Shown: positions 1 through 42,586 of the stretch, piece by piece
How the letters are laid out: each line of letters opens with the position of its first letter
Numbering within the stretch: position 1 is the stretch's first letter
Source of the DNA: Acidobacteriota bacterium
Lineage (GTDB): Bacteria; Acidobacteriota; Aminicenantia; UBA2199
Assembly (NCBI GenBank): GCA_022711715.1
Contig: JAKLEC010000010.1
Span: forward strand, 1-42,586
DNA length: 42,586 nt
Reading direction: 5' to 3'
Notes under the pieces: generated by a model
Told to the model about the DNA's origin: nothing
Database searches by the model: none
The model's input: only the letters and a program-made list of their open reading frames with translations
Translations under genes and position numbers: made by a program

Positions 1-2
1 GC

Positions 3-608
3 ATCCTGGTGATGGACAAGGCGTATATCGATTACCAATGGCTATACGAACAGCATTCCGAGGGGGTCTTCTTCGTCACCCGGGCTTCGGAAAGCTGTAA
101 TTGCGAGATTATAGGACAGCATGGCCCAGGCGATGGCAAAGCAATATTGCATGACCAGTTGATCCTGCTTCGGGGCTCAAAGAGCTATCGGAGATATCCA
201 GATCGCTTGCGGCTGGTCACATACTACGACGAGAGCACCGAGCAGACCCTGATCTTCATGACCAACAACTTCCAACTGTCGGCCAAAACGATTGCCCAGA
301 TCTACAAGGCCCGCTGGGATATCGAGCTTTTCTTCAAGTGGATCAAGCAGAACCTCAAGATCAAAACCTTCCTGGGTACTTCCCCCAACGCGGTCATGAT
401 CCAGATCTGGACCGCGCTGATCTACTATCTGCTCCTGGCGTTTATCAAGTTCCAGACGCAATACAAGTTCACACTGCTGCATTTTACCCGCGTTATTGAA
501 GAGGCGCTCTTCCAAAGAACCGATATTATCGCCTTGCTCAGATTAAGTCCCAACCGCTTCAAACTGCCTCATGAGCCTGATGAACAAAGGGTATTGCTCG
601 AAATCTAA
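3..608 (+). CDS. IS4-type transposase, C-terminal part (5' end outside window)
   Basis: The reading frame is open from the left edge, so the gene is cut by the window and only about 200 C-terminal residues are seen. The segment near residues 96-118 contains Y-x2-R-x3-E-x6-K (YKARWDIE then LFFKWIK), the signature around the catalytic Glu of IS4-family DDE transposases. The segment beginning MDKAYIDY is the usual stretch around the second catalytic Asp. The protein would cut and rejoin the ends of its insertion sequence. The frame ends normally with a stop at 606-608, so this copy is not visibly broken here, but the first catalytic Asp and the left terminal repeat lie outside. The DNA after the stop is much richer in AT than the rest of the window, fitting an acquired element or its target. 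Family assignment is strong; the exact subgroup is not determined. Confidence 0.85.
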   Translation: MLVMDKAYIDYQWLYEQHSEGVFFVTRASESCNCEIIGQHGPGDGKAILHDQLILLRGSKSYRRYPDRLRLVTYYDESTEQTLIFMTNNFQLSAKTIAQIYKARWDIELFFKWIKQNLKIKTFLGTSPNAVMIQIWTALIYYLLLAFIKFQTQYKFTLLHFTRVIEEALFQRTDIIALLRLSPNRFKLPHEPDEQRVLLEI

Positions 609-934
609 CTTTTTTATTAGGACAATAGTGTAAAAAAGTCACTAATCAGCATTCTGCGATCGCTGACAATGAATATGGCAATTCAATAAAAATTTAATAC
701 ATAATTAGCATCATTTTTTCGTCAATTAAATATATTTTGTATTACTGAACAACAGTTTTCATGAAGTTATATTAAATCATTCATTGACAATCTTTCCTGC
801 AAACCGTGATTTCATGCCGGATGCACTATCGCGGCAATCAACCCCTTCCGACAACCCGGCAAGCGCTTTTTTCTTCAACATGGAACGTGGAACATGGTAC
901 ATGGAACCTCATTTCCCTGTGGCTGCCTTGCTGC
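609..934. other. AT-rich intergenic region downstream of the transposase
   Basis: No convincing gene is present. Positions 609-800 are strongly AT-rich, in contrast to the GC-rich neighbours, and probably include the right end of the insertion sequence, although its terminal repeat cannot be defined without the left end. The 12-mer ATTCATTGACAA at 779-790 recurs exactly at 2292-2303, inside another non-coding repeat-flanked segment. A heptamer array follows at 878-907. Two ORFs that run into this region in other frames are opposite-strand shadows of the permease gene. Confidence 0.5.
878..907. repeat. Heptamer array, class ACATGGA
   Basis: Four 7-bp units (ACATGGA, ACGTGGA, ACATGGT, ACATGGA) are followed by a partial unit. 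Single-base variation between units with strict 7-bp spacing matches the other arrays in this window, though the sequence class is different. Confidence 0.75.
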
Positions 935-2149
935 CTAGCCCAGCCAAAGGGTTACGGTCAACAGGGAGAACAGGGTGATCGGGATCCCGGCACGGGCATG
1001 TTCGGCGAAGCGGATGTTCACGCCGTATTCGCGCGCCCCTTCGATGACGATCAGGTTGGCGATGCTGCCGATGGTGATCAGGTTGCCGGCGAACGTGGTC
1101 GCCAGGGCGGTGATCACCCATTGCAATGGCTGGGCGGGATGGAGGAACTTGACCAGCAGCATCACCGCCGGCACGTTGCTCACCAGGTTGCTGAGCAGGG
1201 CCGAGAGGCCGGTCAGGTGCCAGGCGTTGTCCAGCGACAGGCCCTGCATGGAGAGCCCGGCCATCAGGTTTTGCGGCAGGCCAACGGCCGCGAAGCCGGC
1301 CATGACGACGAAAAGCGAGCAGAAGAGGGTGATCAGGTGCCAGTCGACCAGGCCCAGCAGCGAGCGCGTCTTCATGCGCCGGCTGCACAAAAGGATGCCG
1401 GCCAGGGTGATGGCCGTCAACTCCCGCGGCAGCCGGGTGAAGAAAAGGGCGATCAGGGCGGCGACGACGATCGCCCCCTTAAGGGTCTGGTGGCGGCTGA
1501 AGGCACGATACTCCCTTTCCGCCGGCCGCCCGGCGTCGTGGCGGGAAGGCAGCTGCCGGCGGTACAAGCCGAGCAGGATGGCATAGGCCCCGGCCAGAGA
1601 CAGGAGCACGGGCACCAGGCAGAGGCGGGTGAAATGAGCGAAATCGAGCTTCCCCACCTGGCCCAGGATCATGTTCTGGGGATTGCCGATGATGGTGGCG
1701 GCCGAACCGATGTTGCTGGCCGCGGCCAAGGCGATCAGGAACGGCACCGGGTTCAACTTGGCCTCCAGGATGGCGGCGCACAGGATCGGCGTGAAGGTGA
1801 GGCAGATGATGTCGTTGGTCAGGAAGGCGGAGAGCAGGCCGGCGGCGGCCATCAGCGCCGCCAGGAAGAGGCGCGGCCGCTCCAGCAGCCGGGTCAGGAA
1901 AAGGGCCACCCGCGTGTAGAAGCCGCTGAGCTTGAACTGCGCCGAGATCACCATCAGCGCGTACAGGAGGAGAATGGTTGGGGTGTCGATGGCGGCGAAG
2001 GCCTCGCCTGTGCCCAGGACCCGGGCCGCGACCATGGCGATGCCGCCCAGCAGGGCGATGCCGGTGCGGTCCAGCGCCAGCCCGGGGATGCCGCCGACGG
2101 CCACCCCGGCATAGGTGGCCAGGAATATCCCCAGGGCTATTTGTTCCAT
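935..2149 (-). CDS. ArsB/NhaD-type (SLC13-like) ion permease
   Basis: A protein of 404 residues, almost entirely hydrophobic, with about ten or more predicted membrane segments. It resembles the ArsB/NhaD/CitM ion-transporter superfamily: a first half with AFLTNDIICLTFTP and SNIGSAATIIGNPQN, and a second half with SNLVSNVPAVMLL and TIGSIANLIV. These N-D/N-V-P and G-N-P-Q-N type hairpins are the conserved re-entrant motifs of that superfamily. It should sit in the inner membrane and move an anion or exchange cation for proton; the substrate (arsenite, citrate/dicarboxylate, Na+) cannot be told. The frame extends upstream to 2281, but that extension is made of repeat DNA. I choose the ATG at 2149 because the transporter similarity begins there and a good promoter lies just upstream; no strong ribosome site is visible. 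It stands alone. Confidence 0.8.
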   Translation of the reverse strand: MEQIALGIFLATYAGVAVGGIPGLALDRTGIALLGGIAMVAARVLGTGEAFAAIDTPTILLLYALMVISAQFKLSGFYTRVALFLTRLLERPRLFLAALMAAAGLLSAFLTNDIICLTFTPILCAAILEAKLNPVPFLIALAAASNIGSAATIIGNPQNMILGQVGKLDFAHFTRLCLVPVLLSLAGAYAILLGLYRRQLPSRHDAGRPAEREYRAFSRHQTLKGAIVVAALIALFFTRLPRELTAITLAGILLCSRRMKTRSLLGLVDWHLITLFCSLFVVMAGFAAVGLPQNLMAGLSMQGLSLDNAWHLTGLSALLSNLVSNVPAVMLLVKFLHPAQPLQWVITALATTFAGNLITIGSIANLIVIEGAREYGVNIRFAEHARAGIPITLFSLLTVTLWLG

Positions 2150-2179
2150 GCGAAGTGCCCGTGTGATTGCATTTTTTCC

Positions 2180-2208
2180 CTTGTAGCACCGAGCAGAACG
2201 CGTGTCAA
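2180..2208 (-). promoter_or_regulatory. Sigma-70-type promoter of the permease gene
   Basis: On the minus strand TTGACA (2203-2208) is followed after 17 bp by TACAAG (2180-2185). Its position about 30 bp before the ATG at 2149 supports that start over the longer frame. Confidence 0.6.
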
Positions 2209-2221
2209 GAAAACGATCTTT

Positions 2222-2256
2222 CGTGACGCGTAACGCGTAACGCGTGACAAGTAACA
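2222..2256. repeat. Heptamer array, class CGTGACG (left arm)
   Basis: Five 7-bp units: CGTGACG, CGTAACG, CGTAACG, CGTGACA, AGTAACA. It is the inverted counterpart of the array at 2513-2540. It begins just upstream of the permease promoter. Confidence 0.8.
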
Positions 2257-2512
2257 GCCAGTGAAATTGCGGGCACCACATCCAATCAATAATTCATTGA
2301 CAAATTGCCAGTTGCCGGAATGATCACCCATTGCAGTAAAGCGCTTGTTGTTTCGCCTTTCTTTTGGTTACGAGAATTTTGAACTTGATATCGATTAGAA
2401 ATTGGTTGCTTGTTGCAAAAATTTTTTCCGTCCAGTCCGCGCCGTTCGCCGGATGCTTTTCATAACGGAAAACTCCCCACGCATAACGTCAGCCTGATCA
2501 AGTGCTGCTTCG
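2257..2512. other. Non-coding core between inverted heptamer arrays
   Basis: These 256 bp are enclosed by heptamer arrays in inverted orientation. No gene is seen. The segment holds the second copy of ATTCATTGACAA (2292-2303). The arrangement resembles a small non-autonomous element, but target-site duplications were not found by eye. Confidence 0.4.
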
Positions 2513-2540
2513 CGTCACGCGTTACGCGTCACGCGTCACG
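2513..2540. repeat. Heptamer array, class CGTCACG (right arm)
   Basis: Four 7-bp units: CGTCACG, CGTTACG, CGTCACG, CGTCACG. The same class recurs in this orientation at 3537-3564 and 42416-42429, and inverted at 2222-2256. Confidence 0.8.
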
Positions 2541-2559
2541 AAAGTTTCTTCCCTGCCTT

Positions 2560-3354
2560 CTATTCTCTAAGCCGGGGTTCCCGGGACCTGAGCGGCATCC
2601 TCTCCAGCGCCAGCGCGAGCGTCTGCAGGCGCTGCGCCCCGGCGGCCTGCCGGCCTTTCATGGCGGTCAGCATGCCATTGAGCCAATCCAGCTTGGCCGT
2701 CAGCTTCTCCGCTTCGGCCCGCTGCTGTTCCCGGGTCAGGAGGTCGAAGGCGACCGGGGCCAGGGGAGCCATGCGCCAGTAGGCGAAGCGGTAATGGCCC
2801 GTCTGCAGCGATTGCAGCCCCATGGCGGCGCTGAACTCGGACTGGGCCGGGTCAAGTTCCGCCTGTGGCGCGGCGACGACGGTGCCGGCCAGGGAGTCCT
2901 GCATCCCCTTGCCGGTGCCGGCGGCGCCCTTTCGGGCCCCGGCCTCCCCGAGCGCCGCCTGCAGCCGCGACAGCGCCGATTGCAGCGCCAGCTGCGACTC
3001 GCTCATGAGCTGGATGGCTCCGGCCATCTCCCTGAGGTCCTCGTCCAGGTGGCGTCCAGACAGGGCCAGCACGGCGAACGCGGCGTCGGCGCGAGCCAGG
3101 CCCCTCACTCCCGTCGCGCCGAGGATGCCCTCCGCCGCGGCAAGCGGATCGGCGCCGGGATCCGGCATGCCCTCCAGCTGGGCGGCATGCTGCCCGAGGG
3201 CCTGGAGCTGGTCCTGGGCGAACCACTGGAAAAGGCGGCGTTCCCGCTCCTGGACCTGGGGACTGTAGAGCTCCGTTCCGCCGGACTGCCCGAGGACGGG
3301 CAGGCAGGCGGTTATGAGGAACATGGGAACCAGAACGACAAGCGCTTTCTTCAT
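2560..3354 (-). CDS. Predicted lipoprotein of unknown function
   Basis: A protein of 264 residues from the ATG at 3354, which is preceded by a clear GGAGG ribosome site; four codons upstream there is another in-frame ATG without one. The N-terminus (MKKALVVLVPMFLITAC) is a short signal peptide ending in ITAC, a lipobox-like sequence with Cys17 as the likely lipidated residue. The mature part is rich in Ala, Leu, Gln and Glu and probably helical, with long stretches suited to coiled coils (about residues 100-140 and 195-240). No family is recognised. It is flanked on both sides by heptamer arrays (2513-2540 and 3537-3564) and has no obvious operon partner. Confidence 0.65.
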   Translation of the reverse strand: MKKALVVLVPMFLITACLPVLGQSGGTELYSPQVQERERRLFQWFAQDQLQALGQHAAQLEGMPDPGADPLAAAEGILGATGVRGLARADAAFAVLALSGRHLDEDLREMAGAIQLMSESQLALQSALSRLQAALGEAGARKGAAGTGKGMQDSLAGTVVAAPQAELDPAQSEFSAAMGLQSLQTGHYRFAYWRMAPLAPVAFDLLTREQQRAEAEKLTAKLDWLNGMLTAMKGRQAAGAQRLQTLALALERMPLRSREPRLRE

Positions 3355-3536
3355 GGCTTCCTCCATAGCTGCAAATTAAATAGCGCCTTCCGGGGCAATA
3401 TCTCGCCTGCCGCGCAGGGAGCTCGTGTCATTGCTGCTGCCGTATGCCACAGGTGGGCCCTATTCCTTTAATCATGTTCCTTTAAGGCCCTCTTAGAGGG
3501 GATACCGCATCACGAAGGTTCATGGCGATTCTGACT

Positions 3537-3564
3537 CGTCACGCGTCACGCGTTACGCGTCACG
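3537..3564. repeat. Heptamer array, class CGTCACG
   Basis: Four 7-bp units: CGTCACG, CGTCACG, CGTTACG, CGTCACG. It ends 9 bp before the -35 box of the next gene. Confidence 0.8.
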
Positions 3565-3573
3565 ATTGCTCGT

Positions 3574-3602
3574 TTGACAGCCCCTCCCGTTTCCGGTACA
3601 TT
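3574..3602 (+). promoter_or_regulatory. Sigma-70-type promoter; possibly leaderless transcript
   Basis: TTGACA (3574-3579), a 17-bp spacer, then TACATT (3597-3602). The next ATG (3609) is 7 bp past the -10 box, where transcription would be expected to begin, and no ribosome site exists between them. Confidence 0.55.
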
Positions 3603-3608
3603 GCCCCC

Positions 3609-4304
3609 ATGGAAAACTGGCCCCTGCGCTTGGGAAAATTCCTGTTCCGCTTCCGCAGCTTCACTCCCCTGCCCCTGATCCTGCTCACCTTCCTGCTGTT
3701 TCCGCCGCTGTCGCCGGCCCCGGCCTGGACATGGGCCGGCCTGGCGGTCGCCCTGGCCGGCGAGGCGCTGCGCATGGCCAGCGTCGGCTTCGCCGGCAGC
3801 GGCACGTCGGGCCGCGAGAGCTTCCTGAAGGCCGACAGCCTGAACACCACCGGCCTGTATTCCCTGGTGCGCAACCCCCTCTACTGGGGCAATGTCCTCA
3901 TATTTTCAGGCCTGCTGGCCGCCTACTCCAACCCCTGGGCGCTGGCGCTGTTCGTCGTGTTCCTGGTCGCGCAGTACCACTTCATCGTGCTGGCCGAGGA
4001 ATCGTTCCTGCGACGGGTCCACGGCCAGGCCTTCGACGACTATTGCCGGCGGGCGCATCGCTGGCGGCCGCGCTTCGACCGCTGGGCGCCCCCGGCCGGC
4101 CGCTTCGATTGGAAAAAGGTCCTGTTCAAGGAGAACGACTCCTGCTTCAACCTGCTGCTGGGCATGCTGCTGATCGCGGCCTGGAAGGAGCGGCGCTTCG
4201 CCGGGACGGTGCGCCACCGGCCGTGGTTCGCCGGCGCCGCCGCGGTTCTCCTGCTGATCTATATCGGGATCAAGGTGCGGAAAAAGCGGCAGGCCGCGGC
4301 CTAG
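3609..4304 (+). CDS. Isoprenylcysteine carboxyl methyltransferase-like membrane protein
   Basis: A protein of 231 residues with about five hydrophobic segments. Residues about 80-150 carry the ICMT/PEMT/NnrU-type pattern: GLYSLVRNPLYWGN, a hydrophobic helix, then AEESFLRRVHGQAFDDYCRR. The R-N-P-x-Y and E-E-x-F...Y residues form the S-adenosylmethionine-binding part of that family. It probably methylates a lipid or other membrane-associated substrate; the true substrate in bacteria is usually unknown. The frame extends upstream to 3522 through the heptamer array, but similarity and the promoter place the start at 3609. Its stop codon TAG shares the palindrome CTAG (4301-4304) with the stop of the convergent rfaE2-like gene. 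Confidence 0.75.
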   Translation: MENWPLRLGKFLFRFRSFTPLPLILLTFLLFPPLSPAPAWTWAGLAVALAGEALRMASVGFAGSGTSGRESFLKADSLNTTGLYSLVRNPLYWGNVLIFSGLLAAYSNPWALALFVVFLVAQYHFIVLAEESFLRRVHGQAFDDYCRRAHRWRPRFDRWAPPAGRFDWKKVLFKENDSCFNLLLGMLLIAAWKERRFAGTVRHRPWFAGAAAVLLLIYIGIKVRKKRQAAA

Positions 4305-4768
4305 GCGTTCCGGACGATCCGCTCGATCAGCCCCGAGGTGGAATAGTTCCCGGACAGCTTGAAGATGACAAGGCGTCCGCCGCGCGCCTCGACCTCGGCG
4401 CGGCCGACCACCTCGTGGGGGGCGTAGTCGCCGCCCTTGACCAGCACGTCGACGCAGCCCAGGTCGCGGATCAGCTCCAGCGGTGTGTCCTCGGCGAAGG
4501 GCACAACGAAGTCCACGCATTCCATGGCGGCCAGCACCTCCATCCGCTCCGCCAGCGGGAAGATGGGGCGCTTCTCCCCCTTCAGCCGCCGCACCGAGGC
4601 ATCGTCGTTGATCCCGACCACGAGCAACTCCCCCAGCGAGCGGGCGTGCTCGAGCAGCTCGACGTGGCCGGGGTGCAGCAGGTCGAAGACGCCGTTGGTG
4701 AAGACAACGCGCCGCCCGAGGCGCGCCAGCTCGCGGCCGAGCTCGCGGCGGTCCTCACGGATTTTCAT
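4301..4768 (-). CDS. rfaE2: RfaE2/HldE-C-like sugar-phosphate nucleotidyltransferase
   Basis: A protein of 155 residues, the usual length for a stand-alone adenylyltransferase half of HldE. Residues 22-36 contain TNGVFDLLHPGHV, the HxGH-type nucleotide-binding motif of the cytidylyltransferase family. Downstream are RLKGEKRPI, VKGGDY and the C-terminal STSGLIERI, all typical of RfaE2. It would join ATP to D-glycero-beta-D-manno-heptose 1-phosphate to make ADP-heptose for lipopolysaccharide. It is the last gene of the wzm-wzt cluster and its start overlaps the wzt end by 14 bp, so translation is probably coupled. The matching heptose kinase half is not in this window. A glycerol-phosphate or other nucleotidyltransferase is possible but less likely. 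Confidence 0.85.
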   Translation of the reverse strand: MKIREDRRELGRELARLGRRVVFTNGVFDLLHPGHVELLEHARSLGELLVVGINDDASVRRLKGEKRPIFPLAERMEVLAAMECVDFVVPFAEDTPLELIRDLGCVDVLVKGGDYAPHEVVGRAEVEARGGRLVIFKLSGNYSTSGLIERIVRNA

Positions 4769-6017
4769 TCTTGCCGAAGTCGATGCCGCCGGAGAACTCC
4801 CACTCGTGGCGCAGGCGGGCGATGCCCACGTCGCGCAGGCTGGAGGCGACGCGGAAGGTGTACTGGAAGTGGTGGTAGTCGAAGGGATAGCCGTCGCGCT
4901 TGTGGACCGCGACGTCGAGGAAATAGGTGCCGTTGACCAGCCCCAGCCCCGGCAGGCGCAGGCTCACCGTGCCGTTGCCGGAGAGCGAGCGGGCGGCGTA
5001 CTCTTCCAGCAGCGTGTTGGTGCCGTACACCTGCACCCCCTCGCCGTTGAAGACGCCGACGCCGAAGACGAAGTCGTCCTGGGGAACGGCGGCGGCGATG
5101 TCGAACTCGATGGCCAGGGGCTCGTCGGGGTGATAGATGTACTTCTCCCGGCCCTGGCCGTCGAACATGCGCAGGCCGGTGATCTCCACCTCGCGGCTGC
5201 CCCAGCGCTCTTCCCGTCCCTGGGCGGCGCTCGCCTCTTCGCCGTGGCGGGCCAGGGTCTGGGCCTCGTCCTTGCGGCCCACGTACTCCAGGTAGGCGTC
5301 GACCACGCGCTTGGGATAGCCGCGCATCTCGACCAGACCCTTGCGCACCCAGATGACCTCGTCGCAGATGCGCTCGACAGTGCCCAGGTCGTGGGAGACG
5401 AAGATGATGGTCTTGCCGTTGCGGCGGAACTCGTTGATCTTGTCCAGGCACTTGGGGACGAACGAGGCGTCGCCCACGGCCAGCACCTCGTCGATGAGCA
5501 GGATGTCGGGATTGACGTTGATGGCGATGGAGAAGCCCAGGCGCATGAACATGCCCGAGGAGTAGCTCTTCACCGGGTTGTCGATGAAGTCCTCCAGCTC
5601 GGCGAAGCGCACGATCTCCTCGTATTTCTCCTGGATCTGGCGGCGGTTCAGCCCCAGGATGACGCCGTTGATGAAGATGTTCTCGCGCCCCGAGATCTCG
5701 GGATGGAAGCCGGCGCCGAGCTCGATGAGCGCCGAGATGCGTCCCTGCGTGACCACCTCGCCGGAGGTCGGGCGGCTGATGCCGGCCAGGATCTTGAGCA
5801 GCGTGCTCTTGCCCGAGCCGTTCTCGCCGATGATCCCCAGGGTCCGGCCGGCGGCGAGGTCGAAGGAGACGCCGCGCAGGGCCTCGAAGCGCTCGCCCGC
5901 CTGCAGGTCGCCGAAGAGCGTCTTGTTGACCAGGGCGCTCTTGATGGTCAGGAACTTGTGGCTGTCGGCGTGCTTCTTGTAATACTTGGTGACGTCGCGG
6001 ACCCGGACGGCGTCCAT
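4755..6017 (-). CDS. wzt: ABC polysaccharide exporter ATPase with C-terminal carbohydrate-binding domain (Wzt)
   Basis: A protein of 420 residues. The N-terminal ATPase has Walker A GENGSGKST (64-72), the signature SYSSGM (about 151-156), Walker B ILLIDE (about 172-177) and the switch His in VSHD (about 207-210). A linker rich in Ala, Glu and Arg leads to a C-terminal beta-rich domain (about 275-405) of the Wzt type, which in the O9a/O8 systems binds the non-reducing end of the finished O-antigen chain and confers substrate specificity. It acts on the cytoplasmic face of the inner membrane with the permease encoded just upstream. The start lies 1 bp after the permease stop. The C-terminal domain suggests that the exported glycan carries a terminal modification; no capping enzyme is nearby. 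Confidence 0.92.
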   Translation of the reverse strand: MDAVRVRDVTKYYKKHADSHKFLTIKSALVNKTLFGDLQAGERFEALRGVSFDLAAGRTLGIIGENGSGKSTLLKILAGISRPTSGEVVTQGRISALIELGAGFHPEISGRENIFINGVILGLNRRQIQEKYEEIVRFAELEDFIDNPVKSYSSGMFMRLGFSIAINVNPDILLIDEVLAVGDASFVPKCLDKINEFRRNGKTIIFVSHDLGTVERICDEVIWVRKGLVEMRGYPKRVVDAYLEYVGRKDEAQTLARHGEEASAAQGREERWGSREVEITGLRMFDGQGREKYIYHPDEPLAIEFDIAAAVPQDDFVFGVGVFNGEGVQVYGTNTLLEEYAARSLSGNGTVSLRLPGLGLVNGTYFLDVAVHKRDGYPFDYHHFQYTFRVASSLRDVGIARLRHEWEFSGGIDFGKNENP

Positions 6018-6018
6018 G

Positions 6019-6819
6019 TCACACCTCTTCCACGTAGGTGTCGCGCAGGCGGTCGAAGAGCAGGTAGCCCAGGAAGAAGAAGAGCAGCCCCACCACGATG
6101 GTGACGCTGAAGCGTTTGTAGTGCGGCAGCGAGCCGATGAAGAACGAGTAATGGTAGGACTCGATGATGTGGGTCATGGGGTTGAAGTTGAGCACGATCT
6201 GCAGCGCCCGCGGCACCGAGTCGTAGGTGTAGATGATGGGGGTGGCGAAGAACCATAGGGTGATCAGGTTGGCGAGGATGTCCTTGATGTCCTTGAAGTG
6301 CACGGTCAGCGCCGAGACGAAAAAGCACAGCCCCAGCGTCAGGATATATTGCGCCAGCACGCTGACGGGCAGGAACAGCGCCCAGACGGTGAGCGGTTTG
6401 CCGAAGATCAGGAAGAAGGCGACCAGGATGGGCAGGCCGAGGAGGAAATGGACCATGTTGGTGGTCACCACCATGATCGGCAGCACCTCGACCGGGAACT
6501 TGATCTTCTTGATCAGCGCCCCCTGCACCGACAGTACGTTGGCCGACTCCAGCAGCGAGGAGGAGAACCAGGTCCAGGGCAGGATGCCGTTGAACAGGAA
6601 GAGGGCGTACATCCATTTGTTGCCCTCGAAGCCGGGGGCGCGGGCGCCGCCGATGATGAAGCCGAAGACGACGGTGTAGACGATCATCAACAGCAGCGGG
6701 TTGACCAGGCTCCACAAAAAGCCGAGCACCGTGCCGCGGTAGCGGGCCTTCAGCTCGCGCGAGACCAGGGTGGCGATCAGCTCGCGGTGGCGGACGATTT
6801 CCTTCAGTTTTTCGATCAT
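6019..6819 (-). CDS. wzm: ABC-2 type polysaccharide export permease (Wzm)
   Basis: A protein of 266 residues with an N-terminal amphipathic stretch (LKEIVRHRELIATLVSRELKARY), typical of the Wzm/TagG/KpsM family, and six hydrophobic segments. LGFLWSLVNPLLLMIVYTVVF is the conserved first membrane helix region. It would form the channel through which undecaprenyl-linked polysaccharide crosses the inner membrane, driven by the ATPase encoded immediately downstream. A CAGGA ribosome site precedes the ATG. It is the first gene of a three-gene minus-strand cluster (wzm, wzt, rfaE2-like). Confidence 0.92.
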   Translation of the reverse strand: MIEKLKEIVRHRELIATLVSRELKARYRGTVLGFLWSLVNPLLLMIVYTVVFGFIIGGARAPGFEGNKWMYALFLFNGILPWTWFSSSLLESANVLSVQGALIKKIKFPVEVLPIMVVTTNMVHFLLGLPILVAFFLIFGKPLTVWALFLPVSVLAQYILTLGLCFFVSALTVHFKDIKDILANLITLWFFATPIIYTYDSVPRALQIVLNFNPMTHIIESYHYSFFIGSLPHYKRFSVTIVVGLLFFFLGYLLFDRLRDTYVEEV

Positions 6820-6836
6820 GCGCTTCCTGAGCGCCC

Positions 6837-6842
6837 ATTATA
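6837..6842 (-). promoter_or_regulatory. -10 box for wzm-wzt-rfaE2
   Basis: A perfect TATAAT on the minus strand lies 17 bp before the wzm start. The -35 at the expected distance (TTCGGC) is a poor match, so an activator or extended contacts may be needed. Confidence 0.45.
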
Positions 6843-6922
6843 CCGCAAAAGCGGCCGTTGCCGAAGCGTTTTCCTTTATTATTCGAGAGCTGGCGCTACT
6901 CCGGAAGTAGTCTGCTCCCCGA

Positions 6923-6951
6923 TTGCAAAAAAAATGATTTGTTTCTACAAT
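6923..6951 (+). promoter_or_regulatory. Sigma-70-type promoter of kinase K1
   Basis: TTGCAA (6923-6928), 17-bp spacer, TACAAT (6946-6951). The identical box pair and spacing precede the FadL-like gene at 35330-35358. Confidence 0.5.
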
Positions 6952-7041
6952 TACTGGCAAAGGGTAGGGAGTGTTCAGCAAGAGATCGCACGGCCATTGG
7001 CACAGGGGCTGCGTCTGCGTCCCCGTGGCCCATAGCTAAAC

Positions 7042-10014
<2,973 letters not shown>

Positions 10015-10118
10015 GCGCAAATCGGGGATGAGCGGCCGAGCCGTTTCGTACTCCCAGATCATCCGGGTCGGTGGCACAGGTGGATGCACAAGGGGAGAAC
10101 CTGGCGCTATGGAAAAGG

Positions 10119-12908
10119 CTAGAACTTCAAGATGACCTTGATCTGGGCCCAACGCGGGAGTTGTCGTGCCCAGACCTGCCCGAAGGTCTCGTTGTCTTCT
10201 TTCATAAAAGAAACGGGCCTCTGGCTATTAAAGAGATTGTAGACGTTCAGGCCGATTCCGACCGTCAGCCCCTTTTGAACAGGGATTTCCTTTTCAATGG
10301 TTAAGTCAACGTACATATGGGCCGGCGTCGTTCTACCTCCGCGGCCCTCGGGGAAGGTGTAATATACCCCGTAGCCCGGCAACCACCCTTTCTTCTCCCA
10401 GTGATATCCCGAAAGATATTCGAGCCCCACAGAAACGACGACCCCGTATGGCGCGAAATAGGTCCCCAGAACCTTGACCATATGGTCGATGCTGTAGGGC
10501 AAAAAGCCATACCAGCCCTCATCGCCAAAGCCTGGCCCTCCCAGTCCTCCCCAGAGATAATCGACAATTTCCTTATTGGCGTCGCCCGCAGGCACATAGG
10601 GATGGTCGCCGAAGAGTCCGGCATCGTAACCGCTACCGCCTGCCTGGGCGTAGGACGACAATTCCCAGGAATTCCCCGGGTCCGTCCCTTTGGCTTGTGA
10701 CCACGTATAAGAAGCGTTCAGCAAGAATTGATTTGCGACCCGTCCGTTCAATTCGAATTCGATGGCTCTATAATTCCTTCGTTTCAGATCAAAATTCGTA
10801 AAGATGTACTTCAGCAATCCCGCCGACTCCGGATCGTAAATGGTGATATCTTCGGTAAGATTTTTGGAATAAGAATATACCCCCCTGATCTTCAGGGCCC
10901 AGTTCCCTCCCAGTTGCCGGTCGAATTCCAGCAGGAACTTGTTCATGCCACTGGGCTTGATTTGAGGATCGACCGTCTCCGGCGTAGCGGTGGCGCTTTG
11001 TTCATAAGCAAATTGCCAGTTGGCAGGATCTTTCAACTGCGAATCGGCGGGGTTTTCACCGCCTATCCAGCTGTAGCCCATGCCGCTGTAAAAATAATTA
11101 ACGTTGAAATATCCAAGCCACAGGATGGAGACCGGGATGGCGTAATGTCCATAGCCGAATTTCAGGACGTTGCGCCCGTCGCCTGACAAATCAATGGCCA
11201 CCGTAGCGCGCGGCTGCAAAAAATCCCCGAATCCCCAGCCCCATAACTTCTCGCCGATGTCGTTGAATATTTGTTGAGTATCGGACCTGAGTCCGGCCAT
11301 GAACGAAAACCGCCCGTGAGTAAAAGAATCCTGGAGATAAAGGCCAAAGCCGCGGGTCGCGTTGTTGCTCTGACCTATGCCAAATTCACGGAGGAACGAG
11401 GGTTGGCCAGGAGCCTCCCATTGAATACTGGCACCACCCTCGTAGCCGTTTCCCTTCCAGAGGTCGAAATCCGAGCCCGTATGCCGAAGGCGGCCCTCCC
11501 ACCCGTTTTGATAGTAGCTAAGTCCAGCCCTGATCTCGTGGTTTCCCCAGGTTCCCAGGTCCAGATAGTGGATCAAGCCCAGCGCCAGATCCGTTCTCCG
11601 CTCGATATCCGTCGTGTGCCATAAAGCGTTATTCGTTCTTTGGCCGATGTCCATCCAGAAATATTGAGGCGTTCCAAAGTCACCGGAGAGGGGGATCGTC
11701 TCAACCATCCGCCGGTAGTGGCCTGCGGCCGCTGTAAGGAGGGTGCTTTGCGACAAGATCCCCAGATAATTCAGCCCAAAGCAATTTTGGTTTGTGACGT
11801 TCTTTTCATAAGTTTCCGGCACACCGATCCCCCCGGTTTGACGGAGAAAGACGTCCAGCGTCCCGCTCAAGGACAGGGTATGATTTGCAAAGGGGGTGAA
11901 GGTAATCTTGCCGAAAATGCTGTTCTTCTGGACGGATCTCGCTCCAGCCGGGATGGTCAGCCAACCGATGGCCTGTTCCGTCGTCCGATCGGTCATCCGA
12001 TGATAGTCGTTGGACAGGAAAAACCACAGCTTGTCCTTGATGATCGGGCCGCCCAGGTTCCCGAAATAATCGGATAGCGATGTGTCGGGGACGCTGGCCG
12101 CCGAGAGCTGAGGTTGCCGCTGGGCCCGAAGATGCCCGTCGCGGATCAGGCCGCCGATTTCACCGTGAAATTCGTTGCTCCCGGATTTCGTAACAACGTT
12201 GACGAATCCTCCCAACGCCTGGCCTAGTTCAGGAGCGAATCCGTCGGAGATGACCTGGACCTCGTCCCAGGCGTCATAATTGACCTGGATTCCGGGGGTA
12301 TTGTATAAAGCCCCTTTGATCGATACTCCATCTATGAACCAGTTGTTTCCGGCATTTCCTTCTCCCCGAAAGCTGGGCAGCCCGGTATCCTTGCCCGTTT
12401 GCGTATCTGTTCTCACGCCGCTGACGCCCGGCGTGAAGCCAACGACCTCGGCGATCGTCCTGGCCTGGGTCGGAATCCGGGCGAGGTTGTCGCTCTTGAG
12501 CCGGTAGCTGTTATCGGCGTTAACCTTATCGATCATCGGGTTTGGGGCGCTGACGGTCACTTCTTCCTTGAGGGTTGCGATCGCAAGCACGATGGACAAA
12601 CTCGCCGTGAATCCCAAATGGACACCCTGGCCCGCGAGCGTCACTTTCTCGAATCCGGGAAGCTCGAAGGTCAGCGAGTAGGTCCCTAGCGGAAGCAGGG
12701 GAAGACGGAAATTGCCGTTCCTATCCGTTACGACGCTTCTCGTCCCCTGCAGGTTAGGACTTCTTGCTGTGACCGCAACCCCGGGGAGGGCCTCTATCTC
12801 TTGGTTCGTTACTTTTCCCCGGATCTCGCCTGTTTGCTGGGCCCCAAGATTCCCGAAGAGCAGAATAAGAAGAAAAACAGAAGCCGCAATTCTGAAGATG
12901 ATTTTCAT
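10119..12908 (-). CDS. TonB-dependent receptor with N-terminal carboxypeptidase-like domain
   Basis: A protein of 929 residues starting at the ATG at 12908, which has a strong GGGGGAGGG ribosome site; a TTG six codons upstream is disregarded. Signal peptide at about 1-23 (ending GNLGAQ). Residues about 27-105 are a carboxypeptidase-regulatory-like beta sandwich (GEIRGKVTN... VVTDRNGNFRLPLLPLGTYSLTF). A plug domain follows (about 110-240: RTIAEVVGFTPGVSG... FIDGVS... VQVISDGFAPELGQALGGFVNVVTKSG), then a 22-strand-type barrel ending in the aromatic-terminated ILKF expected of outer-membrane proteins. It should import a large or scarce nutrient through the outer membrane with TonB energy; the ligand is not predictable. 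It has no SusD partner nearby, and this Oar-like architecture is typical of Acidobacteriota-like genomes. It converges on K1 across a 104-bp gap with no clear terminator. Confidence 0.9.
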   Translation of the reverse strand: MKIIFRIAASVFLLILLFGNLGAQQTGEIRGKVTNQEIEALPGVAVTARSPNLQGTRSVVTDRNGNFRLPLLPLGTYSLTFELPGFEKVTLAGQGVHLGFTASLSIVLAIATLKEEVTVSAPNPMIDKVNADNSYRLKSDNLARIPTQARTIAEVVGFTPGVSGVRTDTQTGKDTGLPSFRGEGNAGNNWFIDGVSIKGALYNTPGIQVNYDAWDEVQVISDGFAPELGQALGGFVNVVTKSGSNEFHGEIGGLIRDGHLRAQRQPQLSAASVPDTSLSDYFGNLGGPIIKDKLWFFLSNDYHRMTDRTTEQAIGWLTIPAGARSVQKNSIFGKITFTPFANHTLSLSGTLDVFLRQTGGIGVPETYEKNVTNQNCFGLNYLGILSQSTLLTAAAGHYRRMVETIPLSGDFGTPQYFWMDIGQRTNNALWHTTDIERRTDLALGLIHYLDLGTWGNHEIRAGLSYYQNGWEGRLRHTGSDFDLWKGNGYEGGASIQWEAPGQPSFLREFGIGQSNNATRGFGLYLQDSFTHGRFSFMAGLRSDTQQIFNDIGEKLWGWGFGDFLQPRATVAIDLSGDGRNVLKFGYGHYAIPVSILWLGYFNVNYFYSGMGYSWIGGENPADSQLKDPANWQFAYEQSATATPETVDPQIKPSGMNKFLLEFDRQLGGNWALKIRGVYSYSKNLTEDITIYDPESAGLLKYIFTNFDLKRRNYRAIEFELNGRVANQFLLNASYTWSQAKGTDPGNSWELSSYAQAGGSGYDAGLFGDHPYVPAGDANKEIVDYLWGGLGGPGFGDEGWYGFLPYSIDHMVKVLGTYFAPYGVVVSVGLEYLSGYHWEKKGWLPGYGVYYTFPEGRGGRTTPAHMYVDLTIEKEIPVQKGLTVGIGLNVYNLFNSQRPVSFMKEDNETFGQVWARQLPRWAQIKVILKF

Positions 12909-12954
12909 TATTGTACCCTCCCCCAAATCCCCTTTATTTCTCCCTCGTCACTTA

Positions 12955-12983
12955 TACATAAAATATGTGAAGGTTCTTTTCAA
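12955..12983 (-). promoter_or_regulatory. Possible promoter of the TonB-dependent receptor
   Basis: Minus strand TTGAAA (12978-12983), 17-bp spacer, TATGTA (12955-12960), about 47 bp before the start. The -10 match is moderate. Confidence 0.35.
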
Positions 12984-13070
12984 AAAGCAATAAAATTGAG
13001 TGCTTCGCTGAAAAACCTGACAAAAACAAACTCGTCAACTCCGATCCTGACAGCGGAAGCAAAACAGCGC

Positions 13071-14096
13071 TCATCCGCCCGAGCGCTCGCGCAGCATGCG
13101 CAGCTGCCAGAGCTCGCGCGGGCTGGCGTGCAGCAGCGGCGCCAGCAAGCGCCAGCCGAGCGGGCCGATGCTGCGCCGAAGCGCCGCCAGCTCACGGAAC
13201 TTCTCCCCCACCCCGGGGTCGGCCGGCAGCGGGATCTCCTGCTCCTGCAGCAGCAGCACCGCCTTGGCCTTGATTGCGAGTTCCACGTGCAGCTGCAGGG
13301 CACACAGCATGTCGGCCAGGACGTAGCCGGGCAGGCGGTCGCGCAGGGACTGCAGGTAGCGGCCGATGTTGGAGGCCAGGAACTTCCCCTCGCGCAGCAT
13401 CTGCAGGAGCTCGAGGTCGCCGCCGAAGCCGGCCTCCAGCCAGCGGCGCAGCGAGCGCTCGCTGCGGCGATAGACCAGCAGGATGGTCAGCGGCAGGGCG
13501 ACCAGGAACACGATCGAGGCCAGCATTTGCCCGCGCAGCGAAAAGTGGTTGTACAGCGAGTGGACCAGCACGGCAACGGCCAGCCCGGGCAGCAGGTCCA
13601 GCGCACGCTCGCACTGCGCCCTCTCGGCGGCGGCCTTGGCCAGGATGCCAACCAGGGCCACGGTGCCGCCGTGCATGACCGCGGTGCCGAAGCCGCGGAT
13701 GAGCCAGTGCACGGGGGCGGCGCCGCCGGCACTGCGGAGGAAGACGACGTTTTCGAACAAGGCGAAGCCGGCGCCGATGGCGAAGCCGGCGATGGCGGTG
13801 TCGACGAGGAAGCCCAGCCGGCGGCGGCGCAGCAGCACGAAAAGGTACAGCGCCTTGGCCGACTCCTCGATGACCGGGGCCGCATAGCGGGAATAGGCGG
13901 CGGCGCCCATCCCCGTGGCAACGATCAGGCGCTGGTTCAGCAGCAGGCAGAGCACGGCCGCCCCGGCGCCGGCCAGGAGCGCCTCGATCAGCAGACGCGG
14001 CCCCACCAGGCGGAAGTCGTCGAAAGCGTAGAGGACGGCGGCGAACGTCAGCACGGGCACGAAGCCCAGGCCGGCGCGCAGCGCCAGGACGTCCAT
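13071..14096 (-). CDS. PrsW-family intramembrane protease
   Basis: A protein of 341 residues with about eight hydrophobic segments in the first 210 residues. The PrsW signature set is present: E77-E78-x2-K81 in VIEESAK, FALFEN (111-116), MHGG (His142) and HSLYNHF (His179). PrsW proteins cut within or next to membrane helices; the Bacillus subtilis member makes the first cut in the anti-sigma factor RsiW. Residues about 211-341 form a soluble, helical, Leu/Arg-rich cytoplasmic extension not found in the minimal family. The ATG lies 2 bp past the stop of the upstream gene, so it is translationally linked to the metalloprotease-like gene and, more distantly, to the ECF sigma gene. An inferred role is release of a membrane-bound regulator; the repeat protein encoded in this cluster is the natural candidate substrate. 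The frame is open much further upstream, but that part is a shadow of the neighbouring gene. Confidence 0.82.
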   Translation of the reverse strand: MDVLALRAGLGFVPVLTFAAVLYAFDDFRLVGPRLLIEALLAGAGAAVLCLLLNQRLIVATGMGAAAYSRYAAPVIEESAKALYLFVLLRRRRLGFLVDTAIAGFAIGAGFALFENVVFLRSAGGAAPVHWLIRGFGTAVMHGGTVALVGILAKAAAERAQCERALDLLPGLAVAVLVHSLYNHFSLRGQMLASIVFLVALPLTILLVYRRSERSLRRWLEAGFGGDLELLQMLREGKFLASNIGRYLQSLRDRLPGYVLADMLCALQLHVELAIKAKAVLLLQEQEIPLPADPGVGEKFRELAALRRSIGPLGWRLLAPLLHASPRELWQLRMLRERSGG

Positions 14097-14098
14097 GG

Positions 14099-17047
14099 TC
14101 AGATCTTGAGCGAGACCATCCACTCCCCGGTCGGGTCTCGGCCCGGGGCAAAGGCCCGGGCGTAGCCCAGCGACAGGGTCAGCTGGTGGTGCGAGAGGGC
14201 GATCAGGCGGACGTCGACCTGCAGGCCGACGTCGCCCCAGCGGCGGGGCCCGCTTTGCCGGTCGAGGTCGGTGAGCAGTCCGCCGGCGAACAGCGAGGGG
14301 CTGACCCAGTTGGCGTAGAAGAAGGGGAATCCCAGGCGGCGGAAGAAGAGCGGCGGCAGGTTCCATTCCAGCGTCAGCTTGGCGAAGCGCCGGCCTGCGG
14401 CTTCGTTCAGCTCGAGCCCCGGGAAGCCCTGCCATTCGCGGTAACGCTTGCTGGCCTGGCGGTCGACCCAGTTGTTGCCGAAGCCGCCGAAGTAGAAGCT
14501 GGCGAAGGGATCGCCGCGGTCGCCGAGGGCGGCACCGGCGGCGCCGCGCAGCCACAGCGAGGAGTGGCGCAGCGGCAGGGCGCTCCCCAGGTCGAGGCAG
14601 CCGTACAGGCGCGGGTAGACCCGCTGGTTGACGTAGGCGCCGCCCAGGGCCAGCCGGTACTGCACCCCCTTCTCGTCCTCGACCGCCGCCAGCGAACGGC
14701 GCAGGTACTTGTAATCCAGGCGCGCGTCCAGGGTGAAGAAGCGCCCGTGCTCGATGCCGACGTTCTGGTAGTCAGGCAGGCGCTCCATGTTGAAATAGGC
14801 GGCGCCGTGGAGGTTGTAGTCAAGGAAGCGGTTCGGCTCGTCATAGATCAGGTTGCGGCTGTACTGCAGCGACAGCGACTGCCCCTTGCGGCTGGCCTTG
14901 GTGGGGCCGAACAGGTCGTAGAAGTCGGCGGCGTTGTGGGTGGCGGCAAGCTCCCAGTTGCGCAGCGCCGCGCGCAGGCGCAGGTGCAGGCGCTCGCCGG
15001 CCAGGAGGCCGTTGTCGGGGGAATAGCTGGCCGTCAGGTCGACGCGCTCCAGGCTGATCTTGTCGGCCAGGTGCAGGTGCAGGCCGACCGCCGGGGAATC
15101 CTTGTAGCCCTCCAGCACGGGATAGAGCGACTTGAGCCCCATCTGGCTTCCCAGGCGGTAGCGGCCGCTCGAGCGGGTCAACGGCCGGGGATCGATGAGA
15201 CCGGGATTCTCGGCCAGCCAGCCGCGCACCTGCGGATGCGCCTCGCCGAGCTTCTGGCCCAGCATGGCGATGGCCCGCACTTGCAGACCCTTGGGCCGGT
15301 TGGCCGAGATGACGGCGGGCCGGAAGCCCTCGGCGGTGTAGCGGAAGACCAGCAGCGAGCCGTCGTCCAGCGGCACCGGGCGGAAGAAGCCGCCGTCGGT
15401 GTTGGTCAGGGCCTCGACCCGGCCGGAGCCCATGTCGCAGCGGTAGATGTTGGCCACTCCCGAGTAGTAGGAGGAGCCGTACAGCCAGCGGCCGTCGCGG
15501 GAGAAGACGAAGCCGGCCGGCGAGCTGTTCTCGAAGTCGGAGAGGGTCTGGTGCGCCTCCTCGCCGGCCAGCAGCCGGTTCAGGTCGATCCGCACCAGCG
15601 ACTGCCGGCCGCTGACCTCGGTGAGCGCCGCGGCCAGCCAGCGGCCGTCGGGGGAGATGGAAATGTCGTAGAGGTCCTTGCCGTAGGGCCAGGAGTATAC
15701 CTGCTTCCATTCGCGGTAGGGCGGCATGATGCGCACGATGGTGGAGATGCCGTTGTAGTGGCGCACGCCCCACAGCGAGCGGTCGGCGCGGTTGAAGGCC
15801 AGGTCGCCGATGCGGCCGTCGCGGATGAGCCGGCGCGAGCGGCCGCTGTCGACGTCCAGGCGGCGCAGGTCGCGCCAGGCGTTGTTGTCGGTGGTATAGA
15901 AAAGGACGCCGCCCTCCTCGTCGTAGGCCAGCGAGCAGACGCTGTACAGGGCCGGCCCCTTGACGTCGCGCAGCTTGCGCAGGGAGCCCGTGTCGAGGTC
16001 CAGCGCCGCCAGGTGGGCTGCCTGGCCGGGATAATTGACCCCCAGGAACACCTGGCGCCGCCGGGCGTCGTAGAACGCCGGCGACACCGATCCCAGCGCC
16101 CTCTTGGAGACGTCGCGGAAAGGGGTGAGCGGGCTGGAGCGGACGGCCGCCAGGTTCGCCTCCTGGAACTCCCTCTCCCAGGCGATCCACTCGGCCCAGG
16201 CCCGGCCCAGCGGCCTGCCGAACACCTTGCGGAACTGGGAGGCGAAATAGGCGCGGCTGCCGTCGTCGCGGGAAACCCAGCGGATAAGGCTCTCCGGTCC
16301 GTACTGCAAGCCCAGGTAGCCGAAGAAGCGGGTGCCGTACAGGTAGGAGATCGCCCCGACCTGGAAGTCGCGCCGCGTCCCCGCCGACTCCAGGGCGACC
16401 AGGTCGTAGATGCGGCTCCCCTCCCCGACCAGGGTGCGGAAGACCATCTCGTCGTAGCAGCCGAGCAGCCGGCCGTAGCCGCCCGAGAGCCAGGTCTCCA
16501 TGAACACGGCGATCCCCTCCATGAACCAGCGCGGGGTATAGAGGCGGGGGGTGGTCAGGTAGCCGTAGGCCATGGTCAGGGGATTGTCCTCGCTGGGAGT
16601 GACCTTGCCGAAGAACAGCGAGCGGAACAGGCGGTCGGAGCGCGCCGCCTTGTCGCTGGTGAGGACGTGCACCAGCTCGTGCTGCATGATGGCGTTGACG
16701 CGCTCGGCGGCGGGCATGGTTTCGAACACGTAGCTCGCCGGGGCGATGCCGGCGATGATGGTGTTCTGCGGCACGGCGCCGGCGGCGGCGTTCGAATAGT
16801 CGCTGAAATCGTGCAGCAGGACCGTGACCTTCTCGCTGGGCCGGTAGCGGAACAGCCGGCCGTGCATGCGCAGGGCGCTGACGAAGCTGGAAACGGCGTG
16901 GCCGGCCAGGAACGACTCGGCTGGAAAATACAGCAGCCTCAGGTCATCGGTCTCCAGCTTCTGCACCTGCGCCGGCAGCCGTCCGGCCGCCAGCCCCGAC
17001 ACCAGGAGCGCCGCGGCCAGGCGCGCGGCGCGCACCGTTATTTTCAT
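14099..17047 (-). CDS. Secreted HExxH peptidase-like / beta-propeller / outer-membrane barrel protein
   Basis: A protein of 982 residues from the ATG at 17047 (GGAGGG ribosome site; an earlier in-frame start lacks one). Signal peptide at about 1-27. Residues 35-310 look like a gluzincin metallopeptidase: QHELVHVL with His123, Glu124, His127, and a possible third ligand Glu177 in RWFMEGIAVF. Residues about 320-620 contain WD40/TolB-like propeller blades (DISISPDGRWLAAAL, GFVFSRDGRWLYGSSYYSG, ANIYRCDMGSG). Residues about 650-982 are beta-rich with alternating hydrophobic residues and a final WMVSLKI, resembling an outer-membrane barrel such as the C-terminal part of surface-antigen (D15-like) proteins. 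It is probably anchored in the outer membrane with the peptidase facing the periplasm or outside. The start is about 112 bp after the repeat-protein stop, across a hairpin. Its place between the membrane repeat protein and PrsW suggests a role in envelope surveillance (inference). Confidence 0.72.
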   Translation of the reverse strand: MKITVRAARLAAALLVSGLAAGRLPAQVQKLETDDLRLLYFPAESFLAGHAVSSFVSALRMHGRLFRYRPSEKVTVLLHDFSDYSNAAAGAVPQNTIIAGIAPASYVFETMPAAERVNAIMQHELVHVLTSDKAARSDRLFRSLFFGKVTPSEDNPLTMAYGYLTTPRLYTPRWFMEGIAVFMETWLSGGYGRLLGCYDEMVFRTLVGEGSRIYDLVALESAGTRRDFQVGAISYLYGTRFFGYLGLQYGPESLIRWVSRDDGSRAYFASQFRKVFGRPLGRAWAEWIAWEREFQEANLAAVRSSPLTPFRDVSKRALGSVSPAFYDARRRQVFLGVNYPGQAAHLAALDLDTGSLRKLRDVKGPALYSVCSLAYDEEGGVLFYTTDNNAWRDLRRLDVDSGRSRRLIRDGRIGDLAFNRADRSLWGVRHYNGISTIVRIMPPYREWKQVYSWPYGKDLYDISISPDGRWLAAALTEVSGRQSLVRIDLNRLLAGEEAHQTLSDFENSSPAGFVFSRDGRWLYGSSYYSGVANIYRCDMGSGRVEALTNTDGGFFRPVPLDDGSLLVFRYTAEGFRPAVISANRPKGLQVRAIAMLGQKLGEAHPQVRGWLAENPGLIDPRPLTRSSGRYRLGSQMGLKSLYPVLEGYKDSPAVGLHLHLADKISLERVDLTASYSPDNGLLAGERLHLRLRAALRNWELAATHNAADFYDLFGPTKASRKGQSLSLQYSRNLIYDEPNRFLDYNLHGAAYFNMERLPDYQNVGIEHGRFFTLDARLDYKYLRRSLAAVEDEKGVQYRLALGGAYVNQRVYPRLYGCLDLGSALPLRHSSLWLRGAAGAALGDRGDPFASFYFGGFGNNWVDRQASKRYREWQGFPGLELNEAAGRRFAKLTLEWNLPPLFFRRLGFPFFYANWVSPSLFAGGLLTDLDRQSGPRRWGDVGLQVDVRLIALSHHQLTLSLGYARAFAPGRDPTGEWMVSLKI

Positions 17048-17090
17048 TTCGCCCTCCGCGGGCAGGCGGGGCGGGGTCCGCATAGACGGC

Positions 17091-17124
17091 GGGGTGCCGT
17101 TCCCGCACGCGGGAGCGGCACCCC
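17091..17124. other. Strong hairpin between repeat-protein gene and peptidase gene
   Basis: GGGGTGCCGTTCCCGC and GCGGGAGCGGCACCCC form a 16-bp stem with one G-T pair and almost no loop. No T-run follows on the minus strand, so it is not a standard terminator. It may stabilise or attenuate the mRNA between the two genes and set their ratio. Confidence 0.6.
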
Positions 17125-17159
17125 TTTATCTTCCCCCCACCCTCCTGGATGCCCCAGGA

Positions 17160-18680
17160 TCATTCGCTGGCAGCCAGCGCCTCCTGGAACATCTTGCTGG
17201 CCATCAGCCCGGCGAAGCTCTTGTCGGCCATCAGCGCCGCGAAATTGGGATTGGTCCGCAGCCCGGCCCACGCCTTGTCGGCCAGCAGCGCCGCGAAGTC
17301 GGGATTCGTCCGCACCCCGGCCCACGCCTTGTCGGCCAGCAGCGCCGCGAAGTCGGGATTGGTGCGCAGCCCGGCCCACGCCTTGTCGGCCATCAGCGCC
17401 GCGAAGTCGGGATTGGTGCGCAGCCCGGCCCAGGCCTTGTCGGCCAGCAGCGCCGAGAAGTCGGGATTGGTGCGCAGCCCGATCCAGGCCTTGTCGGCCA
17501 TCAGCGCCGCGAAGTCGGGATTGGTGCGCAGCCCGGCCCAGGCCTTGTCGGCCATCAGCGCCGCAAAGTCGGGATTGGTGCGCAGCCCGGCCCAGGCCTT
17601 GTCGGCCAGCAGCGCCGCGAAGTCGGGATTGGTGCGCAGCCCGGCCCACGCCTTGCTGGCCAGCAGCGCGGCGAAGTCGGGATTGGTGCGCACTCCGGCC
17701 CAGGCCTTGCTGGCCAGCAGCGCCGCAAAGTCGGGGTTAGTGCGCAGGCCGGCATAGGCCTTTTCCGCCATCAGGCCGGCGAACGCCTTGTCAGCCATCA
17801 AGGCCTCGAAGCTCCCCTTCTCGAGCCGGCCGGCGAACGCCTTGTCGGCCATCAGGTCGGCAAATCGCCGATCGGCCATCAGCGCCGCAAAGTCGGGATT
17901 GGTCCGCACCCCGGCCCACGCCTTGTCGGCCAGCAGCGCCGCGAAGTCGGGATTGGTGCGCAGACCGGCCCAGGCCTTGCTGGCCAGCAGCGCCGAAAAG
18001 TCGGGATTGGTGCGCAGACCCGCCCAGGCCTTGCTGGCCAGCAGCGCCGCGAAGTCGGGATTGGTGCGCAGCCCGGCCCAGGCCTTGTCGGCCATCAGCG
18101 CCGCGAAGTCGGGATTGGTGCGCAGGCCCGCCCAGGCCTTGCTGGCCAGCAGCGCCGCGAAATCGGGATTGGTGCGCAGGCCCGCCCAGGCCTTGCTGGC
18201 CAGCAGCGCCGCGAAGTCGGGATTGGTGCGCAGCCCGGCCCACGCCTTGCTGGCCAGCACGTCGGCGAAACGCCGGTCGGCCATGAGGCGGTTGAAGCGC
18301 CGGTCGGCCATGAGCCCGGCGAACGCCTTGTCCTGCATCGCCCGCTTGAAGGCCTTGTTGGCGATCAGGCCCTGGATCTGCTCGTTCTGCAGCAGCTGCT
18401 GGAGCTGGTCGTCGCCCAGCACTACGTCCTGCTCGGCCAGCGGCTCGACCCGCTGGCGGTTGACCTTCTCCACCCCGCCGATGGTGCCCACGGTGGCGGA
18501 ATTGTCAGTGCTCGACGGCCACGGGTAGAAGAACGCGAAATAGCCGATCACGCAGACGGCGAGCGCCAGGCCCGCCACCCCCCACATCAACCTCTTTTGT
18601 CTCCGATCCATGGTTTGTACCTCCCCCCCTTGGTTTATTTTTGCCTCGTAATATCTCTTCAGGTCACGCCCGATCGTCAT
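17160..18680 (-). CDS. Single-pass membrane protein with 46 nonapeptide repeats (candidate sigma-linked sensor)
   Basis: A protein of 506 residues from the ATG at 18680 (AGAGGAGAGG ribosome site). A second in-frame ATG at 18611 has an even stronger GGGGGGAGG site, so a shorter form may also be made. A basic segment (MDRRQKR) precedes one membrane helix (about 31-52), implying N-terminus inside and the bulk outside. After a linker, residues 90-503 are exactly 46 consecutive 9-residue units with no insertion or deletion, pattern x-x-x-[FWIL]-x-x-[LVA]-x-x, for example DKAFAGLMA, SKAWAGLRT, NPDFAALLA. In two runs (7 and 10 copies) the units alternate as an 18-residue pair. The helical periodicity suggests a solenoid or rod. 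No zinc-binding anti-sigma motif is seen and the cytoplasmic part is only about 30 residues. It follows the ECF sigma gene directly, the usual place of an anti-sigma factor. Family not recognised. Confidence 0.8.
   Translation of the reverse strand: MTIGRDLKRYYEAKINQGGEVQTMDRRQKRLMWGVAGLALAVCVIGYFAFFYPWPSSTDNSATVGTIGGVEKVNRQRVEPLAEQDVVLGDDQLQQLLQNEQIQGLIANKAFKRAMQDKAFAGLMADRRFNRLMADRRFADVLASKAWAGLRTNPDFAALLASKAWAGLRTNPDFAALLASKAWAGLRTNPDFAALMADKAWAGLRTNPDFAALLASKAWAGLRTNPDFSALLASKAWAGLRTNPDFAALLADKAWAGVRTNPDFAALMADRRFADLMADKAFAGRLEKGSFEALMADKAFAGLMAEKAYAGLRTNPDFAALLASKAWAGVRTNPDFAALLASKAWAGLRTNPDFAALLADKAWAGLRTNPDFAALMADKAWAGLRTNPDFAALMADKAWIGLRTNPDFSALLADKAWAGLRTNPDFAALMADKAWAGLRTNPDFAALLADKAWAGVRTNPDFAALLADKAWAGLRTNPNFAALMADKSFAGLMASKMFQEALAASE
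17226..17765 (-). repeat. 54-bp tandem repeat, 10 copies
   Basis: Ten in-register 54-bp units encode the pair (D/S)KAWAGLRT + NPDFAALxA. Units are nearly identical, differing mostly at L/M, D/S and L/V codons, which suggests recent expansion or gene conversion. Confidence 0.9.
17874..18251 (-). repeat. 54-bp tandem repeat, 7 copies
   Basis: Seven units of the same 54-bp repeat, separated from the ten-copy run by four divergent nonapeptide units (17766-17873). This stretch may be an older part of the array. Confidence 0.9.
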
Positions 18681-18734
18681 GGCCTCTCCTCTGCCCATAT
18701 AGACGAGGGCCGAGAAGAAATGTTGGCGGAAAAA

Positions 18735-19295
18735 TCAACGCCCGAGGCGGCGTTTCAGAATGGCCTTCAGGGAATGGATCTTCGCCTTCACCGCCTCGAC
18801 GTCGAGGCCGACGACGAGGCCGATCTCGCGGTACTTCAGCCCTTCATAGAAGCGCAGGTAGCAGATCTCGCGCTCCAGGGGCGGCAACTCGTTGACGGCG
18901 CGGTCGATGCATTCCAGCAGCTCCTGGCGCATGACGCGCTGTTCGGGATCGGCCGCCGGCCGGTCGCCGACCAGGTCGGGATCGCCCTGCCGCAGCCGGC
19001 GCTGCTTCTCCTCCCGGCTCTTGACCAGGTCCAGGCACTGATTGCGCACGATCCTGTAGATCCAGGCCTTGAAGGAATGGCCGGGGTCGAAGCTGTCCAG
19101 GTGGTTGTAGATCTTGACCATGACCTCCTGGCAGACGTCCTGGTACTCGCCATGGTCGCGGGGGACGATCTGGCTCACGTAGAACTCGATGCGCCGGCGA
19201 TAGTTCCTGCAGATGTAGTCGTAGAGTTCGGCCTTCTGCCGGGGAGCGAACGAGGAGCCGATGAACAGGTGGAATTTCGCCGTCAGCGGATTCAT
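18735..19295 (-). CDS. ECF-type RNA polymerase sigma factor
   Basis: A protein of 186 residues, the usual length for an ECF sigma factor. Region 2 is visible in EYQDVCQEVMVKIYNHLDSFDPGHSFKAWIYRIVRNQCLDLVK (given here as its two halves: the D-x2-Q-E-x2-K core and the F-x-A-W-I-Y-R-I-x-R-N motif). Region 4 is visible near the C-terminus: ELPPLEREICYLRFYEG, then YREIG and VEAVKAKIHSLK, a helix-turn-helix that reads the -35 element. It should direct RNA polymerase to a stress or envelope regulon. It is first in a minus-strand string with the repeat membrane protein, a secreted peptidase-like protein and PrsW. It has its own good sigma-70-like promoter. No C-terminal extension is present, so control probably depends on a separate protein. 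Confidence 0.92.
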   Translation of the reverse strand: MNPLTAKFHLFIGSSFAPRQKAELYDYICRNYRRRIEFYVSQIVPRDHGEYQDVCQEVMVKIYNHLDSFDPGHSFKAWIYRIVRNQCLDLVKSREEKQRRLRQGDPDLVGDRPAADPEQRVMRQELLECIDRAVNELPPLEREICYLRFYEGLKYREIGLVVGLDVEAVKAKIHSLKAILKRRLGR

Positions 19296-19387
19296 GCGTC
19301 GGCAATGGACATGGCCGGGGAGCCCGCCGTCCCCGGCCGGCTCCCTCTCCCGGGATGGTTCACGCCTTCCCTTCTCTCGTTGCCTCG

Positions 19388-19417
19388 ATTATAGGAACCC
19401 CGTTCGCTAAAAGTCAA
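19388..19417 (-). promoter_or_regulatory. Promoter of the ECF sigma gene string
   Basis: Minus strand TTGACT (19412-19417), 18-bp spacer, TATAAT (19388-19393), about 90 bp before the sigma start. A near-consensus housekeeping promoter, so basal transcription of the sigma gene is probably not solely autoregulated. Confidence 0.6.
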
Positions 19418-19439
19418 GCCGGGAAAATCGCGGCTGTGC

Positions 19440-19445
19440 TATAAT
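19440..19445 (+). promoter_or_regulatory. Extended -10 promoter of the partner-switching genes
   Basis: Perfect TATAAT preceded by TGTGC (extended -10 type), 18 bp before the anti-sigma kinase start. No good -35 at the standard distance. It lies back-to-back with the ECF promoter, about 50 bp away. Confidence 0.5.
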
Positions 19446-19463
19446 GGCCGCAGGGATGGAAGG

Positions 19464-19904
19464 ATGAACCCGGGCGGGAACATGGAGGCGCGATTCCCCG
19501 GCACGCTGGAGTCGCTGCCGCTGCTGCACGACGCCGTCGCCCGCTTCTGCGGCGGCCAGGCCGTCCGCCCCGACGCGGCGTTCAAGATCGACCTGGCGCT
19601 GGAGGAGGTGTTCTCCAACATCGTCCGCCACGGCTACGGCGACGGCCGGCCCCACGAGATCACCGTCCGGCTCGAGCGCCGGCGCGGCCGCGTCCGCATC
19701 CAGGTCGACGACGACGGCCGGCCGTTCGACCCCCTGCTGGCCCCGGAGGCGGACGTCGCCGCCCCGCTGGACGAGCGCCGCCCCGGCGGCCTGGGCATCC
19801 ATCTGGTGCGGCGGCTGCTGGACCAGATCCGCTACCAGCGCCGCCCCGACGGCAACCGCCTGATCCTGGTCAAGCGCCTCGGCGCAGAGGAGAGATCCAC
19901 ATGA
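19464..19904 (+). CDS. RsbW/SpoIIAB-like anti-sigma serine kinase
   Basis: A protein of 146 residues with the GHKL ATPase pattern: N-box DLALEEVFSNIVRHGY (Glu47, Glu48, Asn52), G1-box DDDGRPFDP (82-90), and G2 region GGLGIHLV (108-115). In partner-switching systems this kinase binds either a sigma factor or an unphosphorylated STAS protein and phosphorylates the latter on serine. Its stop overlaps the STAS start by 4 bp (ATGA), so the pair is translationally coupled. An alternative start at 19482 (second Met) has a clearer ribosome site. The target is not stated by sequence: the only sigma factor in sight is the divergent ECF gene, which is not a typical RsbW partner. Confidence 0.88.
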   Translation: MNPGGNMEARFPGTLESLPLLHDAVARFCGGQAVRPDAAFKIDLALEEVFSNIVRHGYGDGRPHEITVRLERRRGRVRIQVDDDGRPFDPLLAPEADVAAPLDERRPGGLGIHLVRRLLDQIRYQRRPDGNRLILVKRLGAEERST

Positions 19905-20233
19905 CCATCCGCGAAAGCAAGACGGATTCCTTCGCCCTGCTGGGGATCGGCGGCCGCGTCGACTCGCTGAACGCCGAGACGCTCAAAGGCCGCCTGCAGG
20001 AGATCGGCCAGCGCGAGGCGCGCATCCTGGTCGACTGCACCGCCCTGGAGTACATCGGCAGCGCCGGCCTGGGCGCGCTGCTGGTCCTGCTCAAGCTGGT
20101 CCGCAAGCAGGGGGGAACACTGCGGTTGTTCGGCCTCTCGCCGCACATCGCCGAGGTGTTCGCCATCGCCGGCTTCGACAAATTGTTCGCCATCTTCCCC
20201 GACTTGGAATCGGCGCGGCAGGCCGCGACGTAA
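19901..20233 (+). CDS. STAS-domain anti-sigma factor antagonist (RsbV/SpoIIAA-like)
   Basis: A protein of 110 residues, a single STAS domain. VDCTALEYIGSAGLGALL carries the conserved Asp-x4-5-Tyr-x-Gly-Ser signature with Ser54 as the expected phosphorylation site. When dephosphorylated by the PP2C phosphatase it would bind the HATPase kinase and free that kinase's partner. The start overlaps the kinase stop by 4 bp. A gap of about 150 bp with its own promoter separates it from the phosphatase gene. Confidence 0.9.
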   Translation: MTIRESKTDSFALLGIGGRVDSLNAETLKGRLQEIGQREARILVDCTALEYIGSAGLGALLVLLKLVRKQGGTLRLFGLSPHIAEVFAIAGFDKLFAIFPDLESARQAAT

Positions 20234-20332
20234 GACCGGCCCGCCCCTTGCCGGCCCCCTTTCCCGCCTGGGGGGCGGGAGGACGGGCAAAAGCCTCCGG
20301 CTAGGGATTTTCCCCTTTTCCGCCCGCAACGG

Positions 20333-20361
20333 TTGATATTTCGTTTTTCAATCGTTAAAAT
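20333..20361 (+). promoter_or_regulatory. Promoter of the phosphatase-kinase gene string
   Basis: TTGATA (20333-20338), 17-bp spacer, TAAAAT (20356-20361), 25 bp before the phosphatase ATG. It would allow the phosphatase and K2-K5 to be expressed apart from the anti-sigma pair. A weak 7-bp stem (20262-20280) lies upstream with no T-run. Confidence 0.5.
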
Positions 20362-20385
20362 CATTGACAAGGGAAAGGTGGGGGA

Positions 20386-21708
20386 ATGGAACGAAAGGAC
20401 CCGGCGGGGGACGACAGGAGTCTTCTCGATGAAGTCCAGCGCCTGGGCAGGGAGAACCGGCGCCTGCAGCGCGCCGTCGAAGAGCTGGCCATCCTCAACG
20501 AGATCGCCACGGCCATCAACTCGTCGCTGGCGCTGGAGAAGATCCTCGACCTGATGACCCAGCGCTGCGTCCACCACCTGCGCGCCGAGCAGGGGGCGGT
20601 GCTGCTGCTGGAAGAGCACAAGGAGGAGCGGCCGTTCCAGACCCTGTGCCGCGTCGGCGACACCAGCCACAAGCGGCTCCCCTTCCGCCTCGACGACCAA
20701 TTGGCGGGCTGGATGCTGACCCACCGCGCGCCGCTGCTGATCAACGACCTGGGCAGCGACCCGCGCTTCGCCACCGGCGTGGGCGACCTCTTCGCCGTGC
20801 GCTCGCTGCTGTGCGTGCCCATGATCTGCAAGGGGCGCATGACCGGCCTGCTCGCCGTGTTCAACAAGAAGTCGGGAACGGGATTCAGCGAGGACGACCA
20901 GCGTCTGCTGGCCATCATCGCCAGCGAGTCGGCGCAGGTGATCGAGAACGCCCGCCTGGCCGAGAAGGAGAAGACGCTGCTGCGCGTCCAGGAGGAGCTG
21001 AGCCTGGCGCGAGAGATCCAGGGCAACCTGCTGCCCAAGGATACGCCGCGGCCGCCGGGGTACGACATCGCCGGCAAGAGCGTGCCGGCCAAGGAGGTCG
21101 GCGGCGACTACTACGACTTCCTCGTCCTGGACGGCCCCCGCCTGGGCTTCTGCCTGGGCGACGTCTCGGGCAAGGGCCTGCCGGCGGCGCTGCTCATGGC
21201 CAATCTGCAGGCGGCGATCCGCGGCCAGGCTCTTTCCGGCACCTCGCCGACCTCGTGCCTGGAGAAGGTCAACACCCTCCTCTACCGCAGCACCAGCCCC
21301 GAGAAGTTTGCCACCCTGTTTTTCGCCTGCCTGGATACGGTGGCCCACCTCATCCACTACTGCAACGCCGGGCACAATTATCCGCTGCTGCTCCGCGCCG
21401 GCGGCGGGACGATCCGCCTGAGCGCCGGTGGGCTGGCGCTGGGCTGCCTGGAGTCGTTCCCCTTCGAGGAGAGCCGGACGGAGCTGGCGCCGGGCGACCG
21501 GCTGATCGTCTTTTCCGACGGCGTCAGCGAGGCGGTCAACGCCGCGGACGAGGAGTTCGGCGAGGAGCGCATCGCCGAGATCGCCGCCTCAGATCCTGGC
21601 GCCACCGCCACCGAGCTGATCGAAATGATCCTGCAGGCTGTCGGCCGCCACGCCGCCGGCCGTGCGCAGATGGACGACATGACCCTGGTGGTGATCCGGA
21701 GGGAATGA
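20386..21708 (+). CDS. GAF-domain PP2C phosphatase (RsbU/SpoIIE-like)
   Basis: A protein of 440 residues. A short coiled coil (about 12-38) leads to a GAF domain (about 38-190), then a helical linker with the SLAREIQGNLLP motif typical of RsbU-like enzymes (205-217). The PP2C/SpoIIE domain (about 228-440) has the metal-binding aspartates in EVGGDYYDF (Asp241), GDVSGKG (Asp259), FSDGVSEA (Asp378) and QMDDMT (Asp430/431). It would dephosphorylate the STAS protein in response to a small ligand or redox signal bound by the GAF domain. Its stop (TGA) overlaps the ATG of kinase K2 by one base (TGATG), which ties phosphatase and kinase production together. A GGTGGGGGA ribosome site precedes its ATG. 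Confidence 0.92.
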   Translation: MERKDPAGDDRSLLDEVQRLGRENRRLQRAVEELAILNEIATAINSSLALEKILDLMTQRCVHHLRAEQGAVLLLEEHKEERPFQTLCRVGDTSHKRLPFRLDDQLAGWMLTHRAPLLINDLGSDPRFATGVGDLFAVRSLLCVPMICKGRMTGLLAVFNKKSGTGFSEDDQRLLAIIASESAQVIENARLAEKEKTLLRVQEELSLAREIQGNLLPKDTPRPPGYDIAGKSVPAKEVGGDYYDFLVLDGPRLGFCLGDVSGKGLPAALLMANLQAAIRGQALSGTSPTSCLEKVNTLLYRSTSPEKFATLFFACLDTVAHLIHYCNAGHNYPLLLRAGGGTIRLSAGGLALGCLESFPFEESRTELAPGDRLIVFSDGVSEAVNAADEEFGEERIAEIAASDPGATATELIEMILQAVGRHAAGRAQMDDMTLVVIRRE

Positions 21709-24644
21709 TGCCCGGCCGGACCGTTTCCCATTACCGCATCCTGCAAAAGATCGGAGCGGGTGGGATGGGAGAGGTTTTTCTCGCCGAGGACACCCAGCTC
21801 GAGCGCAGGGTGGCGCTGAAGTTCCTGCCGGCTCAGTTAAACGCCGACGAGGATGAGCGGCAGCGCTTCGTCCACGAGGCCAAAGCGGCGGCCGCCCTCA
21901 GCCACCCCAACATTGTCACGGTCTACGAGATCGGCGACCACGAGGGCCAAATCTTCATCGCCATGGAGTACGTCGACGGCCACACACTCAAGGAATTGAT
22001 TTCCTTCGACCGTCCACCGTCTACCGTCCACCGTCTACCGATTTCTCAAGTTCTCGACATCGCCGCCCAAATCGCCTCGGGCCTTTCCGCCGCCCATGAG
22101 AAGGGCATCGTCCACCGCGACCTGAAGCCGGCCAACGTCATGGTCACCGCGCAGGGAGTGGTGAAGATCGTCGACTTCGGCCTGGCCAAGCTGCGGGGCC
22201 TGTCGCGGCTGACCAAGAGCGGCACCACCCTGGGCACGGTGGCCTACATGTCGCCCGAGCAGGCCCTTGGAAAAGAAGTTGACCAGCGCTCCGACATCTG
22301 GTCGCTGGGAGTGATCCTCTATGAAATGCTCGCGGGTCGACTCCCCTTCCGCGGCGATTATGACCAGTCCATGCTGTATGCCATCATCAACGAGGAGCCA
22401 CCCATTATGGCATCTGCGGGTGGCCAGATGTTTCCAGATCTGGAAAAGGTCGTCAGGAAGGCATTGAATAAAATTCCTGAGCAGAGGTATCCGGCCATCG
22501 CCGATTTAATCGTCGCCCTCGATAAATGTCGGCGGCAAATCCAGGCGCCCGGGAACGATGGAACAGGAAGCATTTCACGCTTTTTAAAAAATCCTCGGTT
22601 CATCGTTCCCGCGACGATCGCTGTTCTGACATTGAGCTATTTTGGCATCAATTTTTTCAAGCATCAGGCGAAACGGCGTTGGATTGAAGCAAAAATTCTC
22701 CCCCGTCTCTTCACTCTGGTTGAATCTGGAAGGGAGAGCTTCCCAGAGGCCTTTCAATTGGCAAGCGATGCCGAGAAACACCTCCCGGGGGACGAGAGAA
22801 TCTCAGAGGCATTCGGGAAGATCTCTTTACGAATCGATATCCGATCCACCCCCCCGGGGGCCGATGTATTCATGCGCGACTATCGGAAAACCGAAGGGGA
22901 ATGGAAGCATTGCGGGATCACGCCGATCGAGGGAATTCGATTGCCCTTGGGGTTCTTCAAGGTATCAATGGCCAAGAAGGGATACAAAACGATCATGTCA
23001 TGTGCCTCGAACTTCGAATACGACCTGAAAGGCTCCCAGGTCTATACCCCAAGCCATATTTTCAAGACGTTGGATAAAGACGGGGAGATCCCCGCTCGCA
23101 TGGTAAGGGTCACAGGCAACAGTCAAATGGAGGATTTCTTTTTCGACCAGTATGAAGTCACCAACAAGGAATTCAAGGCGTTTTTAGTGAACGGCGGCTA
23201 CCAAAAACGGGGGTTTTGGAAAGAGGAATTTATTAAGGACGGGAAAAGATTGTCCTGGCCGGAAGCCATCGGCGAATTTGTCGACCAAACCGGGATTCCC
23301 GGACCAGCAGGATGGCAATCAGGGACCTACCCTGACGGGGAGGATGACTTCCCGGTCACGGGCGTTAGCTGGTATGAGGCCGCAGCCTACGCCGAATACG
23401 CCGAGAAAACTCTGCCCACGCTGGCTCACTGGGAAATGGCGGCGGGAGGATTTTCTACACTGGCCAACATGGGTTTCTTTTCTCTCCTGGCTTCGCAAAG
23501 CAACTACGATGGCCAGGGACCGGCTCCCGTCGGCCGCTACCCGGGCGTAACGACCTGTGGAGCCTACGACATGGCGGGGAACGCGAGGGAATGGTGCCGG
23601 AACGATTCCCCGCAGGGCAAAATCATCCGTGGAGGCGCCTGGAACGATGCAACGTACCTTTTTCAGGATTTGAGCCAGGCCTCCCCTTTTGACAGGTCCC
23701 CACGGAATGGCTTCCGTTGTGCCATCTATCTCCACCCCGATATAATCCCTGTATCCGCGTTCGAACCGGTTCAATTGACCAAACCTCCCGATTTGGAGAA
23801 AATCAAGCCGGTCGCCGATTCGGTTTTCCGAGCTTACCTGACTCAATTTTCCTATGACAAGACCGACCTTGATGCACGGGTGGAGTGGCGGCACGAAAGC
23901 ATCGGAGATTGGATCCTGGAAAAACTCACCTTCAAGGCCGCCTATGAAAAGGAACGCATTATTGCTTATCTGTTTCTGCCCACGAACAGCCAGCCTCCTT
24001 TTCAAACGGTGATTTATTTCCCGGGCAGCGGCTGCCTGGAACAGGGTTCAAGTGCAAACCTCGAGGACTACTGGGAATTCAGGGACCGCCTCTCCTTCCT
24101 TCCCGCCAGCGGCCGGGCGATACTCTTTCCCGTTTATAAAGGGACATTTGAGCGCCGGGACCCCTCCCTGGTCTCTGCAGCAATTGATTCGCACCGCCAT
24201 GTTGAATGGATCATCAAACTGGTCAAGGACTTCAGGAGGTGCATCGACTACCTAGAGAGCCGGCCCGATATCGACCATGAAAGAATTGCCTATTTTGGCT
24301 TCAGCTGGGGTGGAGTCATGGGTGCCATCATTCCGGCCGTGGAAGACCGCCTGCGGGCAAGCATTCTCGCCGTGGGCGGCCTCGAAGGCTTCTCAGCACT
24401 CCCAGAGGTCAACATGATCAATTATATCGGAAGAGTGAAGCTGCCCACCCTAATGCTCAACGGCAAGTACGATCTGATTCTTCCATTTGAAATTTCGGTC
24501 AGACCAATGTTTGAACGGCTGGGAACTCCTCGTGAGAAGAAGTTCATCAGGCTTTTCAATACGGACCACTTTATTCCCAAGAATCAATATGTCAAGGAAA
24601 TCCTAGCATGGCTCGACAAGTATTTGGATCCGGTAAAGCGATGA
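21708..24644 (+). CDS. Membrane Ser/Thr kinase-PEGA-SUMF1-like-hydrolase fusion (K2)
   Basis: A protein of 978 residues with the same four-part plan as K1. The kinase domain has IGAGGMG, Lys38, HRD (136-138), DFG (156-158) and an activation segment (RLTKSGTTLGTVAYMSPEQ) nearly identical to K1 and K3. Relative to K1 it has exactly seven extra residues after the KEL segment (about 101-111, DRPPSTVHRLP), encoded by a heptamer array at 22010-22040. One membrane helix lies near 305-325 (FIVPATIAVLTLSYFGINFF). The outer part has a PEGA-like domain (STPPGADVF... LPLGFF... KKGYK), a SUMF1-like domain (DQYEVTNKEF... VTGVSWYEAAAYAEYA... MAGNAREW... RGGAWNDATYLF... NGFRC) without the formylglycine-enzyme cysteine pair, and an alpha/beta hydrolase with GFSWGG, NGKYD and NTDHF. 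An ATG one codon upstream (21705) is also possible. It is coupled to the phosphatase gene, so its phosphorylation output may meet the partner switch. Confidence 0.88.
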   Translation: MPGRTVSHYRILQKIGAGGMGEVFLAEDTQLERRVALKFLPAQLNADEDERQRFVHEAKAAAALSHPNIVTVYEIGDHEGQIFIAMEYVDGHTLKELISFDRPPSTVHRLPISQVLDIAAQIASGLSAAHEKGIVHRDLKPANVMVTAQGVVKIVDFGLAKLRGLSRLTKSGTTLGTVAYMSPEQALGKEVDQRSDIWSLGVILYEMLAGRLPFRGDYDQSMLYAIINEEPPIMASAGGQMFPDLEKVVRKALNKIPEQRYPAIADLIVALDKCRRQIQAPGNDGTGSISRFLKNPRFIVPATIAVLTLSYFGINFFKHQAKRRWIEAKILPRLFTLVESGRESFPEAFQLASDAEKHLPGDERISEAFGKISLRIDIRSTPPGADVFMRDYRKTEGEWKHCGITPIEGIRLPLGFFKVSMAKKGYKTIMSCASNFEYDLKGSQVYTPSHIFKTLDKDGEIPARMVRVTGNSQMEDFFFDQYEVTNKEFKAFLVNGGYQKRGFWKEEFIKDGKRLSWPEAIGEFVDQTGIPGPAGWQSGTYPDGEDDFPVTGVSWYEAAAYAEYAEKTLPTLAHWEMAAGGFSTLANMGFFSLLASQSNYDGQGPAPVGRYPGVTTCGAYDMAGNAREWCRNDSPQGKIIRGGAWNDATYLFQDLSQASPFDRSPRNGFRCAIYLHPDIIPVSAFEPVQLTKPPDLEKIKPVADSVFRAYLTQFSYDKTDLDARVEWRHESIGDWILEKLTFKAAYEKERIIAYLFLPTNSQPPFQTVIYFPGSGCLEQGSSANLEDYWEFRDRLSFLPASGRAILFPVYKGTFERRDPSLVSAAIDSHRHVEWIIKLVKDFRRCIDYLESRPDIDHERIAYFGFSWGGVMGAIIPAVEDRLRASILAVGGLEGFSALPEVNMINYIGRVKLPTLMLNGKYDLILPFEISVRPMFERLGTPREKKFIRLFNTDHFIPKNQYVKEILAWLDKYLDPVKR
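22010..22040. repeat. Heptamer array inside kinase K2, class CCGTCCA/CCGTCTA
   Basis: Units CCGTCCA, CCGTCTA, CCGTCCA, CCGTCTA plus a partial CCG. The array is in frame and encodes the segment missing from K1 and K3. Three heptamers are 21 bp, or seven codons, so the frame is kept. Confidence 0.85.
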
Positions 24645-24657
24645 AGGGAGTTGATCG

Positions 24658-27627
24658 ATGATCGGCCGGACCTTCTCCCACTACCGCATCCTTGATAAAA
24701 TCGGATCCGGGGGGATGGGAGAAGTCTATCTGGCCGAAGATACCAAGCTCGAGCGCAAGGTGGCCCTGAAGTTCCTGCCGGCGCAATTCAGCGCCGACGA
24801 GGAGGAGAAGAAGCGCTTCATCCACGAGGCCAAAGCCGCATCCGCATTGGACCATCCCAACATCTGCTCGGTGCACGAGATCGGCGAAACCCCCGAAGGG
24901 CAGCTCTTCATCGTCATGGGGTACTACGAAGGGAAGACCCTGAAGGAAAAAATAAAGACCAGCCCGCTGGCGATCCCTGAGGCGGTCGAGATCGCTATCC
25001 AGATTGCCGAGGGGCTTAAAAATGCACATGGCAAGAGCATCGTCCACCGCGACCTGAAGCCGGCCAATATCATGCTCACCGAACAGGGGGTGGCCAAGAT
25101 CGTGGATTTCGGCCTGGCCAAGCTGAAGGGGCTGACGCGGCTGACCAAGTCTGGCACCACCCTGGGCACGGTGGCCTACATGTCGCCTGAGCAGGCCCTG
25201 GGCAAAGAGGTGGACCAGCGTTCCGACATCTGGTCGCTGGGGGTGATTCTATACGAAATGCTGACCGGCAAGCTGCCGTTCCCGGGCGAATATGACCAGG
25301 CCATGCTCTATGCTGTGATCAACGAGGAGCCGGAACCGCTGTCCAATTTGCGCAGCGATATCCCTGACGACATGCAGCGCATCGTGCGCAAGGCTCTGGC
25401 CAAGAAACCAAGCCAGCGGTATTCCCAGGCCGAGGAGATGCTGGTCGATCTGCAGGCCGCAGTCAACGCGTCTCCATCCCGGTCGGGAAACCTCCTCCGC
25501 ATTTTGAGAAAGCCATGCGTGGCAGTGCCGGGCATTCTGGTCCTGGTCGCCATCGCCTTTTTCTCCCTGCGTTTTTTCAAACGCCAGGCGAAAGTGCGCT
25601 GGGCAAAGAACGAATTGCTGCCCAAGATCAGCCAATTGGCTGAATCTCGATTAACCATTGATAACCCTCTCTGGCAACCCTTGGATTACCAAAGCATGCT
25701 GGATTATGTGATAATTTACGATCTGGCAATTGAAGCGGAAAAAATCATTCCTCAAGATCCCCAGCTGAAGAAAATATTTGCCAACTTCTCCACTCGTTTC
25801 GATATCCGGACAGACCCTCCTGGAGCGAAGATATATATCAAATACTACCAAGAACCGGACAACGAGTGGAGATATTTCGGCGAATCGCCCCTGAATATTC
25901 CCAGGATGCCCATCGCCTTCCTGCGCCTCAAAATGGAAAAGGAGGGGTATGAGCCTGTGTTGGCAGGAGCCGTGTCCTGGGGGAAATTGTCCTGGGGTGG
26001 CTATGACTCCAAGGCCGTGAAAGTGCTGCCTGCGGTTCTGGATAAGAAAGGGACTATCCCGGCAGGCATGGTCAGGGTGGCTGGAGGAGAAGTCCAAGGT
26101 GTCGGCGAGCTGGAGGATTTTTTTATGGACCGGTTCGAGGTTACCAACAAGCAATACAGGGAATTCATCCAGAAGGGAGGGTATCAGAAAAAGGAATACT
26201 GGAAAAACATTTTCGCCAGTGAAGGGAAGACCCTGACCTGGGATCAGGCCATGGCCACCTTCGTTGACAAGACCGGTCTCGTTGGTCCCGCTGCCTGGCA
26301 GGCCGGAGATTATCCGGAGGGAGAGGACGATTTCCCGGTGTCGGGGATCAGCTGGTTTGAAGCCGCCGCCTATGCCGAATATGCGGCGAAGGCCCTGCCC
26401 AGCGACTATCACTGGGGGCTTGCCGGTGGCGAACTCACCCCCATGTGCTGGAACTTGTCATTCTATGAGTTCATCATCCCCCAGAGCAATTTCAAGGGCA
26501 AGGGGCCGGAGCAAGTGGGGAGAAATCCGGGGATCACCGCTTACGGGCTGTATGATATGGCAGGGAACGTGCGGGAATGGTGCTCGAACGAAATGCCGAA
26601 GGGAAGACTGATCCGCGGCGGCGCCTCGGACGATGCCTCGTATATGTTTGCCTCCTGCAGCCAACTTTCTCCTTTTGACCGTTCTCTTAAAAACGGCTTC
26701 CGCTGCTGCCTTTACTTGCACCCGGAGAGGATCCCAAAGGCTGCCCTAGCTCCAGTAAAAATCGAGGGAATCCCTAATTTTTATAAGGAGAAACCTGTTT
26801 CCGACCAAATTTTCCAGGTCTACAAGGAACAATACGCCTATGACAAAGTCGGCCTGGACTCCCGGTTGGAATCGAGGGACGATACCCCCAGGGAATGGAT
26901 CGTCGAAAAAGTCTCCTTTGCCGCCGCCTACGAAGGCGAGCGGGTCCCGGCTTTTCTCTACCTCCCCAAAAACAGTTCTCCTCCCTTCCAAACCATTATC
27001 TATTTCCCCTGCGCGGACGCTAATTACTATAGTTCAAGCAAATTTATCGAAAATTCTTTGAGTTATTTCGCATTCATTCCATTGGTTAAAAATGGCCGCA
27101 CCGTAATGTTCCCTGTCTATAAGGGTACCTATGAACGGAGAAGTGATGCCCTGGCGGCATTACTCGGCAGTGAAAACACACACCAATATGCCGAGTATTT
27201 CATCAAATTGGTCAAGGATCTCAGAAGAAGCATCGATTATCTGGAAACCCGCCCCGATATCGACTCCAAGAAGCTGGGCTACTTGGGGTTCAGCTGGGGA
27301 GGGCATTATGGAGCCATCATACCAGCCATTGAGGAACGGCTGAAGGTGAGCATCCTGAATGCTGGTGGCATGTGGGGATGTGCGCTTCCTGAAGTCAATC
27401 AAATCAATTATGTCTCCCGGGTGAAGATCCCCACATTGATGCTCAACGGTAAGTATGATCTGGGTCTATCCATCAAGCCTATGTTTGACCTGCTGGGCAC
27501 TCCGGCAGCTGACAAGCGCTTGATCCTGTACGATACGGACCACATTATCCCTTTGAACGAATGCATCAAGGAAAGCATCAAGTGGCTGGACAAGTACTTC
27601 GGCCCGGTGAAGCCTCGGATCAGGTGA
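24658..27627 (+). CDS. Membrane Ser/Thr kinase-PEGA-SUMF1-like-hydrolase fusion (K3)
   Basis: A protein of 989 residues, closest in its kinase part to K1 (same KTLKEKIKTSPL segment, no heptamer insertion). It has IGSGGMG, VALK, HRDLKPAN and DFGLA, then one membrane helix near residues 287-307 (VPGILVLVAIAFFSL). Outside are a PEGA-like domain (TDPPGAKIYI... MPIAFLRLKMEKEGYE), a SUMF1-like domain (DRFEVTNKQYREF... VSGISWFEAAAYAEYA... MAGNVREW... RGGASDDASYMF... NGFRC; no formylglycine-type cysteine pair) and an alpha/beta hydrolase with GFSWGG, NGKYD and DTDHI. The loop after the catalytic Asp is about four residues shorter than in K1 and K2. The start follows K2 by 13 bp with an AAGGGAG ribosome site. 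K1, K2 and K3 are evident paralogues from local duplication followed by divergence of the outer domains. Confidence 0.88.
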   Translation: MIGRTFSHYRILDKIGSGGMGEVYLAEDTKLERKVALKFLPAQFSADEEEKKRFIHEAKAASALDHPNICSVHEIGETPEGQLFIVMGYYEGKTLKEKIKTSPLAIPEAVEIAIQIAEGLKNAHGKSIVHRDLKPANIMLTEQGVAKIVDFGLAKLKGLTRLTKSGTTLGTVAYMSPEQALGKEVDQRSDIWSLGVILYEMLTGKLPFPGEYDQAMLYAVINEEPEPLSNLRSDIPDDMQRIVRKALAKKPSQRYSQAEEMLVDLQAAVNASPSRSGNLLRILRKPCVAVPGILVLVAIAFFSLRFFKRQAKVRWAKNELLPKISQLAESRLTIDNPLWQPLDYQSMLDYVIIYDLAIEAEKIIPQDPQLKKIFANFSTRFDIRTDPPGAKIYIKYYQEPDNEWRYFGESPLNIPRMPIAFLRLKMEKEGYEPVLAGAVSWGKLSWGGYDSKAVKVLPAVLDKKGTIPAGMVRVAGGEVQGVGELEDFFMDRFEVTNKQYREFIQKGGYQKKEYWKNIFASEGKTLTWDQAMATFVDKTGLVGPAAWQAGDYPEGEDDFPVSGISWFEAAAYAEYAAKALPSDYHWGLAGGELTPMCWNLSFYEFIIPQSNFKGKGPEQVGRNPGITAYGLYDMAGNVREWCSNEMPKGRLIRGGASDDASYMFASCSQLSPFDRSLKNGFRCCLYLHPERIPKAALAPVKIEGIPNFYKEKPVSDQIFQVYKEQYAYDKVGLDSRLESRDDTPREWIVEKVSFAAAYEGERVPAFLYLPKNSSPPFQTIIYFPCADANYYSSSKFIENSLSYFAFIPLVKNGRTVMFPVYKGTYERRSDALAALLGSENTHQYAEYFIKLVKDLRRSIDYLETRPDIDSKKLGYLGFSWGGHYGAIIPAIEERLKVSILNAGGMWGCALPEVNQINYVSRVKIPTLMLNGKYDLGLSIKPMFDLLGTPAADKRLILYDTDHIIPLNECIKESIKWLDKYFGPVKPRIR

Positions 27628-27628
27628 A

Positions 27629-29998
27629 ATGATGATCGGCCAAACCGTCTCCCATTACCGGATCCTGCAAAAGATCGGGGCTGGGGGAATGGGTGAAGTT
27701 TTTCTGGCCGAGGATACCAAACTCGACCGCAAGGTGGCGCTGAAGTTCCTGCCGGCGCAGTTAAGCGCCGACGGGGACGAGCGTCAGCGCTTCGTCCACG
27801 AGGCCAAGGCGGCGTCTGCCCTCGACCATGCCAACATCTGCGCGATCTACGAGATCGGCGAGACCCCCGAGGGGCAGCTCTTCATCGCCATGGGCTATTA
27901 TTCCGGGACGACCTTGAAGGAAAAAATGAAGGCCGGCCCACTGCCGGTCAGCGAAGCGGTTGGCCTGGCCATGCAGGTTGCAGAGGGCCTGCAGGAAGCG
28001 CATCGCAAGGGCATCGTCCATCGCGACCTGAAGCCGGCCAACATCATGATCACGGAACAGGGAGTGGCCAAGATCGTGGATTTCGGCCTGGCCAAGCTGA
28101 AGGGGTTGACAAGGCTGACCAAGAGTGGCACCACCCTGGGCACAGTCTCCTACATGTCCCCTGAGCAAGCCTTGGGCAAGGAAGTGGACCAGCGGAGCGA
28201 CATCTGGTCGCTGGGAGTGATCCTGTACGAAATGCTGGCCGGCAAGCTGCCGTTCGCTGGCGATTACGACCAGGCCGTGTTGTACGCGGTGATCAACGAG
28301 GAGCCGGAACGGTTGTCAAAAGCGCGGCCGGATACCCCACCGGGGATGGAACAGATTATCGATAGGGCGTTGGCCAAGGATTCGGCAGAACGTTACCAGA
28401 TCATTGACGATCTATTGGAAGACCTGAAGGCTGTCTCCGAGGGACTTGAGCCTCCAAGAGCCAAGGTCAAGCCGGCTCCGAAAAGATTTGTCGGTATCCG
28501 CAGTATTTATTGGTTTGCCGGCTTGGCGATCGCGGTTGCAATCATGGGGATTCTGAATAAAGGGAAGATAAAAACCCTGTTTACAAAAGAACCGGAAGTT
28601 GCCGTCATCCGCTCACTGGCCGTGCTGCCGCTGGCCAACTATTCCGGCGATCCCGAGCAGGAATACTTCTCCGACGGCATGACCGACGCCCTGATCGCGA
28701 GCCTTGCCCAGATCAGGGCCATCAAGGTCATCTCGCGGACCTCGGTCATGCAGTACAAGGGGACGAAGAAACCGCTGCCGCAGATCGCCCGGGAACTGGA
28801 AGTGGAGGGGATCGTCGAAGGCTCAGTACTGCGCTTCGGGAACCGGGTGCGGATCACAGCCCAACTCATCGACGCCCGCCAGGACCGCCACCTGTGGGCG
28901 AATAACTACGAGCGCGAGATGTCTAACGTGTTGGTGTTGCAATCAGAGGTGGTGAGAGCGATCGCTAGCGAGATCCGCGCCCAGGTGACCCCGCAGGAGA
29001 AATCCCGCCTGCAGGCGGCGCGACCAGTTGTTCCGGAGGCATATGAGGCTTATCTGATGGGCTGTTTCTACTGGAACAAGGTCACGGCCCCCGCCTTGGA
29101 GAAAAGCATCGAGTATTTCAAGAAAGCGATCGCCGGCGACCCGGCGTACGCAGGGGCTTATGCCGGACTGGTCGAGGCATACCGGCTCCAGGGCCAGATG
29201 GCAGGGCTGCCGCTCAGCGAGTACACCCCGCGTATGCGGGAGGCAGCCTTGAAGTCGCTGGAGCTGGATGCAGCGCTGGCCGACGGTCACGTGGCCCTGG
29301 CGAACATCATGGTCGAATTCGACTGGGATTGGAAGGGAGCCGAGAGGGAATTCAAAAGGGCGCTTGAGCTCAACCCAAACCACGCCTTCGCCCACCTGTG
29401 GTATTCGCAACTGCTGAATCTCCTGGGTCGCCATGGGGAATCCCTGGCAGCCAACCAGCGAGCCTGCGAATTGGACCCGCTGAATCCTTTCATCGCCGCG
29501 AACCTGCAGTGGCGTTATTATTTCCTCCGCCGTTTCCGGGAAGCGCTCGGCCATTTCGACAGTCTCATGGAAATGCATCCCGACTATTGGCTGAACTACT
29601 GGACACGCGGCTCCCTGTTCGTTGCGATCGGTAAATATGACGAGGCCGTGGCCGACCAGATCAAGGCCGTGACGCTCTCGGAAGGGTCCCTGGAGTGCCT
29701 GCCCGAGCTCGGTCTCGCCTACGCAAAGGCGGGTCGAAGAAACGACGCGGAGAACATTCTTGCCAGGCTGCAGGCGGAATTGGAGAAGCGTTTCGTTCCG
29801 GCGAGCCTGTTCGCCCCAGTCTTAATAGGGCTCGGAGATAAGGACCGGGCTTTCGCCGCGCTAGAGAAGGGTCTGCAGGAGCGGGACAACCGGGTCGCCT
29901 ATTACCTATTGGAGCCGAATTACTCCGCCCTGCTGAACGATCCCCGCGGCCGCTCGCTGCTGCGGCGCATGGGGCTCCCTGGGGGTGAGATAAAATGA
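27629..29998 (+). CDS. Membrane Ser/Thr kinase with TolB-like domain and TPR repeats (K4)
   Basis: A protein of 789 residues. The kinase domain (about 9-275) is complete and close to K1-K3, without the heptamer insertion. One membrane helix lies near 292-312 (YWFAGLAIAVAIMGI). The outer part is different: residues about 325-460 form the TolB-N/FlgO-like domain often seen in kinase and adenylate-cyclase proteins (SLAVLPLANYSGDPEQEYFSDGMTDALIASL in two parts, LEVEGIVEGSVLRFGNRVRITAQLIDA, DRHLWANNYER). TPR-like helical repeats fill about 470-785. These would bind a protein partner rather than act as an enzyme. The ATG follows the K3 stop by 1 bp; a second ATG directly follows. The fusion keeps the K-domain but swaps the sensor, so several inputs may feed one output. 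Confidence 0.88.
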   Translation: MMIGQTVSHYRILQKIGAGGMGEVFLAEDTKLDRKVALKFLPAQLSADGDERQRFVHEAKAASALDHANICAIYEIGETPEGQLFIAMGYYSGTTLKEKMKAGPLPVSEAVGLAMQVAEGLQEAHRKGIVHRDLKPANIMITEQGVAKIVDFGLAKLKGLTRLTKSGTTLGTVSYMSPEQALGKEVDQRSDIWSLGVILYEMLAGKLPFAGDYDQAVLYAVINEEPERLSKARPDTPPGMEQIIDRALAKDSAERYQIIDDLLEDLKAVSEGLEPPRAKVKPAPKRFVGIRSIYWFAGLAIAVAIMGILNKGKIKTLFTKEPEVAVIRSLAVLPLANYSGDPEQEYFSDGMTDALIASLAQIRAIKVISRTSVMQYKGTKKPLPQIARELEVEGIVEGSVLRFGNRVRITAQLIDARQDRHLWANNYEREMSNVLVLQSEVVRAIASEIRAQVTPQEKSRLQAARPVVPEAYEAYLMGCFYWNKVTAPALEKSIEYFKKAIAGDPAYAGAYAGLVEAYRLQGQMAGLPLSEYTPRMREAALKSLELDAALADGHVALANIMVEFDWDWKGAEREFKRALELNPNHAFAHLWYSQLLNLLGRHGESLAANQRACELDPLNPFIAANLQWRYYFLRRFREALGHFDSLMEMHPDYWLNYWTRGSLFVAIGKYDEAVADQIKAVTLSEGSLECLPELGLAYAKAGRRNDAENILARLQAELEKRFVPASLFAPVLIGLGDKDRAFAALEKGLQERDNRVAYYLLEPNYSALLNDPRGRSLLRRMGLPGGEIK

Positions 29999-32580
29999 CT
30001 GGCGAAGCCATATCCCACTACCGCATCCTGGAGAAGATCGGGGCCGGGGGCATGGGGGAAGTGTATCTCGCCGAGGACACCCAGCTCGAGCGCCGGGTGG
30101 CCCTGAAGTTCCTCCCCCAGCGCTTGACGGCCGACGCGGAGGCGCGCGAGCGCTTTCTGCGCGAGGCGAAGTCGGCTGCCGCGTTGAGCCATCCCAACAT
30201 CGTCACCATCCACGAGATCGGCGAGCACGAGGGGCAGGTTTTCATCGCCATGGAGTACGTCGACGGCCGGACGCTGAAGGATCTGATTGCGGCCGGCCGT
30301 ACGCCGTCCGCCGTCAACCGTCTGCCGATTCCTCAAGTTCTCGATATCGCCGCCCAGATCGCCTCTGGCCTCGCCGCCGCCCACGAGAAGGGCATCGTCC
30401 ACCGCGACATCAAGCCGCAGAACATCGTGATCGACAAGAGCGGCCATGCGAAAATCCTCGACTTCGGCCTGGCCAAGCTGAAAGGGGCATCACCATTGAC
30501 CCGGGAGTCCTTCACCCACGGCACGGTGCACTACATGTCCCCGGAGCAGGCGATGGGCAGGGAAATCGATCCGCGCAGCGATCTCTGGTCGCTGGGAGTC
30601 GTGCTGTATGAGATGATCGCGGGAAAGCCGCCATTCCAGGGCGAATACGACCAAGCGGTCATTTATTCCATTTTAAATGAAGAAATGCCCCCGTTGGCAA
30701 CCGAAAAGGACAGCCAGCTGGCGGGTGTAGCGAACGTCATCCGCCAGTGCCTGGCCAAGAAGCGGTCGGCCAGATATCCATCGGCCGATGCCCTGGCCGC
30801 GGCGCTGCGGGATCTCGGCAGCGACAAGGCGGCTCCCCAATCCGCCAGAAGCAGCGGCAAGCGATCCTCCCGGCGCGCCGTCCTGGGCACTCTTTTACTG
30901 GTGCTTCTTGTCGCCAGCGTGGGGTTCATCGTTCTCACTCCCCGGGTCAGTGCCCCGCTGCGGCGCCTATTCGGGCTGACCGGCATGGCCCAGGCCAGGC
31001 ACATGGCCGTAATGCCCATCGTCGCCAGCAGCGGCGCCGATGATCGGGCGCTGGCCGACGGTTTCACCGCCGTGATCACCGACAAGCTGACCTGGTTGGA
31101 GAAATTTCACGACTCGTTATGGACCGTTCCCGCCGGCGAAGTTTTCGCGAACCGCGGCAAGCCCTCGCGGTCCCTGCAGCGCTTGTGGGGCTGCCGCTTT
31201 TTCATCGCCGGCGAACTGCACGCTGAAAAAACTCAACTGCGCCTGGGGCTGGCCCTTCAGGATGCCAAGTCAGGACGGGCGTTGAAGCGAGTCGAGCTCC
31301 AGGGAAACATGGCCAATCTGTCGCTTTTCCAGGACGAGCTCCCGGCCAGGCTCCTCCAGCTCCTTGAGCTGCGCGAAGAACCTGCAGCCAACCGTTATGT
31401 CAACACCGGCGGCACATCCCTGCCGGGCGCCTATATCCTGTTTCTCAAGGGCAAAGGCCTGATCCAGGACAAAGGAAATGCCGCCCGCATCGACCGGGGG
31501 ATCCAGCTGCTGGAAAGGGCCTTGCAGCAGGACGACCGCTACCTGCAGGCCCGCCTGGGCCTGATCGAAGCCTTGATCGCCAAGGCACGGCTGAGCGAGG
31601 ACCGGGGCTGGCTGCGGCTGGCCCAGGACCAGGGGCACATGCTCGGCCAGGATGCCAGCCAATGGGCACCGGCGCAGCTGACCTGGGCAGCGCTCCTGGA
31701 CGCAATTCATAACAAGACCGCGGCGCGTGCGGCCTGGCAGCTGGCGTTGAACCTCGACGAGCATTGCTACCGGGCCTGCATCGAGCTGGCCAATTCATAC
31801 CGGGACGAAGGCCGGACCGGGGCGGCGGAAAAATACTACCGGCAAGCCATCCGGCTGAGGCCCGGCTATCCCATGGCCTACGGGAACCTGGCTTATTTTT
31901 ACAACCTGAACGGCCGTTACGACGAGGCACTGGACCTTTACGGGAAAGTGACCGAGCTGGCTCCGGGAAATATCGACGGCTTCAACAACCTGGGCTCCAT
32001 GTACTGGAAGAAGGGCGACCTGAAAAAAGCGCGGGCCATGTTCGAAAAGGCCAATGCCATCCAGCCCGACGCCGCCGTCCAATCCAACCTGGCCACGCTC
32101 TACTTTTACGAGGGCGAATACCGCAAGGCGCTCCCCTTGTTCAGCGCGGTGGCCGGCGAGAGCCTGGATTACATCATATGGGGCAACCTGGCCGATACGT
32201 GCCGGCAGCTGCCGGACCAGCGGCACGAGGCCGGCGCCGCCTATGAAAAAGCCATCGGCCTGACTCAGGCGTTCCTGGCCGCAAACCCCAACGACGTGAA
32301 CGCCATCTCCCTCCTGGCCATGTATCACGCCCACCTCGGCGAGAAGGGCAAGGCCCTGGAAGCGATCGCCCGCGCCCGTTCTCTTTCCAGTGACCTGGAA
32401 ACCATTCGCCGGGCCATCCTGGTCCATGAGGCGGTCGGGGAACGCGCCCAGGCCCTGGCGGCCCTGAGTGAATACCGTGAGCGGCTGGGAGGGATGGACG
32501 AGATCGAAAGGGAACCCGACCTGGCCGCGCTGCGCGCCGACCCGTCCTACCTGGAGCTGCTCGGCAAGCCGCATGAGTGA
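29995..32580 (+). CDS. Membrane Ser/Thr kinase with TPR repeats (K5)
   Basis: A protein of 861 residues, overlapping the K4 stop by 4 bp (ATGA). The kinase has IGAGGMG, VALK, HRDIKPQN and DFGLA. Its activation segment (GASPLTRESFTHGTVHYMSPEQ) differs from the other four, so its phosphosites and substrates may differ. It shares with K2 the seven-residue insertion (GRTPSAVNRLP region), encoded by a heptamer array at 30296-30327. One membrane helix lies near 298-318 (VLGTLLLVLLVASVGFIVL). The outer part begins with a divergent TolB-like region (MAVMPIVASSGADDRALADGF) and continues with many TPR units (for example AYGNLAYFYNLNGRYDEALDLY, with the canonical G/Y/A pattern, and FNNLGSMYWKKGDLKKARAMF). 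A 64-bp gap leads to the small secreted protein gene. Confidence 0.88.
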   Translation: MTGEAISHYRILEKIGAGGMGEVYLAEDTQLERRVALKFLPQRLTADAEARERFLREAKSAAALSHPNIVTIHEIGEHEGQVFIAMEYVDGRTLKDLIAAGRTPSAVNRLPIPQVLDIAAQIASGLAAAHEKGIVHRDIKPQNIVIDKSGHAKILDFGLAKLKGASPLTRESFTHGTVHYMSPEQAMGREIDPRSDLWSLGVVLYEMIAGKPPFQGEYDQAVIYSILNEEMPPLATEKDSQLAGVANVIRQCLAKKRSARYPSADALAAALRDLGSDKAAPQSARSSGKRSSRRAVLGTLLLVLLVASVGFIVLTPRVSAPLRRLFGLTGMAQARHMAVMPIVASSGADDRALADGFTAVITDKLTWLEKFHDSLWTVPAGEVFANRGKPSRSLQRLWGCRFFIAGELHAEKTQLRLGLALQDAKSGRALKRVELQGNMANLSLFQDELPARLLQLLELREEPAANRYVNTGGTSLPGAYILFLKGKGLIQDKGNAARIDRGIQLLERALQQDDRYLQARLGLIEALIAKARLSEDRGWLRLAQDQGHMLGQDASQWAPAQLTWAALLDAIHNKTAARAAWQLALNLDEHCYRACIELANSYRDEGRTGAAEKYYRQAIRLRPGYPMAYGNLAYFYNLNGRYDEALDLYGKVTELAPGNIDGFNNLGSMYWKKGDLKKARAMFEKANAIQPDAAVQSNLATLYFYEGEYRKALPLFSAVAGESLDYIIWGNLADTCRQLPDQRHEAGAAYEKAIGLTQAFLAANPNDVNAISLLAMYHAHLGEKGKALEAIARARSLSSDLETIRRAILVHEAVGERAQALAALSEYRERLGGMDEIEREPDLAALRADPSYLELLGKPHE
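30296..30327. repeat. Heptamer array inside kinase K5, class GCCGTAC
   Basis: Units GCCGTAC, GCCGTCC, GCCGTCA, ACCGTCT plus partial GCCG. It occupies the same codon position as the K2 array and is more diverged. Confidence 0.75.
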
Positions 32581-32644
32581 GCCTTTGGCATCGAGCCAAT
32601 AAAGATCATGCCCGGGCCCTGGAAGCCCCGGCAAGGAGGAGAGG

Positions 32645-33043
32645 ATGAAAAAAATCACCGTTGCCGTCCTGGCTGTCTGCGTGCTGCTCGGCCTGTCCCC
32701 GCAATTGACGGCAAAAGAATGGAAAATCGAGATCAAAGTGGCGACCGACGCGGAAGGAAATTTCTTCATCGACATGGGCGAAAAATATGCCTATGCCGTG
32801 CCGGAAGAAGCTTCCATCAGATGGACATGCATGTATCCTTTTGCCCTCACGTTCAAGGAAAAGGAGGCTGCGTTTTTTTCAAACGCGACAGTGGCGGATA
32901 CTGCGACGAGCAAAGGGAAAAAAGTCAGCAAAGATGCTGCCAAAAACTACGCGTATAAGTATTCGATCACCATTTTTGAGAAAAACAGCATTCCTGAGAT
33001 AACCCTCGACCCGGTCATCATCATCATCCCGCCGCGCAAGTAG
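32645..33043 (+). CDS. Small secreted protein of unknown function
   Basis: A protein of 132 residues with a signal peptide (MKKITVAVLAVCVLLGLSPQLTA, cleavage near residue 23). The mature part is about 109 residues, rich in Lys, Ala and beta-forming residues, with an unusual C-terminal VIIIIPPRK. A strong AGGAGGAGAGG ribosome site precedes the ATG. It is the last gene of the plus-strand string after K5 and before a convergent methyltransferase gene. No family is recognised. It may be a periplasmic partner of the kinases' outer domains, judged only from position. Confidence 0.65.
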   Translation: MKKITVAVLAVCVLLGLSPQLTAKEWKIEIKVATDAEGNFFIDMGEKYAYAVPEEASIRWTCMYPFALTFKEKEAAFFSNATVADTATSKGKKVSKDAAKNYAYKYSITIFEKNSIPEITLDPVIIIIPPRK

Positions 33044-33064
33044 GATCAGGCCGGCCCGGCCCGC

Positions 33065-33784
33065 TCACTCCCCGGCGAGGATGCGCTCCATCTCGGCGGT
33101 GTAGACTCCCCTGTCCCGGAATAGGACCAGCGGCGCCTCGCGCCGGCAGCGGCCGTCGGCCTTGCCCAGCTGGGCCAGGAAGCGGTCGGGCTTGGAGTCG
33201 GCGAAGGGCTGCACCGGGCGGAAGCGCGTCGCGTGCAGGCCGGCTCGGTCGGCGGCCTCGAGCAGCTCCTCGCGCCGGGCGAAGGGGAAGATCAGGAACA
33301 GCTTGCCGCGCGGCGCCAGGCAGGCGGCGCAGCCGCGCAGCAGCGCCGGCAGGGTGAGCGTTACCTCGAAGCGCGCCAGGCGGATCGACGGGTCGGGGCT
33401 GACCTTGCCCCGATCGGCGCGGTGGAAGGGCGGGTTGCAGAAGATGGTCTGCACGCCGGCGATGCCGGCGTGGATGCGGTTGAAGTCGCCGCGGATGACG
33501 CGGAAGCGGGCGGCCATGCCGTTCGCCGCCGCGTTCTCCACCGCCAGGCGGTAGAGCGGCTCCTGGATCTCGATGCCGGTGACGGCCGGGAACTTGCGGC
33601 GCCGCAGCGCCAGCAGCGAGATCACGCCGCTGCCGCAGCCGACCTCCAGCGCCGGCCGCGTCGAGCGCGGCAGGTAGGCGGCCAGGATCGGCGAGTCGAC
33701 GGCGAAGCGGTAGCCCCGGCGGGGCTGCTTGATCACCACCTTGCCGTGGTAGAAGGCGTCGGTGGTGGTTTGCCAATCACTCAT
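33065..33784 (-). CDS. TrmN6/YfiC-like adenine N6-methyltransferase
   Basis: A protein of 239 residues with a class I methyltransferase fold: SAM loop LEVGCGSG (46-53), acidic IEIQEPLY (about 71-78) and the catalytic NPPF (117-120) of N6-adenine enzymes. The N-terminal TTDAFYHGKVVIKQPRRGYRFAVDSPILAAY (seen as two motifs, G-x3-I-x-Q and YRFAxDxxLLA-like) is the hallmark of the YfiC/TrmN6 group, which methylates A37 of tRNA1(Val). It converges on the secreted protein gene with a 21-bp gap. Other small-molecule or RNA methyltransferases with NPPF cannot be fully excluded. Confidence 0.82.
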   Translation of the reverse strand: MSDWQTTTDAFYHGKVVIKQPRRGYRFAVDSPILAAYLPRSTRPALEVGCGSGVISLLALRRRKFPAVTGIEIQEPLYRLAVENAAANGMAARFRVIRGDFNRIHAGIAGVQTIFCNPPFHRADRGKVSPDPSIRLARFEVTLTLPALLRGCAACLAPRGKLFLIFPFARREELLEAADRAGLHATRFRPVQPFADSKPDRFLAQLGKADGRCRREAPLVLFRDRGVYTAEMERILAGE

Positions 33785-33792
33785 GAGAAGAA

Positions 33793-33827
33793 CTCGGCGT
33801 ACGGCTCACGGTGTACGGTGGAAGGTG
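33793..33827. repeat. Heptamer array, class TACGGTG
   Basis: Units CTCGGCG, TACGGCT, CACGGTG, TACGGTG, GAAGGTG. It begins 8 bp upstream of the methyltransferase start. Confidence 0.65.
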
Positions 33828-33841
33828 GGAAAGATAAAATC

Positions 33842-33883
33842 CAATTCTCAAATCCAGAATTCCGAGCTCCAATTTCCAATGAC
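33842..33883. repeat. Heptamer array, class CAATTTC (left arm)
   Basis: Six degenerate 7-bp units: CAATTCT, CAAATCC, AGAATTC, CGAGCTC, CAATTTC, CAATGAC. It is the approximate inverted counterpart of 33921-33984; CCAATGACC at its end pairs with GGTCATTGG at 33922-33930. Confidence 0.65.
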
Positions 33884-33920
33884 CGAAGCAAAGGCCCTGG
33901 CAGGATTCTTCCCTTCGTTT

Positions 33921-33984
33921 GGGTCATTGGGTTATTGGTGCTTGGTGCTTATTTGGAATTTGGTGCTTGGGATTTGGAATCTTG
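33921..33984. repeat. Heptamer array, class ATTTGGA (right arm)
   Basis: TGG recurs with 7-bp spacing at 33954, 33961, 33968 and 33975, and at 33936 and 33943, with units such as AATTTGG, TGCTTGG, GATTTGG. One irregular step occurs near 33950. The spacer 33884-33920 forms the centre of the inverted pair. Confidence 0.65.
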
Positions 33985-34009
33985 CCCATCTTGCTTATGT
34001 TGTTTTACC

Positions 34010-35275
34010 TTACACCTTCTGCCCTGCGCCTTCCACCCCGTTCCGCATCAGGTATTCCCTGACCAGGTTCAGGGCGTAGAACTCGCTGCGCCGCTTGATC
34101 ACCACGCGGCTGCCGCTGAAGATCTGGCGCATGCCGCGCTCGTGGTTCGCGGCGCTGAGGTGCATGTAGACCAGGCCGACGGGCTTCTTGTCGCTGCCGC
34201 CCTCCGGGCCGGCGATGCCGGTGACGGACAGGCCGATGTCGGCGCCGCACAGCCGGCGCGCCGCCGCGGCCATCTCCGCCGCCGTCGCCTCCGACACGGC
34301 GCCGTGGCGCTTCAGCGTCTCCTCGCGCACGCCCAGCAGGCCGTTCTTGACGCTGTTGGCGTAGGCGATCACGCCGCCCAGGAAGACCTCCGAGCTCCCG
34401 GAAACCGAGGTCACCTGGTCGCCCAGGCCGCCGCCGGTGCAGCTCTCGGCCACGGCCAGGGTGAGGCCGCGCTCCTTCAGCATGGTGACGACGACCTCCG
34501 GCAGGTTGGCGTCGCCCTCGGCGAAGATGAAGTCCTTCAGCCGTTCGCGCACCTTCTCGGCCAGCTCGTCGGTCAGCCGCCGCGCCTCCTCGTCGGAGTC
34601 CTTCGAGCGGCCGAGCAAGTGGATCTCGATGATGCCCGGCGAGGCCAGGATGGTGGTGACCGGGTTGCGGTACTTGCGGTAGACATCGGCGATGCGCGAG
34701 TCGGCGTCCGACTCGCCGATGCCGGTCAGCCTGAAGGCGCGGGAGTAGATGTGGTAGTTGGCGGCCGGGGCGATGAACTTCTCGAAGGCGGCCTCGAAAA
34801 CCGGCTGCATCTCGTTGGGCGGCCCGGGCAGCAGCAGCACCTTGCAGCCGCCGGCCTCGCAGTAGAGGCCGGGGGCGGTGCCCACCGGGTTGGCCAGCAC
34901 CTCGGCGCCCTCGATGACGAAGGCCTGGCGGGCGTTGATCTCGGGCATAGCCATGCCGCGGCTGCGGAAGAGTTCGCGCAGCCCAACGACGATCTCCTCG
35001 CGGAAGACCAGCTCCTTCTTGAGCGCCGTGGCCACCGCCTCGCGGGTGATGTCGTCCTCGGTGGGGCCCAGACCGCCGCTGAGCACCACCAGCTGGGCGC
35101 GCTGGCAGGCCTTCCTGACGATCCAGGAGAGGTTGTCCATGTGGTCGCCGACGACGACCTTCATGTCGGTCAGGATCCCCTTTTGGCGCAGGCGGCGGGC
35201 GACATAGGCGGAGTTGGTGTCGACGCGGTCCAGGTCGAGCATTTCGCTGCCGACGGCGATGAAGATGGCGCGCAT
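34010..35275 (-). CDS. cinA: CinA family protein (molybdopterin-binding-like domain plus NMN deamidase-like domain)
   Basis: A protein of 421 residues, the normal CinA length. The N-terminal domain (1-170) is MoaB/MogA-like: AIFIAVGSEML, DTNSAYVARRL and LSGGLGPTEDDITREAV. The middle region contains LLLPGPPNEM. The C-terminal domain (about 260-421) is PncC-like: LAVAESCTGGGLGDQVTSVSGSSEVFLGGVIAY (seen as AESCTGG and the S-x-S-S-x-x-F pattern) and VTGIAGPEGGSDKKPVGLVY. CinA proteins have ADP-ribose pyrophosphatase and/or NMN deamidase activity, cleaning up NAD breakdown products. The ATG at 35275 has a GGGAGG ribosome site; the longer upstream frame is a shadow of the barrel gene. It is divergent from the FadL-like gene. 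Confidence 0.93.
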   Translation of the reverse strand: MRAIFIAVGSEMLDLDRVDTNSAYVARRLRQKGILTDMKVVVGDHMDNLSWIVRKACQRAQLVVLSGGLGPTEDDITREAVATALKKELVFREEIVVGLRELFRSRGMAMPEINARQAFVIEGAEVLANPVGTAPGLYCEAGGCKVLLLPGPPNEMQPVFEAAFEKFIAPAANYHIYSRAFRLTGIGESDADSRIADVYRKYRNPVTTILASPGIIEIHLLGRSKDSDEEARRLTDELAEKVRERLKDFIFAEGDANLPEVVVTMLKERGLTLAVAESCTGGGLGDQVTSVSGSSEVFLGGVIAYANSVKNGLLGVREETLKRHGAVSEATAAEMAAAARRLCGADIGLSVTGIAGPEGGSDKKPVGLVYMHLSAANHERGMRQIFSGSRVVIKRRSEFYALNLVREYLMRNGVEGAGQKV

Positions 35276-35293
35276 GGTCCTCCCGTACCGCCC

Positions 35294-35322
35294 CTTATAA
35301 AGAAATCCGCGGCCGTTGTCAA
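35294..35322 (-). promoter_or_regulatory. Promoter of cinA
   Basis: Minus strand TTGACA (35317-35322), 17-bp spacer, TATAAG (35294-35299), 19 bp before the start. Near consensus. Confidence 0.65.
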
Positions 35323-35329
35323 TTTGCCG

Positions 35330-35358
35330 TTGCAATTCGTTTCCCCGGCGCATACAAT
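35330..35358 (+). promoter_or_regulatory. Promoter of the FadL-like gene
   Basis: TTGCAA (35330-35335), 17-bp spacer, TACAAT (35353-35358). Same boxes and spacing as the K1 promoter. Confidence 0.6.
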
Positions 35359-35404
35359 TCTCCTGCACCCGAGCGCCGGGCGCCCCCCGGCCAAGGAGGT
35401 ACCC

Positions 35405-36739
35405 ATGAAGAAGTCCCGTATGCCCGTGCCGGCGGCCTGCGCCCTGTTGCTGCTGCTGGCCGCGCCCCTGGCGGCGCAGATGGACAACCTGACCAACCTG
35501 AGCGTGGAATGGATGCGCATGCCGGCGCGCAACGCCGCCGCCGACTCGGCCGACATCGTCGTCTACAACCCCGCCGCCCTGGTGCGCCTGGCCGACGGCT
35601 TCCACCTGAACGTCGGCAACCAGAGCCTGCTGCGCAAACCCCGGCACTCGTACTCGCTGGTGTACGGCCTAGGCGACCGCTCGTTCGGCCAGGAGGGCGT
35701 CGACGCCTTCCTGCCGAATCTCTACGCCTCCTACAAGAAGGACAAGTGGGCCGTCTATGGCGGCCTGTACATCTCCGGCGGCGGCGCCGTGGCCGACTAC
35801 CCCGACGGCTCCTTCACCACCGACCTGGCCGCCCTGACGGTCATGGCCTCGCCCGTTCTCGACGAGTCGGGGCAGCCCACCGGTTACACCTACGGCGACC
35901 TCTACGGCGGCACCATGGGTCACTACCTGAAGGCCTCCTCCTACTACCTGACCGGAGTTCTGGGGGGCGCCTATGCCATCAGCGGCAAGCTGTCGGCCTC
36001 GGCCGGCCTGCGCTACGTCCGCGCCGTCAACACGACGAAGCTGGGCCTCACCCTGGCCGATTCGCCGCTGGCCCTTCCCGATCAGCCTTTGCTCTTCGAC
36101 ACCGAGGACAAGGCCGGCGGGCTGGGCTTCGTCCTGGGCATCAACTACGATCTGAACGAAAAGCTCAACTTTGCCGCCCATTACGAAAGCCGGGTCGGGC
36201 TCGATTTTGAGACCGGCGTGAACCGCGACGACTTCGGCCTGGCGGTCGACGGGGAAAAGCACCGCCGCGACCTGCCGGCGGCCCTTTACCTGGGAGCAGG
36301 CTGGCGCTGGAGCGAGAAGCTCCTCATGCTGGTGGACGTCAACTACTGGTTCCAGAAGGCCGCCGACTGGGGCCCCACCGGCCTGGAGGGATACGGGAAC
36401 TGGTCCGACGTGGCCGGCGACTGCTGGGCCGCCGGCGTCGGGTTGGAATACGCCCTGAGCGGGCGCCTGCGCCTCAGCGCCGGCACCGTGTTCACCGACT
36501 TTCTGTTCAAGGACAAGGAAGTCTATTACCTGCGTCTCGGCGAGTACGAGGCGCCCAAAGGCGACAACTGGAACTGCGGCGTCGGCCTGGCCTACAAGGC
36601 GGCGCCGGGGCTGACCCTCAACCTGGCCCTGGGCGGCACCTTCTGGAAGAAGGAGACGATCATTTGGTCCGGAAGCCTCCCGGTGGAGGTCAAGGCCCAC
36701 GCCTATTCCCTGTCGATCGGGGCCAATCTGGATATCTGA
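35405..36739 (+). CDS. OMPP1/FadL/TodX-type outer-membrane transport protein
   Basis: A protein of 444 residues with a signal peptide (MKKSRMPVPAACALLLLLAAPLAAQ, cleavage near 25) and a AAGGAGG ribosome site. The mature N-terminus has the family's NPAALVRLADGFHLNVGNQSL-type segment (N-P-A-x-L after a short hatch region). The rest alternates polar and aromatic/hydrophobic residues expected of a 14-strand barrel, with repeated Gly-Leu-x-Tyr patterns (AGLRYVRAVN, FVLGINYDLNEKLNFAAHYES, GVGLEYALSGRLRLSAG). It ends SLSIGANLDI. Such proteins let hydrophobic compounds such as long-chain fatty acids or aromatics diffuse through the outer membrane. It is divergent from cinA and convergent with the ferredoxin oxidoreductase cluster. 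Confidence 0.85.
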   Translation: MKKSRMPVPAACALLLLLAAPLAAQMDNLTNLSVEWMRMPARNAAADSADIVVYNPAALVRLADGFHLNVGNQSLLRKPRHSYSLVYGLGDRSFGQEGVDAFLPNLYASYKKDKWAVYGGLYISGGGAVADYPDGSFTTDLAALTVMASPVLDESGQPTGYTYGDLYGGTMGHYLKASSYYLTGVLGGAYAISGKLSASAGLRYVRAVNTTKLGLTLADSPLALPDQPLLFDTEDKAGGLGFVLGINYDLNEKLNFAAHYESRVGLDFETGVNRDDFGLAVDGEKHRRDLPAALYLGAGWRWSEKLLMLVDVNYWFQKAADWGPTGLEGYGNWSDVAGDCWAAGVGLEYALSGRLRLSAGTVFTDFLFKDKEVYYLRLGEYEAPKGDNWNCGVGLAYKAAPGLTLNLALGGTFWKKETIIWSGSLPVEVKAHAYSLSIGANLDI

Positions 36740-36741
36740 AA

Positions 36742-36863
36742 AGGTAAAAGTAAAAAGGAAAAAGGTAAAAGTAAGAGAAACCGCACGGGAACGAGAAAGC
36801 CCTTTCAGTTCATCTCGCCGAGTGCTTGTTTCACTTTTTACTTTTACCTTTTTCCTTCTACCT
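36742..36863. repeat. Inverted pair of heptamer arrays; probable bidirectional terminator
   Basis: The left arm (36742-36776) has units AGGTAAA, AGTAAAA, AGGAAAA, AGGTAAA, AGTAAGA. The right arm (36829-36863) has TTTCACT, TTTTACT, TTTACCT, TTTTCCT, TCTACCT. The arms are largely reverse complements and can form a long A/T-rich stem around a 52-bp centre. They fill the gap between two convergent genes (stops at 36739 and 36879), so the stem may end transcription from both sides. Confidence 0.75.
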
Positions 36864-36878
36864 TCGCAAGTCTTTTAA

Positions 36879-37754
36879 TCAGCCCTGAAACCTTTTCTCC
36901 AGCTCGGCGTAGCGCAGGTCGACGATCTTCTGAATCTCGGCCACGTCCTCTTCCTTGAGGTGCTTGAAGCGTCCCTGCAGCTTGAGGTACTCCAGGACCG
37001 GCTTGCGGCTGGGGGTCTTCATCGTCTGCGCGTACTTCCCCGCTTCGACCTCGTAGACGGGGAAGATGCCGGTCTGCACGGCCAGCCGGGCCAGCTTCAC
37101 CGTGTCCTCGGGGCGGGCCTTCCAGCCCGGGGGGCACGGCGCCAGGATGTGGATGAACTTGAAGCCGCGGATCTCCTTGGCCTTGACCAGCTTCTTGTAC
37201 AGGTCCTCGGGATAGGCGACTGACGCCGTGGCCTGGTAGGGAACCTTGTGGGCGGCCACGATGTCGTCGATGCTCTTCTTGACCTCCTTCTTGAAGTGCT
37301 TGACCGGCGTGGTGGTGGTCCAGGCGCCATACGGCGTGGCGCCGCTGCGCTGGATGCCGGTGTTCATGTAGGCCTCGTTGTCGTAGCAGAAGTAGAAGAT
37401 GTCGTCGTTGCGCTCGGCCGCGCCCGACAGGGCCTGGATGCCGATGTCGAAGGTGCCGCCGTCGCCGGCCCAGCCGCAGATGGTGGTCTTGTCCTTGCCC
37501 AGGGCGCGCATGGCGGCCTTGATGCCCGAGGCGGTGGCGGCGGTGGCCTCGAAGGCCATGTGCAGCAGGGGCAGCTCCAGGCAGGAGTAAGGGAAGGGGC
37601 CGTCGATCACCGTCCAGCAGCAGGCGGGGAAGGTGAACATCGTGTCGTGGCCGAGGGCCTTCAGGCTGGTGCGCATGGCGATGCCGGCGCCGCAGCCCTG
37701 GCAGGCCAGGTGGCCGGGGCTCATCAGCTCGTCGAGGGGCAGCGTGGGTTTCAT
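36879..37754 (-). CDS. porB: 2-oxoacid:ferredoxin oxidoreductase, beta subunit (PorB-like)
   Basis: A protein of 291 residues, the thiamine-diphosphate-binding subunit. CQGCGAG (Cys18, Cys21) begins the iron-sulfur/TPP region. GWAGDGGTFDIG followed by NEAYMNTG forms the GDG...N cofactor motif. With the alpha, gamma and delta subunits encoded just upstream it would convert pyruvate (or a related 2-oxoacid) and CoA to acetyl-CoA, CO2 and reduced ferredoxin in the cytoplasm. The start overlaps the alpha stop by 4 bp. Pyruvate is the likeliest substrate given the malic enzyme and fumarase genes upstream, but 2-oxoisovalerate is not excluded. Confidence 0.92.
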   Translation of the reverse strand: MKPTLPLDELMSPGHLACQGCGAGIAMRTSLKALGHDTMFTFPACCWTVIDGPFPYSCLELPLLHMAFEATAATASGIKAAMRALGKDKTTICGWAGDGGTFDIGIQALSGAAERNDDIFYFCYDNEAYMNTGIQRSGATPYGAWTTTTPVKHFKKEVKKSIDDIVAAHKVPYQATASVAYPEDLYKKLVKAKEIRGFKFIHILAPCPPGWKARPEDTVKLARLAVQTGIFPVYEVEAGKYAQTMKTPSRKPVLEYLKLQGRFKHLKEEDVAEIQKIVDLRYAELEKRFQG

Positions 37755-38902
37755 CTTTTCACCTCCACCCAGTACAGGTCTTGCTCGGGTTTCTTCATCT
37801 TCTTCACGTCGGCCACGATGTTCATGATGGTCTCGGGGAAGATGTCGCGGCCGCCCAGGCCGGCGATGAAGTTGAACACCGGGGCCTTGGAATGGCCGTA
37901 CAGGGCCGACTTGATCTCCTGGGCGAAGATGCCGTGGTAGCCGTAGGAGATGTTGCGGTCAATGATCGCGATCTTCTTGGCGTTCTTCAGGTGCTCGCGG
38001 ATGTCGGCGAAGGGGAAGGGGCGCAGCGTGCGCACGCGCAGGTTGCCCACGCGCTTGCCCTTGCGGCGCATCTGGTCGACGGCGAAGCGCGCCGTCGATG
38101 CGGCCGTGCCCGAGGTGACCAGGACGATGTCGGCGTCCTCGGTCATATAGGGCTCGACCGGGTCGTAGCGGCGGCCGAAGACCTTCTCGAACTCCACCGC
38201 TTCCTTCTTGATCTCCACCAGCGCCTGGTCCATGGCCTCGTGCATCTTGATGCGGAACTCCATGTACCAGTCGGGGGTGGTCAGCCCGCCGTAGGTGTGG
38301 GGATCGTTGACGTCGAGCTTGTACTTGAAGTCGAAGGGCGGCAGGTACCGGTCCACCAGCGCCTGGTCGGGGATGTCGACGGTCTCGTAGGTGTGGGAGA
38401 GCGAGAAGGCGTCCAGCACGATCATGGCCGGCATCAGGACCTTCTCGGCCACTTTGTAGGCCATGATCACGCTGTCGAGCACCTCCTGGTTGGACTGGCA
38501 GTAGAACTGCATCCAGCCGGTGTCGCGCTGCGAGAGCGAGTCGTTCTGGTCGGTCCAGATGGTCCACGGCGGCGCCATGGCGCGGTTGACGTCGGCCATG
38601 ACGATGGGCAGGCGGGCGCCGGCGGCCCAGTGCAGCAGCTCGTGCATCAGCGCCAGCCCCTGCGCCGAGGTGGCGGTGAAGGCGCGGGCGCCGGCCGAGG
38701 AGGCGCCGATGCAGGCGGCCATGGCCGAGTGCTCCGACTCGACCTTGATGAACTCGGCCTTCAGCTTCTGGTCGGCGACGATCTCGGAGAGCAGCTCCAC
38801 CACCTGGGTCTGCGGCGTGATGGGATAGGCGGAGATGACCTGGACGCGGGAGAGGGTGGCGCCATACGAGATGGCGTGGTTGCCCATCATGACTTTTTTC
38901 AT
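37751..38902 (-). CDS. porA: 2-oxoacid:ferredoxin oxidoreductase, alpha subunit (PorA-like)
   Basis: A protein of 383 residues starting MKKVMMGNHAISYGA. VQVISAYPITPQTQVVELLSE (as VISAYPITPQT) and VESEHSAMAACIGASSAGARAFTATSAQGLALM (as E-S-E-H-S-A and A-x-T-S-x-Q-G) are the conserved pyrimidine-domain motifs. The second half holds the domain-II transketolase C-like region with LVTSGTAASTAR. The frame extends to 39049, but that part overlaps the ferredoxin gene in another frame; the ATG at 38902 overlaps the delta-subunit stop by 4 bp and is the natural start. Confidence 0.92.
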   Translation of the reverse strand: MKKVMMGNHAISYGATLSRVQVISAYPITPQTQVVELLSEIVADQKLKAEFIKVESEHSAMAACIGASSAGARAFTATSAQGLALMHELLHWAAGARLPIVMADVNRAMAPPWTIWTDQNDSLSQRDTGWMQFYCQSNQEVLDSVIMAYKVAEKVLMPAMIVLDAFSLSHTYETVDIPDQALVDRYLPPFDFKYKLDVNDPHTYGGLTTPDWYMEFRIKMHEAMDQALVEIKKEAVEFEKVFGRRYDPVEPYMTEDADIVLVTSGTAASTARFAVDQMRRKGKRVGNLRVRTLRPFPFADIREHLKNAKKIAIIDRNISYGYHGIFAQEIKSALYGHSKAPVFNFIAGLGGRDIFPETIMNIVADVKKMKKPEQDLYWVEVKR

Positions 38903-39192
38903 TTGCCCTCCTTGACCATGGCGATGCACTTTTTGGGGCACTCCTCGGCGCAGATGCCGCAGCCCTTGCAGAAATCCAGGTTGATCGCCGGGTTGTCGTC
39001 CACCCAGTCGATGGCGGCGTCGGGGCAGAACTTCCAGCAGATGGTGCACTGGATGCAGTTGGCGGGGTCGATCACCGGCTTCAGCGTGCGCCAGGAGCCG
39101 GTGGGATTGGCCGCCATGGAGCGCAGGCTCTGCACCATGGGCGGCAGCTCGCCGAGCTTCTGGAATTCGATCTTCTTTCTGTCCTTGGCCAT
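38899..39192 (-). CDS. porD: 2-oxoacid:ferredoxin oxidoreductase, delta subunit (ferredoxin-like)
   Basis: A protein of 97 residues with two [4Fe-4S] motifs: Cys46, Cys49, Cys52, Cys56-Pro and Cys75, Cys78, Cys81, Cys85-Pro. The leading 40 residues (PTGSWRTLKPVID) match the usual extension of PorD subunits. It passes electrons from the catalytic subunits to soluble ferredoxin. It starts 1 bp after the gamma stop. Confidence 0.93.
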   Translation of the reverse strand: MAKDRKKIEFQKLGELPPMVQSLRSMAANPTGSWRTLKPVIDPANCIQCTICWKFCPDAAIDWVDDNPAINLDFCKGCGICAEECPKKCIAMVKEGK

Positions 39193-39193
39193 G

Positions 39194-39748
39194 TCAGACT
39201 CCTTGCACCGATTCGTAGGCTTCCCTGGCGGCGGCCACGTTGTCGTCGGGATTGACCGGCACGCCGTCGCGCACGGCCTCCAGGATCGACTCCAGCTTGA
39301 CGAAATCGAAGATGCGCGGCACGGCCCCCAGGATGGCGGTGTTGACGATGGGCGCCGCCTTGGAGCCGAGCTTGTACTTGACGGCGATCTCGTTGGCGTC
39401 GATGGTGAAGATGCGGAAGCCCCGGCCCAGGCCCTTGAACTCCTTGGGCTTGCGGCCGGTGTTGATCAATATGGTGGCCCCTTTTTTGAGCCCCTCGGTC
39501 ACGTCGATGGCGTCGATCAGCGAGGGATCGACGACGATGATGTGGTCGGGGGCGATGATCTTGGAGCGGTTGTAGATCGGCTGGCCATCGATGCGGATGA
39601 AGGCGAAGACCGGGGCGCCGCGGCGCTCCACCCCGAACTGGGGGAAGGCCTGGACGTACTTGTCTTCCTTGGAGACGGCGTCGGCCAGGATCTTGGAGGC
39701 GATGACCGTCCCCTGGCCGCCGCGGCCGTGGAACCTGATTTCGACCAT
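39194..39748 (-). CDS. porG: 2-oxoacid:ferredoxin oxidoreductase, gamma subunit
   Basis: A protein of 184 residues. The N-terminal IRFHGRGGQGTVIASKILADA is the hallmark G-R-G-G-Q-G motif of the gamma subunit, which contributes to CoA binding. QFGVERRGAPVFAFIRI and NTAILGAVPRI are also typical. It begins 9 bp after the fumarase alpha stop with an AGGAGG-type ribosome site. Confidence 0.92.
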   Translation of the reverse strand: MVEIRFHGRGGQGTVIASKILADAVSKEDKYVQAFPQFGVERRGAPVFAFIRIDGQPIYNRSKIIAPDHIIVVDPSLIDAIDVTEGLKKGATILINTGRKPKEFKGLGRGFRIFTIDANEIAVKYKLGSKAAPIVNTAILGAVPRIFDFVKLESILEAVRDGVPVNPDDNVAAAREAYESVQGV

Positions 39749-39757
39749 GGTGTCCTC

Positions 39758-40609
39758 CTACAATTCGATTTCGACGATGCGGTGCGAATGGCAGTTGATG
39801 TTGACCGCCACCGGGAACGAGGCGATGTGGCAGGGGTGGCTGGCGATGTGCACCGCCAGCGAGGTGGTGCGGCCGCCCAGGCCCATCGGCCCGATGCCCA
39901 GCCGGTTGATGCGCTCCAAGATGTGCTTCTCCATCTCGGCATAGGCCGGGTCGGCGCTGGGCGAGCCCACCGGCTTGCGCAGCAGCGCCTTCTTGGCCAG
40001 CAGCGCCGAAGTGTCGAAGTTGCCGCCGATGCCCACGCCGACCACCGTCGGCGGGCAGGGGTTGGGGCCGGCCTTGGAAACGGCGTCGACGACAAAGTCC
40101 TCGATGCCCTTGGCGCCGGCCGAGGGCGGCATCATTTTCAGCACGCTCATGTTCTCGGAGCCGCCGCCCTTGGCCATGAAGGTGACCTTGAAGTCGTCGC
40201 CGGGGACGACCTCCCAGTGGATGAAGACCGGCGTGTTGTCGCCGCTGTTCTTGCGGCTGAGGGGGTCGCAGACCGACTTGCGCAGGTAGCCCTCCTTGTA
40301 GCCCTCGGCGGTCCCCTTGGTGATGGCGTCGCGCAGGCTCTTGAAACCGGCGTACTCCAGCTTGACCTTCTCTCCCAGCTCCACGAAGAACACCGCCAGC
40401 CCGGTGTCCTGGCAGAGGGCCAGCTTCTCCGCGGCGGCGATGTCGGCGTTCTTCAGGATCTGGCTGAGGATCTCCTGCCCGGCGGGCGACTCCTCCCCGG
40501 GCTGGCACCCCTGGATGAGGGCCTTGAGGTCCTTGTCGATGATGAAGTTGGCCTCCTGGACGGCCAACCTGACCTTTTCCTTGACTTGCGAAAGGTTTAC
40601 TTTTTTCAT
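39758..40609 (-). CDS. Class I fumarase (L(+)-tartrate dehydratase family), alpha subunit
   Basis: A protein of 283 residues from the ATG at 40609 (GAGGTG ribosome site); a GTG two codons earlier is possible. The iron-sulfur ligand regions are ALCQDTG (Cys66), SVCDPLSRKNSGDNT (Cys114) and NPCPPTVVGVGIGG (Cys185), as in two-subunit, oxygen-sensitive class I fumarases. It would interconvert fumarate and malate. The beta subunit, which completes the active site, is not adjacent and is not in this window. The gene is first in a string with the four ferredoxin oxidoreductase genes, under its own promoter. A tartrate or other hydroxy-acid dehydratase is possible. Confidence 0.88.
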   Translation of the reverse strand: MKKVNLSQVKEKVRLAVQEANFIIDKDLKALIQGCQPGEESPAGQEILSQILKNADIAAAEKLALCQDTGLAVFFVELGEKVKLEYAGFKSLRDAITKGTAEGYKEGYLRKSVCDPLSRKNSGDNTPVFIHWEVVPGDDFKVTFMAKGGGSENMSVLKMMPPSAGAKGIEDFVVDAVSKAGPNPCPPTVVGVGIGGNFDTSALLAKKALLRKPVGSPSADPAYAEMEKHILERINRLGIGPMGLGGRTTSLAVHIASHPCHIASFPVAVNINCHSHRIVEIEL

Positions 40610-40648
40610 CGTCACCTCATGGAAGTCAATTTCAAAGCCGGAAGCGCT

Positions 40649-40677
40649 ACTTTATAATTTTTCCTTACTCTAGTCAA
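40649..40677 (-). promoter_or_regulatory. Promoter of the fumarase-ferredoxin oxidoreductase string
   Basis: Minus strand TTGACT (40672-40677), 17-bp spacer, TAAAGT (40649-40654), 40 bp before the fumarase start. A short stem CCGC-N6-GCGG (40685-40698) just upstream may weakly end the malic enzyme transcript. Confidence 0.55.
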
Positions 40678-40743
40678 GGGGAATCCGCTTTTTTGCGGGG
40701 ACAAAACTCTTGGCTGCCGACGGGGACGCGGCGGCGCGAAGGC

Positions 40744-42201
40744 CTATTTCACCGCCGCGACGGCCTTCTGGACCGCTTCCTCCAGCATCTTGATGCTGGG
40801 CTTGCGGATGAAGCCCTCCTTCATCAGCAGCCCCATGGCGTCGCGCGCCTCCTGGATGTCGGCCAGGGTCTTCTTGTAGACTTCGTCCCAGGTCTTGGGC
40901 ACGCGGGCCACCCCGTCCTTGACGGCCTGCACGGCCACGTCGGCCGCCTCCTGGGCGAAGACCTCGGTCTCGTCCATGGTGGGCATGATGCGGTCGGGAT
41001 TGATGCCGCCGTGCTTCTGGGCGAAGTCGGCCATGGAGTAGGCGGCGGTAATGGCCATCTCGTCGGTGATCTTACGCGCGCGCACCACCAGCGCTCCCTT
41101 GAGGATGCCCGGGAAGCCCAGGGAGTTGTTCACCTGGTTGGGGAAATCGCCGCGGCCGGTGGCCACGATATAGGCGCCCGCTTCCTTGGCGGCGTAGGGG
41201 TAAATCTCGGGGACCGGATTGGCGCAGGCGAAGACGATGGCCTTGGGGGCCATGGCTTTGATCCAGGCCGGTTTGATGGTGTCGGGCCCGGGCTTGCTCA
41301 AGGCGATGAGGACATCGGCGCCGGCGATGGCCTTCTCGATGTCGCTGACGCGGCCGGGGTTGGTCTTCCGGCACAGTTCCCACTTGCGGTAGAAGGCGGT
41401 ATCCGCCTGGATGTCATCGCGCCCCAGGTGAAGTGTCCCGGTGGTGTCGAACATGATCATCTTGGTCGGATCGCCACCGGCGGAAATGATCAGGCGGGCG
41501 ATGGTGGTGTTGGCGGCGCCGGCGCCGTAGTAGACGATGCGAACATTCTTCAGGTCCTTGCCCGCCACGCGCAGGGCATTGATCAGGCCGGCCAGGGTGA
41601 CCGAGCCCGTGCCCTGGGCATCGTCGTGCCACACCGGGATATTGCACGCCTCGCGCAGCGTGTCCAGCACCTTGTAGCAGTTGGGCTGCGAAATGTCCTC
41701 CAGGTTGACGGCGCCGAAGCTGGGCTCGGCCATCTTGACGAAGTCGATGATCTTGTCGGGGTCGTGCTTGCCCTTGTCGTTGTAACTGTTGACGCACAGG
41801 GCCACGCCGTCGACGCCGCCCAGGTACTTCATCAGGAACGCCTTGCCCTCCATGACCCCCAGGCCGCCGGGCGGGGTGCAGTCGCCATCGCCCAGCACGC
41901 GGGTGGAGTCGGAGACCACGGCCACCAAGTTGCCGCGGTTGGTCAGGTCGAAGGAGGTGTCGTTGTTGTCGCGGATGGTGGTGGAGACCTTGGAGACGCC
42001 CGGCGTGTACCAGACGTTGAACCAGTTGAATCCATACACCCCGGCCTTGGGCATGGTGGCGATTTTGCCGCTGTAGAATTTGTGGCTCAGGAAGGCCAGC
42101 TCCTTGAGAAACACCGTCTTGGCCTTGGCCAGCTGCTCCTGGGTGAAGTCGTCGGGGAAAAGTTCGTTCAGGTTGGCCAGTTTCAGGGTGGGTTTTTTCA
42201 T
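40744..42201 (-). CDS. Malic enzyme (malate dehydrogenase, oxaloacetate-decarboxylating)
   Basis: A protein of 485 residues. The N-terminal catalytic part has YTPGVS (about 65-70), VSDSTRVLGDGD (in the GNLVAVVSDSTRVLG context), NLEDISQPNCYKVLD and WHDDAQGTG, the residues that bind malate and the divalent metal. The NAD(P)-binding domain has VYYGAGAANTTIARLI. It lacks the phosphotransacetylase domain of MaeB, but is longer than the minimal 390-residue form. It would convert malate to pyruvate and CO2 with reduction of NAD(P), feeding the ferredoxin oxidoreductase encoded downstream. An AAGGAGG ribosome site and a good promoter precede it. The cofactor preference cannot be read with certainty. 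Confidence 0.92.
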   Translation of the reverse strand: MKKPTLKLANLNELFPDDFTQEQLAKAKTVFLKELAFLSHKFYSGKIATMPKAGVYGFNWFNVWYTPGVSKVSTTIRDNNDTSFDLTNRGNLVAVVSDSTRVLGDGDCTPPGGLGVMEGKAFLMKYLGGVDGVALCVNSYNDKGKHDPDKIIDFVKMAEPSFGAVNLEDISQPNCYKVLDTLREACNIPVWHDDAQGTGSVTLAGLINALRVAGKDLKNVRIVYYGAGAANTTIARLIISAGGDPTKMIMFDTTGTLHLGRDDIQADTAFYRKWELCRKTNPGRVSDIEKAIAGADVLIALSKPGPDTIKPAWIKAMAPKAIVFACANPVPEIYPYAAKEAGAYIVATGRGDFPNQVNNSLGFPGILKGALVVRARKITDEMAITAAYSMADFAQKHGGINPDRIMPTMDETEVFAQEAADVAVQAVKDGVARVPKTWDEVYKKTLADIQEARDAMGLLMKEGFIRKPSIKMLEEAVQKAVAAVK

Positions 42202-42251
42202 CGCTACCTCCTTGCCTTCGTTAAACGTTCAACTTATTTTCAAGAAAGATC

Positions 42252-42280
42252 ACTCTAATTCCGCGGAAACAAATAGTCAA
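42252..42280 (-). promoter_or_regulatory. Promoter of the malic enzyme gene
   Basis: Minus strand TTGACT (42275-42280), 17-bp spacer, TAGAGT (42252-42257), 51 bp before the start. Confidence 0.55.
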
Positions 42281-42362
42281 GCACAACGGCAAATAAACGA
42301 ACTCTGGGTGTTCGTGTTTGTGTTAGTGTTTGGAACAGCATGAACCGATCTATTGCGGTTGC

Positions 42363-42392
42363 GAATTACGAATCACGAATTACGAATTATGA
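42363..42392. repeat. Heptamer array, class GAATTAC
   Basis: Units GAATTAC, GAATCAC, GAATTAC, GAATTAT plus partial GA. First of four arrays of different classes in the 42363-42525 intergenic stretch. Just upstream, GTGTT recurs every 6 bp (42314-42330), a possible hexamer relative. Confidence 0.8.
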
Positions 42393-42415
42393 GAGATCGA
42401 TTGTTTGCGGTTCCT

Positions 42416-42429
42416 CGTCACGCGTCACG
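42416..42429. repeat. Heptamer array, class CGTCACG (two units)
   Basis: CGTCACG, CGTCACG, identical to the units near 2513 and 3537. Confidence 0.6.
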
Positions 42430-42450
42430 ACAGGTCATCATCATGCGGTT

Positions 42451-42485
42451 GCCGTACGCCGTATGCCGTGCGCCGTACGCCGAGT
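42451..42485. repeat. Heptamer array, class GCCGTAC
   Basis: Units GCCGTAC, GCCGTAT, GCCGTGC, GCCGTAC, GCCGAGT. Same class as the array inside kinase K5. Confidence 0.8.
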
Positions 42486-42497
42486 TCCTCTCTTCCT

Positions 42498-42525
42498 TGT
42501 CACTCGTTACTTGTCACTTGTCACG
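42498..42525. repeat. Heptamer array, class TGTCACT
   Basis: Units TGTCACT, CGTTACT, TGTCACT, TGTCACG; a relative of the CGTCACG class. It overlaps the stop codon of the minus-strand gene at the right edge. Confidence 0.8.
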
Positions 42526-42586
42526 ACAGCTCTTTCCAGCTAATGAACCCGTCGCGGGCGAGCATGGCGAAGAACTTGGCCAGTCT
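42521..42586 (-). CDS. C-terminal fragment of an unidentified gene (cut by window edge)
   Basis: Reading the minus strand from the edge gives 21 codons (RLAKFFAMLARDGFISWKELS) and a stop at 42521-42523. The codon use is GC-rich like real genes here and the frame ends at the repeat array, so this is probably the 3' end of a gene lying mostly outside the window. The stop codon itself is within the heptamer array. The product cannot be identified. Confidence 0.4.
   Translation of the reverse strand, partial: RLAKFFAMLARDGFISWKELS

Follow-up and report, generated by a model that had tools for sequence, protein, structure and literature searches.

The four genes at positions 13,071 to 19,295 of the window, by which we mean the whole 42,586-nucleotide stretch analyzed here (contig JAKLEC010000010.1 of an Acidobacteriota bacterium of the Aminicenantia, UBA2199), belong to a gene cluster whose order, RsbW-STAS-ECF sigma-X-Y-H-PrsW, is conserved around relatives of H in about 15 phyla. 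Y is a membrane protein with a periplasmic repeat array, H a secreted metallopeptidase-like protein with a propeller and a barrel, and X a protein that lies between sigma and Y in most loci. We see about an even chance that this locus represents one lineage's own form of a widespread cluster for signaling from the envelope to the nucleoid, with Y as a minimal anti-sigma factor that exists in a long and a short form, PrsW and H as proteases, and the RsbW module as a second input. The literature searched contained no description of this cluster or of its repeat protein; the 2021 ECF reclassification lay outside that search, so a matching ECF group may exist.

The first-pass annotation had described four same-strand genes, and all four are present on the minus strand where it had placed them. 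(i) The ECF sigma factor (18735..19295, 186 amino acids) matched TIGR02937 (E = 1e-29) and Sigma70_r2 and r4_2 above the cut-off, and 6 related genomes have an orthologue at the equivalent position. Its gene is preceded by a housekeeping-type promoter, TTGACT-18-TATAAT (19388..19417, minus strand), which is near-consensus in the window and in four same-genus relatives. (ii) Y (17160..18680) consists of a cytoplasmic N-terminal part, one transmembrane region, the juxtamembrane motif VGTIGGVEK, and 46 periplasmic nine-residue repeats. The start proposed earlier, 18698, is replaced by 18680 as the more likely one, and there is a second start at 18611. (iii) H (14099..17083, with a likely start at 17047) combines a secreted zinc-metallopeptidase-like domain, a TolB-like beta-propeller, and a C-terminal outer-membrane-type beta-barrel. 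(iv) The PrsW-family intramembrane protease (13071..14096) starts at 14096, next to the end of H at 14099, in agreement with the reported spacing of 2 bp.

Two features of the locus had been overlooked, namely, the absence of the usual anti-sigma gene X and a divergent set of genes (19464-21708, plus strand) that is conserved beside sigma. This set encodes an RsbW/SpoIIAB-like serine kinase or anti-sigma factor of the HATPase_c_2 type (19464..19904), whose N-box residues E48 and N52 and G2 glycines are conserved in 47 homologues, an RsbV-like STAS anti-anti-sigma factor with a conserved Ser54 (19901..20233), and an RsbU-like phosphatase with GAF and SpoIIE/PP2C domains (20386..21708); in relatives, the phosphatase gene adjoins RsbW/STAS or comes after PrsW. 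Two further observations concern the surroundings. At least three long window proteins (7042-10014, 21700-24644, and 24658-27627) unite a Ser/Thr kinase with an FGE-sulfatase domain and end in an alpha/beta-hydrolase-like part, and kinases of a similar kind lie beside the locus in relatives. Downstream of PrsW, positions 10119-12926 encode a TonB-dependent-receptor-like outer-membrane protein (CarboxypepD_reg, Plug), for which the related loci examined showed no conservation.

To compile the related loci, GTDB contigs were scanned with an alignment of H. This retrieved 134 relatives, of which 80 were kept; their phylum labels, about 15 in number, include Acidobacteriota, Bacteroidota, Ignavibacteriota, Latescibacterota, Eiseniibacteriota, Krumholzibacteriota, Fidelibacterota, Zixiibacteriota, Gemmatimonadota, and Pseudomonadota, although single labels may be wrong because most H relatives come from metagenome-assembled genomes. 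Since H alone served as the query, the neighboring genes played no part in the choice of loci; they were called with one profile per neighbor gene and with score thresholds set in this analysis. All seven genes were found in 29 of the 50 loci with enough upstream sequence, and the individual counts among these 50 were 40 for sigma, 40 for STAS, 39 for RsbW, and 37 for X. Y lies directly upstream of H in 56/61 loci with enough sequence, and PrsW is present in 69/74. This conservation of gene order far exceeds chance, and the order is trans-phylum rather than unique to this genome.

H has a patchy distribution within the phylum of the window, occurring in 15 of 247 sampled genomes and always as a single copy. 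In the carriers of the window-type sigma (G015, G009, G005, G012, G022, and G028), sigma again has these RsbW and STAS genes beside it, and sigma, Y, H, and PrsW follow in order wherever the contig is long enough. Five contigs (G004:C250, G006:C70, G008:C36, G009:C485, and G022:C297) stop inside H or immediately ahead of the Y repeats. Because contigs break at H or at the Y repeats, the locus is often split in metagenome-assembled genomes, and sigma may look absent. An apparent loss of sigma in the same-genus genomes G002, G004, G006, and G008, which have H and in which no sigma was found, was for this reason not counted: their contigs with H break off inside that gene or just before Y, the repeats probably breaking the assembly. 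In other loci (L053, L055, L077, L106, and L120), Y, H, and PrsW were found without sigma or X. In three Bacteroidales loci (L115, L117, and L121), the genes are rearranged to PrsW-sigma-X-Y-H, Y lacks a significant repeat, and no RsbW/STAS lies nearby. Tandem Y paralogues without a nearby sigma or X occur in L091 (7512-9643) and L120 (7414-9835), three in the Delongiibacteriota locus and two in the Fidelibacterota locus.

The HExxH-propeller-barrel architecture assigned to H earlier is borne out by its AlphaFold2 model (mean pLDDT of 90), which contains a helical HExxH domain, a propeller that matches TolB (Foldseek E values down to 1.6e-9), and a C-terminal barrel. Residues H123, E124, H127, and E177, i.e., the His and Glu of HExxH and a downstream Glu, are invariant in 43 sequences. 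Because these metal ligands and catalytic residues are invariant, H is likely a working metallopeptidase. The PrsW assignment also stands: PF13367 scored 72.5 bits (cut-off, 23.5), and the motifs EExxK, FxxxEN, H142, and HxxxN are conserved in 69 sequences, although the protein does not reach the equivalog-level model NF033739 (29.9 bits versus a cut-off of 225). Beyond the Pfam model, PrsW carries an extra C-terminal domain (residues ~205-335; window positions 13071-13480) that is conserved in all loci, with W219, G245, D262, E272, K278, E302, and W330 nearly invariant. M50 proteases are also encoded in the window genome.

X consists of a cytoplasmic domain, one transmembrane region, and a periplasmic domain. 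Its profile matched RsiW best among PDB structures (5wuq; E = 7.4e-8, over the whole domain), followed by RskA, and by this likeness X of the related loci is an anti-sigma factor. In Bacillus subtilis, PrsW is the site-1 protease of the anti-sigma factor RsiW (PMC10202637). The proposed link of PrsW to an anti-sigma factor is thereby strengthened, since all catalytic motifs are present in PrsW and the anti-sigma factor of the sister loci is closest to a known PrsW substrate. A gene-neighborhood study, for its part, places PrsW mainly in toxin processing (PMC3482391). An RsiW-like class I anti-sigma gene beside sigma, as seen in the 37 related loci with X, was not found in the window. Elsewhere, no X-like protein was detected in the window genome (G000, 82% complete) or in G009, G022, and G028 (genomes 70 to 87% complete). 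An orphan X was hence discarded as a candidate; weak matches in G005 and G015 adjoin other ECF genes.

In at least eight loci, the anti-sigma domain of X is fused straight to Y, in place of the transmembrane region and periplasmic domain of X. The clear fusions are L060, L062, L065, L069, L079, L081, L082, L088, L092, and L143, the last from the same class as the window. Loci L070 and L107 were first scored as fusions and are now considered uncertain; they are kept out of the clear cases, yet are labelled as fused in the H tree. This tree requires six changes between the fused and separate states, and fusion occurred by more than one event. Repeated fusion to the anti-sigma domain of X links Y to the control of sigma. 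The earlier interpretation holds to the extent that several lineages have counterparts of the repeat protein joined to an RsiW-like anti-sigma domain; it does not hold for the trio of Y, H, and PrsW as solely a sigma sensor, since the trio also occurs without sigma or X and must therefore have some further role too.

The fusions keep an ATG with a strong Shine-Dalgarno sequence at the position of the stand-alone Y start. A strict GGAGG or AGGAG motif was found in 9 of 10 loci scored as fused, the tenth being the uncertain L107, which has a weak motif and fails the strict one; among control in-frame ATGs in the frames of H, PrsW, and PP2C, the strict motif was found in 28 of 2,397 (1.2%). The window has the corresponding arrangement. 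Its Y starts at 18680 and 18611 each have their own Shine-Dalgarno sequence, that of the latter being a GGAGG within the Y reading frame (18620..18624, minus strand), and the in-frame ATG at 18611, which gives the short form (17160..18611), corresponds to the Y start of loci with a stand-alone X gene. The strict motif is present at this site in 7/7 loci of the window clade. Fisher p values of 1.7e-16 for the fusions and a p value of 7e-14 for the window clade overstate independence, because the loci within each group share ancestry. Ahead of the internal start, Y of the window clade has a conserved 23-residue extension. Third codon positions change most in these 23 codons (e.g., 4/4/11), and another genus retains the LKKYY core; judged by this pattern, the extension is constrained at the level of the protein. 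Both a long and a short Y would be made from these nested starts.

The long Y, read from 18680, comprises 506 amino acids, with the single hydrophobic segment at residues 31-49, as expected from its earlier description as a single-pass membrane repeat protein. About 30 residues precede the transmembrane region and include a predicted helix with an ELKKYY-type motif. Helices are predicted at residues 3-15 and 26-35, where the model has a pLDDT below 50. No known anti-sigma motif had been noticed in Y, which is right for Pfam: in a comparison of the extension with anti-sigma families there was no significant match, and the NepR hit (E = 0.12, 12.5 bits) stayed under its cut-off of 25.7. Pfam and NCBIfam also gave no credible family for Y. 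In class I anti-sigma domains, helix 1 lies on sigma4 and helix 4 on sigma2, whereas in the class II protein CnrY two short helices suffice, sigma4 being bound by the first and sigma2 by the last (PMC7406223). By analogy, the two predicted N-terminal helices of Y could serve like those of CnrY.

The array of Y (17175..18416, minus strand) is formed by 46 uninterrupted nonapeptides with the consensus A-D/N-K/P-A/D-F/W-A-G/A-L-M/L/R. Among 62 loci, the period of Y was 9 or 18 in 38 and 12 in 9, and no period was significant in 6. The repeat register is steady while the residues turn over, as illustrated by ADKAFAGLM in the genus of the window, SDEVLRKAL in L040, and KDARFAELM in L058. AlphaFold2, run with an alignment of three sequences only, predicted a chain of seven-residue helices (pLDDT of ~70 to 80), for which a Foldseek search against PDB folds returned no match (best E value of 3.7). 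The resemblance to the DP repeats of STI1/HOP, which consists in short helices with N/D-P caps (e.g., NPDFAALL) and a summed Pfam score of 32.3 versus 29.1, was not retained as an assignment: no single stretch or individual repeat is significant, the 9-residue period is strict, and the PDB search gave no fold match.

To judge from the trees and gene content, the window lineage is derived. In the sigma tree, the window clade branches apart from 44 sigma factors of canonical loci, although a joint clade with these was not rejected by the AU test (p-AU of 0.64). In the H tree, window H groups with its nearest relatives, those of L053 and L055, both loci without sigma and X, and a relative of the same class (G046, locus L143) has a canonical sigma and a fused anti-sigma domain-Y protein. 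One reading is a loss of both sigma and X from the window clade, with a different ECF sigma brought in alongside the Y extension; the window-clade sigma may be such a replacement. A search for ECF-type promoters upstream of the locus genes gave no convincing enrichment, with at best 9 observed versus 3.8 expected upstream of sigma, and an autoregulatory ECF promoter of sigma was not found, the sigma promoter being of the housekeeping type.

In the model we favor, the cytoplasmic N terminus of the long Y, acting as a minimal two-helix anti-sigma factor, would hold sigma at the inner membrane and keep it inactive, and the periplasmic array of Y would extend toward H in the outer membrane, with its barrel, propeller, and zinc peptidase. 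Either H or the Y array would be the sensor of envelope disturbance. Upon such disturbance, H and/or PrsW would cut Y, with PrsW as the site-1 protease and an M50 protease probably acting at site 2, and sigma would be freed. The internal start would provide an extra, shorter Y that lacks the part binding sigma. Elsewhere, in the majority of lineages, the anti-sigma domain is either a separate RsiW-like X or joined to Y, and RsbW/STAS/PP2C would form a second, cytoplasmic input. Several points weigh against this model: Y-H-PrsW occurs without sigma (the chief one), the window sigma may be a replacement, the Y extension matches no anti-sigma family significantly and is modelled with low pLDDT, RsbW could be the anti-sigma factor, and no autoregulatory ECF promoter was found. 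A more far-reaching version, which we consider conceivable but doubtful, makes the nested-start Y a new kind of anti-sigma factor, in which sigma-binding and sigma-free forms of a membrane-anchored short-helix solenoid would be co-assembled across the periplasm as a sensor; its sequence would turn over while the 9-residue period is kept, and it would be read by the outer-membrane propeller-protease and PrsW.

RsbW-like kinases are themselves anti-sigma factors, and RsbW may be that of the present ECF sigma, under partner switching by STAS and PP2C, with Y-H-PrsW as an output that the circuit makes or tunes rather than its sensor. RsbW (39/50 loci) and STAS (40/50) lie mostly directly upstream of sigma, the N-box of the kinase and the serine of STAS are conserved, and the window clade has retained both genes where X is gone. 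There is also a precedent in the btr locus of Bordetella, where an ECF sigma factor is accompanied by RsbW-, RsbV-, and RsbU-like proteins; however, none of BtrU, BtrV, and BtrW acts as a negative regulator (PMC7498569). The dedicated RsiW-like X of 37/50 loci also speaks against this possibility, and RsbW/STAS remain where sigma is absent (L053, L077, and L120), so that sigma is not their sole target. We regard it as rather unlikely.

Alternatively, Y-H-PrsW could be mainly an envelope machine, either a bridge from the inner to the outer membrane or a complex that processes outer-membrane proteins. Sigma, X, and RsbW/STAS would then be variably present regulators, and PrsW would cut substrates of the machine instead of an anti-sigma factor. 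This is consistent with the persistence of the trio in loci without sigma and X, with the stand-alone start that Y keeps even when fused to the anti-sigma domain, and with the greater uniformity of H, which in distant phyla is 41 to 54% identical to the window protein, compared with X (18 to 42% within its own set). The repeated X-Y fusion and the RsiW-like X next to PrsW, on the other hand, argue that Y and PrsW are part of sigma control, and we judge such a machine to be unlikely. That the neighbors are adjacent by chance and that the repeat protein is of low complexity and unrelated to them has in its favor only the absence of family names for Y and is exceedingly improbable, given the trans-phylum synteny, which rules out chance adjacency of the genes, the conserved juxtamembrane motif, and the 9-residue register.

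The cluster can be compared with several established systems. (i) Control of an RsiW-like anti-sigma factor by PrsW is already known in Bacillus, and the sigmaW-RsiW-PrsW(-RasP) pathway of B. subtilis shares with the cluster an ECF sigma, a membrane anti-sigma factor (X of the relatives, which matches the RsiW structure), a PrsW with all motifs, and an M50 protease in the genome. In contrast, the setting here is of the Gram-negative type, with an outer-membrane propeller/barrel metallopeptidase, a periplasmic repeat protein, and a partner-switching module; the window clade lacks an RsiW-like protein, and PrsW has the added C-terminal domain. (ii) Of the class II anti-sigma factors CnrY and NepR, whose sigma-binding part comprises two helices in fewer than about 50 residues, Y may resemble CnrY in its short, predicted two-helix cytoplasmic segment before one transmembrane region, but it differs from both in lacking a significant sequence match and in having an internal start and a large array of periplasmic repeats. 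(iii) As in the Rsb and Btr modules (RsbU-V-W, and BtrU-V-W with the ECF factor BtrS), a HATPase_c_2 kinase, a STAS protein with a phosphoserine site, and a SpoIIE phosphatase are found beside a sigma gene; the module of the cluster, however, coexists with a membrane anti-sigma factor and PrsW and is also present without sigma, and the sigma is an ECF factor and not of the SigB/SigF type. (iv) H shares only the propeller fold with TolB, to which it adds the HExxH domain and the beta-barrel, and it scored 22.9 bits against the TolB equivalog TIGR02800 (cut-off, 343.15). (v) In FecR/TonB-dependent cell-surface signaling, an outer-membrane protein likewise acts on an ECF sigma through a membrane anti-sigma factor, but H is a metallopeptidase with a propeller and a barrel rather than a TonB-dependent receptor, and no FecR domain was found in Y.

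If the favored model is correct, a trans-phylum cluster in which PrsW is linked to RsiW-like proteins, a repeat sensor, and a protease/barrel of the outer membrane would indicate how such a circuit spans two membranes. Such a cluster would also give concrete, testable predictions on the two starts of Y and on its cleavage.
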